This document shows positions 1-64,000 of a stretch of DNA of 64,000 nt, piece after piece. A program made the translations under genes and the position numbers. Position 1 is the stretch's first letter. Each line of letters opens with the position of its first letter. The stretch is from Belliella alkalica (GTDB lineage Bacteria; Bacteroidota; Bacteroidia; Cytophagales; Cyclobacteriaceae): contig NZ_JAKZGO010000002.1 in NCBI RefSeq assembly GCF_022549785.1, positions 186,001 to 250,000 of the forward strand, read 5' to 3'. The notes beneath the pieces are model-generated. The model worked only from the letters and a program-made list of their open reading frames with translations, was not told where the DNA came from and made no database searches.

Positions 1-2517
1 ATGAACTTATATTTAGCGAACAATCTCACCATGCAAGGAGTACTATGGGATGCAAAGGAGCAGTTTGATAAATCAGCTCAGTGCTATGAAGCTTCATTGA
101 AGGTATTAGAAAAATTAGTACAACCACCTCTGGGTACTCTTGGAGCTAATGCATATAATGTTGGATTGATTTATGAAGATCGTTATGGGAATGGATTGAA
201 GGGACTTCCATTCTATACTAAAGCCTTGTCTTATGATGTTCAAGGAGGAGAAGATGCTCTAGGAATTGTTTCTGAAGATTATGCCGCGATTGCAAGGTGT
301 TATTTGCGAGAAGGGGATATACTTCATGCAGAGAAATATGCACTCCTTGCCACAGATATGGCTCAACAGATCAATTCTTCAGCTGGCTTTGAGTATGCTA
401 AAGCGCTATTGGTTTCGGCTGATGTATTAGGGTATAAACACCAATTGGATGAAGGACTAAGACAAGCCAAAGAGGCACTTTCGATTTTTGAATCAATAGA
501 GAAGTCATATAAATATGACCTTAGGCGTCAGAAGGCGATGGCTTTCAATCTATTGGGTAAGCTTTATGTGAAAAGCAATAGACATGCTGATGCTCAGGAA
601 TATTATTTGAAAGCGGTCGCTATTGCGCAGGAGATTTCTAGAGACATTTATCTTTTGGAAGCATATCCAGGCTTGATTGATTCTGCTATACAAGACGAAG
701 ATTGGTTTACAGCTCTAAAGTATTGGGAGGCATGGGGTGTGGTAATAAAGAGTAAGTTTGCTGAAGCTACTTATCACATACAGCTGCATCGGCTCGCAGG
801 GATAGAAATCAATCTAAAAAGCAAGCTGCCATCGTCTTCTGGATTGATCGTGTCGGCTGAAATTCAGGACTTTTTGGGTCAATCAAACCTGACTTCCGAC
901 TTGTATCTCAAAGGATTGCTGCTCAAGACTATTTGGCTTGCGCAAAGAGATAGACCGATAAGTGATGTAGAAGCACATTTGAATGAAGTGCAGACATCAT
1001 TGTATGAGTATTTGAATTTTCAACATCATGTAGTGAATGCAGCTTTTCAAAGTCCTAACTTAAAGCTACTTTTGAAAGAAGTACTCTTGCTCGGCTTGAA
1101 GTACCAATCACTTTTTGAAGGTGAGGAAGGTAAGCTTGCAATGTTCAATCTTGTAAGTTTCAACAAAAGCTTAGGAAGTATCCCCAAGAGGAATTTGCAA
1201 CATGCCTATAATGAGGCACACAAATCATTGATAGAAAATGAAAAAAGCGTTTCTGAGAGATTTGCAGAGGTATCGTTTATGATCTATGCTCATGAAATCG
1301 GGCAGAAAAAAATACCTATGGATCAATTGCAAAAACTCGCTAGGGAAGTGGAAGTCTTAGAAGCGGAGCTTGTTATTTTGAGAGAACAATTGAAGTCTAA
1401 GGTGGCTTCTTACTTTTACTCCTACTTTGTATCTCCCTTGATTTCTTTGAAGGATTTGCATCAGAGCATTCACAAAGGTGACCTGTGGATAGAGACTTTT
1501 GTCTATGAGGAAACTGTAATTGCGATGATCGCAAATAAGGATGGATTGAGCTTTAAGTCTTTGGCTTTAGACAAAAATTTGAAGGAAAGCTGGTCTACAC
1601 AGCGATCCACAGGTAGTAGACTTCTAACAGCTGAAAATTTGTTTGTTTGGGAAGATATATTTGGAGTAGAACTGCAAAAAGTAGATCGACTAATCTATGT
1701 CCCTGACGGGTGGTTAGCCATGTTTCCGATAGATATGTTTACTTATGAAGGCCGACCTTTGGTGTTTTCCAAGCGAGTCAACTATGATGTCAACCTTTTG
1801 GATAGAATACGAAGAGTGACGGTGAAGCGGTCTGGTGACAAGGTGTTTTGGGCAGGGTTTGCTCCTGCTTATAAAGACCGCCAACTGGTCTACGCTGCTG
1901 AAGAAGTGCAGCGAATCCATCAATTGATGAAAGGTAAAAGTTACATTGGGGAATCTGTGACCAAAGATTTATTCAAATCTGAAGCAGCTCAAGCTAGTGT
2001 TTTTCATCTTGCTGCCCATGGACATTCCGAATTATCCAATCCAGGATATAATGCCTTAGTTTTTGGTGATGACTTGGAAGATTACCTTACTGTAAATGAG
2101 ATTTACGATTGGTCATTAAATGCCGATTTGGGAGTTTTGAGCGCATGTGGATCAGGGGTAGTCAATAATAATCAAGGCGCAGGGATTTTGAGTTTAGGTA
2201 GAGCATTTAATTATGCAGGTGTACCTAGCTTAGTCATCAGCTTATGGGAGATTCCTGACAAACAATCTGCTATAATTATGCAGTTATTTTATACAAACCT
2301 TATGAAGGGTTTGTCAAAGTCCGAGTCCTTACGCCAGGCCAAACTTTCATATTTGGCTCAGACCGAAGATGAATATTTAAGGCATCCCTATTATTGGGCG
2401 GGATTGGTTTTGATAGGTAGTGACGAGTATTCTGATACCAAAAAAATAAATTGGTTTCTTATTGGTTTAAGTTTACTAGCATTATTGTTAATCTTGAGGA
2501 AGTTTTTTCAAAAGTAG
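1..2517 (+). CDS. TPR-CHAT caspase-like membrane protein, 5' end probably cut by the window
   Basis: The N-terminal half is a series of tetratricopeptide-like helices. The C-terminal part, from about residue 480, is a CHAT (caspase/separase-like) peptidase domain. The catalytic dyad is visible: His673 in LAAHGH and Cys716 in LSACGSG, followed by GAGILSLGRAF and HPYYWAG, typical of the family. One transmembrane helix near residues 815-831 is followed by a short basic tail. The reading frame is open from base 1 and begins inside a TPR with no signal peptide, so the real start is probably upstream; the two complete paralogues in this window (24239-30675) are about 1,020 residues long with signal peptides. 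If it also has one, TPR and CHAT lie in the periplasm, anchored by the C-terminal helix. Its 3' end overlaps the convergent anti-sigma gene by 30 bases. The substrate is unknown. Confidence 0.88.
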   Translation: MNLYLANNLTMQGVLWDAKEQFDKSAQCYEASLKVLEKLVQPPLGTLGANAYNVGLIYEDRYGNGLKGLPFYTKALSYDVQGGEDALGIVSEDYAAIARCYLREGDILHAEKYALLATDMAQQINSSAGFEYAKALLVSADVLGYKHQLDEGLRQAKEALSIFESIEKSYKYDLRRQKAMAFNLLGKLYVKSNRHADAQEYYLKAVAIAQEISRDIYLLEAYPGLIDSAIQDEDWFTALKYWEAWGVVIKSKFAEATYHIQLHRLAGIEINLKSKLPSSSGLIVSAEIQDFLGQSNLTSDLYLKGLLLKTIWLAQRDRPISDVEAHLNEVQTSLYEYLNFQHHVVNAAFQSPNLKLLLKEVLLLGLKYQSLFEGEEGKLAMFNLVSFNKSLGSIPKRNLQHAYNEAHKSLIENEKSVSERFAEVSFMIYAHEIGQKKIPMDQLQKLAREVEVLEAELVILREQLKSKVASYFYSYFVSPLISLKDLHQSIHKGDLWIETFVYEETVIAMIANKDGLSFKSLALDKNLKESWSTQRSTGSRLLTAENLFVWEDIFGVELQKVDRLIYVPDGWLAMFPIDMFTYEGRPLVFSKRVNYDVNLLDRIRRVTVKRSGDKVFWAGFAPAYKDRQLVYAAEEVQRIHQLMKGKSYIGESVTKDLFKSEAAQASVFHLAAHGHSELSNPGYNALVFGDDLEDYLTVNEIYDWSLNADLGVLSACGSGVVNNNQGAGILSLGRAFNYAGVPSLVISLWEIPDKQSAIIMQLFYTNLMKGLSKSESLRQAKLSYLAQTEDEYLRHPYYWAGLVLIGSDEYSDTKKINWFLIGLSLLALLLILRKFFQK

Positions 2518-3213
2518 GCTAGCCTTTTCCGATTTGAAGGCCTTTTTTGCTACTATGTCTTCCAATAATATTCTTGCAGAATCGTACTCACTAGACTTTA
2601 CATAACTTAAAGATTGATACCATTTGTACCTATACAAAAGTAAGCTGTCTTTGACATTGTTGGGATTTAATACTTTTATAGCATTATTTACTTCTCCAAT
2701 AGCCAAATATGCAGAGCCAATATATAGATCTAGTCCCTCGTATTGCCCAGTTCCTTGCATGAGTAGAAGCAGCTCCAAGGCTTTGTCAAATTGCCCCTGT
2801 TCGTATGCGGTAAAAGCTTGCACAATCAATGTGTCCGATTCACCTCGGGTAATTGGGTAATGGATGTTTTCAGCTGGTGTGAAATAGGATAAAAATAGTT
2901 GATTAGCTTCAACTGGAGTTTTGTTGTACTTCAAGACAACTAATAGCATACTTATGATCAAAGCTGCCGCTACAGTTATTCTAAATAGCGTTCGTTGTAT
3001 GCTTTTTGTCCTTTGGTAAGCGTTTTCGTAACCTACTAATTTGGAACCTAATGCTTCCTCTTTTTCTAGAATTAGTGCTTTCTTTATACCTAGATGGAAA
3101 TTTAAATCTGCTTTGAACTCTGGGTCGGAGTCCATTAGCCTATGGAATTCTCTTTCCTCTTCCTTGGTTAGAGATTTCGTCAAGTATTGCTCTATTAGTT
3201 TTTGCTTATCCAT
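2488..3213 (-). CDS. Membrane anti-sigma-like protein with periplasmic TPRs
   Basis: This 241-residue protein has a cytoplasmic N-terminal part (about 1-75) that resembles short Bacteroidota anti-sigma domains (YLTKSLTKEEE, then DSDPEF). One transmembrane helix lies at about 78-95, and the C-terminal part has TPR-like repeats (AYEQGQFDKALELL, YIGSAYLAIGEVNNAIKVL). The motif PITRGE lies at 120-125, about 25 residues beyond the membrane, and recurs in the second anti-sigma of this window (30704-31462). The start codon overlaps the end of the upstream sigma gene by 8 bases, so the two are co-translated. The likely role is to hold the ECF sigma factor at the membrane. That is inferred from the pairing and layout, because the N-terminal domain has no diagnostic motif I can name. 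Confidence 0.75.
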   Translation of the reverse strand: MDKQKLIEQYLTKSLTKEEEREFHRLMDSDPEFKADLNFHLGIKKALILEKEEALGSKLVGYENAYQRTKSIQRTLFRITVAAALIISMLLVVLKYNKTPVEANQLFLSYFTPAENIHYPITRGESDTLIVQAFTAYEQGQFDKALELLLLMQGTGQYEGLDLYIGSAYLAIGEVNNAIKVLNPNNVKDSLLLYRYKWYQSLSYVKSSEYDSARILLEDIVAKKAFKSEKASLLLKKLPQD

Positions 3214-3751
3214 TCTTTTGTATTGTAAGTGATTCTCTCAATTGCTTCAAACAACGACTTTTCTGAGCGCTTACAGTATTCTCATTTTCATAATCACCTC
3301 TCTTGACCATTTCCTTGATTGTTAGTCCCTCTAAATAGAAAGATATTAACAGTTTCTTACAAGCTTTTCCCATTACACTGATTTTATCTTTGATATGCTG
3401 AATCAGTTCTTGGTCATTCTCTTCAGACGTAAAATCTGTTTCGACCTCAGGCAAATTATCACTCAAGTATATTATGGACTTTTGCAACTTCTTCAGATGA
3501 TCAAAAGCTTTGTTTTTGCCAATTGCAAACAAGTAGGTTTTCAAACTGACTTGTACTTTATCTAATTCATATAGATAAGCCTTTCTTTTGAGGATGATGA
3601 TACATTCATGAAATATTTCAACAGATTCAGTTTCTGGTATACCTCTTTTGATTAAGAAATTAACAAAATCTTTCCTGTACGTTTTGTAGAAATTTTTATA
3701 AAAAGCTTCGTCTTCTGATCGAAAACCTAAAATGACCTCAGATTCAATCAT
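3206..3751 (-). CDS. ECF-type RNA polymerase sigma factor
   Basis: A sigma-70 family protein of 181 residues. Region 2 lies at about 22-90 (YRKDFVNFLIKRG, SLKTYLFAIGKNKAFDHLKK). Region 4 lies at about 125-175 and contains the helix-turn-helix (LLISFYLEGLTIKEMVKRG, then SAQKSRCLKQLRE). The length and two-domain layout fit an ECF sigma factor. It is the first gene of a two-gene unit with the overlapping anti-sigma gene. It is 37 percent-like in overall feel but not identical to the sigma at 31459-32019, with which it shares the AQKSRCLK/SQKSRCLK end of region 4; no percentage was computed. The target promoters are unknown. Confidence 0.88.
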   Translation of the reverse strand: MIESEVILGFRSEDEAFYKNFYKTYRKDFVNFLIKRGIPETESVEIFHECIIILKRKAYLYELDKVQVSLKTYLFAIGKNKAFDHLKKLQKSIIYLSDNLPEVETDFTSEENDQELIQHIKDKISVMGKACKKLLISFYLEGLTIKEMVKRGDYENENTVSAQKSRCLKQLRESLTIQKNG

Positions 3752-3978
3752 CTGTTTGAAATATATTAAGTTAAAAACATTGAACGCCTCTAAGTTAAGA
3801 ACTTAAAGTCTGAACTTAAATGATAAATTCATGAAACAAGTGCCAAATTTATCACTAATTTTCCTTATTTCACCAAAGAGTACAATAGCTTAACCTTAAG
3901 TTTTCCTTTCAAAAGAAACTCAATATTTTACAATCTACAATCTGTCCCACTTTGCGTCCTTTGAGGTAAAAAATACAT

Positions 3979-5928
3979 TTATTCCAAATGCACCAATGCA
4001 AGTGCTTCCCAACCATTCAAGTCGGTATTGTGGCCTACTTTTTCCATCGCTTGTGCGATTTTGTTTTTGAAGGCCCAGCAGGTTTCTCTTCTCAATTCCA
4101 ATATCTCCGAAAGTTCGTTCAACGTAAGATCTACATCTTTTCGGTTGGAGAGGTAAAGAATGTAGAATGCCTTTTCTATCGGGAATTTAAGTTTATGAAA
4201 AAGTGTATCTACAGTTGGGGATTCATAATAGTTACAGTTTTTACATCTTCTTCCATGGTTTGGACCTTCCGTGAATTTATTGTAATCACATTTTTTGCAA
4301 TGATACTTATCTTTCCATTTGAGTTCTGAAAGAAATTTGAGACAGGTTTCTTTATCTGGAAATACACTTTTGAAATCTTCAAAATCAAGCCCTTTCATAA
4401 GCGCAAGATCTTTAGTGACCTCTTCTACACTCGATTTAAGAAGTGCATTGTTCTCAGTTAGATAATTATTGATTTGAGTGACCTGAGAATTAAGTTCTTG
4501 CAGTTTCAGGTTTGTGGTTTGTAGTTCTACATTTTTCTTTGCCAAGTCAGCAGCCATCCTTTCGATTTTCTCTGTTCTTGCCCTTACTTTTTCCTTCAGT
4601 TTGGAATTGAGCTCTTGGGTGAGTTGGTTGTTTCTCTCCAGAGCAATAGTTTTCTCTTTATTAGCTTCCAAAAATTGATTTTGGAGAAATTTGAGCTGAT
4701 TGAATATGGAAAAAGAAAATAGAATCATTTCCATAAAAATCACCGGGTATACAAAGTACCAGTTGATCACCGGGCTGCTGAACAATTGTATGCTTTTGGA
4801 ATAGGAGTATACAATCACCAAAAAAAGACACAAATAGGCGAATGTATATGACCAAGAATAAATTTTGGCTTTGATCAATGCATACAATCCCATGGAGAAT
4901 GGTATCGATAAGATGATGATTGTGATGACAATATATGCGATGTAATTTAACTCGTAGATGAATATTTGACTTACAAACAATATCAGCTTGAGTAAAATTG
5001 CTATATATGTAAAAGTCAGGACACGTTTGCTTTTAGTGTATTTTTGAACAAATCTATCTGAGAATAACAAAGTCGACAAAATGATTATTAATTCTATAAA
5101 TTTCTCATTGTTGAGTTTGTTTACCCAGGGAGCATTTGGCCATAAAAATTGAAAACCTAAGCCATCTCTTCCAAGGGAAAACCAAATACAAGCTAATATC
5201 AAACATGGAAAATATAGATATAAAGTATCACGAAGTCTATAGAAGAGATACAAATTGAAAGTGAGGATAATGATCAAAACACCATAGTATATCCCCAATA
5301 AAAAATACTCATTCAGAGAGTGCACCAAGAATTTTTCGTTTGTTCTTAGGTGAAAGCTAAACTCCTGATTGTAGCTTCTCTGTACTTTCAAATAGAACGT
5401 TTTGGTTTCATTTGGTCGTAAATCAAGAAAATAATTGAAATTTTTATGTTTGATTTTTCTCTCCTCAAATGGTCTTTCAAATCCAGCTGTAGATGTTTCA
5501 AATGTCCCATCTTGGTTTGGGAAATAGAATGTAATATTTTTGATATCAAAACCCCAAGATTCTAGATACCAAGAATGATTGGAAAGCGTTTGGTCGTTTT
5601 GAACTGTAAATCGCATCCAAATAGGTGAATCCAAATAATCAAAAAGAACATGTGAGTCAGTGACTTTTTGAAATTGACTTTGAAGGTGTTCTTTCGTAAT
5701 GTCTTCTATCGAATATGCCGCTGCTGTATCCAAGAAAAAATCATACGTGTTTGCAATATGGACTTGGGAAATATCATCGTTGAGCTTGATTATGGTTTTT
5801 TGTTCTTTCTTGGCAAAAGTTTCATAAGGAAAAATCAAAATTAAAATCAATAGCAATATGGATTGAAATATCTTATTGATATTCAATTTAGGTACTTGAT
5901 ATTGTTTTTTTGATAAAATTCTATTCAT
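3979..5928 (-). CDS. 7TMR-DISM receptor fused to an IS1595-type zinc-ribbon/helical domain
   Basis: This 649-residue protein has a signal or anchor helix (about 19-38), an extracytoplasmic beta domain of the 7TMR-DISMED2 type (about 50-195) and seven membrane helices (about 207-410). A coiled coil (about 412-510) follows. The C-terminal output is unusual: no kinase or cyclase is present. Instead, residues 515-630 read like the N-terminal part of an IS1595-family transposase, with a start FPDKETCLKFLSELKW, a zinc ribbon with Cys544, Cys547, Cys562 and Cys565, and a helical segment (FHKLKFPIEKAFYILYLS, then LTLNELSEILELRRETCWAFK). No DDE nuclease domain follows. A DNA-binding output is inferred. 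The gene starts 6 bases after the xylanase stop codon, so the two are very probably co-transcribed. Confidence 0.82.
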   Translation of the reverse strand: MNRILSKKQYQVPKLNINKIFQSILLLILILIFPYETFAKKEQKTIIKLNDDISQVHIANTYDFFLDTAAAYSIEDITKEHLQSQFQKVTDSHVLFDYLDSPIWMRFTVQNDQTLSNHSWYLESWGFDIKNITFYFPNQDGTFETSTAGFERPFEERKIKHKNFNYFLDLRPNETKTFYLKVQRSYNQEFSFHLRTNEKFLVHSLNEYFLLGIYYGVLIIILTFNLYLFYRLRDTLYLYFPCLILACIWFSLGRDGLGFQFLWPNAPWVNKLNNEKFIELIIILSTLLFSDRFVQKYTKSKRVLTFTYIAILLKLILFVSQIFIYELNYIAYIVITIIILSIPFSMGLYALIKAKIYSWSYTFAYLCLFLVIVYSYSKSIQLFSSPVINWYFVYPVIFMEMILFSFSIFNQLKFLQNQFLEANKEKTIALERNNQLTQELNSKLKEKVRARTEKIERMAADLAKKNVELQTTNLKLQELNSQVTQINNYLTENNALLKSSVEEVTKDLALMKGLDFEDFKSVFPDKETCLKFLSELKWKDKYHCKKCDYNKFTEGPNHGRRCKNCNYYESPTVDTLFHKLKFPIEKAFYILYLSNRKDVDLTLNELSEILELRRETCWAFKNKIAQAMEKVGHNTDLNGWEALALVHLE

Positions 5929-5934
5929 ACACTA

Positions 5935-7053
5935 TCAATTTTCAGCAATTTGAATCAATGCATCAATAATATCCTTTTTTTCTTTATAATCTTTGTCTAT
6001 GATCAGTGGATAAGCAGTTCTTCCTGGCATTGGCCAATTGTTTAACCAACTTCCTCCGTCATGAACTCCCCAGAATGTAATTCTAGTGATTTTTTCCTCA
6101 TGTTTTTTGAAAAGTTCAAATAACTCTCTGTATCTGCTAACAAGTTTTGCTTGAATTTCTTCTGGTAAGCCTTCTTTGTAGATATTGTAACTTTCATCAG
6201 CAGGGAATGTTGCATCGATGTCAGCACCATGTCTATTGACAGGGTTTGGTAATACATCAATATCAACTTCGGTAAACATTACCTTAAATCCAGCATCTGC
6301 TATTTTGTTTATTGCAGTTTCAATTATTTCAAGACTAGGGGAGTCCAGACCATAATGTCCCTGCATTCCGATACCATCTATTCTGATGCCTTCTTCTCTT
6401 AGCTCTTTAGCAAGTTTGATTGCTGCGTCAGTTTTCTCCGGTTTCCACATGTTGTAATCATTGTAATACAATTCTGCGTCAGGATCCACTTCGTGCGTTT
6501 TGATAAAAGCTCTTTTGATAAAGTCTTTTCCTGCTGCTTCGTACCATTTGGAGGTTCTGTACTGACCATCATCAAAAAATGCCTCATTGACCACATCATA
6601 GCCAAACACTTTTCCTTTGTACCTACCCGCTACAGCTTCTATGTGCTCTTCCATCCTTTGGAGCAAAGCATCTTTTGAAAGCCTTTCCCCATTTTCATCT
6701 TCATAAACCCAATCAGGTGTCTGATTGTGCCATACCAAAGTATGGCCTATGACCCTTGCATCTATTTTTTCTGCCAATGCCACCAATCGATCCATTGGCT
6801 CAAAGTTGTATTGGCCAAGTCTTGGGTGTATCGAGCCCCATTTCATCAGATTTTCAGGTGTCAAGCTATTGAAATGTTTGTCTAAGATTGGGAATACTTT
6901 TGTATCAGTACCATTTACCTCCCTTACACTCAGAGCAGCACCTATATCAAAAATTCCTTCATAACTCTTCTTCAAAGATTGGGAAAATAAATCTTGGGAA
7001 TTGAAGATGCTAAGCATCAAAAATGCGATAAAAACACGAATTATCTTATTCAT
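5935..7053 (-). CDS. GH10 endo-1,4-beta-xylanase, secreted
   Basis: Glycoside hydrolase family 10 enzymes cut the beta-1,4-xylan backbone. The protein has 372 residues with a signal peptide (about 1-24) and one catalytic domain filling the rest. Family motifs are clear: LTPENLMKWG near residue 64, GHTLVWHNQTP near 103, the acid/base Glu157 in DVVNEAF, and the nucleophile Glu262 in FTEVDID. WGVHDGGSWLNNWP lies near the C-terminus. There is no carbohydrate-binding module and no lipobox. It shares an operon with the 7TM receptor just downstream and lies 44 bases downstream of the SDR gene on the same strand, so the SDR may be the first gene of the unit. Xylan is the expected substrate; whether it is exported beyond the outer membrane cannot be told. 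Confidence 0.95.
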   Translation of the reverse strand: MNKIIRVFIAFLMLSIFNSQDLFSQSLKKSYEGIFDIGAALSVREVNGTDTKVFPILDKHFNSLTPENLMKWGSIHPRLGQYNFEPMDRLVALAEKIDARVIGHTLVWHNQTPDWVYEDENGERLSKDALLQRMEEHIEAVAGRYKGKVFGYDVVNEAFFDDGQYRTSKWYEAAGKDFIKRAFIKTHEVDPDAELYYNDYNMWKPEKTDAAIKLAKELREEGIRIDGIGMQGHYGLDSPSLEIIETAINKIADAGFKVMFTEVDIDVLPNPVNRHGADIDATFPADESYNIYKEGLPEEIQAKLVSRYRELFELFKKHEEKITRITFWGVHDGGSWLNNWPMPGRTAYPLIIDKDYKEKKDIIDALIQIAEN

Positions 7054-7097
7054 TTGGTTTATAGGTTTTTTAGGTTAATTTTTTTTAAAATCACTGG

Positions 7098-7847
7098 TTA
7101 GAATCCTATGGAATTGCCACCGTCTACAGCAAGTGAAGTACCTGTGACATACGTAGAAGCATCAGAAGCAAAGTAAAATACGGCTTCAGCGACGTCAGAT
7201 GGATCTCCTAACTTGCCCATTGGGGTTCTGCCAAGTACTTTATTTTTTCTTTCAGGATCAGAATCTAAGGCTTTGGATGACATGGCTGTAAAGATAAAAC
7301 CTGGCGCTACGCTATTGACTCTGATTCCCATCGGAGAAAGCTCAACAGCCATCGCTTTTGTCATGCCTTCTATGGCTGTTTTTGCAGCTGTATAAGCGAT
7401 GACTTTTGGTATTCCATATTTTGCAGCCATTGATGAGATCATTATTATTGATCCATTTCCTTGTGCTACCATCACTTTTGATACTTCTCTGCTGATAGCA
7501 AATACAGAAAATACGTTTGTATTGATCACATTGAAGAAATCTTCATCGGTGACTTCGAGGAAGTTTTTCTTCATATTGATACCAGCGTTGTTCACCAAAA
7601 TGTCGATTCTGCCAAATTTAGACTTGATTTCTTCGACAAGCTTTGGGATTTTACCAAGATCACTTAGGTCAAAGGATATTGCATAAGCAAGTTCTCCCAA
7701 TTCATTTTTGGCATCTTCCAGTTTTTTGGAATCACGTCCGATAATTATGGTCTTTATTCCTTCTTTGACAAATTTTTTGCTAGTCGCCAAGCCAAGCCCT
7801 GATCCACCACCTGTTACTATTGCTATTTTTTGAGAATATTGATTCAT
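7098..7847 (-). CDS. SDR oxidoreductase, candidate fructuronate reductase
   Basis: A classical short-chain dehydrogenase/reductase of 249 residues. The cofactor-binding TGGGSGLG motif is at 12-19, NNAG at 86-89, and the catalytic Ser138/139, Tyr152 and Lys156 (YTAAK) are all present. The C-terminus has the usual VTGTSLAVDGG. It is close in type to gluconate 5-dehydrogenases and 3-oxoacyl-ACP reductases, so sequence alone does not give the substrate. It lies among GH10, GH67, uxuA, xylB and xylA, and no other D-fructuronate reductase (UxuB-type) is seen in the window. The inferred job is therefore fructuronate to mannonate, the step before UxuA. It reads in the same direction as the xylanase 44 bases downstream. 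Confidence 0.85.
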   Translation of the reverse strand: MNQYSQKIAIVTGGGSGLGLATSKKFVKEGIKTIIIGRDSKKLEDAKNELGELAYAISFDLSDLGKIPKLVEEIKSKFGRIDILVNNAGINMKKNFLEVTDEDFFNVINTNVFSVFAISREVSKVMVAQGNGSIIMISSMAAKYGIPKVIAYTAAKTAIEGMTKAMAVELSPMGIRVNSVAPGFIFTAMSSKALDSDPERKNKVLGRTPMGKLGDPSDVAEAVFYFASDASTYVTGTSLAVDGGNSIGF

Positions 7848-7904
7848 TCAAGTACTGTTTTAATTACTGAATTTTAAATTTCAGATAAAGTTGGTAATTA
7901 AGGG

Positions 7905-8560
7905 CCAAGTCGCAAGATTTAAGAAATAGGACGCAAGACTCAAGTGTCACGTCCTGATTTTACTTGACACTTTTTTTGTTGATTTCTCTTTATTTCCGAT
8001 AGCCATTCAATTGCCTCCCGATAAGGATACAGGACAGCTTCTTCAGGGCACTCTCTTTCAAAGAAGTGGTTACAATTAACGACCTACTTTCGAATATCGA
8101 AATCAAGGCAAGCTACAACTCAACAGAGTTTCTCTCTTCCCCACAATCTTTTAATCTTTTAATCTTTTAATCTTCTAATTTTCTAATTTTCAACCTTCTT
8201 TAGAAAGACGCAAGACGCAAGACACAAGACGCAAGATACAAGACATAAGAAGTGGCTATAATTTACAACCTACTCCCGAATAGTCAAGTCAAGGAAAACT
8301 ATATTTCAACCCTAGAGTTTATCCCTTACCCATAATCTTCTAATCTTCCAATCTTCTTTAGAAAGACGCAAGACACAAGACGCAAGATACAAGACATAAG
8401 AAGTGGCTATAATTTACAACCTACTCCCGAATAGTCAAGTCAAGGAAAACTATATTTCAACCCTAGAGTTTATCCCTTAGCCATAATCCCCTAATCTTCC
8501 AATCTTCCAATCTTCCAATCTTCTAATCTTCTAATCTTCTAATCTTCCAATCCCCTAATC
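7905..8560. repeat. Tandem non-coding repeat array with short AATCTTCY runs
   Basis: This gap between the SDR and GH67 genes has no credible gene. Two nearly identical copies of a block of 151-158 bases lie head to tail (8195-8352 and 8353-8503). Each starts CTTCTTTAGAAAGACGCAAG, passes through AGTGGCTATAATTTACAACC and ends near TTTATCCCTTA. The first copy has one extra 7-base ACGCAAG unit. A diverged third copy of the second half is readable at about 8059-8160 (AGAAGTGGTTACAATTAACG), with a GACGCAAGACTCAAG fragment at 7930-7945. The copies are joined by runs of an 8-base unit, AATCTTCT or AATCTTCC, at 8150-8190 and 8490-8560. A stem AAGTGTCA / TGACACTT with a T tract lies at 7942-7977. The function is unknown. 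Confidence 0.85.
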
Positions 8561-8597
8561 TTAAAACCTTCCAACTTAAAAACCTTCCAACTACCCC

Positions 8598-10736
8598 TCA
8601 AATCCCAGGGACATTTTTTGGATTGTAATTAATATAGTGTTCCAAGTCATGTTTTGGTGGTTCTACACCTTCTGGGAGTGGCATTTTTGAGAACTGACCA
8701 AAGTAAAGCAGGCAAGCATCTCTCCACCATGCTGCTTCCTCCGCTTGGATTTTCATAAATGACAAAACATGCTGATGCCTTTCATCATCGATTTTTCCAT
8801 TCATAGATTCCCATGTTTTGACATTTTTTCTGGCTTCCTCTACACCTTTTTGATAGTGCTTTGCAAGGTTGTTCCATAGGTTATCACCATTTTTCAATTG
8901 ATGATCCCATGATACATGGTGAAACCATAACAGGTGTTCTTCAGGAATTGAATTGATATCTCCCCATTTTTTTTGAAGCTCCATAGCATATTGGCCAAGT
9001 GCATTGCTACCCGTGGCTGTCCTGTCAAAACCAATACCTTCTTCAGAAGCCTGATGGTAATAGGTAGAAGTCCAATCCGCCCTTGACCCACCAGTTACCC
9101 AGGGTCCAGGACCATAATGATGACTTCTAGCCATAATATGGTGCAATCCCAAAGGGGTCATATAATTTACGACCATTTCTCTTGAGTTTAGCATCATCTC
9201 TTTAATCGGATTTACAAAATCGTCATCATTTGAAAATGTCAATCTGATCCAGTCTTCAGCAATATTTTCAGCTTTTTCGTAAGGATCCCAAGCGAGTCTG
9301 CCGTAGGCAAACCAATTGGCTTGATGGAAGTGATGCCCCGTCCAGTTTCTGTCTGTACCGATATTTGCGACACCCGCCATGGCAGTCAATGTGTGGGAAT
9401 GTAGGCTCCCATCAATTGTCTTTGCTACTTCACTTCCTTTTCCACTTACATAGGTATCTTCTTTCAGCACTTCCTCGTACATAGGCGCCAAAAAGGCCAG
9501 ATGAGTATCATGGCCTAAATATTCCTGTGTGATTTGGAATTCCATCATTAAGGGAGTTTTTGGCATTGCACCAAAAAGAGGATGAAAAGGCTCTCTTGGT
9601 TGGAAATCTATCGCTCCATTCTTTACTTGTACAATTACATTTTTGCGAAATTTCCCATCCAGAGGTTTGAATTCATTGAATGCTTGTTTGTGTCTATCAT
9701 CGGGAGTTTTTTCGCTATATACGAAAGCTCTCCACATGACAATTCCCCCAAAAGGCGCTACTGCGTCTGCAAGCATATTGGCACCATCTGTTTGGGTTCG
9801 GCCATAATTGTGAGGGCCAGGTTGTCCCTCCGAATCAGCTTTTACTACAAATCCTCCAAAATCCGGGATATACTTATATACTTCCTTGGCTTTTTCTTTC
9901 CACCAGTCTTGTACTTCCTGATCTAATGGATCGGCTGTTACTTTTCCACCGATTTCTATAGGTGAGGAAAATCTGGCTGTTAAATATACTTTGATCCCAT
10001 AGGGTCTGAATGTGTCTGCCAGTGCTTTGACTTTTTCCAAATATTCAGGTGTCAATACAAGAGAGTTGGCGTTGACGTTTGTCAATACAGTTCCATTGAT
10101 CCCAATGGAAGCATTTGCTCTTGCATAATCTATATATTGCTGATCGATATGGCGAGGCAGTCTATGCCAATTCCATATACTAAAACCAGAATAACCCCTT
10201 TCTACTGTTCTGTCTAAATTATCCCAATGATTCAGTAACCTGTGTTGTGTTTTGGGTGATTGAAAAATACCTTCTGCTGGGATTGCCTCGTTTTTCTGGA
10301 TTTTTTGAAGTAGATGGTATGTTCCATATAGTAACCCAATGTCAGTATTTGCTACCATAATGGTTGCTTTGTTCTGATTACCAGCGTCAAAATCTTGAAT
10401 GAAAAACCCCTCTGAACCTAGACTAGTTATTTTATTAGCATCTAGAGGGAATTTTTGCTGATCCAAATCTGAAAATTTCGAAATTATAAGTTTAGGATTA
10501 TTTGTATCCTGATTGGCTACTTTTTGGAAAAATCCTAAACTAGCTTTTTGAATCTCATCACCAATGATATCTAATGTAGAAGAAGATCCATTGATTTTAA
10601 AATGTTCAAAGGATTCTTTTTGCCAATCACTTGGGTTTTCTATAGTGTGATATTGCAGCCAGAGTTTGTACCCATCGTTAGAAAAAGCATATGAGGATAA
10701 GAATAGGAGTAATAGGTTGAGAGAAAGAATTTTCAT
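8598..10736 (-). CDS. GH67 alpha-glucuronidase, secreted
   Basis: This family removes (4-O-methyl-)glucuronic acid from the end of xylo-oligosaccharides made by xylanase. The protein has 712 residues, with a signal peptide ending near Ser19, an N-terminal helper domain to about residue 150 and then the catalytic barrel. The family signature WNWHRLPRH is at 188-196. The expected general acid is Glu303 in KADSEGQPGP. The paired carboxylates are Asp377 in AIDFQPREP and Glu405 in QITQEYLG; their 28-residue spacing matches the family. The length matches full-length GH67 enzymes. The gene is preceded upstream by about 800 bases of non-coding DNA holding two operator-like sites (11005 and 11267). 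It probably works with the GH10, GH43 and uxuA products. Confidence 0.95.
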   Translation of the reverse strand: MKILSLNLLLLFLSSYAFSNDGYKLWLQYHTIENPSDWQKESFEHFKINGSSSTLDIIGDEIQKASLGFFQKVANQDTNNPKLIISKFSDLDQQKFPLDANKITSLGSEGFFIQDFDAGNQNKATIMVANTDIGLLYGTYHLLQKIQKNEAIPAEGIFQSPKTQHRLLNHWDNLDRTVERGYSGFSIWNWHRLPRHIDQQYIDYARANASIGINGTVLTNVNANSLVLTPEYLEKVKALADTFRPYGIKVYLTARFSSPIEIGGKVTADPLDQEVQDWWKEKAKEVYKYIPDFGGFVVKADSEGQPGPHNYGRTQTDGANMLADAVAPFGGIVMWRAFVYSEKTPDDRHKQAFNEFKPLDGKFRKNVIVQVKNGAIDFQPREPFHPLFGAMPKTPLMMEFQITQEYLGHDTHLAFLAPMYEEVLKEDTYVSGKGSEVAKTIDGSLHSHTLTAMAGVANIGTDRNWTGHHFHQANWFAYGRLAWDPYEKAENIAEDWIRLTFSNDDDFVNPIKEMMLNSREMVVNYMTPLGLHHIMARSHHYGPGPWVTGGSRADWTSTYYHQASEEGIGFDRTATGSNALGQYAMELQKKWGDINSIPEEHLLWFHHVSWDHQLKNGDNLWNNLAKHYQKGVEEARKNVKTWESMNGKIDDERHQHVLSFMKIQAEEAAWWRDACLLYFGQFSKMPLPEGVEPPKHDLEHYINYNPKNVPGI

Positions 10737-11004
10737 TTAACATTTGGGGTTAGGTTACTATAGGTTTAGGTTTTTTTACATCATATATCCAATGATTGGC
10801 AAAATTCTTTTGCAGCAACTCAATCTTTGAGCATTATGTTGGTTTATCATTTTCCCAATATTTAATCTTGAACTTATCTTTTCTACTAAAAAGGAAGCTC
10901 AGTGAGGTTAGCAATTGGAAGATTTACCAATAGATAATAAACAGCAATAATCGAATGGTTTTTCCAAATTTACCATTTAATACAACCTGTTCAAAGTAAT
11001 TTTT

Positions 11005-11018
11005 TGAAATCGATGTCA
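11005..11018. promoter_or_regulatory. Operator-like site upstream of GH67
   Basis: TGAAATCGATGTCA is an imperfect palindrome around a central CG, in the style of LacI-family operators. It shares TGAAATCG with four other intergenic sites around the xylan genes. It lies 269 bases upstream of the GH67 start codon. Confidence 0.55.
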
Positions 11019-11099
11019 TTTTTTTTATTTATACTTTTTGAGTGACATTATTTCACGTTTTTAATGTTGTGTTTCAATAGCTGTTTTGGTGTTTTAGCC

Positions 11100-11125
11100 T
11101 TCTATGCTTTTTAAAAAGCATAGAA
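11100..11125. repeat. Perfect 26-base palindrome
   Basis: The two 13-base arms, TTCTATGCTTTTT and its exact complement, meet with no loop. No T tract follows on either strand, so it is a poor terminator and more like a protein-binding site or cruciform. It lies between the two operator-like sites upstream of the GH67 gene. Confidence 0.7.
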
Positions 11126-11266
11126 ACATGGATAGCTTATTGTTTTCACATAGTTTTTGATGTTTTTGATTTTAAAAAACTAAATAAATTCCCAGACTGA
11201 TATTAAAAATTTAGCTTGTGAATTCAAGTTAGTATATAGTTTTAATCGATATTTTTTATAATTGTA

Positions 11267-11280
11267 TGAAATCGGTTGTT
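11267..11280. promoter_or_regulatory. Operator-like site between lacI-family gene and GH67
   Basis: TGAAATCGGTTGTT shares its first ten bases exactly with the sites at 13025 and 21756. It lies 531 bases upstream of the GH67 start and 267 bases beyond the 3' end of the regulator gene. Confidence 0.5.
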
Positions 11281-11546
11281 TTTCGTTTAGTTCAAATGGG
11301 GATTTTTTTAAAGTCAAATTTCTTGTTTTAATTTTTGAGGTTTAGACAGCTCAAGTTCTACATTGAACTTGTACAAGAAAGGAGGGAAGATGAAAAAAAT
11401 ACTTATGAATTAGCCTAAATAAAAATATTGTATGAAGTTCAACTCAATCAGCTGACTGGATAATCGTATGCAAATTAACCATTCGCATCAATAGATGCGA
11501 AGTATTCACCTGCTGTTGTTCATTGGGATAAATGTACAGATTGAGC

Positions 11547-12581
11547 TTACTTTTTGATCTTCAAAGATGATTCTCTAATTAGTAGCTCAGATCTTAAGGT
11601 AATTTTATTTGTGTTATGAAGTGTGGTGTTCCCTGGTTCATCCAAATGATTGATCAGATTCTTCATGGCAACTTCTCCCATTTCGAACCCTGGATAGTTG
11701 ATTGTGGTGATTTTTGGTTCGACTAGTCTGGAGATTACTTCGTTATTGAATCCGACTAGTGCCATATCTTCAGGGATTCTAATACCTCTTTGCTTGAGAT
11801 GATTCATACAGCTAGCAGCACATGCATCATTGGACACAAAAATGCCATCAGGTAGAGGGTCCATTTTAAGGATTTGATTCACGATGTTTTCACCTGCTTC
11901 CTCATTAATATCCGAAAGGACTATTATTTGATCTTGTTCAAAGGGAATATTTCTATCAATATGGGCATATTTGTATCCTTTCAACCGGTCAGCATAGACA
12001 CTAACTTTTGTACTTCCTAACACATGAACAATCTTTTTGCAACCTTGATCAATAAGATGGTTTGTTGCTATCTGTGCAGCTTGAATATTGTCAATGGTTA
12101 CTCCTGTACTGCTATCACTATTGGCGATCCTATCATAGAATATCACGGGAATTCCTCTTTTGTGGAAAGGTTCAAAATGAGCTAGGTTTTCAGCATCGCT
12201 AGCTAAGGAAACCAAAAGCCCATCAATCCTACTGTTGAACATTGAGCGTGTATTAGCAATTTCCTTTTCACTGGATTCCAAAGATTGACTGATTACTAAG
12301 TTGAAGCCAGCTTCATTTGCTACTTTTTCCATACCTGCAAGCACCGAGGCTTGGAAATTACTGTTCAAACTAGGTACTATAACCCCAATATTGTTTGTTC
12401 TTTTACTCCTTAGGTTAGCTGCAAAAATATTCGATTGGTAGCCCATGTCTGAAGCAGCTTGAAAAATCTTTTTCTTTGTCTTTTCCTTGACAGCTGGATG
12501 GTTGTTTAGCGCCCTGCTTACTGTAGTAGGGGAAACTCCCAAGTCCTTAGCAATGTCGTATATCGTGATGTCTTTTTCCAT
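11547..12581 (-). CDS. LacI-family transcriptional regulator
   Basis: A protein of 344 residues with the full LacI/GalR layout. The N-terminal helix-turn-helix (TIYDIAKDLGVSPTTVSRAL, 6-25) is followed by the hinge helix (FAANLRSKRTNNIGVIVPS), which should enter the minor groove at a central CG. A periplasmic-binding-protein-like sensor domain fills about 60-335, with ends typical of the family (IPEDMALVGFNN, ITTINYPGFEMGEVA). It lies between GH67 and the divergent uxuA-xylB-xylA run. A TGAAATCGAT-type site 119 bases upstream of its own start suggests autoregulation. The effector is probably a xylan- or uronate-derived sugar, which is inference from context. No partner gene overlaps it. Confidence 0.93.
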   Translation of the reverse strand: MEKDITIYDIAKDLGVSPTTVSRALNNHPAVKEKTKKKIFQAASDMGYQSNIFAANLRSKRTNNIGVIVPSLNSNFQASVLAGMEKVANEAGFNLVISQSLESSEKEIANTRSMFNSRIDGLLVSLASDAENLAHFEPFHKRGIPVIFYDRIANSDSSTGVTIDNIQAAQIATNHLIDQGCKKIVHVLGSTKVSVYADRLKGYKYAHIDRNIPFEQDQIIVLSDINEEAGENIVNQILKMDPLPDGIFVSNDACAASCMNHLKQRGIRIPEDMALVGFNNEVISRLVEPKITTINYPGFEMGEVAMKNLINHLDEPGNTTLHNTNKITLRSELLIRESSLKIKK

Positions 12582-12699
12582 TCTAATTCTAAATGTCGTA
12601 TTTTCTACTATTGTAGAGAGCTGTTTTTATACAATCTGACCACAAAAATAAATGATTATCAATAACAAACATCTTTTAATTTCCGGTTTTATTAAGAAT

Positions 12700-12713
12700 T
12701 GAAATCGATTGGA
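12700..12713. promoter_or_regulatory. Operator-like site upstream of the lacI-family gene
   Basis: TGAAATCGATTGGA shares TGAAATCGAT with the site at 11005 and the TT of the others. It lies 119 bases upstream of the regulator start codon, where an autoregulatory operator could act. Confidence 0.5.
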
Positions 12714-13024
12714 ATTTTCCAAGAGCCGATTTTTTCTCTTGTAAAGGTAATTTAGATGTTTGGAATGTCTAGTATAAACATTCAAATTCAATTAATTGAT
12801 TCAATAGGCAATCTGTTTTGTGGTTCTGTTTTTTTAGTAAAATGAATAATTCTTTTACTGAAGAACTTGACAGAAACTGACTTGTGGCGATTTTATGCAA
12901 TACTTTGCTTCAGCGGTGTTTTTGGCCTTGTACAAAATATGGTATCTCTTTTCAATTTATGTCTCTTAGATGCCTTTTTGGTTTGAAGGCTTTTCTAAGA
13001 AATGGAGTAAAAATAATTATTTTA

Positions 13025-13038
13025 TGAAATCGGTTGCA
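13025..13038. promoter_or_regulatory. Operator-like site upstream of uxuA
   Basis: TGAAATCGGTTGCA differs by one base from the near-palindromic site upstream of the GH43 gene (21756). It lies 390 bases upstream of uxuA. Confidence 0.55.
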
Positions 13039-13258
13039 TTTTTATTGTTTTTTGTGCAAGTTTATAGCTCGAAACACAGATGCTTTGATCAAATACCGAT
13101 TTTAGATGTTGAAAGCATAATCGTTAGATATTTAAAGTGGGATCAATTACACTAGTTAAGTGTTTCTTAGGATTTAACTTTGGTGCAGAGCGCAGATCAT
13201 GTTTTGATTTGCATTTGTTATTCATAGTTCAATAAATATTAGGGTTTATTATTCATTA

Positions 13259-13290
13259 CCGGAGTTCCTTCTGGGAACTTCCGGTTTTAT
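13259..13290 (+). terminator. Terminator-like hairpin upstream of uxuA
   Basis: CCGGAGTTCC and GGAACTTCCGG pair around a short loop with a one-base bulge. TTTTATTAT follows on the plus strand. No plus-strand gene precedes it, so it would end a short leader or small RNA starting in the region of the 13025 operator, 138 bases before uxuA. In the minus direction no T tract follows. Confidence 0.5.
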
Positions 13291-13427
13291 TATGCCCTCA
13301 AGCCTTTTCTTTTACTCCGTTTATTGCAATCAAATTAGTTTCGTTAAGTACTATTGGTTTTTAGGACAAAGTCAGGCAATATTTAAAAAAGAAGAATTTG
13401 TAATAAATAGTTTTGTATTAAACCCAA

Positions 13428-14597
13428 ATGAAAAATAACCTATTGCAAACCTGGAGGTGGTATGGACCCAATGATCCAGTTAGTCTAAGCGATATCAAAC
13501 AATCAGGTGCTACAGGGGTAGTTTCGGCGCTTCATGATATTCCCCATGGAGACATTTGGCCACTTGATGATATTTTAGAACGAAAAAAAATTATAGAATC
13601 GGCTGGCTTAAGTTGGTCGGTAGTGGAATCGGTTCCAGTACATGAAGCAATAAAAACCAATTCTAGGGATACAGCCAGTTATTTGGAAAATTACAGGCAA
13701 ACACTTAGAAATCTTGCCAAAGCTGGGTTAAGAACAGTTTGCTACAATTTCATGCCTGTATTAGATTGGACAAGGACAGATTTGAGTTTTTCTTTACCAA
13801 ATGGCGCAAAGGCACTATATCTTGATTGGGCAGATTTAGCGTTTTTTGATATGTACATTCTAAAGAGGGATGGTGCTCGTTTAGACTATACCAAGTCAGT
13901 GATATCCATTTTGGAAAATCGACTGGACACCTATTCAGAAGAGAAGAGGAAAGATTTGCAAGATATTATCTGTATGGGCGTACCCACCGAAGGAAGCGTA
14001 AGCCTTTCACAATTGAGAAATAGCCTTGAGATTTACAAAGCAATAGGTAAGGATGGATTGAGGAGAAATTTGGTTTTGTTTCTAGAAAGCATAGCCGAAG
14101 TCTGTGAATCCAATGGTATCAAAATGACCATTCATCCAGATGATCCTCCTTTTCCGATTTTGGGATTACCAAGAATTGCCTCCAACCATGAAGACTTGTC
14201 TTGGATCTTGAATGCAGTTGACAAGCCATTCAATGGTGTATGTTTTTGCACAGGATCCCTTGGGGCTGGTGGTTTTAACGATCTCCCATTGATTTTGAAG
14301 GGAATTGGTGAGCGTGTTTATTTTGCACACTTAAGAAATGTCAAAAAAGACCAGTTTGGTAATTTTCATGAATCTGACCATTTAGATGGAGATGTTGATA
14401 TGTTTGAAGTTATGAAAGAATTGGTGAACATAAATAATACTAGGGAAGTACCAATCCCTTTCAGGCCAGATCATGGGCATCAGATTCTTGACGATCTTCA
14501 CAAAGAAACCAACCCAGGCTATTCGGCAATCGGAAGGTTAAAGGGCCTAGCTGAGTTGCGTGGTTTGGAAATGGGAATTTCGCTTATGATGGATTAA
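13428..14597 (+). CDS. uxuA: Mannonate dehydratase
   Basis: UxuA converts D-mannonate to 2-keto-3-deoxy-D-gluconate in glucuronate breakdown. The 389-residue length is normal for the family. The TIM-barrel start is recognisable (TWRWYGPNDPVSL, GATGVVSALHDIPHG, W near residue 62 and VESVPVHE). Metal-site segments follow: IHPDDPPFP near 243, a Cys in FCTGSLGAG, HLRN, and FRPDHGHQ near 347. It is the first gene of a unit with xylB 15 bases downstream. The partner reductase is probably the SDR at 7098-7847. No kdgK or kdgA homologue is present in the window, so the end of the pathway is encoded elsewhere. Confidence 0.95.
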   Translation: MKNNLLQTWRWYGPNDPVSLSDIKQSGATGVVSALHDIPHGDIWPLDDILERKKIIESAGLSWSVVESVPVHEAIKTNSRDTASYLENYRQTLRNLAKAGLRTVCYNFMPVLDWTRTDLSFSLPNGAKALYLDWADLAFFDMYILKRDGARLDYTKSVISILENRLDTYSEEKRKDLQDIICMGVPTEGSVSLSQLRNSLEIYKAIGKDGLRRNLVLFLESIAEVCESNGIKMTIHPDDPPFPILGLPRIASNHEDLSWILNAVDKPFNGVCFCTGSLGAGGFNDLPLILKGIGERVYFAHLRNVKKDQFGNFHESDHLDGDVDMFEVMKELVNINNTREVPIPFRPDHGHQILDDLHKETNPGYSAIGRLKGLAELRGLEMGISLMMD

Positions 14598-14612
14598 AAA
14601 TTAAAAAAAGAA

Positions 14613-16106
14613 ATGAGAAAATTATTGATAGGATATGATATCGGAAGTTCGTCGGTCAAAGCTACACTGCTTGATGCGGACACTGGAAAAGTGGTATCTT
14701 CCCAAGGTCTTCCTAAGGTAGAAATGCCCATTCATTCCTTACAGAAGGATTGGGCTGAGCAAGATCCTGAAATGTGGTGGAAATATATCGTGGATACCAC
14801 GCGAGAGATTGTGAAGGTTGCAAATATCCAAAAAGGTGAAGTTAAGGCTATTGGTATTTCCTATCAAATGCACGGTTTGGTTTTGGTTGACAAGGATCAC
14901 CAAGTCATCAGACCATCGATCATTTGGTGTGACAGTAGAGCTGTGAGCTATGGAAATGAAGCGTTTGAAGCATTGGGATCAGATTATTGCCTTCCACATT
15001 TGCTGAATTCTCCAGGGAATTTTACAGCTTCAAAACTGAAATGGGTTAAGGAAAACGAACCTGAAAATTATTCCAAAATCCATAAAATGATGCTTCCGGG
15101 AGATTATGTAGCCATGAAGCTTACTGGAGAAATTCTGACTTCTGAAACAGGGCTTTCAGAAGGAATTTTTTGGGATTTCAAGACAAATGGAGTTTCCCAG
15201 AATCTTCTTGAGCACTATGGAATAGATAAGAATCTTCTTCCGGATACTGTCCCTTCATTTTCTTTACAGGGAAAAGTAAATTCTGAAAGTGCAGAATTGC
15301 TTGGCCTAGAACCTGGCATACCAATTACCTATCGCGCAGGAGATCAGCCAAACAATGCTTTTTCACTGAATGTGCTGAAAGATGGTGAATTGGCAACTAC
15401 AGCAGGAACCTCGGGTACTGTGTACGGAGTGGCAGACAAACCTCTTTACGATGCAAAGTCACGTGTCAATACATTTGTTCATGTCAACCATACCAAAGAA
15501 AGACCTAGCTATGGTGTCCTTCTTTGTGTCAATGGTACAGGTATTTTGAATTCTTGGGTCAAAAAACTTTTGGGAGGTGAGCATATTACTTATCCTCAAA
15601 TGAATGATTTGGCTGCTGATTCTCCAATTGGTTCAGAAGGTTTGAGTTTTATACCTTTCGGAAACGGCGTGGAAAGAATCATGGAAAACAAACATGTAGG
15701 AGCACATTTATGTGGATTGAATTTGTTGAAACATGATCAAAAGCATATTCTACGAGCCACCCAAGAGGGAATAGTATCTGCCTTGACTTATGGTTTCAAC
15801 ATTATGAAAGACATGGGCCTCAACCTGAATACAGTCAAAGCAGGCCATGCAAACATGTTTTTAAGCCCATTGTTTAGGGAAACATTTATCCATATGAACG
15901 AAGTATCATTGGAGCTTTACGATACTGATGGATCCCAAGGGGCTGCAAGAGGAGCGGGTATTGGAATAGGGATATATGCCAATGAAGGAGACGCTTTTAT
16001 TGGCCTCGAAAAAATCGCTTCTCTAGAACCAAGTCCAAGTAAATTAGAAATGTACAAGGAAGTCTATGCAAATTGGCTTGTCAACCTTGAAAACCATTTA
16101 AAATAA
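14613..16106 (+). CDS. xylB: Xylulokinase
   Basis: A FGGY-family sugar kinase of 497 residues. The N-terminal ATPase motif is clear (GYDIGSSSVKATLLD, 8-22), and so are the substrate-side segments KAIGISYQMHGLVLVD and SIIWCDSRA. The conserved catalytic aspartate is in RAGDQPNNA near residue 247, and the C-terminal nucleotide-binding GSQGAARGAGIG is present. Xylulokinase makes xylulose 5-phosphate. The position 15 bases after uxuA and about 200 bases before xylA supports the xylulose specificity over other FGGY sugars. The gene between it and xylA carries a repeat element (16108-16274), so xylA may have its own promoter. Confidence 0.93.
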   Translation: MRKLLIGYDIGSSSVKATLLDADTGKVVSSQGLPKVEMPIHSLQKDWAEQDPEMWWKYIVDTTREIVKVANIQKGEVKAIGISYQMHGLVLVDKDHQVIRPSIIWCDSRAVSYGNEAFEALGSDYCLPHLLNSPGNFTASKLKWVKENEPENYSKIHKMMLPGDYVAMKLTGEILTSETGLSEGIFWDFKTNGVSQNLLEHYGIDKNLLPDTVPSFSLQGKVNSESAELLGLEPGIPITYRAGDQPNNAFSLNVLKDGELATTAGTSGTVYGVADKPLYDAKSRVNTFVHVNHTKERPSYGVLLCVNGTGILNSWVKKLLGGEHITYPQMNDLAADSPIGSEGLSFIPFGNGVERIMENKHVGAHLCGLNLLKHDQKHILRATQEGIVSALTYGFNIMKDMGLNLNTVKAGHANMFLSPLFRETFIHMNEVSLELYDTDGSQGAARGAGIGIGIYANEGDAFIGLEKIASLEPSPSKLEMYKEVYANWLVNLENHLK

Positions 16107-16107
16107 T

Positions 16108-16274
16108 ATGATTATCTGAGACTTTTCCACTAGCCAAACAAAGTTTCTCCATCAACGGGTTTTCATTTCTGTTGACTGTCGTCCGTTGACACTTGTGCGC
16201 CGTGGCGTAGTTGACGATTATCCGCAACATGATGGTTTGCTTACTTCATTAATGGTAAAGTAGCGGATAATCAA
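16108..16274. repeat. Dispersed repeat with GATTATCCGC-type ends, copy A
   Basis: This fills the xylB-xylA gap. It starts ATGATTATCT and ends GCGGATAATCA. Inside, 16216-16272 is a 57-base module with perfect 10-base inverted ends, GATTATCCGC and GCGGATAATC. The same module recurs at 61565-61621. Another segment, at 16192-16214, ends GCGCCGTGGCGTAGTTGA and is repeated exactly at 53683-53705. No coding frame is seen. Confidence 0.8.
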
Positions 16275-16312
16275 ATAAAATAAATCTCAAACAAAAGTAA
16301 ACCTATAATATT

Positions 16313-17626
16313 ATGTCAAAAACCTATTTCCCAAACATCGACAAGATCCAGTTTGAGGGCAGAGAGTCCAGTAATCCTTTTGCATTTAAATTCTATGATG
16401 AAAATAGAGTTGTTGCAGGAAAATCAATGAAAGAGCATTTTAAATTCGCCATCGCTTACTGGCATTCATTCTGTGGCACTGGAGGGGATCCATTCGGTCC
16501 AGGTACAATTACTCATCCATGGGATGCAAGCGAAGATGCAGTACAGCGTGCAAAGGATAAAATGGATGCAGCTTTTGAATTTTTCGTAAAAATCGGTGCG
16601 CCTTATTACTGTTTCCATGATGTGGATTTGATTGACGAAGGTGCTTCTATCGAAGAATATGAGGAGCGCATGAGGATCATCACAGATTATGCTTTGGAAA
16701 AGCAAAAGGAAACTGGGGTGAAATTACTTTGGGGTACAGCTAATGTATTTTCTAACCCAAGATATATGAATGGCGCTTCTACCAATCCTGACTTTGACGT
16801 ATTGGCTTGGGCTGGTACCCAAGTGAAAAATGCAATCGATGCCACTATCAAACTTGGTGGAGAAAATTATGTTTTCTGGGGTGGAAGAGAAGGTTATATG
16901 TCTTTGTTGAATACAGACATGAAGCGTGAGACATCTCACCTTGCGCAGTTCTTGACCATGGCTAGAGATTATGCTAGATCAAAAGGTTTCAAAGGCAATT
17001 TCTTGATCGAGCCAAAGCCTATGGAACCAACAAAACATCAGTATGATTATGATGCAGCCACGGTTGTTGGTTTCTTGAGACATCATGGTTTGGACAAGGA
17101 TTTCAAGTTGAATTTGGAAGTAAACCATGCTACTTTGGCTGGACATACTTTCCAGCATGAATTGCAGGTAGCTGTAGATTCAGGGATGTTGGGTAGTATA
17201 GATGCAAACAGAGGTGATTATCAGAATGGTTGGGATACCGATCAGTTTGCTATCAACTTGCAGGAGTTGACTGAGTCTATGTTGGTGATTCTCGAAGGAG
17301 GAGGAATCGATGGAGGAGGAGTGAACTTCGATGCGAAGATCAGAAGAAACTCTACAGATATGGAAGATTTGTTCCATGCACACATTGGAAGTATGGATGC
17401 ATTTGCAAGATCATTGATTATTGCAGATGAAATTATCCAAAAATCTGATTACAAGTCTTTGAGAAAAGAAAGATATGCTTCTTTTGATGCTGGAAAAGGT
17501 AGTGAATTCGAAAATGGCAAACTTACCCTTGAAGACCTTAGAACACATGCACTTGCTGTTGGTGAACCTAAGAAAACAAGTGGAAAGCAAGAGAGATATG
17601 AGAATATCTTGAATCAGTTTATATAG
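16313..17626 (+). CDS. xylA: Xylose isomerase
   Basis: XylA converts D-xylose to D-xylulose. At 437 residues it is a class II xylose isomerase. The catalytic pair His102 and Asp105 is in FHDVDL. Metal-ligand segments follow: [15 protein letters not shown] near 233, [12 protein letters not shown] near 266, and [19 protein letters not shown] near 292. The start motif [12 protein letters not shown] is the usual one. It lies downstream of uxuA-xylB on the same strand and completes the xylose route. A large imperfect stem follows 34 bases after the stop codon (17661-17752). Confidence 0.97.
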
Positions 17627-17660
17627 AAACCTATTTCACCTATAATAAATCTTGCTATAA

Positions 17661-17752
17661 TGTCTCAGTTATGTCGACTTCAAGATGGAAAAACAAAGAT
17701 GTATGCATATACTTCAAGTATGTCCAATCAAGAAGTTGGTATAACTGAGACT
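17661..17752. repeat. Long-armed inverted repeat downstream of xylA
   Basis: Two 21-base arms at 17661-17681 and 17732-17752 pair with about four mismatches (GTCTCAGTTAT against ATAACTGAGAC, and CTTC against GAAG) around a 50-base loop. There is no T tract directly after. It could be the folded 3' end of the xylA transcript or a small RNA; I see nothing else in the 348-base gap to the next gene. Confidence 0.55.
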
Positions 17753-17974
17753 AGCTTAAATTTTAATGTTTTGCATTTTGATAAGCATAGAAAATCAACT
17801 ATAACAACCATGAGTTTTTAATTATTGATAAAATGCAGGGATAAGCAACTGGATTAATCATACAAAATAATATGTTCAATCAATAATTGGCGTTTTTTAT
17901 TAACTTCTTGAATTATTTTTTATTTACACAACAACCTTATTTATTGGTTATGTGAAGGTATTTAGATTGTCAGT

Positions 17975-19144
17975 ATGTCAAAGTATGTAACAAATATATT
18001 GATCGCTATACTCGTTATTTCTTGTAATTCTACAGAGATAACTGAAAGTATGGTGGAGACAAAAACCTTTGTTCTGGATCCGACGGAGAATAATAAAATA
18101 CCAATATCAGAAGTCATTGAAGAAGTCATTTTTTTGCCATTGGAAACTACAAATGAATCACTAATTGGGGATATCCATAGTATAAAATACTTTAACAATA
18201 AATATTTTATACAGGATAGGGATAAGGTTCTTTGCTTTAATGCTGATGGGACATTTCTTTCAAAATTGGGAAGTTTTGGCTCTGGTCCTGACCAATATTC
18301 GAGCTGTGATCAATTTGTAATTGACGAAATTAATGGTTATTTAATGATTAATAATCAAAGAACAGGGATGGAATTGTTAATGTATGATTCAACTTTGCAG
18401 TTCTTGTCAAAAAGAAAATACTATGAGCATACAGAATCAATTTTACCAATTGATGGTAAAGGATTTTGCTTCTATTTTGGTAATAAATTTTTTGAATCCC
18501 ATAAACATTATGTAAAAACGTTAGATAATGATTTAAATTTTAAGGACAATTTTATAGAGAAGAGTTTTACGATAGATCATTCAATTACATCACCTTTTCA
18601 CGGTAGCTATTCTTATCAGAACAAAGCATATGTATATCCGATGTTTGAAAATGTCATCTATGAAATTGATATGGAAGGCTATATTCCTAAGTATCGTTTT
18701 GATTTTGGAAATTATACAATCACGGAAGAATTTCTTAAAAGTATTGAGAGATTGTCTTCAAGAGACCAAATGTTTGCCTTAAAGGAATCTAAATATGTTT
18801 ACAATATTGATCGTGTTTTTGAATCAGATAGATGGATTTATTTTCAATATTACAGTGGGACTGAAGGTATGCATACAGTTTTGTTTAATAAGGAATTAGA
18901 TAAAATTTATGATACTCGTGGCTTTACGCATATGCCAGATTTTGGTATGATGAGTCTAATGTATGGCATGGACGGTGACGACATATATTATACCTTAGAT
19001 CCAAATCTATTGCATGGAACTTCTGAGGAGGCTGTTAATTTTCAGAAGTTTATATTATCCAAGAATGAAGCAATAAGAAAACTGAAGGACAAAACCGAAA
19101 ATGGTGACAATCCCATTCTTGTAATAGGAAAATTAAAAAAATGA
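17975..19144 (+). CDS. 6-bladed beta-propeller lipoprotein
   Basis: A 389-residue predicted lipoprotein with lipobox LVISC (Cys17). The remainder has the repeated strand pattern of the Bacteroidota 6-bladed beta-propeller family (formerly DUF5128-type): an early FLPLETT, then an IHSIKYFNNKYFIQD / VLCFNADGTFLSKLGSFGSGPDQY blade with the family's G.GPG/P-type turn. The end, NPILVIGKLKK, also resembles the next protein's. It probably sits on the outer or inner membrane facing outward or periplasm. The biochemical role of the family is not known to me. It overlaps the next gene by 4 bases (ATGA), so the two form an operon. Proximity to xylA suggests, but does not prove, a link to xylan use. Confidence 0.8.
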   Translation: MSKYVTNILIAILVISCNSTEITESMVETKTFVLDPTENNKIPISEVIEEVIFLPLETTNESLIGDIHSIKYFNNKYFIQDRDKVLCFNADGTFLSKLGSFGSGPDQYSSCDQFVIDEINGYLMINNQRTGMELLMYDSTLQFLSKRKYYEHTESILPIDGKGFCFYFGNKFFESHKHYVKTLDNDLNFKDNFIEKSFTIDHSITSPFHGSYSYQNKAYVYPMFENVIYEIDMEGYIPKYRFDFGNYTITEEFLKSIERLSSRDQMFALKESKYVYNIDRVFESDRWIYFQYYSGTEGMHTVLFNKELDKIYDTRGFTHMPDFGMMSLMYGMDGDDIYYTLDPNLLHGTSEEAVNFQKFILSKNEAIRKLKDKTENGDNPILVIGKLKK

Positions 19145-20346
19145 ATACTAATAGGAATAGAAATTTGCTTTTGGTATGTATGATAACTCTATGTATGTCA
19201 TGTGGAAAGCAATCTGGTAATGATGCTATATCTATTGAAAATATTGAGCAGCTGACTTTTGAGAAAGTTGATCTTGTTACAACTTCAATGTTTGCACAAG
19301 AAATCAGCTATATTCCTCTCGAACTTAGGGGGGATAATCTAATTGGTGAAATCTTTAAAATCATTTACTCTGATTCGACTTTTTTAATAGGAGATAAATC
19401 GAAATCTCGGGTGTATGGTTTCGATTCAAGTGGCAAGTGGGAATTTTCCATTGATGCCAAGGGGCAAGGACCGGGTGAATACAACGAACTTTCTGATTTT
19501 TATGTTAGTGAGGGAAATGAAATCCATATTTTCTGCAGAAGCTTACAGAAGATTCTGGTTTATGATTTTGACGGAAATTTCATTGATGAAGTATTCATTC
19601 GGCACTATGTAAATGCGATACATCACGAGAGTGACAATAAATTTATCACATATTCCTCAGTTTCAGATTATATTAATACTGACTATAGACCAGCAGGTAT
19701 ATCAGCACTTTCAATCACTAATGAATCCATACACAACAAAAACTTGATATCTTTTGGTGGTGATCACGCTTATAGCTCAAAAAGGCAATATTCGTTTTTC
19801 TCAAAAAGCCAGAATGAACTTTTTATTCTCTCCCCTAGCGATACGATATTTTCCTATAATTCGGGAATAGGTTTAGAAGCGAAATATGTACTTGATTTTG
19901 AGGATATAAAAGTGCCTGAAAGGTTGAAAACATTGCCAAATACGGTTGAAAACCATCAAATAATCAATGAGTCCGGTGCGGTAAGGTTGAAGGACTACTT
20001 TGTCAAATCAAGGCAATTTATCTCATTTGAGTTTTTGTTAGACGAATATGTATATTGGAGTTTTAGAAATAATGATAGTACGAAGATGATCTATTCATAT
20101 CTATTGAGCGATGATATAAACAATTTCCCATATAGCGCACCAAAAGCAATAAAAGATGATGATGAACTTATATCTATAATCACGCAGGATCAATGGAAGT
20201 CTTTGTTGGATGCATTTATTGAATACAAGAAAGTAATGATAGAGAATAGAGGAGAGGAATATTTTGAATCTAATATGAATGTACTCACCGAAATGATAAA
20301 AAATGAACAACCAGTTTTGGCTATAGCAAAGTTAAAAAGCAATTGA
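19141..20346 (+). CDS. 6-bladed beta-propeller lipoprotein, paralogue of its neighbour
   Basis: A 401-residue lipoprotein with a signal ending in LCMSC. It shows the same layout as the preceding gene: SYIPLELRGDNLIGEI near the start, a KSRVYGFDSSGKWEFSIDAKGQGPGEY blade (with GQGPGEY typical of the family) and an end EQPVLAIAKLKSN matching NPILVIGKLKK. The start overlaps the preceding stop by 4 bases, so the pair arose by tandem duplication and is translated together. A strong bidirectional terminator hairpin follows at 20413-20449. Function unknown. Confidence 0.8.
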   Translation: MNTNRNRNLLLVCMITLCMSCGKQSGNDAISIENIEQLTFEKVDLVTTSMFAQEISYIPLELRGDNLIGEIFKIIYSDSTFLIGDKSKSRVYGFDSSGKWEFSIDAKGQGPGEYNELSDFYVSEGNEIHIFCRSLQKILVYDFDGNFIDEVFIRHYVNAIHHESDNKFITYSSVSDYINTDYRPAGISALSITNESIHNKNLISFGGDHAYSSKRQYSFFSKSQNELFILSPSDTIFSYNSGIGLEAKYVLDFEDIKVPERLKTLPNTVENHQIINESGAVRLKDYFVKSRQFISFEFLLDEYVYWSFRNNDSTKMIYSYLLSDDINNFPYSAPKAIKDDDELISIITQDQWKSLLDAFIEYKKVMIENRGEEYFESNMNVLTEMIKNEQPVLAIAKLKSN

Positions 20347-20412
20347 TCGATTGATAGAATCTGTGTTGGTTTTCAGAAATTTGCTGGATGACGTAATCAG
20401 AAGACAATCTAA

Positions 20413-20450
20413 TAAAAAGCCCCTCCAGTTAATTTGGAAGGGCTTTTTGT
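20413..20450 (+). terminator. Bidirectional intrinsic terminator
   Basis: AAAAAGCCCCTCC and GGAAGGGCTTTTT pair around a short loop. It lies between the convergent beta-propeller and GH43 genes, has T tracts on both strands and can serve both. Confidence 0.88.
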
Positions 20451-20607
20451 TTCGTGAATGATTAGTCAGTTTTAGAATTTATCTGAAAACAGACATGTAT
20501 TTTCATATTTTTTAAAAATGCATCTATACGATCATCTCATAATCAATAACTGATTTTCTATACAGCAAATGATAGTATTGACAATTGGCAGATTTTATGA
20601 AAATCAT

Positions 20608-21702
20608 TTACTTCAATATCGGCTCAATCATTTCGATAGTCCCATCTGCATTGTGGGTCATTTCCGTCATTTTTAAATTTCTCAAATGTGTTTCACCTGA
20701 AAGCTCGGTATCATGGTAAAAGATGTACCATTTTCCATCTACTTCTACTATAGAGTGATGATTTGTCCATCCTTGAACAGGTTTTAAGATCACTCCTTGG
20801 TAAGTAAATGGTCCATATGGAGATTCACCGATAGCATAAGCTATATTATGTGTGTCGCCGGTAGAGTAGGAGAAGTAGTATTTGTCGTTGTATTTGTGAA
20901 CCCAAGCTGCTTCAAAGAATCTTCTTTCATGGTCTCCAGCCAAAATCGGTGATCCATCTTTGTCAAGGATCTTTATTTCTTTTGGCGCTTCCCCAAATTC
21001 GAGCATATCATTGCTAAGTTTGGCAATCATCGGGCTGATAGCTGGTTCATCATCGGCAGGTTCGTCGTCATAAGGAGAGTCTCCAGTAGATAGGTATTCG
21101 CCTGTTCTCCACTTTTGTAGCTGTCCACCCCAGATTCCACCCCAATAAATATAGTATTCATTTCCATCTTGAAATACAGCAGGGTCAATGCTGAAAGAAC
21201 CTTTCATTGGTTCTGGCTGTGCCTCAAAAGGGCCCTCAGGCTTGTCGCTCACAGCCACGCCAAGTCTAAAAATATCATCATGGTCTTTTGCTGGAAAGTA
21301 AAGATAAAATTTACCGTCTTTTTCAGCTGCATCAGGAGCCCACATTTGTCTTTTGGCCCAAGGAACATCATCTACATCTAATGCGACACCATGGTCTTTA
21401 GGTTCTGAATCTATCGACTCCATACTGAAGACATGGTAATCCCTCATATTAAAATGTGCTCCTGAGTCATCTTCTTCCACTACAGATTCTACATCATGTG
21501 AAGGGTAAATGTATATTTTGCCATTGAAAACATGCGCAGATGGGTCTGCTGTATAGATATGGCTTATCAATGGCTTAGAAAGAAACTTACTTTCGGCTTC
21601 TACCACTGTTTCTGAATCTTCCTTTTTATCTTGGTTTCCACATGATGAAAATAGCAAGACAGCTGAAAGAGCCAAAATACTTTTTGATGATTTTAGGTTC
21701 AT
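20608..21702 (-). CDS. GH43 family beta-xylosidase/arabinofuranosidase-like lipoprotein
   Basis: A 364-residue lipoprotein (lipobox FSSC, Cys21) with a five-bladed GH43 catalytic domain from about residue 42. The expected base is Asp53 in TADPSAHVF, the modulating Asp173 is in SIDPAVF and the general acid Glu264 is in FFEAAW. MWAPDAAEKDGKFYLYF at 120-136 and the His-Ser pair in TNHHSIVEV are also typical. Family 43 acts on xylo-oligosaccharides or arabinose side chains; which one is not certain. No second beta-sandwich domain follows. A nearly palindromic operator (21756-21769) lies 54 bases upstream, the closest of the five sites to a start codon. Confidence 0.92.
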   Translation of the reverse strand: MNLKSSKSILALSAVLLFSSCGNQDKKEDSETVVEAESKFLSKPLISHIYTADPSAHVFNGKIYIYPSHDVESVVEEDDSGAHFNMRDYHVFSMESIDSEPKDHGVALDVDDVPWAKRQMWAPDAAEKDGKFYLYFPAKDHDDIFRLGVAVSDKPEGPFEAQPEPMKGSFSIDPAVFQDGNEYYIYWGGIWGGQLQKWRTGEYLSTGDSPYDDEPADDEPAISPMIAKLSNDMLEFGEAPKEIKILDKDGSPILAGDHERRFFEAAWVHKYNDKYYFSYSTGDTHNIAYAIGESPYGPFTYQGVILKPVQGWTNHHSIVEVDGKWYIFYHDTELSGETHLRNLKMTEMTHNADGTIEMIEPILK

Positions 21703-21755
21703 AGGTTATTTGATTTTTTTAAATAAGATTTTTCAAAAATCTAAAATATGACAAA

Positions 21756-21769
21756 TGAAATCGGTTTCA
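21756..21769. promoter_or_regulatory. Operator-like site upstream of GH43
   Basis: TGAAATCGGTTTCA is the most palindromic member of the set: TGAAA and TTTCA arms around a central CG, with one unmatched pair. It lies 54 bases upstream of the GH43 start codon, a sensible place for a repressor site. Confidence 0.65.
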
Positions 21770-21983
21770 AAATTTAAATTTACAATTTTGTTGTTATATT
21801 TTTTGAATATGGTATTCTATATTCAAATGGTTGATAGGTTCTACACTGAAGCGTATAATGAGACACTTTCATAGTTGAGTTTTAACTTTTTTTAAACTTT
21901 TTGTTTACTATTTCCTACCGCTTAGGACTAAATAGAAATAGGTCGTAGACCTAGCTATCACTTATCTTTAAATTTCAACCATT

Positions 21984-23387
21984 ATGAAAATTTTACTCAG
22001 AGTTTTTTTTCTCATATCATTAATTGGAATATGTGAAAATACAAATGCTCAAATCAAAGAAAGGGTCAAAGAGCGGGCAAAGGAAAGTACAGCCAACAAA
22101 GCAGAAAGGACAGTTGATCAGTCTATTGAAGAGGCTGCCGATGGTGTGATCAACGGTGTGAAATCATTGTTCAAGAAAAAGCCTAAAAAGGGAAAGGATT
22201 CCTCAGATAGTGACAATGGTAATTCTGATATGGAAGGCTGGGATGATGATTATAATGACGGAAATCAAATGATTAGTCACCAAGAGAATGAAGCTTCCAA
22301 TAATGTGAAAAAGCCATTGAGCAGATATTCCAAGTTTTCATTTGTCCAAGGGGAGGAAATTATAGCTTTTGATGATTTCCAACAAGATAGGGTTGGTGAT
22401 TTGCCTGCATCTTGGATCACTACAGGATCTGCAGAAATCGTGAATTTTGATGATATAGATGGGAATTGGGTTTGGTTTAACAAAACCAAGGGGAATTTTA
22501 TTCCTGAGTACTTGAATGATTTCCCAGAGAACTTTACTTTGGAGTTTGACTTGATGTTTGATTTTGCTTTTGGCAAATATAGCAACAGCCGAAAATTGGT
22601 TTTGGTATTGTCGGATATTGTGAACCCAGAATCAAAGCTTGACTGGGATGGGGGAGGTGAATATTTTACCCTTCAAAAATTATCAAATAACTACTTGGGT
22701 ATCGAATTTTCAGGATTAGGGCACGATGGTGGTCCTTTTATTACTGCAAGAAAAGCTGTTCACACAGAGAAGGGTTTAAATTTCCGAAATGATTTTAATG
22801 CAAAACACTTGATCAATGAGGAGGGAGCAAACCAACCTTTGCACATTTCTATATCTCGCATGGGAAGGCGTGTCCAGGTTTTTGCCAACGAAGAAAAGGT
22901 ACTAGACCTGACAGCCGCATTCCAGAAGGATGTTAAGTTGACCAGTGGCAGATTTTTTGTCAATAACAATACTGATGATGATAATTATTACCTCAGCAAT
23001 ATTAGGTATGCTGTTGGACAGCCTGATACCAGAAACAAACTTTTGGAGAGTGGGACATACTCTACTTCAGCCATTACTTTTTCCTCCGGATCTGCTGAAC
23101 TCAATCCAGAATCGTATGGGATTTTGAAAGAAATAGCTGATGCTTTGAAATCACAGAGCAACAAATCAGTACAAATCATTGGACACACGGATAGCGATGG
23201 TAATATGGAACTCAACCAAAGACTTTCGGAGCAAAGGGCTTTGGCCGTAAAAGTGGCATTACAAAATGAATTTGGAGTTCAAAATGCTATAGATACCAAT
23301 GGAAAAGGACAATCATCACCAGTAGCAGAGAATAATACACCAACTGGAAAAGCGAAAAATAGAAGAGTAGAATTTATACTTAACTAA
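21984..23387 (+). CDS. OmpA-family outer membrane protein with central sandwich-like domain
   Basis: A 467-residue exported protein with a signal peptide ending near ANAQ (22-23). A charged helical stretch (about 24-95, rich in KERAKEST and DSDNGNSD) leads to a beta-rich middle (about 115-345; IAFDDFQQDRVGDLPASW, LEFDLMFDF) that looks like a concanavalin-type fold. The OmpA C-terminal peptidoglycan-binding domain lies at about 355-467 (ITFSSGSAELNPESYGILK, IIGHTDSDG, NQRLSEQRA, KNRRVEF). The protein probably tethers an extracytoplasmic domain to peptidoglycan. The gene is followed within 12 bases by a small lipoprotein gene. Confidence 0.85.
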   Translation: MKILLRVFFLISLIGICENTNAQIKERVKERAKESTANKAERTVDQSIEEAADGVINGVKSLFKKKPKKGKDSSDSDNGNSDMEGWDDDYNDGNQMISHQENEASNNVKKPLSRYSKFSFVQGEEIIAFDDFQQDRVGDLPASWITTGSAEIVNFDDIDGNWVWFNKTKGNFIPEYLNDFPENFTLEFDLMFDFAFGKYSNSRKLVLVLSDIVNPESKLDWDGGGEYFTLQKLSNNYLGIEFSGLGHDGGPFITARKAVHTEKGLNFRNDFNAKHLINEEGANQPLHISISRMGRRVQVFANEEKVLDLTAAFQKDVKLTSGRFFVNNNTDDDNYYLSNIRYAVGQPDTRNKLLESGTYSTSAITFSSGSAELNPESYGILKEIADALKSQSNKSVQIIGHTDSDGNMELNQRLSEQRALAVKVALQNEFGVQNAIDTNGKGQSSPVAENNTPTGKAKNRRVEFILN

Positions 23388-23398
23388 AAATGGTAACC

Positions 23399-23827
23399 AT
23401 GAAAAATTATTTATTTTTATTATCAGTTTTAACGTTGCTCACTGCATTGCTGAGCAGCTGTGGCAAGGAAAATGAAGAACCGGAGGTCAACTTTTCTACT
23501 TTGGTAATTGGGAAATGGTATACGATCCAAGATTTTGATAGAAATGGGGTAGAGATCGAGCAGGATGACTGCGAGAAGCGTTCTACGATTGAGTTTACCA
23601 CTTCCATGCAATATATCGTGACACCAGTAGGTACTTACTATGATAATAATGATCAGCCATTTTGTGCCCCAACTACAGATACTCCGTTTATGCTTACTTA
23701 TTCTATTGTAGGCAACAAACTAACCAACGACTTTGGTGAGGGTACTATCGAGAGGATTTCCAATGATAGGATAAGGTTGAGATCAACAGATCCATTCAGT
23801 CATTTGGTTTTGGAAAGGGTAAAATAG
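23399..23827 (+). CDS. Small lipocalin-like lipoprotein
   Basis: A lipoprotein of 142 residues with lipobox ALLSSC. The mature part begins with VIGKWYTIQDFDRNG and ends with NDRIRLRSTD, the pattern of lipocalin-like (DUF4923/lipocalin_4-type) Bacteroidota proteins. I chose the ATG at 23399; a second ATG at 23390 adds three residues (MVT) and is equally possible. The gene is 11 bases after the OmpA-like gene and is ended by the hairpin at 24013. The ligand and role are unknown. Confidence 0.72.
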   Translation: MKNYLFLLSVLTLLTALLSSCGKENEEPEVNFSTLVIGKWYTIQDFDRNGVEIEQDDCEKRSTIEFTTSMQYIVTPVGTYYDNNDQPFCAPTTDTPFMLTYSIVGNKLTNDFGEGTIERISNDRIRLRSTDPFSHLVLERVK

Positions 23828-23832
23828 CTTTT

Positions 23833-23985
23833 ATGATTATCCGCAATCATACCACTGATCAATTAAACGATTGTTTTTTGGCAAACTGATACTAATAGAT
23901 ATTTGATATTTATTGATATTGGTTCGAAAATACAGGTTAATTCAATTATTTAGATTCTACTAGTATGAAAACGAATATACATAAT
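23833..23985. repeat. Dispersed repeat with GATTATCCGC end, copy B
   Basis: It starts ATGATTATCCGCAATCAT directly after the preceding stop codon and ends near ATGAAAACGAATATACATAAT. The whole stretch is repeated in inverted orientation, with about ten differences by eye, at 39501-39653. It is non-coding. Confidence 0.85.
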
Positions 23986-24012
23986 AGCTTTTAATGATTC
24001 ATCCACTTTTAC

Positions 24013-24044
24013 TCAGCCCCAAATTAATTTGGGGCTGATTTTTT
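24013..24044 (+). terminator. Intrinsic terminator
   Basis: TCAGCCCC AAATTAATTT GGGGCTGA is a hairpin with an 18-base duplex potential, followed by TTTTTT. It lies downstream of the lipocalin-like gene and repeat copy B. The rest of the gap to 24238 shows nothing recognisable. Confidence 0.88.
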
Positions 24045-24238
24045 ATGCTATAATCTTCAATTAAAGTATAGATAGACTTTGTAGAAAAAAATACTTGGGA
24101 CTAGTAGGCACAGAAATATTTAGGATTGAATAGTACAGAATTACCTGCTGCGATATACACGTTGCAATCCAGATTTCTTATGCTAGATCAAAGAAAGAGC
24201 CTCTTTTTACCCATAAATGTGTAGTTGCAATCATGAAC

Positions 24239-27200
24239 TTAGCGCATTTTTGCAACATGACCTACTCTAAATCTTCTGGTGAGAAAATAGATAGCTACCA
24301 AAGTTGCAATGCCTAGGAAGAAATAGAAAAAGTAATTTGGTTTGTCGCTTTCTACATCGCCAAGATAAACAAATCCTGCCCAGTAATATGGATGTGCTGT
24401 ATTTTCGTCAGCTTGTTGTAAATAGTCCAGTTTTGCATTTCTTATGGCCTCGCTATAGCTTTCACCATCATAAACTTTGTCATAAAAGGAAGTCATCAGT
24501 TTGCTGGTAGATTGGTCGGATACTGCCCAAAGGCTCATGAGTACATTTGGGACATTGGCATACATAAAACCTCTAGCCAAGCTGATGACACCTTCTCCCT
24601 GCTGGTGTTCTCCAAAGCCGGAATTGCATGCAGATAATGTGACAAGATCAGCATTGAGGTCCATTTCATAGAGCTCATGTGTGTAAAGAATTCCGTCTTC
24701 CTTGTCATCAGCTGATAATAGCAGACTGGAAAATAATGGATTATTGTTATCAATATGACTATGCGTTGCAAAATGCAGGATTTTGGAGTTTTTGCCTTCA
24801 TTTTTAAGATAGCTTTCTTTAGCTTCATTGCCATAATACCCTTTTCCAGAAAATTTCTTACTCAAAGAAGCTACCTCTTTTTCACTAAAAGGTAATGCAG
24901 TATATGAAGTCAAATCAAAATTATTGCTTCGCTCTGTTTGGGCTATAAAAAGTGGTTTACCCAACTCTTGGTAAGGAGCAAAACCTAAGAAATCCATCTC
25001 TTTTTTCTTTAAGGACACTCTTTCGAAATTAATTAAAGAGCTAGCATATTGATACGTAATGGTATGGTTTTTCAATAAATAATTGAATTTTTCAAAAGCA
25101 TTAGTTTCAGCAATTGGATTTTCAATTAAAATTTCAAAATTGATATGATTGAGTACACCATCAGGAATGATAATTATATGTTTAGAAGGCTCTACTTTTA
25201 GTACAGGCTCTATCAATTTCTGATACAAGTAATACGCTGAGGCTTGAAAATTTTTTGAATTTGGATTTTTGGAATCGTTTATGAACTTGTTGAGGTTATA
25301 GGTTAAGTTTTCATCTTTATCGATCTTCAATAGACCTTCTTTTTTACCTTTGAGGTAAATCAGTAAAAAATTAGCTTCAAATTCGATATATTGAACAACG
25401 AGCTTCTTGGATTCTCTCAATGATTTTGTCTGTTTAGTATCAAAGATACTTTCATTTGTAAAGTTTTGCCCGCCATACTGAAGGCTGTAATAGTTTGGGT
25501 AATTTGTTTTATAACTTGCCAATAGTTGATTCATTTCCTCTTTCTTTTTGACGATTAACTGAAGCGTAGAATCGTTTGAATCAGACTGTATTGCCTTAGT
25601 AAAGCTGTCCCTATAAATTTGCTGTTCAAGTAGATTAATTTCTGTTTTTAATTCAAGTTCCTTGGCTTGAAGTTCCGATGGAATTAAGCTTTGAGAAGCA
25701 TTGGATTTTTGATTTAAGTGATGTTTTAAGTTTGAGGACTTATTTAAGTCAGAAAGTAAATAAGCTTTTTCCCAATAAATTTTATCATTGGTTTTTCTGT
25801 ATAATGCTGTTGCTAGCTGAATGGCTTCAGCAAAATAGATGCTTTTTTGCTGTCCATACTGAGATTTGGATCGGATGTTAAAAATTGCGTTTTTACTTTT
25901 GTTCAACAATAAGATTCCAATAACATAAGCGTCCAATGATGAATTAAGCAAAGATGTATCATCAGTTAGTTCAGCTATTTTTTTAGTGATTTCACCTTTT
26001 TTTATAAAAAAGAATGCTGATTGATAACTGTCAGGTATAAGATCAAGAGGAGGATTGTCAACAATACCATTTTTCCAAGAGTAGGAAGGGATATAGCTTT
26101 TCAATGCTTGCAGTAATTTATTTTCTGCCAATTTTATTTCCTTGAGTTTTAGCTGAAATTCTGCATCTTCAAATAGATATTCTATATAATCATAGGTTTT
26201 TAATTGATTTGTTCGCTTGTAAAGTTTATCTATTTGATTAAAATAATTGGAAGCAGAATCTTTTTGGCCAATGTTAGAACTTAGTCGAGCCAAGATAGTA
26301 AGCATAGAGGGCATATCATCATTCACGTCTCCGTGAAGCATGGTTTTCAAAGCTACTGCTTGTTTGTAAAAATTTAAGCTTTGGGAAAGATTACCTTTTT
26401 TTTCTTCTATATCTCCTAAAATCAGATAGAAATAAATCATGTAGAAATGATCTTTATTGATTTTATAGAGCATTTCATATCCTCTTTTAGCATATTTTGA
26501 TGCATTTTCAAGATCTTCTGGAAACTCATTTTTGTAGGTATATACATAGGCGTAGTAAAGCGAAGTAATAATTACTTCTCCAGGTTGATCTTGCATATTC
26601 ATATTGACAAGATTTATTTCACTTTTCCTAAGACTTTCTAGGGCCTCTTGAAACTGCCCCATGTTCATTTTGGGCATAGCTTGATTTAAGTAAGCATTTT
26701 TTGCTAACTGACTTGCAGTATCGAGGCCAGATCTCTTCAGTACTGTTAGGCAACTATCATAATAGCGAAGTGATTGCTCGTTTTCTTTTAAATTATTGAG
26801 TAAAACTGCAAAATTATTATAGGCTCTTGCTAAACCCAATGTGTCATTTTTTCTCAAATAATCTAATTGTTCCTCATAGATTTCCTTACTGCTAATATAT
26901 TGACCCGCATCGTTCAAAAATGCGGCATAGCGATTATAAAAAATATTAATAATGTCCTTATTGGTCGTTTTTTTTGGTCGAATTACCTCTACGATCCCTT
27001 TTTTTAAATAATATAGTGCGCTATCAGAATTGTTTTCTAGATAATATGATGAGGATAAGAGTGACAAGCATTCCAGTTTTTCATCAAAATTCTGATTTTT
27101 ATCAAAGAAATTTTCCAGTTTCACCAATGCGTTTCTATTGCTGATCTCACTGCCGTATTTTGATTTGGTATGTGCTTTTATTGTGTCAAGCTTCGCTTTG

Positions 27201-27307
27201 TTTGAAAAATAAACATCACTATTCTTTGAAGAATTTTGCGCAAACGAATGCGTATTTAGGATAAACAATAATACCGAGATTACAATTGTGGTAGATTTAT
27301 AAATCAT
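24239..27307 (-). CDS. TPR-CHAT caspase-like protein, membrane anchored (second of operon)
   Basis: With the chosen start this is 1,022 residues; the frame is open for another 14 codons upstream, but only the start at 27307 gives a normal signal peptide (MIYKSTTIVISVLLF, cleaved after SFAQ). TPR-like helices fill about 30-500, with a linker of charged coiled coil. CHAT follows from about 640. Counting from 27307, the dyad is His849 (HFATHSH) and Cys894 (LSACNSG), then GEGVISLARGFMYANVPNVLMSLW and HPYYWAGFVYLGD. A single helix near the C-terminus (FFYFFLGIATLVAIYFL) is followed by a basic tail. TPR and CHAT should be periplasmic. It is the last gene of the sigma operon, paralogous to its neighbour. 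Confidence 0.9.
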   Translation of the reverse strand: MIYKSTTIVISVLLFILNTHSFAQNSSKNSDVYFSNKAKLDTIKAHTKSKYGSEISNRNALVKLENFFDKNQNFDEKLECLSLLSSSYYLENNSDSALYYLKKGIVEVIRPKKTTNKDIINIFYNRYAAFLNDAGQYISSKEIYEEQLDYLRKNDTLGLARAYNNFAVLLNNLKENEQSLRYYDSCLTVLKRSGLDTASQLAKNAYLNQAMPKMNMGQFQEALESLRKSEINLVNMNMQDQPGEVIITSLYYAYVYTYKNEFPEDLENASKYAKRGYEMLYKINKDHFYMIYFYLILGDIEEKKGNLSQSLNFYKQAVALKTMLHGDVNDDMPSMLTILARLSSNIGQKDSASNYFNQIDKLYKRTNQLKTYDYIEYLFEDAEFQLKLKEIKLAENKLLQALKSYIPSYSWKNGIVDNPPLDLIPDSYQSAFFFIKKGEITKKIAELTDDTSLLNSSLDAYVIGILLLNKSKNAIFNIRSKSQYGQQKSIYFAEAIQLATALYRKTNDKIYWEKAYLLSDLNKSSNLKHHLNQKSNASQSLIPSELQAKELELKTEINLLEQQIYRDSFTKAIQSDSNDSTLQLIVKKKEEMNQLLASYKTNYPNYYSLQYGGQNFTNESIFDTKQTKSLRESKKLVVQYIEFEANFLLIYLKGKKEGLLKIDKDENLTYNLNKFINDSKNPNSKNFQASAYYLYQKLIEPVLKVEPSKHIIIIPDGVLNHINFEILIENPIAETNAFEKFNYLLKNHTITYQYASSLINFERVSLKKKEMDFLGFAPYQELGKPLFIAQTERSNNFDLTSYTALPFSEKEVASLSKKFSGKGYYGNEAKESYLKNEGKNSKILHFATHSHIDNNNPLFSSLLLSADDKEDGILYTHELYEMDLNADLVTLSACNSGFGEHQQGEGVISLARGFMYANVPNVLMSLWAVSDQSTSKLMTSFYDKVYDGESYSEAIRNAKLDYLQQADENTAHPYYWAGFVYLGDVESDKPNYFFYFFLGIATLVAIYFLTRRFRVGHVAKMR

Positions 27308-27600
27308 TATGATGATGATTTTGGTCAAACATAATTTAAGTAAAGTCAATTTTTTAAGTAGAAAGGACAGAGGGATAAGCGTGTTATTTAATCCAAGAAA
27401 AAATGTTTTGGTGTAATTTAAATCTTGGATGTTTGTTTGGGCGATGTTCCTATTTGTCTCTATGACTCAAGTATCAATATAGGTACTTCCAATATCCTAA
27501 TGTCCCAAAGACCGATTTTCTAATGCATCTCTCTTCTGGTTTTTTTCATTTGTGTTTCAACTGCCATATCCAAGGTGCCTTGAATCCTTGTGCTTAAAGT

Positions 27601-30600
27601 CTAAATTTTCGTTGCCTTCATGAAGAATCTCCTGTACGCGAAGATAAATGCGATAATCAACAGTACTGCAATAAAGGAATAGCGTAAATAGTTAGATTTT
27701 TCTGCTTCTACATCGCCTACATATATAAATGCAGCCCAATAATAAGGATGAGCAGTATTTTCATCTGCTTGAACCAAGTAGTCCAATTTGGCTTCTCTAA
27801 TTGCTGCTTCATAAGGTTCTCCTTTCTTTATTTTTTCATAAAATCCAGTCATAAGCTTTTTGGTCGATAGATCTGGGATAGCCCAAAGGCTCATCAATAG
27901 ATTTGAAACATTTGCGTACATAAATGCTCTGCCTATACTGATGATTCCTTCACCTTTTTGATATTCACCTGTGCCTGAATTACACGCTGACAAGATCACT
28001 AGATTAGCATTTAACTTGAGATTAAATAATTCATAGCTGTGTAAATAGCCATCATCAAGTTCATTTTCCATCAAAACAAGACTGGAAAGTAAGGGGTTAC
28101 TGTTGTTGATTTGGCTATGGGTAGCCAAATGGATTATATCAGCCGCAGAAGCATATTCTTTGAACTTACTTTCTTGTGCATCTGAGGCTAACAAAATGGT
28201 AGAATTGAACCCAACTGAAATTTCATTGACTTCAGCTGCATTATTTGGCAATGAAGCGAATGATTCACGCGTTATCTCAGTTGATTTCCCATTGGTATTT
28301 TCTGAAATACCAGCATATGAAGGTGCAATCCCCAGGAAATTCACTTTTTTTCCTGATTTTGTAGGACTCTTTGTATTCTTTAAGAGAAAGGCAGAATAAT
28401 GATAAGATATTTGATGTTTTTTGATTAAATATGGAAGGTTTTTGAGGTTTTGTTCTGTCATTGGCGGTTCGCTGATCAATACTTCAAAAGGTATAAGAGC
28501 CAATTCACCATCAGGAATTATGATGATTTTTTCTACATCAATATTCTTCAAAACGGGGTCTAAAAGGGTAGAGTATATCCTAAAACTGGGGCTAATAAAA
28601 TCATTGTTTTTTTCTTTTATGGAAACCAAAAGTATTTCTATATCACTTTTTAGTTGAGATGTTTTTGGGATTTTCAAATAGTTGGTTTTTCCTCTATGGG
28701 TATAAAAGGCATAATACTCCGTTCCGAAATCTTGAAATTGAATGAGCAGATGATTTGAATTACTTACGCTCAAAGGTAATTTGGCTGGGATCAACTCATT
28801 TTCTGTATCATAAATATTTCCATATTTAAGTGAGTAGTAATTGGGGTGATCTTTTTTATATGTTGAAATTAATGACTCCAAATCTGATTTTGTTTGGAAA
28901 TAGGCTTCATTACTTTTATCAACTAAATAGAATTCTTCGGGAAGCTTATCTTCATTTGGCTCGGGCTGTCCATATCCTACAACTTCAAATTCCAACAATT
29001 TCGAGCGAAGTGAGTATTCCAGCTCCAACAAATCTTCAGGAACTCCTGTAACATCAAGTTTTGCAGTGTAAAAAGCTTCTCTTATAGCCAAAGTTTTTGA
29101 GAAATCAGACAAAAGTATGCTTTTGTCAAGATACTTGTTATCACCACTGATGTCAAAAAGTTGATTACTGATCAAAATGGTTTCTTGAACTAAGTCATAA
29201 TTTGAAGAGTAAATGTTTGACTTGGATCGAAGTCCATATATGCCTTTTTTGGTTTTCAAAGATTGCCTGATAGAAAGTAAATAGGATTCCAAGGCTCCTT
29301 CAAGATATTTCTTGTCATTATTCAAAGAATATAGCTTGGCAAGAACCCTCCCTTTTCTTGAGAAAAAATCTATTAGAAAATCCTTGCCTGATAATTCTTG
29401 AAAAGGTGGGTTATACAAAACTGGTTTTCCTTCTATCCCTAAAAATGCTTTTGTTGCTTTTTGGATTTGAGCTTCTGCGCCTTTGGGATTGTTTTTTTTC
29501 AATTCAAATTCAGCTTGGTCAAATAGCAATAGACCATAGGAATCCCGAATAATGTTGTTAGGCTTTTCAAATTGTCTGATGGCTTTATCCCTGTAATCTT
29601 GCTCCAGAGTTTGATTTCCAAGTGCTTTATAGATTTTGGAATATTTCAAATAGGTATCTGCCAGATTTGGTCTGTCTTCTCCATATGCCTCAAGTTGAAA
29701 TTTTTCAGCTTTTTTTGTAAAATACAAGGCAGAATCATAATTGCCTACCACAAAATATGCACTTGTAAATTCGTTATAGTATTCCAAAAGTTTGGGATCG
29801 AGGGGGTACTCTTTCTGGAATTGGTCATAGTTCCTTTTTAGATATTGAAGGGCAATCTGACCATCTCCCTGATCTTTCTTTCTACTCGAATACACATTGG
29901 CAAAAATCAAATCCAATGGGAACCTGTCCATAATATGGCTATATTGGTCAGGAATATTGTTTCTTATTGTTTCAGATTGCTTAAGGTGTTCAATAGCCTG
30001 ATCATGGATTCCCAAGATGCTATATATCAATGCGATGTTGGAGTGGACCATCTCACCAAGCATGGAATTCATTTCAACTTTGTCCTTTCTTAGAATTACC
30101 AGACAGCTATCATAGTATCTCAGTGATTGTTCATTGTCGTTGATACTTTTATAGACAGTGGCGACATTGTTATAAGTCTTGGCTATATACTCGTTGTTTT
30201 GGTTGTCAAGGTTGTTCGATTTCAAAAAATTGAGAGATTTTAAGAAATATTCAGCTGACTTGTTGTACTCATTTTTTCCTGCCAACATAGCTGCATAGGT
30301 ACTTCGCACCATATTCACCAGCCGCATGTTTGTAGAAGTATTGTTGTCTAATACATCATTAGCTTTTGAATGGTAAAAATCAGCAGAATCCAACTTGTTT
30401 TGCCTGTGAAAGCTCGTGCCATGCAAGGTGAAAGTATATGCTAGTCGGTCGGTTGCATTTACTTTACCAAAATAATCTGCCAAGGAATTGAGAATTTCTC
30501 GTCCTTCCTCCATTTTAATTTCCTGTCTCGCGAGCTGTACAGCCGTTGCGTCCAACAAATCTGATTTTTGCCAGTACAGCGTGCTATCTATGGAAGCATT

Positions 30601-30675
30601 TTGCTGAGCGTTTGCATCTTGATTTATCATATCAAGAAGAAAAATCAAAGAAATAAAAGCTAAAACTCTAATCAT
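27601..30675 (-). CDS. TPR-CHAT caspase-like protein, membrane anchored (first of operon)
   Basis: A full-length 1,024-residue paralogue of the next gene. It has a signal peptide (1-23, ending DANAQ), TPR-like repeats to about residue 500 (for example YFLKSLNFLKSNN, SLRYYDSCLVILRK), a helical linker and a CHAT domain from about 650. The dyad is His853 (HLATHSQ) and Cys898 (LSACNSG), with the same 45-residue spacing as the neighbour. The end is HPYYWAAFIYVGD plus one membrane helix and a basic tail. The repeat segment SLRYYDSCL is shared word for word with the neighbour. It starts 28 bases after the anti-sigma stop codon, so sigma, anti-sigma and CHAT form one unit. Confidence 0.92.
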   Translation of the reverse strand: MIRVLAFISLIFLLDMINQDANAQQNASIDSTLYWQKSDLLDATAVQLARQEIKMEEGREILNSLADYFGKVNATDRLAYTFTLHGTSFHRQNKLDSADFYHSKANDVLDNNTSTNMRLVNMVRSTYAAMLAGKNEYNKSAEYFLKSLNFLKSNNLDNQNNEYIAKTYNNVATVYKSINDNEQSLRYYDSCLVILRKDKVEMNSMLGEMVHSNIALIYSILGIHDQAIEHLKQSETIRNNIPDQYSHIMDRFPLDLIFANVYSSRKKDQGDGQIALQYLKRNYDQFQKEYPLDPKLLEYYNEFTSAYFVVGNYDSALYFTKKAEKFQLEAYGEDRPNLADTYLKYSKIYKALGNQTLEQDYRDKAIRQFEKPNNIIRDSYGLLLFDQAEFELKKNNPKGAEAQIQKATKAFLGIEGKPVLYNPPFQELSGKDFLIDFFSRKGRVLAKLYSLNNDKKYLEGALESYLLSIRQSLKTKKGIYGLRSKSNIYSSNYDLVQETILISNQLFDISGDNKYLDKSILLSDFSKTLAIREAFYTAKLDVTGVPEDLLELEYSLRSKLLEFEVVGYGQPEPNEDKLPEEFYLVDKSNEAYFQTKSDLESLISTYKKDHPNYYSLKYGNIYDTENELIPAKLPLSVSNSNHLLIQFQDFGTEYYAFYTHRGKTNYLKIPKTSQLKSDIEILLVSIKEKNNDFISPSFRIYSTLLDPVLKNIDVEKIIIIPDGELALIPFEVLISEPPMTEQNLKNLPYLIKKHQISYHYSAFLLKNTKSPTKSGKKVNFLGIAPSYAGISENTNGKSTEITRESFASLPNNAAEVNEISVGFNSTILLASDAQESKFKEYASAADIIHLATHSQINNSNPLLSSLVLMENELDDGYLHSYELFNLKLNANLVILSACNSGTGEYQKGEGIISIGRAFMYANVSNLLMSLWAIPDLSTKKLMTGFYEKIKKGEPYEAAIREAKLDYLVQADENTAHPYYWAAFIYVGDVEAEKSNYLRYSFIAVLLIIAFIFAYRRFFMKATKI

Positions 30676-30703
30676 GCCATTTTAAGTTTGGAGAAAAATA
30701 TCC

Positions 30704-31462
30704 TCAATCTAATTTCAATAATAGTCTCTCTACCTCTTCCATCTTATACCCACTGCTTTTTCTGAGTTTTACCAACTCTTCTTTGCCTTTGATTGAATCT
30801 CCTTTCACCAAATAACTCAAGGCCATGTACCATTTTGCTTGGTCTCGGAACTGCATTCCTTCTGAATATAGATAACTTTCAAATAGCATATTGGCACTGT
30901 CATATTGCTCCAATTCTATTTTGGTGATGCCTCTATAGAATAGGATATATTCTTTTTGCTGGTTTTTAAGTTCAGCAAAAAGGCTGTCAGCTTGCTTAAA
31001 ATCACTACTCTCATATGCAATAAATGCGGCAATTTCCAATTCTTCTGGATTGACTATTTCTCCTCTTGTGATCGGTTTTACAACATTTGGGTACGGCTCG
31101 TAGAATGCATAGAAATTTTGTGAAATTTCATCATCTGATTGTGATGTAGATGTTTTGACAAAATAGGTGACTGCTAAGATCGAAATCAGAGCAGCTGCGA
31201 CAGCCATTATTGACCAAAGTCTTCTGGATTTTGGCTTGGCAGTCGATTTTTCAGATTCCTGAATGTCATTTTCTATTTTGTTCAAAAATCCTTTCAACAC
31301 TTTTCTTTGATTGTTTTGAAAAGCCAGCTTTGTTTTTTGCTGAAATACTACCTCTTCCTTGAATAGAGGGTCTGATTCAAGCAAATCTTCAAAAACCTCT
31401 CTTTCTGAATCAGAAAGATTACCTTCGAAATATTTAATTATAAGTTCTTCGTGGATACTCAT
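30704..31462 (-). CDS. Membrane anti-sigma-like protein with periplasmic TPRs
   Basis: A 252-residue protein built like the one at 2488-3213. The cytoplasmic head has YFEGNLSDSEREVFEDLLESDPLF, and a membrane helix lies at about 84-102. The motif PITRGE is at 130-135, about 28 residues beyond the helix and just after FYEPYPNVV. TPR-like helices follow (AFIAYESSDFKQADSLF, YRGITKIELEQYDSANMLF). Its start overlaps the sigma stop by 4 bases (ATGA). The head sequence fits the general shape of Bacteroidota anti-sigmas (a short helical segment ending in DP.F). Sequestration of the neighbouring sigma is inferred from this layout. Confidence 0.78.
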   Translation of the reverse strand: MSIHEELIIKYFEGNLSDSEREVFEDLLESDPLFKEEVVFQQKTKLAFQNNQRKVLKGFLNKIENDIQESEKSTAKPKSRRLWSIMAVAAALISILAVTYFVKTSTSQSDDEISQNFYAFYEPYPNVVKPITRGEIVNPEELEIAAFIAYESSDFKQADSLFAELKNQQKEYILFYRGITKIELEQYDSANMLFESYLYSEGMQFRDQAKWYMALSYLVKGDSIKGKEELVKLRKSSGYKMEEVERLLLKLD

Positions 31463-32019
31463 CTGTTTTTAAGCTTAAGTTCTATAGACTCTCTTAGGGA
31501 TTTTAGACATCTTGATTTTTGACTCTTTACTACGTCAGTGTGGTTGTAAGCTAATAGCACTTGGATCTCCGCTATTTTTTTCTCTTCATAATAAAAGAGC
31601 CGAAGCAATTCCTGGCATTTCTTTCCCAATGATTCTAGGGCATTTTCCAATAGAATCACTTGTGGATCTTTTTCATCAATAAATTCAAAGCTTTCGACCA
31701 AACCTTCAAAAAGATCTTGATCATTTTCAATGTCTATAAAGTCAGTATTTGAATTTTTTTTCAAGCGGGTGAAGAGCATGAATTTTCCCATACTGAAAAG
31801 GTATGTTTTTAGGCTTCCACTCGATAACTGCAGTTTTTGCTTCATTGATTTTTCATACAAAGCAATGATCACATCTTGATAGATATCGCAGATCTGATTC
31901 TTATCTGTATGGTACTTTAAAGCAAACTGGATAAAAGGAGCCCTGTATTTCCTATAAATTTCTTCTAGAGCGGTATTGTCCCCTAGTGACAGCCGGTCCA
32001 ATAAATTGTTATCCATCAT
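31459..32019 (-). CDS. ECF-type RNA polymerase sigma factor
   Basis: A 186-residue sigma-70 family protein. Region 2 lies at about 20-90 (YRKYRAPFIQFALKYH, CDIYQDVIIALYEKS, SLKTYLFSMGKFMLFTRLKK). Region 4 lies at about 125-180 (LGKKCQELLRLFYYEEKKIAEIQ, then VVKSQKSRCLKSLRESIE). It is the first gene of the operon sigma, anti-sigma, CHAT, CHAT. The start follows a 428-base gap holding repeat copy D; no promoter was identified. It is a relative of the sigma at 3206-3751, which suggests that the two loci are copies of one system. Confidence 0.9.
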   Translation of the reverse strand: MMDNNLLDRLSLGDNTALEEIYRKYRAPFIQFALKYHTDKNQICDIYQDVIIALYEKSMKQKLQLSSGSLKTYLFSMGKFMLFTRLKKNSNTDFIDIENDQDLFEGLVESFEFIDEKDPQVILLENALESLGKKCQELLRLFYYEEKKIAEIQVLLAYNHTDVVKSQKSRCLKSLRESIELKLKNR

Positions 32020-32263
32020 TTTTTAGTCTTAAAAGTGGCAGTTTAGTAAACATAATAATAAAAGTTTTACGAGATGTTTACTTTTCAAATTAAAAGCTGA
32101 CTAAGCTTAAAATAATATGAGAATATCTTGATTTTGTTCAAAACACATTCAGAATGTTCTATAAAGGTTAGTTTGTCAGGTGTTTATGTGTCTCAAGAAA
32201 TCTTAATACTAAAAACTTCTTTGACTCAATTTATTGAGGAATTCGATCAAACCAAATTTCTAA

Positions 32264-32403
32264 TTATGATGAACCACAATGACAACAGTAGGTAAATAAA
32301 AAAATTAGACCAAGCGGAAATCGTCCACGGTCGACACCAACTGAATTCAATGTGTGTACCAAATCTAACTTGTGTACTGCTGTCAATGCGGAGGTACATA
32401 TTG
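32264..32403. repeat. Dispersed repeat, diverged copy D
   Basis: The stretch from ATTATGATGAACCACAATGAC to GCGGAGGTACATA aligns by eye with the copy at 61644-61790: both read AATTRGAYCAAGCGGA, then TCGWC, GACAGC/GACACC, and CTGAATTCAAWGTKTGTACC. The 5' end has lost the GATTATCCGC form. It lies in the 428-base gap between the divergent sigma and secreted-protein genes, whose remainder is AT-rich and shows nothing recognisable. Confidence 0.65.
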
Positions 32404-32447
32404 CTAAAAATCATTCAAATAAATATATCAACTAAAACTAAAAAATC

Positions 32448-32951
32448 ATGAAAAAAGCTACATTAACATTGTTGACAGCTATGATGCTTTTTGGGATTTC
32501 AGCCCAAGCTCAAACTGTAAAAGGAGGAATTACCATAGGGAAATCTTCAGAATTGAAAATCGAAATGAAATCAGACAACCTGATTGATTTATTTGTCGAT
32601 TTTAGAAAAGAAAAATATCCGATTGTGTTCTCTTTTCAAGGTGATAACCTCAAAAGCAAAGAGGGTAGAGAGATCATTTTTTTCGACTTTATTACGGAAG
32701 TTTATTTCAATGGTAAGTTGATTGGCAAAGCCAGCAGAAACCCCATTCCTTACATTCCTGGTGACATGATTATCGGTACAGAAGGTTTTGATTTCATTTC
32801 TTTGCTGGGTTTCAACGAAATGACCAAACCCTCTATCAAAGAGACTCCTGGGAAACTTCCTGCAGGTAGCTATCAAGTAAAACTGATAGCCAAACCATTG
32901 GATTTTAAAGGGCAAATCAGGCCTGCCATTTTTTCATTTTTAGTTAAATAA
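32448..32951 (+). CDS. Secreted protein of unknown function
   Basis: A 167-residue protein with a signal peptide (MKKATLTLLTAMMLFGISAQAQ). The mature part is beta-rich (ITIGKSSELKIEMKSD, YPIVFSFQGDNL, GSYQVKLIAKPLDF) with no domain I recognise. It is the first gene of a three-gene unit with a beta-barrel protein 15 bases downstream and a lipoprotein that overlaps the barrel gene. The unit probably acts at the outer membrane; nothing more can be said. Confidence 0.7.
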   Translation: MKKATLTLLTAMMLFGISAQAQTVKGGITIGKSSELKIEMKSDNLIDLFVDFRKEKYPIVFSFQGDNLKSKEGREIIFFDFITEVYFNGKLIGKASRNPIPYIPGDMIIGTEGFDFISLLGFNEMTKPSIKETPGKLPAGSYQVKLIAKPLDFKGQIRPAIFSFLVK

Positions 32952-32966
32952 CAAACCAATTGAATC

Positions 32967-33467
32967 ATGAAAAAGAATATTCTCCTATTAGCAATTACTT
33001 TATTTTCCTTTGTAAGTACACTGAGTGCCCAGGATACCAGACGGATTGGAGGCCAGATTATTTATGGCTCCAATTTAGAAGCTTTAGGATTAGGGGTGAT
33101 AGGCGAACTTCCCGTAGCGCCAAAGATGGTTATTTCCCCAAGTTTCTCATTTTATTTTCCAAAAGATCAGGGGTTTGTCAAACAATCAGCTTGGGAATTG
33201 AATGGCAATCTGAATTATATTTTCATTGAGGATGACAATTTGGTCTTTTACGGAATCGGTGGTCTAAATTATACAAATATCAGGGTCAAGTCTGATATTC
33301 CTGGACTGGGTAATTTCTCAAATTCTGTTGGGAGAGTTGGGCTTAATCTAGGTGCAGGTGCCAATTTTGACATAGGTATGAGTTTTCTTCCTTTTGCCGA
33401 AATCAAGTACATTCTTGGTGATTTTGACAGATTGGTAATAGGGGCTGGAATCAAATTCAATTTGTAA
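32967..33467 (+). CDS. Small outer-membrane beta-barrel protein
   Basis: A 166-residue protein with signal peptide ending near LSAQ (21). The rest alternates polar and non-polar residues in the pattern of an eight-strand barrel (GQIIYGSNLEALGLGVIG, VISPSFSFYFPK, WELNGNLNYIF, GLNLGAGANFDIGM) and ends IGAGIKFNL, the usual C-terminal strand with a terminal hydrophobic residue. It resembles Bacteroidota outer membrane beta-barrel proteins of the OmpW/OprF-like type. The start is 15 bases after the preceding stop and its stop overlaps the next start by one base (TAATG). Confidence 0.78.
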   Translation: MKKNILLLAITLFSFVSTLSAQDTRRIGGQIIYGSNLEALGLGVIGELPVAPKMVISPSFSFYFPKDQGFVKQSAWELNGNLNYIFIEDDNLVFYGIGGLNYTNIRVKSDIPGLGNFSNSVGRVGLNLGAGANFDIGMSFLPFAEIKYILGDFDRLVIGAGIKFNL

Positions 33468-33979
33468 TGAGAAAGTTAATCTACCTATCGCTAATTTTTG
33501 GGCTATTCATTTCCTTGAGCGCATGTTCTGATGCTCCCACATTGGATAAGCCCAACACTTATGAAGTGAATTTTCCAATTGATAAATATAATGGCGTTAT
33601 TCCTGATGGAGAAATTTCAGCATCCTACGTAGAGGCCGATTTGGGATCTGGCATTATCCGAACGATCAGTTTATCATTTATGGATGGGGATTTATCTGTG
33701 GTGATGCTGATAATGATGAATGGAAATCAGGCATTGCCAATTAGGGGAGAAGATGAAGAGTTTGGGAGTTTTGTGATCATAGACACCCTGGGAGAAAATC
33801 CTGAGGGAAGATTTTTGAGTATCCAAGGAACAGTAACTGCCACAAATATCAAGGCTACTGCTCTTAGTGCCTCTACAGGCTTCTTGACAGGTGACTTTAC
33901 ATTTTCCGGTCAATTCGTCAAAGCACTTGATCCTGAAGGTGATCGTACGCCAATAACTGGACGGGTTTCATTTGATTAA
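33467..33979 (+). CDS. Predicted lipoprotein of unknown function
   Basis: A 170-residue lipoprotein with lipobox SLSAC. The mature part is beta-rich (ASYVEADLGSGIIRTISLSF, FLTGDFTFSGQFVKAL). No family is recognised. It is the last gene of the unit 32448-33979, translationally coupled to the barrel gene by the one-base overlap TAATG, and is followed by a terminator hairpin at 33990. Confidence 0.7.
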   Translation: MRKLIYLSLIFGLFISLSACSDAPTLDKPNTYEVNFPIDKYNGVIPDGEISASYVEADLGSGIIRTISLSFMDGDLSVVMLIMMNGNQALPIRGEDEEFGSFVIIDTLGENPEGRFLSIQGTVTATNIKATALSASTGFLTGDFTFSGQFVKALDPEGDRTPITGRVSFD

Positions 33980-33989
33980 ATACTTGTAA

Positions 33990-34028
33990 AGGCTATTGGT
34001 TTAAGAATTTAGAACAATAGCCTTTTTT
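33990..34028 (+). terminator. Intrinsic terminator
   Basis: AGGCTATTG and CAATAGCCT pair around a 15-base loop and TTTTTT follows. It ends the three-gene unit 32448-33979. Confidence 0.85.
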
Positions 34029-34141
34029 AATTTCCATCACTATTGTCAGACAATCTCAAATGAAATTATGGGCATAACGCGATGAATGTTTACCCAATTT
34101 AAGTTTTGGAGACTAAGAGACAACAACCAAAATTAAACAAG

Positions 34142-34957
34142 ATGAAGAATTCAATAAAGAACAAAATTGTATTGACATCCTGCTGCCTATTTTTTCTAAT
34201 CAGCCAAGGAGAAAGTCAAATCATGAAAAAACTGACTGATAAACTTGGTCAGAAAGCGATAAGCGAATCAACTGAATCTGTAAAAAAGAAGCATGAAAAA
34301 AATCCGTTTGAGGAGATGTTTTCTGGAGATGGAGGAATGGATCTGTCGGGTATGTTGGGAGGTTCGAGTGATTACAAGGCTCCAGAAAGTTACAGCTTTG
34401 ATTTTCAAGTGACTATGAGAATGTCTATGGAAAAAGGCAAGCCAATGACCCAAATATGGAAGTACAATACGAAGGAGGGGTATTTAGGAATGGAAAACGG
34501 CGGAGTGCTGATAATCTACGATATCGATAGTGATGTGATGGTGACCATAGACCCCAAAGGAAAAAGTTATACTGCGATGTCTACAAAGTTGCTGGGGACC
34601 ATTAGTGGAAATTTAGAGGAAGAGGATGAAGATAGTATTCCAGAGATGATCAAAACCAACGAAACAAAGACAATACTTGGTTATAAAGCCACAAAGTATA
34701 TGATGGAGGATGATCAATTGAAAGGAGAGTTTTGGATGGCTCCAGAAGTTCCTTTTGACCAATCTTCGATGACAAAATCCATCAATTCATTCGGCAAAAA
34801 ACCAACACCACTTCCCGGTAAGATGCAAGGATTCATGATGGAAATGCAGGCTTATGACAAGAAAAGTAAAAGCACTTCGAACATGGAGGTAATCCAGCTT
34901 GGGGCTATCAATGAAGTGATAGCGATGAAACAGTACAAAAATGGAATGGCATTCTAA
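34142..34957 (+). CDS. Secreted DUF4412-like protein
   Basis: With the start at 34142 the protein has 271 residues and a signal peptide (MKNSIKNKIVLTSCCLFFLI, cleaved near GESQ). The frame is open from 34106, but that start would put 12 polar residues before the signal. A short charged helix is followed by a beta-rich part with the repeating 'read-out' pattern of DUF4412 proteins (MTQIWKYNTKEGYLGM, MVTIDPKGKSYTAMS, LGYKATKYMMED, FWMAPEVPFD). The family is periplasmic or outer-membrane associated; its role is unknown. The next gene starts 11 bases downstream. Confidence 0.72.
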   Translation: MKNSIKNKIVLTSCCLFFLISQGESQIMKKLTDKLGQKAISESTESVKKKHEKNPFEEMFSGDGGMDLSGMLGGSSDYKAPESYSFDFQVTMRMSMEKGKPMTQIWKYNTKEGYLGMENGGVLIIYDIDSDVMVTIDPKGKSYTAMSTKLLGTISGNLEEEDEDSIPEMIKTNETKTILGYKATKYMMEDDQLKGEFWMAPEVPFDQSSMTKSINSFGKKPTPLPGKMQGFMMEMQAYDKKSKSTSNMEVIQLGAINEVIAMKQYKNGMAF

Positions 34958-34968
34958 CTATTATCACA

Positions 34969-35673
34969 ATGAAAACAATAGCAATCGCACTCAATCTATC
35001 GCTACTATTGGCAGCATCCATGTGTGGCTCAAACTCTGAAGAAAAAAGCATATTTGGGAGTTCATCAAATAATAAAGCTGATCATTCATGTCTGTTGGAA
35101 TATACAGGAGAAAATACGGGTAAGTTTTTTACAGAGGAATTGATATCGGATTTGGCAAATGGCAACCCTATCGCTGCAGATCATTACGAACGTCGAAATA
35201 TGTATAAATACTCTTGGAAAGAGGATGGTATTATCCATTTTATTGGCTTCGATGATATGGAAACTGCAGAGAAGCTTCGGCTAAAAAGAAACGATAAAAA
35301 CAAAGACATCCCAAACCTAGTAGTGGATTATACTAAGAATAATTATCGTGACAAAACCCCCGAAGAAGTCGAGAGATTAAATAAACTTATCAATGATGAA
35401 CTTGAGAAATCAAAGGATCCAAATGCCAATGCAAGTTCCAATAAGACACTTCAGAGCACTGTCATGTCAATGCAGCAAAATTCATACATCACATTAGACA
35501 CAAAAGCTGATTATGCAGTTTACAATAAAAGGGGCTTTGGAGTATATGTTGTCGTAGGTGAGGTCTTACTTTCATTAAGTGCTCAGGTAGGGCCATATGG
35601 CTCTGTCGATGAAGAGAAAAGTATAGAACTAGCCAGAAAATTGGCTGATAAAGTGGCTACAATATGCAAATGA
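34969..35673 (+). CDS. Predicted lipoprotein of unknown function
   Basis: A 234-residue protein with a signal ending LAASMCGSN, which fits a lipobox (Cys19). The mature part is mostly helical and charged, with a final beta-like segment (YITLDTKADYAVYNKRGFGVYVVVGEVLLSL). No family is recognised. Its stop overlaps the next start by 4 bases (ATGA), so the two are co-translated; it starts 11 bases after the DUF4412-like gene. Confidence 0.62.
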   Translation: MKTIAIALNLSLLLAASMCGSNSEEKSIFGSSSNNKADHSCLLEYTGENTGKFFTEELISDLANGNPIAADHYERRNMYKYSWKEDGIIHFIGFDDMETAEKLRLKRNDKNKDIPNLVVDYTKNNYRDKTPEEVERLNKLINDELEKSKDPNANASSNKTLQSTVMSMQQNSYITLDTKADYAVYNKRGFGVYVVVGEVLLSLSAQVGPYGSVDEEKSIELARKLADKVATICK

Positions 35674-36239
35674 TATATTTTATAGCAGCTCTTTTTATGA
35701 CAGCTCAGACTACTGGCTGTGCAAAGAAAAAAGACTTTGTTCAGGATCAATCGATTCAACATACAGAATTCAATATTGTACATTTAGAAGTAGGTGGAGA
35801 AGTAGTTTTTGATTCTACAAAAATGACTCATTCAAATCTATCTATTTATCCCAATCAGTTGATGTTTACTGTTATGGATGATGAAGGACAAAATATCACA
35901 ATCACCTTTGCGGGCAAAGACATTTCACAAAGAAAACCTGAAGCACTTACCTTCGATTCCCCTGGTTTATTTCATGGATTTTCTAATGCACAAGATGTTT
36001 TTTTTATAGCATTCGGAAAACTTGCCTCTGATAGAGAGCCTGGACAGTTGAAGTATGAGCGTCATTTACCCCAGCTGATCATGCAAGGCGAATTGAAGGT
36101 AATATCTTGGACTGATAGCGTTTTTGAATTCAGTTTTGAAGGTAAGCTGGGTGAAGAAAACCAAGTGAACACTCCTGAAAGTTGGCTCCCGTTTTCTGGT
36201 AGTATCAAAGCCGCCTCTTATCAACAATACAATGAATGA
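35670..36239 (+). CDS. Predicted lipoprotein of unknown function
   Basis: With the start at 35670 (overlapping the previous stop as ATGA) the protein has 189 residues; an ATG at 35664 adds two more. The signal ends TAQTTGC, a weak lipobox. The mature part is beta-rich (VHLEVGGEVVFDSTKM, NITITFAGKDIS, FEFSFEGKLGEEN). It looks like the small Bacteroidota lipoproteins with unknown calycin- or sandwich-like folds. It closes the unit 34142-36239. Confidence 0.62.
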   Translation: MIYFIAALFMTAQTTGCAKKKDFVQDQSIQHTEFNIVHLEVGGEVVFDSTKMTHSNLSIYPNQLMFTVMDDEGQNITITFAGKDISQRKPEALTFDSPGLFHGFSNAQDVFFIAFGKLASDREPGQLKYERHLPQLIMQGELKVISWTDSVFEFSFEGKLGEENQVNTPESWLPFSGSIKAASYQQYNE

Positions 36240-36449
36240 TTATAGTTTTTAGTGATCTAATTTGATTAGGATACTGATTTTAGACTCCTGATTATTTCTA
36301 GGAAAACAGAAAAAAGAGTTGTAAGCAATTAACATTTCTATTTTCTATTTCAATCCACTTTCCATCAATTATCTATAGCAACAGAACCCAGATTCGATAG
36401 AATTTATCGAATGCATGGACTTGCTATGCCATGTTTAAATTAAAATATT

Positions 36450-37847
36450 ATGCAAAAATCAATCAAATTACTTTTCTCCCTCTTTCTTCTCCTGCTAGGG
36501 ATGAAGTCAGTATCTGCCCAAGAATGGACAGGGACCTGGAACTCCACCTTTGGAGAGTTTAGGCTGCATCAAGTTGATAACCAAGTTTTTGGTGATTATG
36601 CCAATGTCGGAGTACTTTATGGTGGCGTCAGTATCGATGCCTCGGGAAATAGATTTATCGAAGGGACATTTGAAAACTACAGTAGTAGAAGAAACGGTGT
36701 CTTCAAATTCAGAATTGACCCGAGCAATTCTGAAAAATTTATCGGTGAATGGACTTTCAATAGCCCGACATCATGGTCTAGTTGGTCAGGAAATAGGACT
36801 AGCAAGACTAAGCCAGCCCTACGGAGTTTTTATCGAGTGACTGGAAGGTCGCATGACAAAGATTGGAAAGCGATAAATGAAAATTATGATGTCAGATTCA
36901 AGAAAGATGGCATAGCTCACTTTCATACAAAGGGAGTAAATGGCACCTACAACTTTCTCTTGCCAAAAGGGGACTGGGAGATGGAAGTCAAAAAACAGGG
37001 TTTCAGAGACTATAATGGTGTAATAGAAGTAAAGGATAGGTATCCTAATCAGAATCAGTACTTTTTGCATCAGTTTCAGTTGATCCCTGCTGGGAATGTT
37101 TCGATTGGGGCATTAGATAGGAATGCTATTCCACGAGGTTCTGAAATACAGGTTGTAGAAGCTGCTCGATCAAGCAGTATACAGACTGACTTATTAATCA
37201 ATTCAAATTCAAATGTCCAAGGCAAAACCTACGTGGTATTGGATAATCAAGGAGAGCTCGGTTACATTCAAGTATCGGGAGATCCACCAAATGCTATTAG
37301 CAATCAATTTAGAAAAATCACTAATTACCCGGCTTCCGCACCTATTTCCTTTAGCATCTCTCCTGATGCGGCAATGGTGGCAAAAGTTCACCAATCTGGT
37401 TCGGTCAATGCAGATAAACTGGAAATATACAATTTGAGTGGTGTACTTCAGGGGTCACTCTCTCCTCAAGAGTTGAGGAATATGGTCGCAAAAAGAAGTA
37501 TTCCTTTGAAGCGCGGTGAATTGGTGACTATCAAAAAAGTCACTTTTAGAAACAACACCGACGTCATAGTAGATGCAGATGCTGTGCTAAGCAGTGGAGG
37601 CTCCACACTCAAATGGGTAGTGATATTAAGATTCAATAGAACAACCAAAAGATTTACAATGATTGAATCTATAGAGGGAACTTTCGGCAGATTCACTGAG
37701 ACCAATTCCAGAATAGATTTGGCTAACAAGAGCAAATATCAGTTTGGAACTGACAAAGCTTCCCAAAAAATCAAATTCAACAATAACCAAATTTCGGTTG
37801 GGAATAATGTAAGGTTTGAAAAAGGGGACTACACTACACTTAATTAA
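36450..37847 (+). CDS. Secreted protein with N-terminal sandwich and PEGA/carboxypeptidase-regulatory-like middle
   Basis: A 465-residue protein with a signal peptide ending SVSAQ (24). The first part (25-110; WTGTWNSTFGEFRLHQVDN, FIGEWTF) has the look of a lipocalin or avidin-like sandwich. The middle (about 115-205) contains VNGTYNFLLPKGDWEMEVKKQGFRD..., the pattern of a carboxypeptidase-regulatory-like or PEGA repeat. The C-terminal 220 residues are beta-rich and unrecognised. It starts a two-gene unit; the next gene begins 22 bases downstream. Function unknown. Confidence 0.65.
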   Translation: MQKSIKLLFSLFLLLLGMKSVSAQEWTGTWNSTFGEFRLHQVDNQVFGDYANVGVLYGGVSIDASGNRFIEGTFENYSSRRNGVFKFRIDPSNSEKFIGEWTFNSPTSWSSWSGNRTSKTKPALRSFYRVTGRSHDKDWKAINENYDVRFKKDGIAHFHTKGVNGTYNFLLPKGDWEMEVKKQGFRDYNGVIEVKDRYPNQNQYFLHQFQLIPAGNVSIGALDRNAIPRGSEIQVVEAARSSSIQTDLLINSNSNVQGKTYVVLDNQGELGYIQVSGDPPNAISNQFRKITNYPASAPISFSISPDAAMVAKVHQSGSVNADKLEIYNLSGVLQGSLSPQELRNMVAKRSIPLKRGELVTIKKVTFRNNTDVIVDADAVLSSGGSTLKWVVILRFNRTTKRFTMIESIEGTFGRFTETNSRIDLANKSKYQFGTDKASQKIKFNNNQISVGNNVRFEKGDYTTLN

Positions 37848-37869
37848 TAACAATATAAATACTATAATA

Positions 37870-39432
37870 ATGAAGAATGTTAAACTTATATTGATGATGA
37901 CTCTTCTATGTATGACATGGAGTTTCATGAGTTTTGCTCAGCAAAGAGGAATAGATGAAAAATATAATTTTTCGGGAAGTTTCAACAGAGTGAGAGGCAC
38001 CCAGTCTTGTTTATTTACAGCTAACCAAACAGGTAACAAGGTAGTCGGGAGGATAAATTTTTCTGATCCAAGAGTACAAGGAAACTATACAGGGACGATT
38101 ACTAATGGGGTAGTCCATGCAACTATCACTTGGGTCTCTGCTCCTGATGACCTCAAAAAAGCTACATTTTTGAGATTACAGAAATTCACAGGTAGGGATT
38201 TCCCTGAACTCTCTTTGTTTGATAATGCGAGTTACAAAACCAATAATAGAGTTCGCCCAAAAATAGTCTATGCTTTAGAGAAAAAAGTATTTGGTAGCAC
38301 TTCCACGACTGCACAAAATAATCCTAGTTCGGTTGCAAATTCAATTTCGAAAGCAGCAAGAGACATCGGAGGATATTACCGCATCGAAGGAATGACAGAC
38401 GCTACCGGGACTAAAAGAAACTTATTCGTGAATGTTAAAAATTTCCCGGACAATAAAGATAAAAGTAAGGCATACGGAGAAGCTTTGATAATTGGTGAGG
38501 CCTATGGTATAGGTTCTCCACAGGGCAAACTTTTTGGCTATGAAACTAATGGAGATAATGTTACTGTCATGTTCGATCCAATTTTTGAGCAGAATAAAAA
38601 AGTCACAATGGCTAATGGCAGGATCGTCAATACCTCTGGAGGGATGTCGCTTGTCGCTCCAAGATTGGCATACAGGATGGTGAAAATCACGAAAGAAATT
38701 GCCGAAAGAGAGGGGAATAAACTCAATTCTATGGTCACAGTAAGAATAGATTATAAATTTATCTATGTCAATGAATCACTGGCTTGGTGGAGAAATAAAT
38801 CAACCCTGAATCACTTAAGTGGTGACGTGAATAAATTGGAGATTTATGGCACAGGAGATATTAAAGCAACAAGTGAAACGGCTTCCAGAACAACTGGAAT
38901 TCCCTTTTTAAACAACCTGAATAATCGTGTTTTTGATATCCCCTCTTCCCGCCCTTTTACTAAATATCAAAGAATGTATTATGATGAACAAAAAAAACTG
39001 GCTTGGGGTGGGGAAAGAGCTCACTTATTGTTGGGTTTTTTTAAGTTTGCAAAAGATGCTGAATTACCTAACCCTGATAAGCCGGGAAATGCGATTATCC
39101 CAGTGAATTATAAAAGAGAATTTGTTGTAAGTAAAGATGCCTTAAGCCCAAATACCACAAATAGAGTAGGAATAGAAGTGTCAACAAATCTTATTCAGAA
39201 GAGAACTAGTGGTGATGTTCAAATGGGTAAGGCTGTTAGGAAAATATACCTACATGAACTAAACGATCCTAACAAATTAAATATCGATGACAAAATGTAT
39301 AACAACATTTATAACAAAGACACCAAAAATCCAATTGGAATGGTTGAAAAACCATATTACTACATAGGTATTTCTAGAGGTCAAATAAGTCTTCATTATC
39401 TAGTGATGTTTACAATAGAAATAATCGAGTAG
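37870..39432 (+). CDS. Secreted protein of unknown function
   Basis: The start at 37870 gives 520 residues and a normal signal peptide (MKNVKLILMMTLLCMTWSF, cleaved near SFAQ); an upstream ATG at 37816 overlaps the preceding gene and would bury the signal. The mature part is beta-rich with sandwich-like strands near the start (FSGSFNRVRGTQSCLFTANQ) and an aromatic-rich later part (LAWWRNKSTLNHLSGDVNKLEIYG). No family is recognised. Probably co-transcribed with the preceding gene. Repeat copy C lies downstream. Confidence 0.62.
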   Translation: MKNVKLILMMTLLCMTWSFMSFAQQRGIDEKYNFSGSFNRVRGTQSCLFTANQTGNKVVGRINFSDPRVQGNYTGTITNGVVHATITWVSAPDDLKKATFLRLQKFTGRDFPELSLFDNASYKTNNRVRPKIVYALEKKVFGSTSTTAQNNPSSVANSISKAARDIGGYYRIEGMTDATGTKRNLFVNVKNFPDNKDKSKAYGEALIIGEAYGIGSPQGKLFGYETNGDNVTVMFDPIFEQNKKVTMANGRIVNTSGGMSLVAPRLAYRMVKITKEIAEREGNKLNSMVTVRIDYKFIYVNESLAWWRNKSTLNHLSGDVNKLEIYGTGDIKATSETASRTTGIPFLNNLNNRVFDIPSSRPFTKYQRMYYDEQKKLAWGGERAHLLLGFFKFAKDAELPNPDKPGNAIIPVNYKREFVVSKDALSPNTTNRVGIEVSTNLIQKRTSGDVQMGKAVRKIYLHELNDPNKLNIDDKMYNNIYNKDTKNPIGMVEKPYYYIGISRGQISLHYLVMFTIEIIE

Positions 39433-39500
39433 TTTGTGGAAATCCATCTCATTGAGAAAGTCAGACTTCTTCCTATTTGATATAGTTTTTCACTAATTTC

Positions 39501-39653
39501 ATTATTTATATCCGTTTTCATACCAGTAGAATCTAAATAATTGAATTTACCTGTAATTTCGAACCTATATCAATAAATATCCAATATCTATTAGTATCAG
39601 TTTGCCAAAAAACAATCGTTTAATTGATTTGTGGCATGATTGCGGATAATCAT
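39501..39653. repeat. Dispersed repeat, copy C (inverted partner of copy B)
   Basis: The reverse complement of this stretch matches 23833-23985 almost base for base, including TCAATTAAACGATTGTTTTT and the region around ACTAATAGATATT. It ends TGCGGATAATCATA. It lies in the 322-base gap between two secreted-protein genes, with no gene in it. Confidence 0.85.
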
Positions 39654-39754
39654 ATTTCATTATAATTTATATGACTTGTGAGTATGGGAAATCAAATGAT
39701 ATTTCAAATAAATTCGTATAAATTTGTTGTTTAGCTTTGTAAATCTTCTATTCC

Positions 39755-40606
39755 ATGAATCATTTAGATAAGATAATTGGTAGAATTTTAAAATGTACTT
39801 TGCTGCTTATACTTAATATTTGTATACGATCACAATTTTGTTTTAACAGTATTTATGCACAAGATATAGATCTCAAAACCTATGACTCAGTGGAAGAAGG
39901 ACTGTTTTTTGATCAGGTGTTGATCTACGAATACTCAGACCATACAGGTAAATCCGGAGAAATCTGGATTTACCTTAATTCCTGTAATCATCGTTTACTT
40001 TTTGACCAATCAGCTTGGGGAATGGAGGATGAAATGATTCATTACGTAATCGGACGGCAAGATGGTTCTTATATTACATTTGGTACGGAAGCTGAAGGCT
40101 CTGGTTCAGGGAAGGTAGCATTGTTGGATTCGATTTATTTGGAACTTGTAGATACTTCCTTTGACTATCCAAGGTCTGATGAATATGTTAAGTTTTCATC
40201 AGTAGAGCCCATTCAGCAATCCTTTTTTGGTTTGGATGTAAAATCATTCAATGTAGAAAAAAGAATGGATCCCAATGCTAAAGAGTCTATGGCCATCGCA
40301 AGGGTAGATTTTGACACTAGAATGATTTATGGATTCAATGAAATTTCTCAGGATCTTCAAATTCCACATTTACTTGGAAATCCTCATCCATATTTACACC
40401 CCAATGATTTGATCGTGAAATATAATGCAGATTATGAAAGCATTAGTGGGCAGCGTTATTGGATAAAGTTGGAATTGATTGCGTTGGAGTATACCACCTA
40501 TTGGGCATCAATTAATGACTATGTTATCAGAACAAAATCAGCAGAGGGAATATTCGTTGAAAAAACAGTTTCACAAGTCATTGAACTCACCCTTGATTGT
40601 CACTAA
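39755..40606 (+). CDS. Secreted protein of unknown function
   Basis: A 283-residue protein with a basic start, hydrophobic stretch and cleavage region near IYAQ (36), so exported. The mature part is beta-rich (QVLIYEYSDHTGKSGEIWIYL, RQDGSYITFGTEAEGSGSG, IKLELIALEYTTYWASIND). No family is recognised. A -7-like TAGCTTTG lies at 39732-39739, about 16 bases before the start; no matching -33 TTTG was seen, so the promoter call is weak. Confidence 0.58.
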   Translation: MNHLDKIIGRILKCTLLLILNICIRSQFCFNSIYAQDIDLKTYDSVEEGLFFDQVLIYEYSDHTGKSGEIWIYLNSCNHRLLFDQSAWGMEDEMIHYVIGRQDGSYITFGTEAEGSGSGKVALLDSIYLELVDTSFDYPRSDEYVKFSSVEPIQQSFFGLDVKSFNVEKRMDPNAKESMAIARVDFDTRMIYGFNEISQDLQIPHLLGNPHPYLHPNDLIVKYNADYESISGQRYWIKLELIALEYTTYWASINDYVIRTKSAEGIFVEKTVSQVIELTLDCH

Positions 40607-40843
40607 TAGTGGACAAAAAAACTAAAATGGAACAAAAGAGTATTCATAAAGGTGGATTTGAGTACAATTTTATATAACTAACATAATTATTTTGCTGAAA
40701 ATGCAATATCAGTTCAATTTCAATATGGCATTTCACACTATTTGGACTATTTTTGAAAATCGGCATTTTGTTTGCTATTATCGTTTCAATCAAAAATGCT
40801 TTAATTTAGAACTTTGTTAATTATCAACTTCAAACAAAAAAAA

Positions 40844-41020
40844 ATGAAAAGTCTTATCGAAAAAATCAACGCTGAATTTGAGACCTTTAAATCAGAGGCA
40901 GAGCAACAAGCAGAAAAAGGTAACAAAGCAGCTGGTACAAGAGCTCGTAAAGCTACTTTGGAACTAACCAAATTGTTGAAGGATTTTAGAAAAGAGTCTC
41001 TAGAGGCTTCAAAAAAATAA
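40844..41020 (+). CDS. Histone H1-like nucleoid protein
   Basis: A 58-residue protein, MKSLIEKINAEFETFKSEAE onward, with a basic core (GNKAAGTRARKATLELTKLLKDFRKES). This is the short Bacteroidota 'histone H1-like' type (Hc1-related). It probably binds DNA. The ATG at 40844 was preferred over one at 40814 because it gives the family's normal start. An intrinsic terminator follows 14 bases after the stop. Confidence 0.85.
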   Translation: MKSLIEKINAEFETFKSEAEQQAEKGNKAAGTRARKATLELTKLLKDFRKESLEASKK

Positions 41021-41034
41021 TCAATATTAATTTA

Positions 41035-41059
41035 CTCCCCAATCGGGGAGTTTTTTTTT
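41035..41059 (+). terminator. Intrinsic terminator
   Basis: CTCCCC AATC GGGGAG followed by nine T residues, just downstream of the histone H1-like gene. Confidence 0.9.
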
Positions 41060-41193
41060 GAAATAAACTTTACTCTTTCACCTATTCTATATTCTAGGTT
41101 GCTGAAAGTTGATAGGATTAGGTTATAAATCGTTGGTTAATTATAGTTGACATATTCAAATCAAATTAAGAAGTATATAGCTTCAATTTAAGG

Positions 41194-41910
41194 TCAGGTA
41201 TATGCCTGTGATTTTTTTTTGAATTTTTTAGTCCAAATAATGATCAATGGCAAGTATAAGTTGTAAACTATGCCTCCGATCGCAGAAGCCCAAATAAATG
41301 AGAATCTGTTAATAATTAGCGTGATAAGTATGGAAAGTAAGGGGATGGAAAACATAATCAAAAGTCTGCTCTTTTGTTGTTTTGTATAAAATTCCTCAAA
41401 AGTATTCAAATTTAAATCATGTTTGTTTTTACCAGCTCTTAGATAGAAAAGGTACAAGACGAAATAGAGGGCAAAAGCAACAAAGCCAAAGTAAACCATT
41501 AAATAGGGAACTTGGTCTCCATTGATATTTACGTCTATTTCTGTATTGAAGAAATGATTGGTTAGAAACAAGGTTAAAAACCTAAGAGGGTAAACAAAAA
41601 AGATCACCAATGCGATAAAAATAGTATTGAGAATCGCCAGCCAAGTGTCATTTAGACTATAAATTTCCGAGAAGATCAAATGCTCATTCCAAATCAACAC
41701 CAGAAAAGAAATACTTATCAAAAATGCGGGCAATGTTTTGGTAAAAGTCAATAGATCTGCAAATGAATTTGGGTTTGTAAGGTTGAAAATAAGTAAGGTA
41801 ATAGCTATCCCAAATACGGCATCTGTTAAGTTGTCAAGTCTTGTAGCATTTTCTCCTCGATAATTAATTCTTAGATCGTGCTGCCTGTTTTTTAGTAGAT
41901 CATTTCTCAT
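41194..41910 (-). CDS. TMEM175-family (DUF1211) membrane protein, potassium-channel-like
   Basis: A 238-residue membrane protein with about six helices. The first helix has the family's signature layout, TRLDNLTDAVFGIAITLLIFNL at 23-44 (family form R..F.DAVFAIA.TLL), and the next helices contain FLISISFLVLIWNEHLIFS. Family members in prokaryotes are K+-selective channels; two repeats of six helices occur in animals and one in bacteria, in line with this length. The gene stands alone: the histone H1-like gene reads away on the plus strand and the 377-base gap to 42288 separates it from GH13. Confidence 0.82.
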   Translation of the reverse strand: MRNDLLKNRQHDLRINYRGENATRLDNLTDAVFGIAITLLIFNLTNPNSFADLLTFTKTLPAFLISISFLVLIWNEHLIFSEIYSLNDTWLAILNTIFIALVIFFVYPLRFLTLFLTNHFFNTEIDVNINGDQVPYLMVYFGFVAFALYFVLYLFYLRAGKNKHDLNLNTFEEFYTKQQKSRLLIMFSIPLLSILITLIINRFSFIWASAIGGIVYNLYLPLIIIWTKKFKKKSQAYT

Positions 41911-42287
41911 TAGATACTTGTGTGAATTTTTACTTACTAAAGATAATAAAATCCATCAAATTGCAATTCTGCATCTCCTAAAATCCACATCTTCTTTGAA
42001 ATTGTAATTGATTGAATTAATCAATCAACTTCCTTTTGTATTTCAGAGTAAATACCCAAGCCTTAGAATCTTCTCAAACAGTATCATTTAATTTCCAATT
42101 AGAAGGCATTTCCTCGCAAAAAATATTGGCTTAAATGTTGTATTTATTTTCACCATATAAATATGTTAAAAATATGATTTTGAAATTTTATACTATAATA
42201 GAATTTTAATAGTATAAAAAATTCGACATTAGTTAATATTTTAATAGACTTTTTTTCTAAATAATTTAAATAAAGAAACAGACGTTT
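41911..42287. other. Divergent intergenic region
   Basis: The gap between the TMEM175-type gene and the GH13 gene is strongly AT-rich. It has one notable element: a perfect 11-base inverted repeat, TTTTATACTAT at 42186-42196 and ATAGTATAAAA at 42209-42219, spaced by 12 bases and 68 bases upstream of the GH13 start. It could be an operator. No gene is seen. Confidence 0.55.
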
Positions 42288-44084
42288 ATGAATAATGAAA
42301 AATATTCAGGTATGGGAGCCATACTTGGCCCAGAAGGAGTGACTTTTAGAGTTTGGGCACCAAATGCTGAGAAAGTGTTTGTTTTTGGGTCGTTCAATGA
42401 ATGGAATGACTCCTCTTGTGAGATGGAGCATGAAGGAAATGGTTATTGGTCTTTTCATGCTTCTGATGCTTCTGAAGGAACTGAGTACAAATTTATCATT
42501 CATAATAATGGTAATGTCCTTCATAGAAATGATCCTTATGCGTTGAAAATGACAAATAGCGTTGGCAATAGTGTAGTTTATGATCTATGGAAGGATTTCA
42601 ATGACCACGAATTTAGGCCTCCTGCCATCAATGAAATGGTGATTTACGAATTACATATCGGAACTTTCAACAGGGAAGGAAGGGAAGACGGACAAGTTGG
42701 GGATTTTTATACTGCAGCAAAAAAACTTGATTACATAAGGGATTTGGGAGTTAATACTGTGGAAATTATGCCAGTGGCTGAATTCCCCGGAGATCTGTCA
42801 TGGGGATACAATCCATCCAACCCTTTTGCAGTAGAAACATCTTATGGTGGTCCAGATGCGCTGAAGCATTTTGTTTTCGAAGCACATATGAGAGGGATTG
42901 CGGTGATTCTTGATGTAGTTTACAATCATTTGGGACCAACCGATTTGAACCTTTGGCAATATGATGGATGGGAAGAGAATGGAAAAGGAGGGATATATTT
43001 TTATAATGATCACCGTGCCAAAACGCCTTGGGGAGACACAAGACCTGACTATGGTCGCCCGGAAGTCCGAAACTATCTCCGCGACAATGCTTTGCTGTGG
43101 CTAGAGGCATTCCAATGTGATGGGCTTCGGTTTGATGCTACAGCCATCATCCGCCTTCTCAATGTGGATGACCAAATGGGAGGCGCTGTATTGGAAGAGG
43201 GGGTAGGATTTTTAAGAAGCTTGAACCAAGAGATTAAAGAAAAATTCCCACATAAAATCTTAATTGCAGAAGATTTGAAGTTTGATTCCAGTGTCACTGC
43301 TGATTTAGATCAGGGAGGGTTGGGTTTTGATAGTCAATGGGGAATCGGGTTTTCCCATGTATTGAGAGAGGTATTGACGATCAGCAATGACCATGATCGC
43401 AGCATCAATGCAGTGGAGAATTTGCTGCTTAGTAAATTTAACAATGATGTTTTTGAAAAGGTTATCTACACCGAATCACATGATGAAGTCGCCAATATAG
43501 AATCCAAAAGACTCCCTGAAGAGATTCAGCCCGGAGATGCAGAAGGAGAATACGCCAAAAAGAAATCAACTCTAGGAGCTTTGGTTATATTCACAGCTCC
43601 TGGCATTCCAATGATTTTTCAAGGTCAAGAATTCCTTACATATGAACATTTTCATGATTCCAAACCTCTTGACTGGGGAAGGTTGGAGTACTTTGGTGGG
43701 ATAGTAAATCTTTACCGTGACTTGATTCATCTTCGAAAAGCTTCCGAAGGTTTTGCACGTGGATTGAATGGGCAAGGGATTGATATACTTCATCATGACG
43801 ATCAAGGTCTGGTACTGGCTTATGCTAGATATCACCATGATGATCCAGATAATCCTGTGGTGATAGTCGTGAATTTTTCTGTCGAGACAAAATTAGGCTA
43901 TCGGTTTGGGGTACATCACGGAGGCAATTGGAATGTGATTTTCAACAGCGGATGGTCTGGATATGATCAGGTTTTTTCTGAAGTAGATGTCAAAGAAGTA
44001 CATTCTGGTGAAGGGCTGAATGGAAAACAACATTCTTTGGTAGTCGATATCCCTTCTTATGGTGGACTAATTCTATCCCGATGA
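42288..44084 (+). CDS. GH13 alpha-glucan-active enzyme, branching-enzyme-like
   Basis: A 598-residue protein with an N-terminal CBM48/E-set domain (about 8-95; GVTFRVWAPNAEKVFVFGSFNEW) and a GH13 barrel. The four conserved regions are present: DVVYNHLG, DGLRFDAT (nucleophile Asp283), LIAEDLK (general acid Glu328) and TESHDEV (Asp399). The SHDEV form and GQEF with LDW are closer to 1,4-alpha-glucan branching enzymes than to malto-oligosyltrehalose trehalohydrolase, which usually reads NHDQ; either is possible. No trehalose or glycogen partner gene is in the window. Its stop overlaps the topoisomerase start by 4 bases (ATGA). An alternative activity, such as pullulanase-like, cannot be ruled out. 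Confidence 0.85.
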   Translation: MNNEKYSGMGAILGPEGVTFRVWAPNAEKVFVFGSFNEWNDSSCEMEHEGNGYWSFHASDASEGTEYKFIIHNNGNVLHRNDPYALKMTNSVGNSVVYDLWKDFNDHEFRPPAINEMVIYELHIGTFNREGREDGQVGDFYTAAKKLDYIRDLGVNTVEIMPVAEFPGDLSWGYNPSNPFAVETSYGGPDALKHFVFEAHMRGIAVILDVVYNHLGPTDLNLWQYDGWEENGKGGIYFYNDHRAKTPWGDTRPDYGRPEVRNYLRDNALLWLEAFQCDGLRFDATAIIRLLNVDDQMGGAVLEEGVGFLRSLNQEIKEKFPHKILIAEDLKFDSSVTADLDQGGLGFDSQWGIGFSHVLREVLTISNDHDRSINAVENLLLSKFNNDVFEKVIYTESHDEVANIESKRLPEEIQPGDAEGEYAKKKSTLGALVIFTAPGIPMIFQGQEFLTYEHFHDSKPLDWGRLEYFGGIVNLYRDLIHLRKASEGFARGLNGQGIDILHHDDQGLVLAYARYHHDDPDNPVVIVVNFSVETKLGYRFGVHHGGNWNVIFNSGWSGYDQVFSEVDVKEVHSGEGLNGKQHSLVVDIPSYGGLILSR

Positions 44085-45079
44085 AGGCTAAATATAGATA
44101 TAGCGAGGAAGATTCTCTTTGTTTCAAGCGAGTAAAGAGGGGAAGGGGGTTTGCTTATCTCAATGAAAAGGGAGAAAAGATAGATGATAAAATAAAGCTA
44201 AACCGAATCAAAAAATTGGTAATTCCTCCCATGTGGACTGATGTTAGCATCTGTAGGTTTGATGATGGTCATATTCAGGCCACTGGTAGGGACTTGAAAG
44301 GTAGAAAGCAATATATCTATCATTCCGAATGGGAAAGAATACGTCAAGAAGAAAAATTTGAACGCATGTCCCAATTTGGAAAGGCTCTTCCCAAACTTAG
44401 AAAAAAGGCGCAAAAAGATCTCAAAGCGAGAAATTGGACGAAAGAGAAGGTTTTGGCTTTGATGGTAACTGTACTTGATGAGACAGGCATCCGAATAGGT
44501 AATAAGTTTTATGAAAATGAGAATCAGACTTATGGCTTGTCGACCCTTCGCAGAAAGCATGTAGAAGTTGAGGGAAGTACACTTTCATTGTCATTTAAAG
44601 GGAAAAGCAATAAAGAGAGGGAAGTGACCATAGAAGACAAAGCGATCATAAGATATATCAAACGAGTTGCTGAATTGCCAGGATATGAACTTTTTAAATA
44701 CATCGATGAGGACGGTGAAGTAAACAAAGTAGATAGCCACGATGTACAAGAGTACATTAAGAAATACATGGGAGATGAGTTTACTTGCAAGGATTTCAGA
44801 ACATGGGTGGGAAGTCGGCTTGCCATTGAACTTTTTCCAGACGCGATAGATCATCAAAAAGAATTCTCAAGAAAAAAACTTGAAACTATACTTGTCAGGA
44901 TGGTAGCTGATGAGCTTGGAAATACACCCAGCATTTGCAAAGGATACTATATACATCCGGTAATTCTTAACAAGGTAGATATTGGCGAATTTCCCTTGAA
45001 AAACCCATTTCGGGAATCCAATTCCCCAACTGCTCTTGATAAATCTGAGAAGCTTTTATTAAAACTTTTAGAAAAATAG
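44081..45079 (+). CDS. DNA topoisomerase IB
   Basis: A 332-residue type IB topoisomerase of the poxvirus-like bacterial kind. These enzymes nick one strand through a 3'-phosphotyrosine and relax supercoils. The family residues are all visible: Arg138 in GIRIGN, a conserved lysine near 174 (KGKSNK), Arg240 in CKDFRTW and the nucleophile Tyr290 in KGYYIHP. The N-terminal domain (1-80) contains LVIPPMWTDV and HIQATGRDLKGRKQYIYH. The start overlaps the GH13 stop by 4 bases. These topoisomerases often sit in stress or DNA-repair clusters in this phylum, which fits the neighbours. Confidence 0.93.
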   Translation: MKAKYRYSEEDSLCFKRVKRGRGFAYLNEKGEKIDDKIKLNRIKKLVIPPMWTDVSICRFDDGHIQATGRDLKGRKQYIYHSEWERIRQEEKFERMSQFGKALPKLRKKAQKDLKARNWTKEKVLALMVTVLDETGIRIGNKFYENENQTYGLSTLRRKHVEVEGSTLSLSFKGKSNKEREVTIEDKAIIRYIKRVAELPGYELFKYIDEDGEVNKVDSHDVQEYIKKYMGDEFTCKDFRTWVGSRLAIELFPDAIDHQKEFSRKKLETILVRMVADELGNTPSICKGYYIHPVILNKVDIGEFPLKNPFRESNSPTALDKSEKLLLKLLEK

Positions 45080-45306
45080 CCAGTCTGTGTTAAAATTTAT
45101 ATAAATATATTTTTAATTTACATAATTAACCTTTATTGGTTATTTATAAGATTATTGGAGTAGTTTTTGTAATTTTTTCAATGTTACATTGAGTGCAGAA
45201 TCTTTTAATTCATAAGCTCAATTAAAAAAAACATTTACCACGATGACCAAGTCCATCCCCTTCTTTTAACAGAGAAGTGGGGTGGGTTTTTAAAACAAAA
45301 TCGATT

Positions 45307-46155
45307 ATGAATCATCCAAGAATATTTCCAGAACAAAGTCAGCAATTACCGGGAAAAGAAGCTAAAATGAATCCCGAACCGGAAGTCATCAGAGAAGCTT
45401 ACTGGGGGAGTGGAAAATTGAAGGACAAAACTATTGTGATCACAGGTGGTGATAGCGGAATAGGTCGAAGTGCAGCAGTTCACATGGCGAGAGAAGGTGC
45501 AAATATTGCGATGATGTACCTGAGTGAGGATAAAGATGCTGAGGATACCAAAATGATGGTAGAGAAAGAAGGTACAACCTGTATGCTTATAAAAGGAAAT
45601 ATCAGGGATAAATCTTTCTGTAAATCTGCTGCAAAAGAGATAGTGAATTCATTTGGAAAGGTGAATGTGTTGGTGAATAATGCAGCTGTGCAGCACCCGA
45701 AGGATACTATTCAAGAAATTGATGAAAGCCAATTGAAAGAGACTTTTGAGACGAATATTTACTCTTTTTTTTACCTAGCTCAAGAGTTTCTCCCACATAT
45801 GGAAGAAGGTGATTCAATTATCAATACCACCTCGGTGACTGCTTACCGTGGAAGTGATCATTTGATTGATTATGCCAGTACAAAAGGAGCCATTGTTGCT
45901 TTTACAAGGTCATTGGCTAAGAATTTGGCGGAAAAGGGAATTCGTGTCAATGCAGTTGCCCCTGGCCCAATATGGACGCCATTGATTGTTGCCACATTTG
46001 ATGGGATATCAGACTTTGGTAGAGATACACCCATGAAGCGAGCCGGACAACCATCGGAAGTTGGGCCTGCTTATGTGTTTCTTGGATCAGCTGATAGCAG
46101 CTACATGACAGGACAAGTGCTGCACATCAATGGAGGTGAGATTGTAGGGAGTTAA
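45307..46155 (+). CDS. SDR oxidoreductase of the YhdG/YghA (general stress) type
   Basis: A 282-residue short-chain dehydrogenase. The ATG at 45307 was chosen; a GTG frame extension at 45277 adds ten residues. The N-terminal extension (FPEQSQQLPGKEAKMNPEPE) is typical of the YghA/YhdG group (general stress protein 39-like). TGGDSGIG is at 46-53, NNAA at 124-127, Ser176 in NTTSV, and Tyr189/Lys193 in YASTK. The C-terminus is SSYMTGQVLHINGG. The substrate is not known for the group. It follows topoisomerase IB by 227 bases and probably belongs to the stress set. Confidence 0.9.
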   Translation: MNHPRIFPEQSQQLPGKEAKMNPEPEVIREAYWGSGKLKDKTIVITGGDSGIGRSAAVHMAREGANIAMMYLSEDKDAEDTKMMVEKEGTTCMLIKGNIRDKSFCKSAAKEIVNSFGKVNVLVNNAAVQHPKDTIQEIDESQLKETFETNIYSFFYLAQEFLPHMEEGDSIINTTSVTAYRGSDHLIDYASTKGAIVAFTRSLAKNLAEKGIRVNAVAPGPIWTPLIVATFDGISDFGRDTPMKRAGQPSEVGPAYVFLGSADSSYMTGQVLHINGGEIVGS

Positions 46156-46203
46156 TTGATAAATAGCCAGCAAATTTTACCCAAATACTAAACCAAATAG
46201 CCA

Positions 46204-47250
46204 ATGATACTTTCCTCAAAAAATAGAATATTAGATCATCAAATTTCTGATGATCAAGAAGATCAAGGTATAACCTCCTTGATAGGAAATACCGGACTTA
46301 TTCGGTTGGCAAAGCTTTTCCCAGACAAGCAAGTTTATGGGAAATTGGAGCTGATGAATCCAGCAGGAAGTATCAAAGATAGAACTGCAAAATTCATTAT
46401 TGAAGAATCCCTTAAGCTTGGTATCATCAACCATGATTCCCTTATCGTCGAAAGTACTTCTGGTAACATGGGTGTTGGGCTAGCGCAAATCTGCCTTTAC
46501 CATGGTTTGGAATTGAGGTTGGTCGTGGATCCATATATCAATGCGCAAACCTTAAAGTTATTAACAGCCTACGGAGCAAATATTGAAATGGTGGAGCAGG
46601 CTGATGAGTCTGGTTCATACCTTGGGACAAGGATCAGTAGAGTTCAGGAGATTTTGGAAGAAAACCAAAACGCTTTTTGGACAATGCAATACGAGAATCC
46701 CCTCAACCCGCTCACACATCATCACACTGCTGAGGAAATAGTTAATCAGCTGGGTGATTGCCCTAATTATATTTTGGCGGCCACAAGTACTTGTGGTACA
46801 CTGATGGGTTTTGCTGAATACAATGACCAATTTTCCAAAAGAATGAAAATTATCCCTGTCGATGCTTTTGGCAGTGTGATTTTTGGAGGAAAAGCTGAAA
46901 AAAGAGTTATTCCGGGATTTGGAGCATCAAAGACTTCCTCATTGTTGAAAGAAAACCTATTGGAACCTCCCATTTGGATGAAGGAATGGGAGAGTATAGT
47001 AGGTTGCAAAAAACTCCTAAAGCACGAAGCTATATTGGCTGGTGGATCGACTGGAGCTTTGGTCTCAGCTGTAGAAAAGCTAGAAATGAAACCAAATGAA
47101 AAAGCTGTAATCATCATTTGTGATAGAGGGGAGAGGTATTTGGACACGATCTATTCTGATGCATGGATCAAGGAAACTTTAGGAACTGAAATCTTGGAAC
47201 TGATAAACAGAAATGTAGATGAAGCTGTGGAACTCGAGCAATATAATTGA
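46204..47250 (+). CDS. Cysteine synthase-like PLP enzyme of the SbnA type
   Basis: A 348-residue fold type II PLP enzyme. The PLP lysine is Lys58 in NPAGSIKDRTA and the phosphate/substrate loop is STSGNMG at 84-90. The end contains AGGSTGALVSAVEKL and the stretch CDRGERYLDTIYSD, which is typical of SbnA-like proteins rather than of ordinary CysK. SbnA joins O-phospho-L-serine and L-glutamate to make the precursor of 2,3-diaminopropionate. Whether this enzyme uses those substrates is inference. It is the first gene of a three-gene unit: the next gene starts inside its last 32 bases. Confidence 0.85.
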   Translation: MILSSKNRILDHQISDDQEDQGITSLIGNTGLIRLAKLFPDKQVYGKLELMNPAGSIKDRTAKFIIEESLKLGIINHDSLIVESTSGNMGVGLAQICLYHGLELRLVVDPYINAQTLKLLTAYGANIEMVEQADESGSYLGTRISRVQEILEENQNAFWTMQYENPLNPLTHHHTAEEIVNQLGDCPNYILAATSTCGTLMGFAEYNDQFSKRMKIIPVDAFGSVIFGGKAEKRVIPGFGASKTSSLLKENLLEPPIWMKEWESIVGCKKLLKHEAILAGGSTGALVSAVEKLEMKPNEKAVIIICDRGERYLDTIYSDAWIKETLGTEILELINRNVDEAVELEQYN

Positions 47251-49135
47251 TATCAATAGCCAAAATAAAACTGCTTTGGCTGCATTTACTTACAATGATT
47301 ATCTTCCGGAATCAAATTTCCGTGTGGCCATTGTAGGTGGAGGACCTAAAGGGGCATATTCCATTGAGCGTTTGGCTAGTGTTTGGGAAAAATACAATCC
47401 TGGTAAATTCCTTGATATTGTTTGCTTCAACAAAACGTCGGACTTTGCTTCAGGTCCAAATTATCAAACCGAACAGCCTGATTTTCTCTTGATGAACTAT
47501 AATCTCGGAAAAGTTGATTTCTGGACTAAGGAAGAAGAGCAGCTTGTTCATGACAGACCAGACCTTTTGACATTTTTGAGAAGATTCAAAAAGCCTTCTG
47601 AAGTCGAAGTTGAACCTTCAGACTATTGTTCAAGGTCATTGACAGGGATTTACCTTCAATTTTGTTTGAATAAAGTCATCGAAGCTCTCCCTTCAACCAT
47701 CAGGCTACATTTGATCATGGATGAAGTTGATTCTATTTCCCAAGAATCAAACAATCTCCAAGTTGAAACTAAGAGAGGTATGAAGTGTAGTTTTTCGGAG
47801 GTGATGTGTTGCACAGGGCATGCTTACAGCTTTGAAGAGAAAGTTAATTTGCAAAGTCCTATCGGCAATTCAAAATTTTATCCTCCGACAATCCTACAAT
47901 CTGTCTATCCAATACAGGAACTCCGGGATCAGAATTTTGCAGGGCTTACAGTAGCGGTAAAAGGAATGGGGTTGACTTTTGTAGATGCTGTGTTGACAAT
48001 GACTGAAGGAAAGGGAGGATGCTTCAAAAGATGCAATGGAAAGTTAGTGTACAGGTCTTCGGGAAGAGGGCCACACGAGGTTTTACCTTTTTCAAGAACA
48101 GGCTTGCCAATGATCGCTCGTCAAGTAGATTTGCGAAATGGGGATTTTTCATTGAAATTTTTCACCGAAATAGCGGTGGAAGAATTACTTGAAAATAACA
48201 CCAAGCTAGATTTTAAAAGTCAGTTGCTCCCGCTTCTAGAAAATGAATATAGGTATCAGTATGCCAAAAAGCTTTTAAGTTGGGAAATAGGGAGAGTCGA
48301 TTTTTTGGAAAAAAAACTGGAAGAATTGGAGGCTAGGGTAGGCGAGTTTTACCCTGAATTTGAGCCTTTTGAGTTGGAGAAGTTTTTGTCGCCTGATTTA
48401 CCTTTAGACAACCAACATTTAGCTGTGATTGATTATTTGCATGAAACGATCTTTCCAGAGCGCTTTGACAAACTTCATCAAGCTAAAATCTTAATGTCTT
48501 CTTTGTGGAGGGAAATTTATCCGCTTTTCAACAGTATCTACTCTTTTGGCAAATTGACTGGAGAAAGTCAAAGGTACTTTGACCAAAACTACTTTGGCAA
48601 ATTCCAGCGAGTGGCTTATGGTCCTCCAAAGGAAAATATGGAAAAAATACTCGCTTTATCTGAAGTAGGCATTTTGAATTTTGACCTGGCCGCAAACCCA
48701 AAAGTCTCGATCCAAAATCAATATCTATATGCTAAATTAAGCAATCAACAGATTCCTCATTCCAAAATCATCAGTGCATTGATCGATGCTAGAATTCCCA
48801 AATCCGTTGGACTGGTGACACAGCCAGAATACATAAAAAATATAATCAAGGAAATAGGTGTGGATTTTTTCAGAAATGAAGAATACCAAACGGGTTGCTT
48901 GGAGATTGGGTCAGATGGGAGGCTACTTAAGCAAAAGCACATTTGCTTCTATGGAACGCCAACCGAAGGCTACACACTTGACAATGAAAGCTTATCCAGG
49001 TCAAACAACAACTTCCTTTCTCCTTGGACAAAAAAAATTATTGAAAACTATGTCAACATCAACCTTACCAAAGCTAACCCCAATAACCCAACCTTGGATC
49101 AAGGACATCACAAAAGATCTGAGTCAACCCAATAG
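47219..49135 (+). CDS. FAD/NAD(P)-binding protein (NAD_binding_9-like)
   Basis: A 638-residue protein with the dinucleotide-binding motif VAIVGGGPKGAYSIERL at 36-52, and KTSDFASGPNYQTEQPDFLLMNYNLGK behind it, the form seen in the FAD-NAD(P)-binding family PF13454 (also found in L-lysine/ornithine-monooxygenase-like proteins). Residues 160-200 have VMCCTGHAYSF, the typical second motif. The last 200 residues are helical with no name I can give. It overlaps the preceding gene by 32 bases and the next one by 86 bases. It probably oxidises or reduces the amino acid product of the neighbours; no substrate is known. Confidence 0.8.
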   Translation: MKLWNSSNIIDINSQNKTALAAFTYNDYLPESNFRVAIVGGGPKGAYSIERLASVWEKYNPGKFLDIVCFNKTSDFASGPNYQTEQPDFLLMNYNLGKVDFWTKEEEQLVHDRPDLLTFLRRFKKPSEVEVEPSDYCSRSLTGIYLQFCLNKVIEALPSTIRLHLIMDEVDSISQESNNLQVETKRGMKCSFSEVMCCTGHAYSFEEKVNLQSPIGNSKFYPPTILQSVYPIQELRDQNFAGLTVAVKGMGLTFVDAVLTMTEGKGGCFKRCNGKLVYRSSGRGPHEVLPFSRTGLPMIARQVDLRNGDFSLKFFTEIAVEELLENNTKLDFKSQLLPLLENEYRYQYAKKLLSWEIGRVDFLEKKLEELEARVGEFYPEFEPFELEKFLSPDLPLDNQHLAVIDYLHETIFPERFDKLHQAKILMSSLWREIYPLFNSIYSFGKLTGESQRYFDQNYFGKFQRVAYGPPKENMEKILALSEVGILNFDLAANPKVSIQNQYLYAKLSNQQIPHSKIISALIDARIPKSVGLVTQPEYIKNIIKEIGVDFFRNEEYQTGCLEIGSDGRLLKQKHICFYGTPTEGYTLDNESLSRSNNNFLSPWTKKIIENYVNINLTKANPNNPTLDQGHHKRSESTQ

Positions 49136-50474
49136 TTGGATTAAACAATATGGATCGCCAATCAATCTGCTGAACTTAGATTCTTTTAAGCAGAATTTCA
49201 AAAGGTTTGATCAGGTTTTCAATCAATTTGGTGTTAAAAGCAATGTGTTTTTTGCAAGGAAAGCGAATAAATTCAAAAGCCTTGTCTGGGCAGCTAAAGA
49301 ATATGGCTTTGGCGTGGATACAGCTAGTTTGAATGAAATCAAAGAGTGTGTTGAAGTAGGTTTGGATCCTGAAAGAATCACTGTAACCGCTGCGGTAAAA
49401 AACAGAGCACTTCTGAATTATGTAGTCGAGCATCAGATTCCTATTGTGTTGGATAATTTGGATGAATGTGATCTTTTGAATCAAATCTTGGAGGAAAATG
49501 ACAAGTCGCTAAAAGTTGGTTTCCGAATAAGTGGATTTTCGCATAATGGAGAAAAGTTGTATTCCCGATTTGGTTTTGACATAGATCAAATCGTAGCATT
49601 CATTTCTGAAAATCTTTCTGATTCCGGAAAATACAATCGTTTCAAATATCATGGATTACACTTTCATTTGAATGGATATAGTACAGATCAACGGGCTGAT
49701 GCTTTGTCACAAACAATTGATGTTGCCGATAGACTAAAAAAATCAGGATTTAAATCTTCCTTTATCGATATGGGTGGAGGGATTTTGATGAACTATTTAG
49801 CATCTTCAAAGGAATGGGAGACTTTTCACCAAGCATTAAAACAAAGTATCAAAACTGAAAACCGTGAGATTACCTTCCAAAAAGATCTTTTGGGAATTAC
49901 CAATGTTGATGGTACGTTGATCGGTGAGCCAAAGGTTTATCCATATTTCAATAATTTGTATCAGGAAAAATTCATCGGGAAAATTTTGGAATCGAACAAA
50001 GGCGGATTCACCTTAGCCAATCATTTAATAGATCGAGATATTGAACTTAGGCTAGAGCCTGGTAGGTCTTTGCTTGACCAATGTGGAATTACCATTGCCA
50101 AAGTTGCTTTTCGGAAGAAGGATTCACAAGGAAGACTGTTGGTAGGGTTGGAGATGAATAGAACTCAAATGTTCAGTTCCAGTGCTGATTTTCTCCTAGA
50201 TCCAATTTTCCTTCCCCAAAATCCCAATGAACAGGCACCTTGTGAAGTTTATTTCGTAGGAGCATATTGTCTGGAGCAAGAATTACTGCTAAAAAGGAAA
50301 ATCTCCCTAAATCAACATCCACAAGTTGGGGATTTGGTATGTTTTGTAAATACAGCAGGATACATGATGCATTTTTACGAAAGTGAAGCACACCTTTTTG
50401 ATCTTGCCAGAAATTTGGTAGTAGAAAAAAATGGCTCTTGGAATGTTACCCCAGATGAGGATTTTGAAATGTAG
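49050..50474 (+). CDS. Y4yA-like PLP-dependent decarboxylase-family enzyme
   Basis: A fold type III PLP enzyme of 474 residues (diaminopimelate/ornithine decarboxylase and alanine racemase group). The start at 49050 was chosen because the protein begins a typical MSTSTLPKLTPITQPW and because the open frame upstream, from 48858, is out of frame with no domain. The PLP lysine is Lys71 in FARKANK (family form YAVKAN). FHLNGYSTDQ, DMGGGILMNY and RLEPGRSLLDQCG are the other binding segments. It resembles Y4yA-type proteins of rhizobial cysteine-synthase/decarboxylase clusters. Its start overlaps the FAD gene by 86 bases. The substrate is unknown. Confidence 0.85.
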   Translation: MSTSTLPKLTPITQPWIKDITKDLSQPNSWIKQYGSPINLLNLDSFKQNFKRFDQVFNQFGVKSNVFFARKANKFKSLVWAAKEYGFGVDTASLNEIKECVEVGLDPERITVTAAVKNRALLNYVVEHQIPIVLDNLDECDLLNQILEENDKSLKVGFRISGFSHNGEKLYSRFGFDIDQIVAFISENLSDSGKYNRFKYHGLHFHLNGYSTDQRADALSQTIDVADRLKKSGFKSSFIDMGGGILMNYLASSKEWETFHQALKQSIKTENREITFQKDLLGITNVDGTLIGEPKVYPYFNNLYQEKFIGKILESNKGGFTLANHLIDRDIELRLEPGRSLLDQCGITIAKVAFRKKDSQGRLLVGLEMNRTQMFSSSADFLLDPIFLPQNPNEQAPCEVYFVGAYCLEQELLLKRKISLNQHPQVGDLVCFVNTAGYMMHFYESEAHLFDLARNLVVEKNGSWNVTPDEDFEM

Positions 50475-50631
50475 AGATAGAAGGATTTAAGTGAGATATT
50501 TACTTAAAAATCAATGAGTAAAGTGAATGATTTAAAGTGTTTAATTTGCTGATAATCATAAAGGAAACTCATTCAAATGAATTTCATTCTTTAGTCATCA
50601 ATGTGTAAAAATCAGATATGGCTACAAACAG

Positions 50632-50658
50632 AAAAACCCGGTTTTAAACCGGGTTTTT
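50632..50658. terminator. Bidirectional intrinsic terminator
   Basis: AAAAACCCGGTTTTAAACCG pairs with itself into a long stem, with T tracts at both ends. It lies between the Y4yA-like gene and the convergent CsbD gene and can end both. Confidence 0.9.
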
Positions 50659-50684
50659 ACTAGTAAGATCGGAGACTACTGGAA

Positions 50685-50876
50685 TTATAAAGAGTCGATA
50701 TAACCCTTTACTTCTTCCTTGGTTTTGCCTGTTCTTTTTTGAATTTTCCCAAGGACTTCTTCAGATTTACCTTCTGCATAAACCAAATCATCATCGGTTA
50801 ATTCACCGTATTTTTGCTTGAGTTTTCCTTTAATCTCATTCCAATTGCCTTTCATTTTATCTTCAAAAGCGCTCAT
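50685..50876 (-). CDS. CsbD family small stress protein
   Basis: A 63-residue CsbD-like protein (FEDKMKGNWNEIKGKLKQKY, then GELTDDDLVYAEGKSEEVLG and RTGKTKEEVKGYI). This matches the full CsbD family consensus. CsbD is a general-stress protein of unclear biochemical role. It ends at the hairpin 50632-50658. Confidence 0.93.
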   Translation of the reverse strand: MSAFEDKMKGNWNEIKGKLKQKYGELTDDDLVYAEGKSEEVLGKIQKRTGKTKEEVKGYIDSL

Positions 50877-51384
50877 AGTTAAATAATTTAGTTGGTTATT
50901 GATTTATTTAAAAAGTATATTTCATATTCTGTACCATTTCATATGAATATTAGAAAATCGATTCAAATTGACCAAAAACGCATATATTTATTTTTAACTG
51001 GTTTTATTCTTCAATTCAATCTAAAATCTATGTGGACTAAAAGCCATAAGATGGGGAAATGATTGCCAATACATGAATAAATGAATCTTTTTATTAATTT
51101 TTTAGAATCTTTGTACTAAGAATCATATTTTTATTAGTTTAAATATAAATATTACAATATTAGTTAGATGTGTTGGGGTAAATATTCCTTTGAATGTGGA
51201 ATTTTCTCACTACTAAGTTCACTATTTTTTTTCATGATAAGGGTTGATTAAAAATACTCAAACGTCTTACTATCAATGTTTTGACGTTCAATTGTTCCTA
51301 TAAAAATGAAATAATCTTTATTGGAATCATGTTTGTAATTGTTTGAAGAAAAAGAAACAATATTAAACAAAACAATACTTAATT
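50877..51384. other. Divergent intergenic region without a visible gene
   Basis: This 508-base AT-rich gap between the divergent CsbD and coiled-coil lipoprotein genes presumably holds both promoters. I found no clear -33/-7 pair, strong inverted repeat or dispersed repeat copy in it. Confidence 0.5.
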
Positions 51385-51909
51385 ATGGAACGTACTAAAG
51401 CAATTTTATTGGGAATGGGAATGGGGTTATTCCTGGTAGTTTCTTGTGAACCTAAAGGAAATACAGAGGAGCAAACTGAAAGTATCAAAAATCTAGAAAG
51501 TTTTGTGGACAGTGTTGAAATAGCAGTAGAAAGGGATGCCAACCACAATTGGACTATGCTAGACCGTAGGTACAATCAACTGGTAAGTAATGTTGAGATG
51601 GCTTATACAGATGCCAGCGAAGAAGCAAAAGAGGACTGGAGAGAATTGGAGAGGGAGTATGAAGAAGCCAAAATGGAAGCCAAAAACAAAACTGATAAAT
51701 GGGAAGCAGATGCCGAAATGCACATGACCAATGTAGAAACTTGGTGGGAACAGAATACTTCAAAAGCTAAGAAAGGTGCAAAAACAACAGCTGATGACAT
51801 TGAAGAAGGTGCAAAAGAGAGTTGGGATTGGTTGGAAAAAAATGCTGATAAATTAGGCAGTGAAATCCAAACAAGGTATCAGAAAATCAAACTTGATTTG
51901 CAAGGTTAA
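51385..51909 (+). CDS. Coiled-coil lipoprotein (DUF6565-like)
   Basis: A 174-residue lipoprotein with lipobox LFLVVSC (Cys21). The mature part is one long, highly charged helical region (EAKEDWRELEREYEEAKMEAKNKTDKWEADAEM) with a second helical segment (AKKGAKTTADDIEEGAKESWDWLEKNADK). It resembles the Bacteroidota lipoproteins that accompany CsbD and general-stress genes. It ends at the hairpin 51940. The role is unknown. Confidence 0.75.
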   Translation: MERTKAILLGMGMGLFLVVSCEPKGNTEEQTESIKNLESFVDSVEIAVERDANHNWTMLDRRYNQLVSNVEMAYTDASEEAKEDWRELEREYEEAKMEAKNKTDKWEADAEMHMTNVETWWEQNTSKAKKGAKTTADDIEEGAKESWDWLEKNADKLGSEIQTRYQKIKLDLQG

Positions 51910-51939
51910 TCAGAATCAATATATTTTTTAATTATAATC

Positions 51940-51977
51940 AAAAAGGGCTATCCAATTTTTTGGATAGCCCTTTTTGA
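51940..51977 (+). terminator. Bidirectional intrinsic terminator
   Basis: AAAAAGGGCTATCCAATTTT pairs with TTGGATAGCCCTTTTT, with T tracts on both sides. It lies between the lipoprotein and convergent kinase genes. Confidence 0.9.
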
Positions 51978-52017
51978 AATTATAGAATGATTTTTTTTAA
52001 AAATCTGAGTATTGAAA

Positions 52018-53466
52018 TTATCCGCAATCTAATGATATGTAAAATGTAGTACCTACGCCTTCTTTACTTTGGACTCTTATAGAACCACCATGGCTGAAGA
52101 TGATATTTTGGGTATTGGTAAGACCTAGACCAGAGCCTGTCGGTTTGCTAGTATAAAATGGCTCGAATAGACGATCAAGGTTTTCCTGAGGTATTCCAGC
52201 ACCATTATCAGAAATTTCCACAATACATTTATTGGATTTAATGCAAGTTTTGACTTCCAAGATACCTTTTTTACCATCCATTGCTTCCACGGCATTGACC
52301 AAGATATTTACAAAAGCGATTTTCACTTTTTCCACATCAAGATTTACATTCCCTACATCTGGATCGAGATCTTTGATTAATTCTATGCATTTAAGATTTA
52401 TTCTTCCTTCAACTTCCTCCAATGCTTCTTCTACAAGCTTATTCAATGAATATCTTTCTGATTTTAGCTCGGTAAATCTGGTGGACTCCAGCAATTCAGT
52501 GATCAATTGATTGATTCTCGAACAATTTTTCTTTATAGACTCGATCAAATCACCACTTTCTTCTTTGACCTCTTTTGGTAGTTCATAGCCTAGCTGTTCT
52601 GCTGACAAGAGTATGGTAGTCAATGGATTTTTCACCTCATGTGCCAAAATTCTGGCAATCCGACCAGTAGAAGAGAATCTTCTCAAATTAAACAGTTCCT
52701 CGTTTCTGATTTTAAATTCAGTGAGATCTTTGATCATGATCTGGAACAAGCCTTTGTTGGACTCATTCATCACGATACTGAGTAAAGCTACAATATTTTG
52801 ATTTTTGTTGACTTTGATTTTTGCTTCAAAATCAAGTACACCAAAGTTTGAATTCAGATTGTTTTTGAGAAAAGTTTTATCCTTTTTATCCACCAAAAGA
52901 TCAGTGAAATATAGGGCGTGAAAATCTGACTCTTCGGGATTGTAACCAAATTTTTGGACAAAAGAAGGGTTAAAATCCATTATGAGAGAATCTTGATTGA
53001 TTAGGATTATTGGGTCGGCAGATCTTTCAAAAATATTTTTGAACTTTCTTCCTGCAATTTCCAGACTTTCGTGCAGTTCGGCATCTCGGATGGCATATCG
53101 GATTGTTCTTCCGAGCATTTGTCCATCAAAAGCCCCTTTGACGAGATAGTCAGCAGCGCCAAACTCCATAGCTTGGTTGTCCACCTGACCATTTTCCATT
53201 CCGGTCAAGATAATCACAGGGGCATGTTTGGATCTACCTTTGATCAGCCCCAACACTTCTATACCTGATTCAGATCCTAATCTGTAATCTACAAGGTAAG
53301 CATCAAAGTTTTCTGAAAGATGTTCTTCTGTTTCTTTGAAGTTTTTCGCATGAGTCAGTTCAAAATCTATCATTTTGTAGCTCCTGAGCATTATTTCAAT
53401 CAGGAAAAAATCCTCAGGGTCATCATCTACAAACAATACTTTTTTCTTACTGTCTTTCATTGGCAT
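52018..53466 (-). CDS. Response regulator-PAS-histidine kinase, soluble
   Basis: A 482-residue protein with an N-terminal receiver domain (about 8-125; phosphoacceptor Asp60 in YLVDYRLG, acidic pocket DDD 14-16), a PAS domain (about 138-255; IFERSADPIILINQD), a HisKA domain with His276 in LAHEVKNPLT, and a HATPase domain to the end (NILVNAVEAM, DNGAGI, GSGLGLTNTQNIIFSHGG). No membrane segment is present. An N-terminal receiver means that it is probably controlled by phosphorylation from another kinase. It is encoded alone, with the single-domain regulator at 53820 reading the same way about 350 bases upstream. Confidence 0.95.
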   Translation of the reverse strand: MPMKDSKKKVLFVDDDPEDFFLIEIMLRSYKMIDFELTHAKNFKETEEHLSENFDAYLVDYRLGSESGIEVLGLIKGRSKHAPVIILTGMENGQVDNQAMEFGAADYLVKGAFDGQMLGRTIRYAIRDAELHESLEIAGRKFKNIFERSADPIILINQDSLIMDFNPSFVQKFGYNPEESDFHALYFTDLLVDKKDKTFLKNNLNSNFGVLDFEAKIKVNKNQNIVALLSIVMNESNKGLFQIMIKDLTEFKIRNEELFNLRRFSSTGRIARILAHEVKNPLTTILLSAEQLGYELPKEVKEESGDLIESIKKNCSRINQLITELLESTRFTELKSERYSLNKLVEEALEEVEGRINLKCIELIKDLDPDVGNVNLDVEKVKIAFVNILVNAVEAMDGKKGILEVKTCIKSNKCIVEISDNGAGIPQENLDRLFEPFYTSKPTGSGLGLTNTQNIIFSHGGSIRVQSKEGVGTTFYISLDCG

Positions 53467-53529
53467 CGGTAATAGATTAATATGATGATCCGCATTGATA
53501 CCTTTAGTTGAATTTTCAAATAAAATGAT

Positions 53530-53810
53530 GCGGATAATCTTAACTAGGTATTAGTCGATTAGTAAATAGTTCATAGGTTGATTTAAAATAAATCAATGTG
53601 TATATCCGCTTTTAAACCAGTAGCCATTAATAATATTGTTTGAAGTTCATTTCAATCAGCTGAGGTCGGATGACTGCAGATTCTTGTGCGCCGTGGCGTA
53701 GTTGAGGTTTATTCGCATAATAATTAAGTGATATTTTCACCTACTGATGTCATTGCGGGTAATCATATATCAATATGGTTGGCTATGTTTGAGAATGCGG
53801 ATATACATAA
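53530..53810. repeat. Dispersed repeat with GCGGATAATC-type ends, copy E
   Basis: Starts GCGGATAATC at 53530 and ends with GCGGGTAATCAT at 53755-53766, plus a further GCGGATATACAT at about 53797. TATCCGCTTTTAAACCAGTA at 53603-53622 matches the TACTGGTTTGAAAGCGGATA form of copy F in the opposite orientation. The stretch 53683-53705 repeats 16192-16214 exactly. It fills the gap between the kinase and the single-domain regulator genes and has no gene in it. Confidence 0.75.
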
Positions 53811-53819
53811 ATACAAAAC

Positions 53820-54263
53820 TTAGTTAGGCAACAAAACTGTTTTTCCCCAATAAGTTTGCAATTCTTTTCCAACTGATAGAAGCCCATCAAAAGTTCCTGG
53901 TTTTGTGATATAGCTATTAGTACCACTCGTATATGTGGCTTTGATATCATCTTCAAGTTGAGAAGTCGTAAATATGATCACGGGGATCGTTTTGAAATTC
54001 TCATCTGATTTGATTTCAACCAAAGCTTCTCTACCGTCTTTTTTTGGCATGTTCAAATCCAATAATATTAGATTGGGAGCAGGATATTTGTCTTGGTCTT
54101 TATATTTACCTTCTCTTCTTAGGTATGACAACAAGATTTCTCCATTTTCAACACAAATAAGGTTGGCTTTGTCAAAAGATTCTTTGAAAGCTTTAGTTAT
54201 GAGAAGCCTGTCATCAATATCATCTTCTGCAACCAATATGTTCATTGTTTTATCATTTTTCAT
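53820..54263 (-). CDS. Single-domain response regulator (Rcp1-like)
   Basis: A 147-residue receiver domain alone. The acidic pocket is EDD at 13-15, the phosphoacceptor is Asp69 in LLDLNMPKKDG, the conserved threonine is in FTTS and the lysine is in TKPG. Rcp1-like regulators of this form usually accept phosphate from phytochrome-like kinases. The bacteriophytochrome-type kinase at 54413 lies about 150 bases upstream on the same strand and is a likely partner. Confidence 0.92.
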   Translation of the reverse strand: MKNDKTMNILVAEDDIDDRLLITKAFKESFDKANLICVENGEILLSYLRREGKYKDQDKYPAPNLILLDLNMPKKDGREALVEIKSDENFKTIPVIIFTTSQLEDDIKATYTSGTNSYITKPGTFDGLLSVGKELQTYWGKTVLLPN

Positions 54264-54412
54264 TTGTGCGGTGGGCTAATTTTTGTTCAGTTAACACGAA
54301 GTTAATTAAAATATTTATTAATAAAGCCTATTATTAATTTTAACTATAAAACAAGATATCAATAAGATTGTATTTTTATTCAAATAAATTGTCTTTTACT
54401 AGTATAATTTAC

Positions 54413-55837
54413 TTAAGGGTTATGATTTTGGTAATTTGGGAATATCATGTGAAATGTGGCGCCTTCTCCTTCTATCGATTCTGCGAAGATAGTTCCACCC
54501 ATTTTTTCAAATATTTTTTTACAAATTGCTAGTCCTATTCCTGTTCCTTCATAGACATCTTTACCAAATAAACGTTGGAAAATTATAAAGATTTTTTCAG
54601 CATAATCAGGGTTAAATCCTATCCCATTATCCTTAATCGTCAAATGAAAATAATCAAGTTCCATATCTGGCTCGTTGATTTTTCTTTTTATCAATTCCTC
54701 GTCTGCAATTTTAGAACTGATTAAAATATGAGGAGGAATGTCTTTTTTTGAGAATTTTATAGCATTGCTAATCAAATTCTGAAAAACTGTTCTCCAGTCA
54801 ATATATGTCCCCAATGTTTTTGGAAGATTGTTAGTTTCAATAACAGCTTTTTTCTCTTTGACTACTACATATAGATCATCGACTACTTCGTTTACCACTT
54901 CTTCCAAATCTAAAATCACCTCTTCCTCCTTCTGCCTACCTGCTCGACTGTATTCCAAAAGATCTGTGATTAATTTTCGCATCCTGTTTGCTGCAAAAGC
55001 GATTCTATCCAGATAAAGCTTCCCATCTCCTTCTAACGAATCCCCATATTGTTCCTGCAACAAGTCATTGAATGATGTGATTTTTCTAAGTGGCTCTTGC
55101 AAATCATGTGATGCAACGTATGCAAATTGCTCAAGTTCTTTGTTCGTGATATTCAATTGGTTGACTTGGGCTTCCAGCAATTCCTTGTAGTCCGCCAATT
55201 GTTTAGATGATTCTTCTTGTTCCTTTTTGTAGCTGTAGAATGCTTTGAAACTGATAATCACAGCGAGGATTGATATTCCCGTTACCGCCAATACTATAAT
55301 AGTAAGGATGTTCAGGTTATTCAACAGCCCTCTTTCTTTTTGGTTGAGAGAAGCTTGCTGTTCTTCCAATAAAATATGATTCAAGCTTTTGATTTTTTGG
55401 CCAAATTTCAAGAAGTTTTTATATCTATTTTCTCTTACATATTGCAAGTAACTTTCATAATCAATATTATCTTTTTGGGAGTTTTCAAAAACCTCATTTC
55501 TTTCTTTTATGTTACTTTCTAGACTATTAAGCAAGTCATCATTGTAACCAAGTGAACTGTTGAAATCCCTAAGACTATCGAGCTTTTTTGAAATATTACC
55601 CTGAATCTTACTTATACTATCCAAAAAGATCGAGTCATATGTAGTGGCATAACTCAAAATAGCTATTTCGTTTTCCAATGACATAATATGAATGTCATTG
55701 GTGAAGTCCACCATTTGACTTGTTAGGTTATTGGCATTGTTAAGATGTTTGACTCTAAATATTGTATATAGTGAAATAGCACCACTAATTACGATTAGAA
55801 TCAAAGTGAGAATAGAAAATGATTTGATTTTGTACAT
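54413..55837 (-). CDS. CHASE3-type sensor histidine kinase
   Basis: A 474-residue kinase with the start at 55837 (MYKIKSFSILTLI); an open frame extends 21 codons further but would put a polar stretch before the first membrane helix. Two helices (about 7-26 and 174-197) flank an extracytoplasmic helical domain of CHASE3 type. A coiled linker leads to HisKA with His244 in ASHDLQEPLRK, the form typical of bacteriophytochrome-like kinases, and HATPase (NAIKFSKKD, DNGIGF, GTGIGLAICKKIFEKMGG). The next gene downstream is a single-domain regulator, so it probably works through it. Confidence 0.92.
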   Translation of the reverse strand: MYKIKSFSILTLILIVISGAISLYTIFRVKHLNNANNLTSQMVDFTNDIHIMSLENEIAILSYATTYDSIFLDSISKIQGNISKKLDSLRDFNSSLGYNDDLLNSLESNIKERNEVFENSQKDNIDYESYLQYVRENRYKNFLKFGQKIKSLNHILLEEQQASLNQKERGLLNNLNILTIIVLAVTGISILAVIISFKAFYSYKKEQEESSKQLADYKELLEAQVNQLNITNKELEQFAYVASHDLQEPLRKITSFNDLLQEQYGDSLEGDGKLYLDRIAFAANRMRKLITDLLEYSRAGRQKEEEVILDLEEVVNEVVDDLYVVVKEKKAVIETNNLPKTLGTYIDWRTVFQNLISNAIKFSKKDIPPHILISSKIADEELIKRKINEPDMELDYFHLTIKDNGIGFNPDYAEKIFIIFQRLFGKDVYEGTGIGLAICKKIFEKMGGTIFAESIEGEGATFHMIFPNYQNHNP

Positions 55838-56022
55838 TTTTAGATTAATTATTTCAAAGATTGGTACGCGTTTCGGGGTGCTTTTTCCCCGTAAATTCAT
55901 CAGCTAAAAAAATATGATCAAGATTATACTTCATTTAACGTCATTATGCACTTTAATCTATTAAGGCACAAAGTTTGGAAATATTTCATTAAAATATTAT
56001 TTAAATTTAAAATATAAAAAAA

Positions 56023-56175
56023 ATGGGAAATCTATTGTACATAATCGCGGTAATCTTAATAATCGGATGGATCTTTGGTGCGTTCGTTTACAGTGTAGGT
56101 GGTTTGATACACATCTTATTGGTATTAGCCGTTATCTCAATATTGTTCAGAGTAATTTCGGGTCGAAGGGTTTAG
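56023..56175 (+). CDS. Small hydrophobic lmo0937-family membrane protein
   Basis: A 50-residue protein, MGNLLYIIAVILIIGWIFGA onward, with two hydrophobic stretches split by a GG turn and a basic C-terminus (SGRRV). The pattern matches the short lmo0937-type membrane proteins. It stands alone and ends at a hairpin about 50 bases downstream. These proteins often go with stress genes; no role is known. Confidence 0.75.
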   Translation: MGNLLYIIAVILIIGWIFGAFVYSVGGLIHILLVLAVISILFRVISGRRV

Positions 56176-56225
56176 TACCTATTGTCGAAAAAAAAGCTGA
56201 ACACTGACAACCAAAATTAGTATAT

Positions 56226-56259
56226 AAACCAAAAGGCAATAGCTTTGTCTTTTGGTTTA
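56226..56259 (+). terminator. Intrinsic terminator
   Basis: AAACCAAAAGGCA and TGTCTTTTGGTTT pair with one mismatch. It is after the small membrane protein gene; a T tract is only partial. Confidence 0.6.
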
Positions 56260-56338
56260 TGTTTAATTAGTTTATCATAACAGGTCAAAAATTCTTCAAA
56301 CAGGGATTTTATAAGGGGATTTCAATATCAAAGAGAAA

Positions 56339-56689
56339 ATGGGAAAAAGGAGCGTTTTGATTATAGATGATGAGGTAGGGATTTTGAATTTGTTATCTCG
56401 GTTTTTGAAAAGAAAAGGATTTGAAGTACATACAGCAGTTAATTTGACAGACGGTAAGTATCAACTGCAAAACTTAACGCCAGATTTCTTATTTTTAGAT
56501 ATAAATCTCCCTGACGGAAATGGGCTAGACTCATTACCAAACCTAAAAAGTATTCAACCTCGGTTAAATGTAATTATGATGAGCGCTTTTGATCAAAAAA
56601 TAATGAGAGATGAAGCAAAGTCTAAAGGTGCACTGGCATTTTTGAGTAAACCTTTTTCCTTCGACGAAATTGACTTGTTGATTAATTGA
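56339..56689 (+). CDS. Single-domain response regulator
   Basis: A 116-residue receiver domain. The acidic pair is DD 10-11, the phosphoacceptor is Asp54 in LFLDINLPDG, and the conserved lysine is in LSKPF. The length is that of a receiver with no output. It is 16 bases upstream of the NtrC-type regulator gene, so the two are co-transcribed and may form a phosphorelay with the kinases of this region. Confidence 0.93.
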   Translation: MGKRSVLIIDDEVGILNLLSRFLKRKGFEVHTAVNLTDGKYQLQNLTPDFLFLDINLPDGNGLDSLPNLKSIQPRLNVIMMSAFDQKIMRDEAKSKGALAFLSKPFSFDEIDLLIN

Positions 56690-56705
56690 AAAAATCACCC
56701 GTATT

Positions 56706-58127
56706 ATGGCCAACATATTAGTAATTGACGATAATCTTGATATTTGTAACCTCCTCAAGAGGTTTTTGACCACCAAAGGTCACCAAGTGGAAACCACCTT
56801 AAGTGGAAAAAATGGTATTGAATTAGTGAAATCACAGAAGTTTGATCTGATTCTTTGTGATTTCAAACTACGGGATATAGAAGGTCCTGATATTCTACAA
56901 GAAGTAAAAAAAATCTCTCCTGAAACAAAATTGGCCATCATAACAGGCTATTCAGATGTCCGTGTTGCTGTAGAAGTGATGAAGAAAGGAGCATTTGATT
57001 ATGTAGTAAAGCCCCTCATTCCGGATGAAATTCTGAGTCTTATTGACAGGGCCATGAATACGCCTTCCGTGGTTCCTGCGGTTGAAGAAAATATAAATAA
57101 AAAGAAAGATAAATCTTCTGAAACGCCGCAATTGGATACACAAGATTATATCTGGGGTAAAGGTGAAGCTTCAAAAAGTCTTTTGAAGGAAGTAAGCTTG
57201 GTCGCACCGACAAATTTCAGTGTGATCATTTACGGAGAAAGTGGTGCTGGTAAGGAAAACATTGCCAGAACAATCCATAATTTAAGTGAGAGAAAAGACA
57301 TGCCTTTTGTGCCAATAGACTGTGGTGCATTGACTAGGGATTTGGCTGGGAGTGAATTATGGGGGCATGAAAAAGGCGCTTTTACTGGTGCACAGTCTGC
57401 CAAGCAAGGACAATTTGAAATTGCGGATGGTGGGACTATTTTTTTGGATGAAATTGCCAACCTTTCTTACGATATCCAAATAGGTTTGCTAAGATTGGTA
57501 CAAGAAAAGAAGCTTAGAAGAATAGGAGGGGTCAACGACAAAACCATTGATGTACGAATTATCGTTGCTTCAAATGAAAACCTTAAAGAATCAGTCAGCA
57601 AAGGTAAATTCAGAGAAGATCTATTCTATAGATTCAATGAGTTTATTATCAATGTTCCAGCTTTGAGGGAAAGAGGAAAAGACATTATGCTCTTTGCAGA
57701 ACATTTTTTGAGTGCTGCGAATATTGAGTTGAAAAAAGATGTTAAAGGGTTTTCCAAAGAAGTCAGTGAATTGTTTATGAGATACGAATGGCCTGGCAAC
57801 TTGAGAGAGATGAGAAATATCATAAGAAGATCGCTTCTCTTGACCGATGGAGAAAATGTAGAAATCAGTGCAATTCCACATGAAATCGTGCATGCCAATA
57901 AGTTTAATTTTCAAGGTGAAGCATCGCCACAACCTTTCACTTCATCCCAGCCAAATATTCAGAAACAAGAGGAATTAGTAGATCTAAAGGAGATAGCAGC
58001 ACAAGCTGAAGCTGATGCAATCAAAAAAGCCCTATTGGAAAATAACTATAACAAAACTAAAGTAGCTAAGCAGCTCGGTATTGATAGAAAAACGCTCTTC
58101 AACAAAATCAAGCTTCACAATATCTAG
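56706..58127 (+). CDS. NtrC-family sigma-54-dependent response regulator
   Basis: A 473-residue activator of sigma-54 promoters. The receiver domain (1-120) has Asp52 in LILCDFKL. The AAA+ domain follows, with Walker A GESGAGKE at 177-184 and GAFTGA at 224-229, needed for contact with sigma-54, and RWPGNLREMRN-type (YEWPGNLREMRN) near its end. The C-terminal Fis-type helix-turn-helix reads NNYNKTKVAKQLGIDRKTLFNKI. It shares an operon with the receiver gene 16 bases upstream and converges with the small gene at 58124, overlapping by 4 bases. Target genes are not known. Confidence 0.96.
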   Translation: MANILVIDDNLDICNLLKRFLTTKGHQVETTLSGKNGIELVKSQKFDLILCDFKLRDIEGPDILQEVKKISPETKLAIITGYSDVRVAVEVMKKGAFDYVVKPLIPDEILSLIDRAMNTPSVVPAVEENINKKKDKSSETPQLDTQDYIWGKGEASKSLLKEVSLVAPTNFSVIIYGESGAGKENIARTIHNLSERKDMPFVPIDCGALTRDLAGSELWGHEKGAFTGAQSAKQGQFEIADGGTIFLDEIANLSYDIQIGLLRLVQEKKLRRIGGVNDKTIDVRIIVASNENLKESVSKGKFREDLFYRFNEFIINVPALRERGKDIMLFAEHFLSAANIELKKDVKGFSKEVSELFMRYEWPGNLREMRNIIRRSLLLTDGENVEISAIPHEIVHANKFNFQGEASPQPFTSSQPNIQKQEELVDLKEIAAQAEADAIKKALLENNYNKTKVAKQLGIDRKTLFNKIKLHNI

Positions 58128-58357
58128 CAGATTGGGTAAATAATATCTTCAAGTACACAGATGGAATGCCCATGATGGCTTACCAATTCGATAATTTCTT
58201 TCGGCTCAAAATCTGTTGAAAATTCTATTCTGAGGATCTTATCGCAATCTTCCAAGTCAAAATTCGCTTTCAACCTAGGGAATTTCCCTTCGATTTCGTT
58301 CAGGATCCTATTAGCTGTAGTAGGATCCTGAATATTCGTACAAAAAACTTCTACCAT
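58124..58357 (-). CDS. Conserved small protein of unknown function
   Basis: A 77-residue protein, MVEVFCTNIQDPTTANRILN onward, with an alternating pattern of a ferredoxin-like fold (IRIEF is near LRIEFSTDFEPKEIIELVSHHG, similar to heavy-metal-associated domains but with no CxxC). It resembles short conserved Bacteroidota proteins. It converges with the NtrC-type gene, overlapping by 4 bases. The function is unknown. Confidence 0.6.
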   Translation of the reverse strand: MVEVFCTNIQDPTTANRILNEIEGKFPRLKANFDLEDCDKILRIEFSTDFEPKEIIELVSHHGHSICVLEDIIYPIC

Positions 58358-58479
58358 TTTTTCTTTTTTGAAGATTAAAGCGTCATTACAAAATTATCAA
58401 GAGAAAAGTTTAACTTTAATATGCAATCACGACATTTTCTGAGGTTGATTGCGACATTGATAATTGTGACCTTTGAAAT

Positions 58480-59454
58480 ATGAAACATGTTTCCATCTTA
58501 CTTTTAAACCATGTCAACCTTGGGAGCATGGAAAATGCCAGGCATGGCCTACTTGAAGCCAACGAATATTTGAGAATGAAAGGAAAGCCTGAGGTATTCA
58601 ATGTTGAATTGGTTGGGGTAGAGCCTGAAGTAAGGCTTAACAATGGCCTATATACCATCAAGCCTGACAAAACCATCGACCAAGTTTCAAAAACGGACCT
58701 GATAATCATTCCTCCGGTACAATTTGATTTGCAAGAGGGAATCATGGCAAATCAAGGGTTTTTTGATTGGATCAGCCGCCAATACACAGGAGGTTCCGAA
58801 GTGGTTTCCTTATGTTTGGGAGCATTTATTTTGGGAAGCACAGGTTTGTTGAATGGAAAAAAGTGCGTAACCCACTGGAAAGCGACTGATCAGTTCAGGA
58901 AATTATTTCCAAAAACAGACTTGGCACCAGATAGCTTAATGACGGACGATGATGGGATTTATACAGGTGGAGGAGCATTTTCTTCAGCAAATTTGATATT
59001 GTATCTGATAGAGAAATTTATTGATAGGGAAGCGGCTATCTACTGTTCGAAGATATTTCAAATAGATATGGGTAGAAATTCCCAATCTGAGTTTATCATT
59101 TTCACAGGTCAAAAAGATCATGCTGATAATGCCGTGAAAGATATTCAAGTCTATGTTGAGAAGAATTTTCAAGAAAAGATCAATGTGGATGAATTGTGCA
59201 GCAAATTCAATATGGTTCGACGAACAATGGAAAGAAGGTTCAAACAAGCCACCAGTAATACATTGGTCGAATATATCCAAAGAGTAAGGGTAGAGGCAGC
59301 CAAACGGGACTTGGAAAAAACCAGGAAAACCGTCAGCGAAGTCATGTATGATGTTGGCTATGCAGATTCCAAATCATTTAGAGATGTTTTCAAAAAATAT
59401 TCGGGTATCTCGCCTGTTGATTACAGATATAAGTATGGGATAATGGAAAGGTAA
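58480..59454 (+). CDS. GlxA-type AraC-family regulator (DJ-1/PfpI plus HTH)
   Basis: A 324-residue transcriptional regulator. The N-terminal DJ-1/PfpI-like domain (1-195; CLGAFILGSTGLLNGKKCVTHW) has the LCLGAFILG elbow with Cys117 in it. The C-terminal AraC domain (about 220-320) has two helix-turn-helices (INVDELCSKFNMVRRTMERRF, VSEVMYDVGYADSKSFRDVFKKYSG). The GlxA family senses small metabolites; the ligand is unknown here. It stands apart from the small enzyme genes downstream, which it may control. Confidence 0.92.
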   Translation: MKHVSILLLNHVNLGSMENARHGLLEANEYLRMKGKPEVFNVELVGVEPEVRLNNGLYTIKPDKTIDQVSKTDLIIIPPVQFDLQEGIMANQGFFDWISRQYTGGSEVVSLCLGAFILGSTGLLNGKKCVTHWKATDQFRKLFPKTDLAPDSLMTDDDGIYTGGGAFSSANLILYLIEKFIDREAAIYCSKIFQIDMGRNSQSEFIIFTGQKDHADNAVKDIQVYVEKNFQEKINVDELCSKFNMVRRTMERRFKQATSNTLVEYIQRVRVEAAKRDLEKTRKTVSEVMYDVGYADSKSFRDVFKKYSGISPVDYRYKYGIMER

Positions 59455-59623
59455 TGTTTAGGTCATAACATAATTAGTGTCATGATTTTTTTTACTGAGT
59501 ATTAACACTGGACTAAAAATTTGTCGCAATTCCCCTTTTTTCTGTCGTTTTCAACATGAAACAACGGTTTTTATATTTTATAAATTTGTAGTGTATTATT
59601 TAGAATTTAAACACTTAGACCCA

Positions 59624-60490
59624 ATGCAGACCTTAATTAATATCAGTTCAAAAGTCTATGCACCAATGTTCCAAGTTTGGAGGGCTTGGACCTTACCTAT
59701 CCACATAGTCAATTGGAATTTTGCAAGTGATACTTGGCACTGCCCGAGTGCGGAAATTGACCTTGTCCCAGGAGGCAAGTTCAATTACAAGATGGCAGCC
59801 AAAGACGGATCCATGGAGTTTGATTTTCATGGAGTATTCGATGAAATCAACGAAAGTGAATCTATAGCATATACCCTTGGAGATAATAGGAAAGTATGGG
59901 TAAATTTCGAACAGTACGAAGATCATGTATTAGTGACAGAGAAGTTTGAAGCCGAACAAGAAAACGCTTCTGAAATGCAGAAAAATGGCTGGCAGGCTAT
60001 TCTGAACAACTTCAAAAGTTATACAGAAAGTCTGACAAAAATGGAGCTGTTAAATTTTCAGATAGATATAAATGCAGCAGTCGAAAAAGTATATGAAACG
60101 ATGCTTGCTGATGAAACATACAGGAAATGGACTTCAGCATTTCATCCAAGTTCATTTTACAGAGGGAAATGGGAAGAAGGCGAGAAAATGATTTTTCTTG
60201 GACTCGATGAGAAGGGTAATGAAGGTGGAATGGTATCAAGGATCAAAAAGTTAATCCCCAACGAAATAGTAAGTATTGAGCATTACGGTATTTTCGATAA
60301 AGGGAAAGAAATATTAGATGGTCCTGAAGTAATTGGCTGGCTTGGAGCTATAGAAGAATATCAATTCGAAAGTCAAAATAATCAAACGACATTAAAAGTG
60401 AAGCTTGATTCCAATTTGGAACATAAGGAATACTTTCAAGAAGCTTGGCCCAAAGCTTTAGGGATTTTAAAATCAATTTGTGAACAATAG
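59624..60490 (+). CDS. Protein of two tandem SRPBCC (AHSA1-type) domains
   Basis: With the ATG at 59624 the protein has 288 residues; the frame also opens at a GTG at 59591. The first domain (about 1-140) starts VYAPMFQVWRAWT... and has WHCPSAEIDLVPGGKFNYKMAAKDGS, and the second (about 143-288) starts DINAAVEKVYETMLADETYRKW. Both are START-like small-ligand binding domains; single-domain AHSA1 proteins have one. The two halves are not identical. A -7-like TAAATTTG lies at 59581-59588, 35 bases before the start. The next gene (VOC) starts 12 bases after the stop. Confidence 0.85.
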   Translation: MQTLINISSKVYAPMFQVWRAWTLPIHIVNWNFASDTWHCPSAEIDLVPGGKFNYKMAAKDGSMEFDFHGVFDEINESESIAYTLGDNRKVWVNFEQYEDHVLVTEKFEAEQENASEMQKNGWQAILNNFKSYTESLTKMELLNFQIDINAAVEKVYETMLADETYRKWTSAFHPSSFYRGKWEEGEKMIFLGLDEKGNEGGMVSRIKKLIPNEIVSIEHYGIFDKGKEILDGPEVIGWLGAIEEYQFESQNNQTTLKVKLDSNLEHKEYFQEAWPKALGILKSICEQ

Positions 60491-60502
60491 ATATCAGAAA
60501 AA

Positions 60503-60940
60503 ATGGCAGTAGTTAGCACTTATCTCAATTTCGCTCGGGAGACCGAAGCAGCATTTAATTTTTACAAGGAAGTATTTGGAACTGATTTTATCGAAGGGGT
60601 ACACAGATATGGTGATATGCCACCATCCGATGAATTTCCTCCTGCTGCTGAAGAAGACAAAGGCCTTATCATGAACATGACACTTCCAATAGTGGGAGGG
60701 CATCTTTTGATGGGATCAGATTGTCCAGTGACTATGGGTTTTGATGTGAACATAGGAAACAATACACATATCAGCTTGCATCTGGACAGCAAAGAGGAAG
60801 TCCAAAAGTATTTCAATTCACTCGCCGAAGATGGGAAAATCACCATGGAGCTTCAAGACATGTTTTGGGGCGATTATTATGGTAGTTGTACCGATAAGTT
60901 TGGGATTCAGTGGATGTTTCATTGTCCCTCAGGAAAGTAA
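60503..60940 (+). CDS. VOC-family protein, PhnB-like
   Basis: A 145-residue glyoxalase/bleomycin-resistance superfamily protein. It has the family's start TYLNFARETEAAFNFYKEVFGTDF and the metal-site segments, with ISLHLDSKEEVQKYFNSL and WGDYYGSCTDKFGIQWMFHC at the end. PhnB-like members of this length are common and of uncertain activity. It is 12 bases downstream of the SRPBCC gene and belongs to its unit. Confidence 0.9.
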   Translation: MAVVSTYLNFARETEAAFNFYKEVFGTDFIEGVHRYGDMPPSDEFPPAAEEDKGLIMNMTLPIVGGHLLMGSDCPVTMGFDVNIGNNTHISLHLDSKEEVQKYFNSLAEDGKITMELQDMFWGDYYGSCTDKFGIQWMFHCPSGK

Positions 60941-60972
60941 ATAAAACTTAGTAGTATAGGAAAAAGATGGCG

Positions 60973-61032
60973 TCTGACAGGTAAAGCAACCAAAAAAGCA
61001 TCAAAAATGCATTGAAGTAAAGCCCTGTCAGA
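60973..61032. repeat. Nested stem-loop between VOC and SRPBCC genes
   Basis: Outer arms TCTGACAGG (60973-60981) and CCTGTCAGA (61024-61032) pair exactly. Inside is GCAT CAAAA ATGC. No T tract follows directly. It could be a folded RNA or an inactive terminator. Confidence 0.45.
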
Positions 61033-61140
61033 TTTTAATCTAAGTCTTACCAAAAGACATTTTTCCTGGAGCGCAAAGCACTTCTCTGAAAGAACCATTT
61101 TTTTTGGGTAATGTTTCAAAAACAAACCACTATTTATTCA

Positions 61141-61557
61141 ATGGAAAGCATAGAGCAAATCAATTATATCAAGGCTGCTTCACTTATAGTTTACGAAGCG
61201 ATTACCAAAGAAGAAGGATTAGCCACTGTCTGGACTAAAAAATTGAAGGTAAAACAAGAAGTAGGTTTTGTCAATGAATTTGACTTCGACGAAGGTTACC
61301 TGACTAAAATGAAAATCACCGTATTGGAAGAGGGAAAAAAAGTGGTTTGGGAATGTATTGATTCGGATGAGGAATGGATAGGGACTTTTGTTTCTTTCGA
61401 AATTTCCCAAGAACAGAGCAGTACTAAAATTGTGCTTAAACACTACAATTGGAAGGAGAAGACAGACTATTTTCGTTGGTGTGGATACAATTGGGCCATG
61501 TTTTTAAAACGTCTAAAAGATCATTGTGAAAACGAATTTGCAGATCAAAAAATTTAA
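61141..61557 (+). CDS. SRPBCC-family protein
   Basis: A 138-residue START-like (AHSA1/CalC-type) protein. The ATG at 61141 (MESIEQINYIKAASLIVYEA) fits the family start better than the one at 61111. KVKQEVGFVNEFDFDEGYLTKMKI and WIGTFVSFEISQEQSSTKIVLKHYNW are typical strands. The ligand is unknown. It follows the SRPBCC/VOC pair and may belong with it. Confidence 0.85.
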   Translation: MESIEQINYIKAASLIVYEAITKEEGLATVWTKKLKVKQEVGFVNEFDFDEGYLTKMKITVLEEGKKVVWECIDSDEEWIGTFVSFEISQEQSSTKIVLKHYNWKEKTDYFRWCGYNWAMFLKRLKDHCENEFADQKI

Positions 61558-61564
61558 AAAATAA

Positions 61565-61795
61565 GATTACCCGCAACATGATGGTTTGCTTACTTCATTA
61601 CTGGCAAAGTAGCGGATAATCATATATTATTAATAAAGATTATGATTATCCGCAATTACACCATAAGGTAAATAAAACAATTGGATCAAGCGGATAATCG
61701 TCGACGGATGACAGTCGACAGTCGACAGCAGCTGAATTCAAAGTTTGTACCTAATTAAATATGGGTACTGGTTTGAAAGCGGATATTCATAATAA
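61565..61795. repeat. Dispersed repeat with GATTATCCGC-type ends, copy F (two units)
   Basis: Unit one, 61565-61621, is 57 bases with ends GATTACCCGC and GCGGATAATC, matching 16216-16272 with about four differences. Unit two, 61644 to about 61795, starts GATTATCCGC and ends GCGGATATTCATAAT, with an inner GCGGATAATC at 61690. It contains two GACAGTCGACAG repeats and CTGAATTCAAAGTTTGTACC, shared with copy D. No gene is present. Confidence 0.8.
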
Positions 61796-61833
61796 AGATT
61801 TTCAACAATAGTCAATTCAAAAAAAATAGCAGT

Positions 61834-62244
61834 ATGAAAGTAAAATCAATTTACGTCAATCTACCAATCAAGGATATTGACAAAACCAGGGAATTTTGGA
61901 CAAACCTTGGGTTTTCATTTGACGAGCAGTTTTCAGATGATAAAGCATTGTGCCTAGTTCTCAACGAGGGTCTAATTTATGCCATGCTGATAACTCATGA
62001 ATTTTTCAGCACTTTCACGAATAGACCAATAGCAGATGGCTCTACGACACAAGTATTAACAGCTATAGAAGTGGAAAGTAGAGAAGAAGTTGATAAAATC
62101 GTGAAACTAGCCATTGATAATGGAGCCACTAGATACAAGGATAGTTCAGATCATGAGTGGATGTATTATGACTGTTTCTCAGACCTTGATGGACATCAGT
62201 GGGAAGTGATGTTTACAGACCCTAACCTAATTCCAAATTCTTAA
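61834..62244 (+). CDS. VOC-family protein
   Basis: A 136-residue glyoxalase/bleomycin-resistance superfamily protein (VNLPIKDIDKTREFWTNLGF, YYDCFSDLDGHQWEVMF). The fold is confident; the substrate is not known. It is followed 11 bases later by a DoxX gene, so the two are co-transcribed. Confidence 0.9.
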   Translation: MKVKSIYVNLPIKDIDKTREFWTNLGFSFDEQFSDDKALCLVLNEGLIYAMLITHEFFSTFTNRPIADGSTTQVLTAIEVESREEVDKIVKLAIDNGATRYKDSSDHEWMYYDCFSDLDGHQWEVMFTDPNLIPNS

Positions 62245-62255
62245 TTTGTTAACTT

Positions 62256-62633
62256 ATGAAAAGCAAAATTATATTTGTTGTTTGCCTATTGTTTGGTTTA
62301 TTGTTTATCAACTCAGGCCTAAACAAGTTCTTCAATTATATGCCTATGCCAGAGGACTTGCCAGAAGACATGTTAAAGCTAATGGAGGCATTTACTGTTA
62401 TTGGATGGTTGATGCCATTGGTAGCTGTAGTTGAAATTATTGGTGGAGCGTTGTTTATTTTGCCAAAGACAAGAGCTTTGGGAGCGATTGTGATTTTCCC
62501 TATCATGGTAGGCATTGTACTTACACATATATTTAACGCACCCTCAGGACTGATCATGGCTTTGGTTTTGTTGCTTATTAACCTTTGGGTGATTTTTGAG
62601 AATCGGAAGAAATACTTGGTGTTATTGGGTTAG
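62256..62633 (+). CDS. DoxX-like membrane protein
   Basis: A 125-residue integral membrane protein with about four helices and the DoxX-type features LFINSGLNKFF and VIGWLMPLVAVVEIIGGALFIL in the second helix, followed by KTRALGAIVIFPIMVGIVLTHIF. DoxX-family proteins have varied, mostly unknown roles. It lies 11 bases after the VOC gene. Confidence 0.87.
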   Translation: MKSKIIFVVCLLFGLLFINSGLNKFFNYMPMPEDLPEDMLKLMEAFTVIGWLMPLVAVVEIIGGALFILPKTRALGAIVIFPIMVGIVLTHIFNAPSGLIMALVLLLINLWVIFENRKKYLVLLG

Positions 62634-62806
62634 ATTGTTTAACAATATTGTCAACTCATATTGATTTGTAAGTCGAAATAATTACCCGTAGTTCTGAAAA
62701 ATATGGTGTAATTTACTAGATTGGTTTATCAAAGACCATATTTCGAACATTTTGTACGAAAAGGAACATTTCTAAATTTTGTTCAAAATACCAAATCAGT
62801 AACAAC

Positions 62807-63523
62807 ATGAAAAACACATCTTACATCTTAACACTTATTCTTGCTATAATTTTATTCTCTTGTGATGCCAAAATATCAGAATACAAAGGAGAAGTAATCG
62901 AAAGTGAAAAGAGTATTTCAGAGTTTAATCAACTTTCACTCAAAGGAACTTTTCAGCTGTTTTTGATTCAGGGCGATGAAGTTTCGCTTCGATTTGAAGG
63001 CAATGAAGAATTGGTCGATGAAATAGTAGTTGATCAAAAAGGGAAAGAATTGAAGATTTCTTTGGAGACAAAAGGGAAAAGAAATTTTCTAAAAAATGAA
63101 GCGAATATATTTTTGACTGTGACAAGCCTTGAAAAAATAAATTTTGAGGGAGTTGGTCAGATCAAATCTGAAGGCCAATTGGCATTTGAGAAACTTGAGA
63201 TTAAAGGAGAAGGAGTAGGAAATGTGGAATTGGACTTGGAAGTAGGTGAGTTAGTGACCAAATTGAATTTTGTCGGTAAAATGGATCTAAAAGGTGCCGC
63301 TGATAAATTTCACCTTTCAAATGAAGGAATTGGAAGCATAAATGCCTCAAAATTTATCGTTGAAGACGTGGAAGTAATCAGTAGCGGGATTGGAGCTGTT
63401 TCTGTACATAGTATTGGTGAGCTTTCGATGGAAGTAAATGGCATTGGCTCCATCAGCTATACAGGAAATCCCAAAGTCATCAAAGAAAATGTTAATGGAT
63501 TGGGGAATATCAGTAGAAATTAA
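62807..63523 (+). CDS. GIN-domain (DUF2807) lipoprotein
   Basis: A 238-residue lipoprotein with lipobox ILFSC. The mature part is a right-handed beta-helix-like repeat of the 'putative auto-transporter adhesin head GIN' family: FNQLSLKGTFQLFLIQGDE at the start, then many GVG.I-type rungs (GVGQIKSEG, GEGVGNVELD, NEGIGSINASKF, GIGAVSVHS, VNGIGSISYTGNPKVIKENVNGLGNI). The role of the family is not established. It ends at the long hairpin 63543. Confidence 0.93.
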   Translation: MKNTSYILTLILAIILFSCDAKISEYKGEVIESEKSISEFNQLSLKGTFQLFLIQGDEVSLRFEGNEELVDEIVVDQKGKELKISLETKGKRNFLKNEANIFLTVTSLEKINFEGVGQIKSEGQLAFEKLEIKGEGVGNVELDLEVGELVTKLNFVGKMDLKGAADKFHLSNEGIGSINASKFIVEDVEVISSGIGAVSVHSIGELSMEVNGIGSISYTGNPKVIKENVNGLGNISRN

Positions 63524-63542
63524 TTCGTGAATTTTCTTGATG

Positions 63543-63592
63543 AATCCTGATTTGATGAAAACCAATTTAAATTTCATCAAATCAGGATTTTG
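63543..63592 (+). terminator. Intrinsic terminator
   Basis: AATCCTGATTTGATGAAA pairs with TTTCATCAAATCAGGATT (18 bases each), then TT. It is downstream of the GIN-domain gene. Confidence 0.8.
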
Positions 63593-63796
63593 CATTTCAG
63601 TTTTCACTAGGAATCATGGATGCAATAAGCACTTTCACCTCAAGTTAATCTGAGAACACCAAACTGATCATGTGACGGATACTCAAGTAATTTTTATCGT
63701 TTTAGTGGATTAAAACTATTTAATCATTGAAAAATTTAATTTTTTAATATTTATTTATTAATTTGAGATATTGTAAATCACTAAAATTATAATGTT

Positions 63797-64000
63797 ATGG
63801 GTGTACCAATTATTTCTAATGTTGTAAATGGAATCAAAGGTGGATTAAAAGCTACCTTAAAAGGAACTGCTGATACAGGAAGTGTATTAGCAAACTCTGT
63901 AAAAAACGTTGCCGTCACGACACTTAAAGGGACAGGTGAGTTGGTTGTAAAAGGCTTACAAGTTCCGGCTTCGATTGTAGCAGGAGCATTTGAAGGTGTT
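63797..64000 (+). CDS. Partial hydrophobic, glycine-rich protein cut by the window end
   Basis: The frame starts ATGGGTGTACC at 63797 and is open to the window end, giving 68 residues with no stop. It begins MGVPIISNVVNGIKGGLKAT and is rich in Gly, Val, Lys and Thr, with a repeated GLK/LKGT-type pattern (GIKGGLKATLKGTADTG, TTLKGTGELVVKG). No signal peptide or domain is recognised. The start is the first ATG in the frame. A role cannot be given. Confidence 0.6.
   Translation, partial: MGVPIISNVVNGIKGGLKATLKGTADTGSVLANSVKNVAVTTLKGTGELVVKGLQVPASIVAGAFEGV

Follow-up and report, generated by a model that had tools for sequence, protein, structure and literature searches.

Exported CHAT proteins beside ECF sigma/anti-sigma pairs in Belliella alkalica are candidate site-1 proteases of the anti-sigma factor

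The CHAT proteins encoded beside ECF sigma/anti-sigma pairs in Belliella alkalica are likely to be periplasmic site-1 proteases that cut the anti-sigma after a conserved Arg and so start the release of the sigma. Across related loci, the residue proposed to set CHAT specificity tends to change when the predicted cut site in the anti-sigma does, suggesting that the CHAT cuts the anti-sigma, turning genes on. A first-pass annotation had proposed that an outward-facing CHAT acts on the sigma through the anti-sigma; the gene neighborhood, the predicted topology, the covariation and a named site now speak for this proposal, while its cleavage step is one that we infer.

The window we analyzed, a stretch of 64,000 nucleotides (contig NZ_JAKZGO010000002.1, positions 186,001 to 250,000), holds a putative operon at 24239-32019 in the order ECF sigma, anti-sigma, CHAT2, CHAT1, all on the minus strand (Table 1). 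The reading frames, strands and gaps agree with the first-pass annotation: sigma and anti-sigma overlap by 4 bases, 28 bases separate the anti-sigma from CHAT2, and 293 bases separate CHAT2 from CHAT1, whose start we placed at an ATG (a TTG farther upstream, at 27349, being another possible start). The convergent second sigma/anti-sigma/CHAT set that it described at 1-3751 is likewise present, with the second anti-sigma overlapping the 3' end of CHAT3 by 30 bases; CHAT3 starts 543 bases before the window and has a hydrophobic N-terminus (L005:9458). This gene order sets two CHATs beside one anti-sigma, an arrangement that the cleavage model does not account for and that we count against it. 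In the divergent gene run, Pfam gave one OMP beta-barrel match below cut-off and one DUF4412, the others being without match; loci L023 and L024, compared by eye, have this run next to the sigma as well. A promoter and terminator scan gave no signal clearly above shuffles. When the upstream regions of three members of the genus are aligned, a stretch near the sigma gene is conserved.

Table 1. Positions of the sigma, anti-sigma and CHAT genes and of the residues discussed
Feature	Position	Strand	Support
ECF sigma, 186 aa	31459..32019	-	TIGR02937 2.5e-14, above cut-off; Pfam regions 2 and 4 below cut-off
Putative anti-sigma, 252 aa: N-terminal helices, one TM (~83-105), loop 121-141, TPR-like helices	30704..31462	-	
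Predicted cut site R133/G134 of the anti-sigma, in KPITRGE	31061..31066	-	Conserved, covaries with CHAT residue; Arg codon 31064-31066
CHAT2, TPR-CHAT, 1024 aa, N-terminal signal-like segment, C-terminal TM	27601..30675	-	PF12770 5.5e-57; AF2 pLDDT 86.1
CHAT2 Glu815 codon, proposed S1 residue for P1-Arg	28231..28233	-	
CHAT2 His853 codon, dyad	28117..28119	-	Invariant in 51-row CHAT alignment
CHAT2 Cys898 codon, dyad	27982..27984	-	Invariant in 51-row CHAT alignment
CHAT1, TPR-CHAT, 1022 aa; Glu811, His849, Cys894	24239..27307	-	PF12770 9.6e-60
CHAT3, 3' part of 1019-aa TPR-CHAT gene; Glu635, His673, Cys716 (window numbering)	1..2517	+	
Second putative anti-sigma, 241 aa; predicted cut site R123/G124	2488..3213	-	Arg codon 2845-2847
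Second ECF sigma, 181 aa	3206..3751	-	TIGR02937 9.1e-12, above cut-off; Pfam region 2 below, region 4 no match
Divergent gene run, small proteins, by eye mostly secreted; candidate target genes	32448..39432	+	

CHAT1, CHAT2 and CHAT3 all passed the PF12770 (CHAT) cut-off of 24 bits (202.9, 193.8 and 154.5 bits; CHAT3 E-value 5.4e-45). As the first-pass annotation had read from the translations, all three keep the His/Cys dyad (H849/C894, H853/C898 and H673/C716), and both complete window CHATs have a signal-like N-terminus and a C-terminal hydrophobic helix. Beyond the window, the dyad His and Cys are present in 127 of 128 held-out CHATs, the remaining one being unaligned there. Hydropathy places an N-terminal hydrophobic segment and a C-terminal transmembrane helix (TM) in 142 of the 158 CHATs of at least 800 aa, and a TM in 162 of 165 anti-sigmas. 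Both sigmas passed TIGR02937 sigma70-ECF (53.3 and 44.9 bits; cut-off 42.9), with Pfam scores below cut-off for sigma-70 region 2 (20.1 bits in the first and 15.3 in the second, against 24) and for region 4 in the first sigma (18.1 against 25.7), and no region 4 match in the second. The membrane protein is a putative sigma inhibitor, judged from a gene directly downstream of the sigma, a single TM and an N-terminal helical domain; the sigma lies directly upstream of the anti-sigma in 80 of the 90 loci from the anti-sigma listing. It matched NF052375 antisigma at 3e-07 (30.7 bits; cut-off 100), had no Pfam TPR match of its own and no PHROGs match, and its family profile matches TPR proteins. 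PADLOC returned no match for six proteins. In the AF2 model of the anti-sigma (pLDDT 87.9), residues 121-141 are predicted to form a 21-residue coil.

CHAT genes keep company with sigma/anti-sigma pairs well beyond this genome. All four CHAT genes of the genome adjoin the top three ECF sigmas in a scoring against the window sigma, which is one of the three, so the linkage is not a product of chance. Among the best 118 listed sigma matches (26 relatives), 35 have a CHAT within 6 kb; in 2000 randomized placements, made with rounded genome sizes and without regard to contig ends, the mean was 1.2 and the maximum 6. A CHAT lies within about 7 kb in at least 68 of the 90 loci from the anti-sigma listing (its best 82 rows from other genomes and 8 picked lower down), and within 6.3 kb of the anti-sigma in 8 of 10 g93 genomes that were searched, none of which has more than one CHAT. 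CHATs are frequent in Bacteroidota; in the family to which the window belongs, 121 of 148 genomes have them. The first-pass annotation had proposed abandoning its idea if the pairing were lost in related genomes; instead, it recurs across the phylum. Loci chosen by CHAT alone have a sigma/anti-sigma pair in 46 of 80 cases (one, L256, a 73-aa fragment only), and the 34 without a pair, some on short contigs, count against the cleavage reading. They favor a quite improbable alternative in which the CHAT is only a target or co-regulated neighbor of the sigma, cutting other periplasmic proteins while another protease cuts the anti-sigma.

Most anti-sigmas carry a juxtamembrane motif, P-[TVI]-[TV]-R-[GS], a mean of 27 residues after the TM. 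Arg occupies the aligned site in 132 of 165 pairs, followed at P1' by Gly or Ser in 108 of the 132; where the CHAT Glu is replaced, the site is mostly another residue (Met, Leu or Lys). It is also conceivable, albeit unlikely, that control runs in reverse, with the loop serving as a pseudo-substrate that holds the CHAT inactive, the sigma/anti-sigma pair sensing CHAT status and the CHAT acting as effector. A bound, uncut loop would give the same covariation, and securin, which holds separase inactive as a pseudo-substrate, sets a precedent (separase-securin structures are among the Foldseek matches). However, the Gly or Ser at P1' makes this an ordinary cuttable site, and a distance of some 27 residues from the TM is presumably what site-1 cleavage would expect.

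Several anti-sigmas fit poorly with cleavage by a neighboring CHAT. Five keep the Arg without a CHAT nearby (L024, L028, L063, L064 and L108), and two Arg-type anti-sigmas occur in CHAT-less genomes (L104 and, by eye, L083); both observations count against it. Our negative control consisted of the anti-sigmas of the five CHAT-less genomes among 29 (G082, G391, G309, G218 and G426), and it is weak because those same two, by eye, still have the Arg-Gly motif. We rate as the better control the six CHAT-less sigmas in the top 20, four of which have anti-sigmas of just 101-111 aa that lack a periplasmic part (L029, L032, L033 and L034).

We compared CHAT residues with the site letter of the neighboring anti-sigma. 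In the first comparison, Glu815 (CHAT2 numbering) showed by far the largest acidic-residue difference among 327 CHAT columns. The first set of 83 rows held 70 Glu/Arg pairs and 13 with neither residue, with no Glu without Arg and no Arg without Glu; it counts the window anti-sigma twice (with CHAT1 and CHAT2) and carries over site letters set by eye (L036, L069, L105 and the Met/Leu types). The held-out set of 85 rows, which had no hand edits and includes L172 twice (84 loci), gave 64 Glu/Arg, 12 neither, 7 Glu without Arg and 2 Arg without Glu. Relative to the training anti-sigmas, 8 of 83 held-out ones were over 70% identical and none identical; six of 40 held-out anti-sigma loci (L187-L192) entered the set because they looked like Met type, and the held-out Met-type number is therefore not a frequency. 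The combined 165 pairs comprised 135 Glu/Arg, 25 neither, 3 Glu without Arg and 2 Arg without Glu, with the window anti-sigma entered once, as in the column scan, and six site letters set by eye (L209, L228, L245, L036, L069 and L102). CHAT fragments under 600 aa gave no pair in the first comparison (among them L043, L054 and L087); pairs with incomplete or edge-cut CHATs (L095, L105, L115, L118, L133 and L135) were excluded from the 83-row and 165-pair counts and the column scan, and L256 from the latter two.

In 57 held-out pairs, the anti-sigma is no more than 40% identical to any training one. Of these, 48 were Glu/Arg and 1 had neither residue, whereas 6 had Glu alone and 2 had Arg alone; with a single pair of the neither kind, and two of the three non-Glu cases discordant, the non-Glu side is thinly covered far from known clades. 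Three Glu CHATs stand beside Lys sites (L199, L226 and L263; by eye), which counts against the matching, and one clade has Lys sites without Glu. On the 165-row tree, Glu changes about five times, one change (L159 Thr, L182 Asp) keeping Arg, and independent-pair sign tests on the joint changes did not reach significance in the 83- or 165-row set. Six further columns (729, 809, 851, 896, 916 and 935) are conserved in Arg-type CHATs and differ in Met-type ones, a split that clade ancestry alone would give; it is the charge that singles out Glu815. Their tracking of the Met-type clade, together with the compactness of the cassettes (in 36 of 165 pairs, convergent genes share bases at their 3' ends), is what one would see if linkage and motif were simply the shared ancestry of one compact cassette, devoid of functional meaning. 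We consider this very improbable: the proteins diverge to about 20% identity with Arg, Glu, His and Cys mostly kept, and pairs occur in all four orientations.

The suggestion that the CHAT is merely a neighbor gains from two further points: all 34 held-out CHATs without a pair carry Glu, so Glu is not specific to the sigma pathway, and the Glu/Arg state could be co-inherited in a few clades. Against it, the top four of 77,154 column pairs all involve juxtamembrane columns of the anti-sigma, and in three of those pairs the CHAT partner is column 815, 851 or 934; moreover, ten genomes carry pairs of both kinds, and in all ten every CHAT agrees with the anti-sigma next to it. The Glu815/Arg pair itself ranked second by a small margin (z 5.63; top eight 5.66 to 5.09); gappy column 792 pairs with many others in the scan, which counts against it.

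In the AF2 model of CHAT2, Glu815 is predicted to lie in helix 812-820, after strand 779-784. The acid for P1-Arg in clan CD proteases has a similar setting (PMC4626109, in excerpt) and is expected at or close to alpha1 of the S1 pocket; Glu815 appears to take the same position, judged by secondary structure and literature, not measured distances.

We propose the following pathway. CHAT1 and CHAT2 would be exported, inner-membrane-anchored cysteine proteases with a predicted separase-like fold, facing the periplasm. A signal sensed by the CHAT TPR domain or by the TPR-like domain of the anti-sigma would lead the CHAT domain, as protease, to cut its substrate, the periplasmic juxtamembrane loop of the anti-sigma, after Arg133 (KPIT-R/G-E), a site-1 cleavage. 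General proteases (a site-2 intramembrane protease and Clp) would then finish the anti-sigma, and the freed ECF sigma would transcribe its targets, perhaps the divergent run from 32448. The predicted topology fits such stepwise site-1 then site-2 cleavage. The Glu815 pocket would fix the P1 residue, and variant pockets and sites may help to separate parallel pathways in one cell.

The proposed pathway resembles RseA/DegS in its first-cut trigger and differs in the protease, here proposed to be a separase-like cysteine protease with a P1-Arg preference, whereas DegS is a serine protease and not of clan CD. There, the first cut of the membrane anti-sigma is the trigger, followed by RseP and ClpXP (PMC10028731, in excerpt). 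The protease CalpL, anti-sigma CalpT and ECF sigma CalpS also act as a set, although CalpL is a Lon-type protease switched by cyclic tetra-adenylate (PMC11417357, in excerpt). Separase has a caspase-like fold, cuts at P1-Arg and has an acidic residue proposed in S1 (PMC4626109, in excerpt). Foldseek matched the CHAT to it (E 9.4e-13; TM-score 0.19 to 0.28), but separase is eukaryotic, cuts Scc1 and has no known sigma link.

The first-pass annotation considered this use of CHAT undescribed, which is too strong, since Craspase Csx29, ECF54 sigmas with CHAT neighbors and DdvA precede it. Craspase (type III-E CRISPR; Csx29/Csx30/CASP-sigma) likewise sets a TPR-CHAT protease against an ECF sigma inhibitor, Csx29 cleaving the inhibitor Csx30 (PMC10028731, in excerpt), but there Cas7-11 and target RNA act as the switch. 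The residue before the cut is Ala, Leu or Met in Craspase sites (A/S, L/D, M/K), which are not conserved; the Jettenia enzyme tolerates single substitutions, whereas for other Craspases a change at P1 has mild or severe effects (PMC11106740). Craspase TPR-CHAT structures were matched by Foldseek and by a profile search of solved structures with a CHAT-domain-only profile (full-length CHAT and anti-sigma profiles mostly matched TPR proteins), and the four aligned chains shown have a gap at the Glu815 position. NF041236 CAS_III-E_sigma scored 30 bits against the second sigma (cut-off 100). To our knowledge, the Craspase protease has no export signal or membrane anchor and Csx30 no membrane helix; this precedent is cytoplasmic, whereas the window CHATs carry signal-like and TM segments.

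DdvA (8rot/8rw5), which we take from its name to be that of Myxococcus xanthus, is titled a transmembrane anti-sigma factor and has the molecule name CHAT domain-containing protein; it came first by Foldseek E-value (TM-score 0.21 to 0.25). Going by its title and molecule name, DdvA joins CHAT and anti-sigma in one chain, whereas the window encodes them in separate genes. The ECF sigma DdvS becomes active once DdvA has been inactivated (PMC4374960, in excerpt), and the best literature matches held no paper on the mechanism of DdvA. ECF54 sigmas have CHAT proteins in their gene neighborhood, and proteolytic control was proposed for them; the excerpted text describes them without an anti-sigma (PMC8999054), whereas the window has a membrane anti-sigma as the next gene.

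More broadly, and with only somewhat more belief than doubt, we suggest that transmembrane pathways of this kind form a large family in Bacteroidota, joined by one or more loci from Acidobacteriota MAGs, and that exported CHATs with a separase-like fold serve in them as dedicated site-1 proteases of ECF anti-sigmas. Several would operate per cell, insulated by matched pocket/site pairs (Glu/Arg, with Met, Leu and Lys variants), and two CHATs in tandem, like those of the window, or fused would form one two-headed sensor. We know of no substrate for most CHAT proteins. If the proposal is true, many of them would gain a substrate and a cut site, along with a role in envelope signaling outside CRISPR and cell death, and one CHAT residue would predict specificity. 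Craspase, ECF54 and DdvA would then unite as one theme, with CHAT proteases as the keys of ECF sigmas.

Gene calls bear out the four-gene order proposed in the first-pass annotation, an ECF sigma followed by its anti-sigma and two TPR-CHAT proteins, CHAT2 and CHAT1. This anti-sigma has one membrane helix, and its outer part is TPR-like. A further set in the same genome, outside the window, is also convergent tail to tail. When we searched the genome's sigmas with that of the window, E values were 2.4e-118 (self), 4.1e-39 and 4.6e-19, with the next match at 2.8e-10. Since all four CHAT matches in the genome adjoin these three best-scoring sigmas, the arrangement is a repeated cassette rather than a single operon. 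Separately, a small secreted protein, similar by eye, lies near both CHAT/sigma sets of the table.

Features of the window and of related fetched loci
Feature	Coordinates	Strand or arrangement
ECF sigma, anti-sigma, CHAT2, CHAT1, consecutive	24239-32019	minus strand
Second sigma/anti-sigma pair, convergent with the third CHAT gene (CHAT3)	1-3751	30-base 3' overlap
Small secreted protein near first set (167 aa)	32448-32951	in divergent run
Small secreted protein near second set (171 aa)	L005:7554-8069	upstream of CHAT3
Conserved stretch	31990-32150	upstream of sigma gene
Single frame holding two CHATs (2072 aa), two genomes	L165 and L169, 2280-8498 each	beside anti-sigma

The pairing recurs in relatives. 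Across 26 genomes from the window's family, a CHAT lay within 6 kb of 14 of the 20 top sigma-profile matches and of 35 of the first 118 listed, the latter compared with a mean of 1.2 and a maximum of 6 in 2000 trials of random placement. Seen from the CHAT side, at least 34 of 96 CHATs had a sigma from this list of 118 no more than 6 kb away. An anti-sigma profile matched 279 of 395 genomes of the phylum at E <= 1e-8, several weak listed matches spanning the TPR part only. Among 90 loci fetched from this search, 80 had a sigma directly upstream of the anti-sigma and 55 included a CHAT within the fetched stretch, about 12.7 kb long; CHAT coordinates added 13 loci within about 7 kb, so that at least 68 of the 90 lie near a CHAT. 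Ten searched genomes of one genus had at most one CHAT each; it was no more than 6.3 kb from the anti-sigma in 8 of them and 12 kb away in one, and the last had none. Conversely, we took 80 named loci for their CHAT only, the 80 best of 536 confirmed. A sigma/anti-sigma pair was present in 46, in one case as a fragment; among them are records of Lewinella, Aquimarina, Kordia, Roseivirga, Myroides and Saprospiraceae, as well as a Thermoanaerobaculia MAG (L248, Acidobacteriota). Sigma, anti-sigma, CHAT, CHAT is the order also in one other genome (G552, locus L155). Of 165 anti-sigma/CHAT pairs, 87 were convergent, 36 of these with overlapping 3' ends, and 38 had the CHAT downstream on the same strand. 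Four sigma relatives (L029, L032, L033 and L034) have anti-sigmas just 101-111 aa long, which stop at the membrane helix, and no CHAT was found in their fetched pieces.

By hydropathy, 142 of the 158 CHATs at least 800 aa long are predicted to carry a hydrophobic segment at the N-terminus and a membrane helix at the C-terminus, and 162 of 165 anti-sigmas to have a membrane helix; charge was more positive after the C-terminal helix in 139 of the 149 CHATs that have one. Given this predicted topology, the functional parts of both proteins would meet in the periplasm. Most anti-sigmas are 17-29% identical to the window's, and most carry the motif P-[TVI]-[TV]-R-[GS], placing an Arg and a small residue about 27 residues past the membrane helix. 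The Arg aligned in 132 of 165, and in these the next residue is Gly 64 times and Ser 44 times. As modelled by AlphaFold, the window anti-sigma (pLDDT 87.9) has this residue, Arg133, in a 21-residue coil between helices 111-120 and 142-151. The anti-sigmas of two loci, L024 and L028, keep the Arg motif with no CHAT seen in the fetched piece; one encoded elsewhere in the genome may act on them in trans.

We scanned 327 well-filled CHAT columns for contrast between partners of anti-sigmas with Arg and with Met at this site. The column of CHAT2 Glu815 was most distinct in charge: 73 of 76 Arg-type rows have Glu (the others being two gaps and one His), as against none of six Met-type rows; the acidic-fraction difference in the next column was 0.42. 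The six Met-type rows alone prove little, because they form a single clade and in six other CHAT columns (729, 809, 851, 896, 916 and 935) the Arg-type rows are likewise conserved and the Met-type rows differ. At the places of Asp935 and Ala851, all six Met-type CHATs carry Glu and Gly, respectively, which may reflect either involvement of more S1 pocket wall residues or a plain clade difference.

Among 83 rows with a complete CHAT, 70 had both Glu and Arg, 13 had neither and none was discordant; in a CHAT tree from which the Glu815 column had been left out, Glu and Arg each changed three times, on branches with good support. With models frozen beforehand, 85 new rows gave 64 with both, 12 with neither, 7 with Glu only and 2 with Arg only. 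By eye, the seven comprised three with Arg slightly off column (L209, L228, L245), three with Lys (L199, L226, L263) and a fragment (L256); of the two, L182 has Asp and L159, with Thr, is a true exception. Restricting the held-out set to the 57 pairs whose anti-sigma shares no more than 40% identity with a training one gave raw counts, ordered as above, of 48, 1, 6 and 2: Glu predicts Arg well at this distance, the non-Glu side consisting of one pair with neither and two with Arg only. All 165 pairs, six site letters being assigned by eye, gave 135, 25, 3 and 2. Glu was also present in 34 of 34 held-out CHATs from loci where the pair was not found, and therefore the signal lies in departures from Glu.

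On the 165-row tree Glu changed in five places, four accompanied by Arg loss: a clade of 18 (site Met or Leu), L250 (Met), a clade of 3 (Lys) and another clade of 3 (Met, by eye). The fifth, L159/L182, kept Arg, and its join is unsure because two long branches meet there. With so few events a sign test cannot reach significance, and it did not. A mutual-information scan with average-product correction ranked the Arg/Glu pair second of 77,154 column pairs (z 5.63, a small margin, the top eight spanning 5.66 to 5.09). Each of the four top pairs involved anti-sigma position 127, 130 or 134 (numbering of the relative L023), and three involved CHAT positions 815, 851 or 934, near His853 and Asp935; the gappy CHAT column 792 paired with many anti-sigma columns, which looks like noise. 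Among the 23 genomes for which two or more pairs were listed, 10 contained both kinds, and in all 10 every CHAT fits its own neighbouring anti-sigma.

In the CHAT2 model (pLDDT 86.1, pTM 0.85), Glu815 lies in helix 812-820, following strand 779-784. Relevant passages of PMC4626109 and PMC4357240 place the P1-Arg acid of clan CD enzymes in alpha1 (Asp163 of gingipain R, Asp365 of MALT1) and propose, from a model, a glutamate between beta1 and alpha1 of separase. Foldseek's first matches were DdvA, Craspase TPR-CHAT and human separase (TM-scores 0.2 to 0.6). In contrast to CHAT2, the four Craspase chains shown in the profile alignment, which we take to be the Leu-cutting Scalindua enzyme, have a gap at the place of Glu815. 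Craspases cleave after Ala, Leu or Met, according to PMC11106740.

We think that CHAT acts on its anti-sigma as the site-1 protease and cuts it after Arg133, and that general proteases would complete the breakdown; we infer the cleavage itself, the signal, the later steps and the regulon. A divergent run of small proteins, judged by eye to be mostly secreted, has its start 428 bases from that of the sigma and may be the regulon. By eye it is kept in L023 and in L024; the latter also keeps sigma and anti-sigma, and no CHAT was found in its piece. The stretch upstream of the sigma gene, conserved in three species of the genus (with L023 and L024), may hold an autoregulated promoter. The single-frame proteins of L165 and L169, with a CHAT domain in either half and hydrophobic segments between, are natural fusions comparable to the window's tandem CHATs and suggest that the latter act together.

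Craspase is a known case of sigma control by CHAT; for ECF54 such control has been proposed, and DdvA suggests it. In the open-licence literature we found no description of an exported CHAT encoded as a separate protein next to a membrane anti-sigma, although one may exist. The arrangement would add to protease-controlled anti-sigma systems as a variant.
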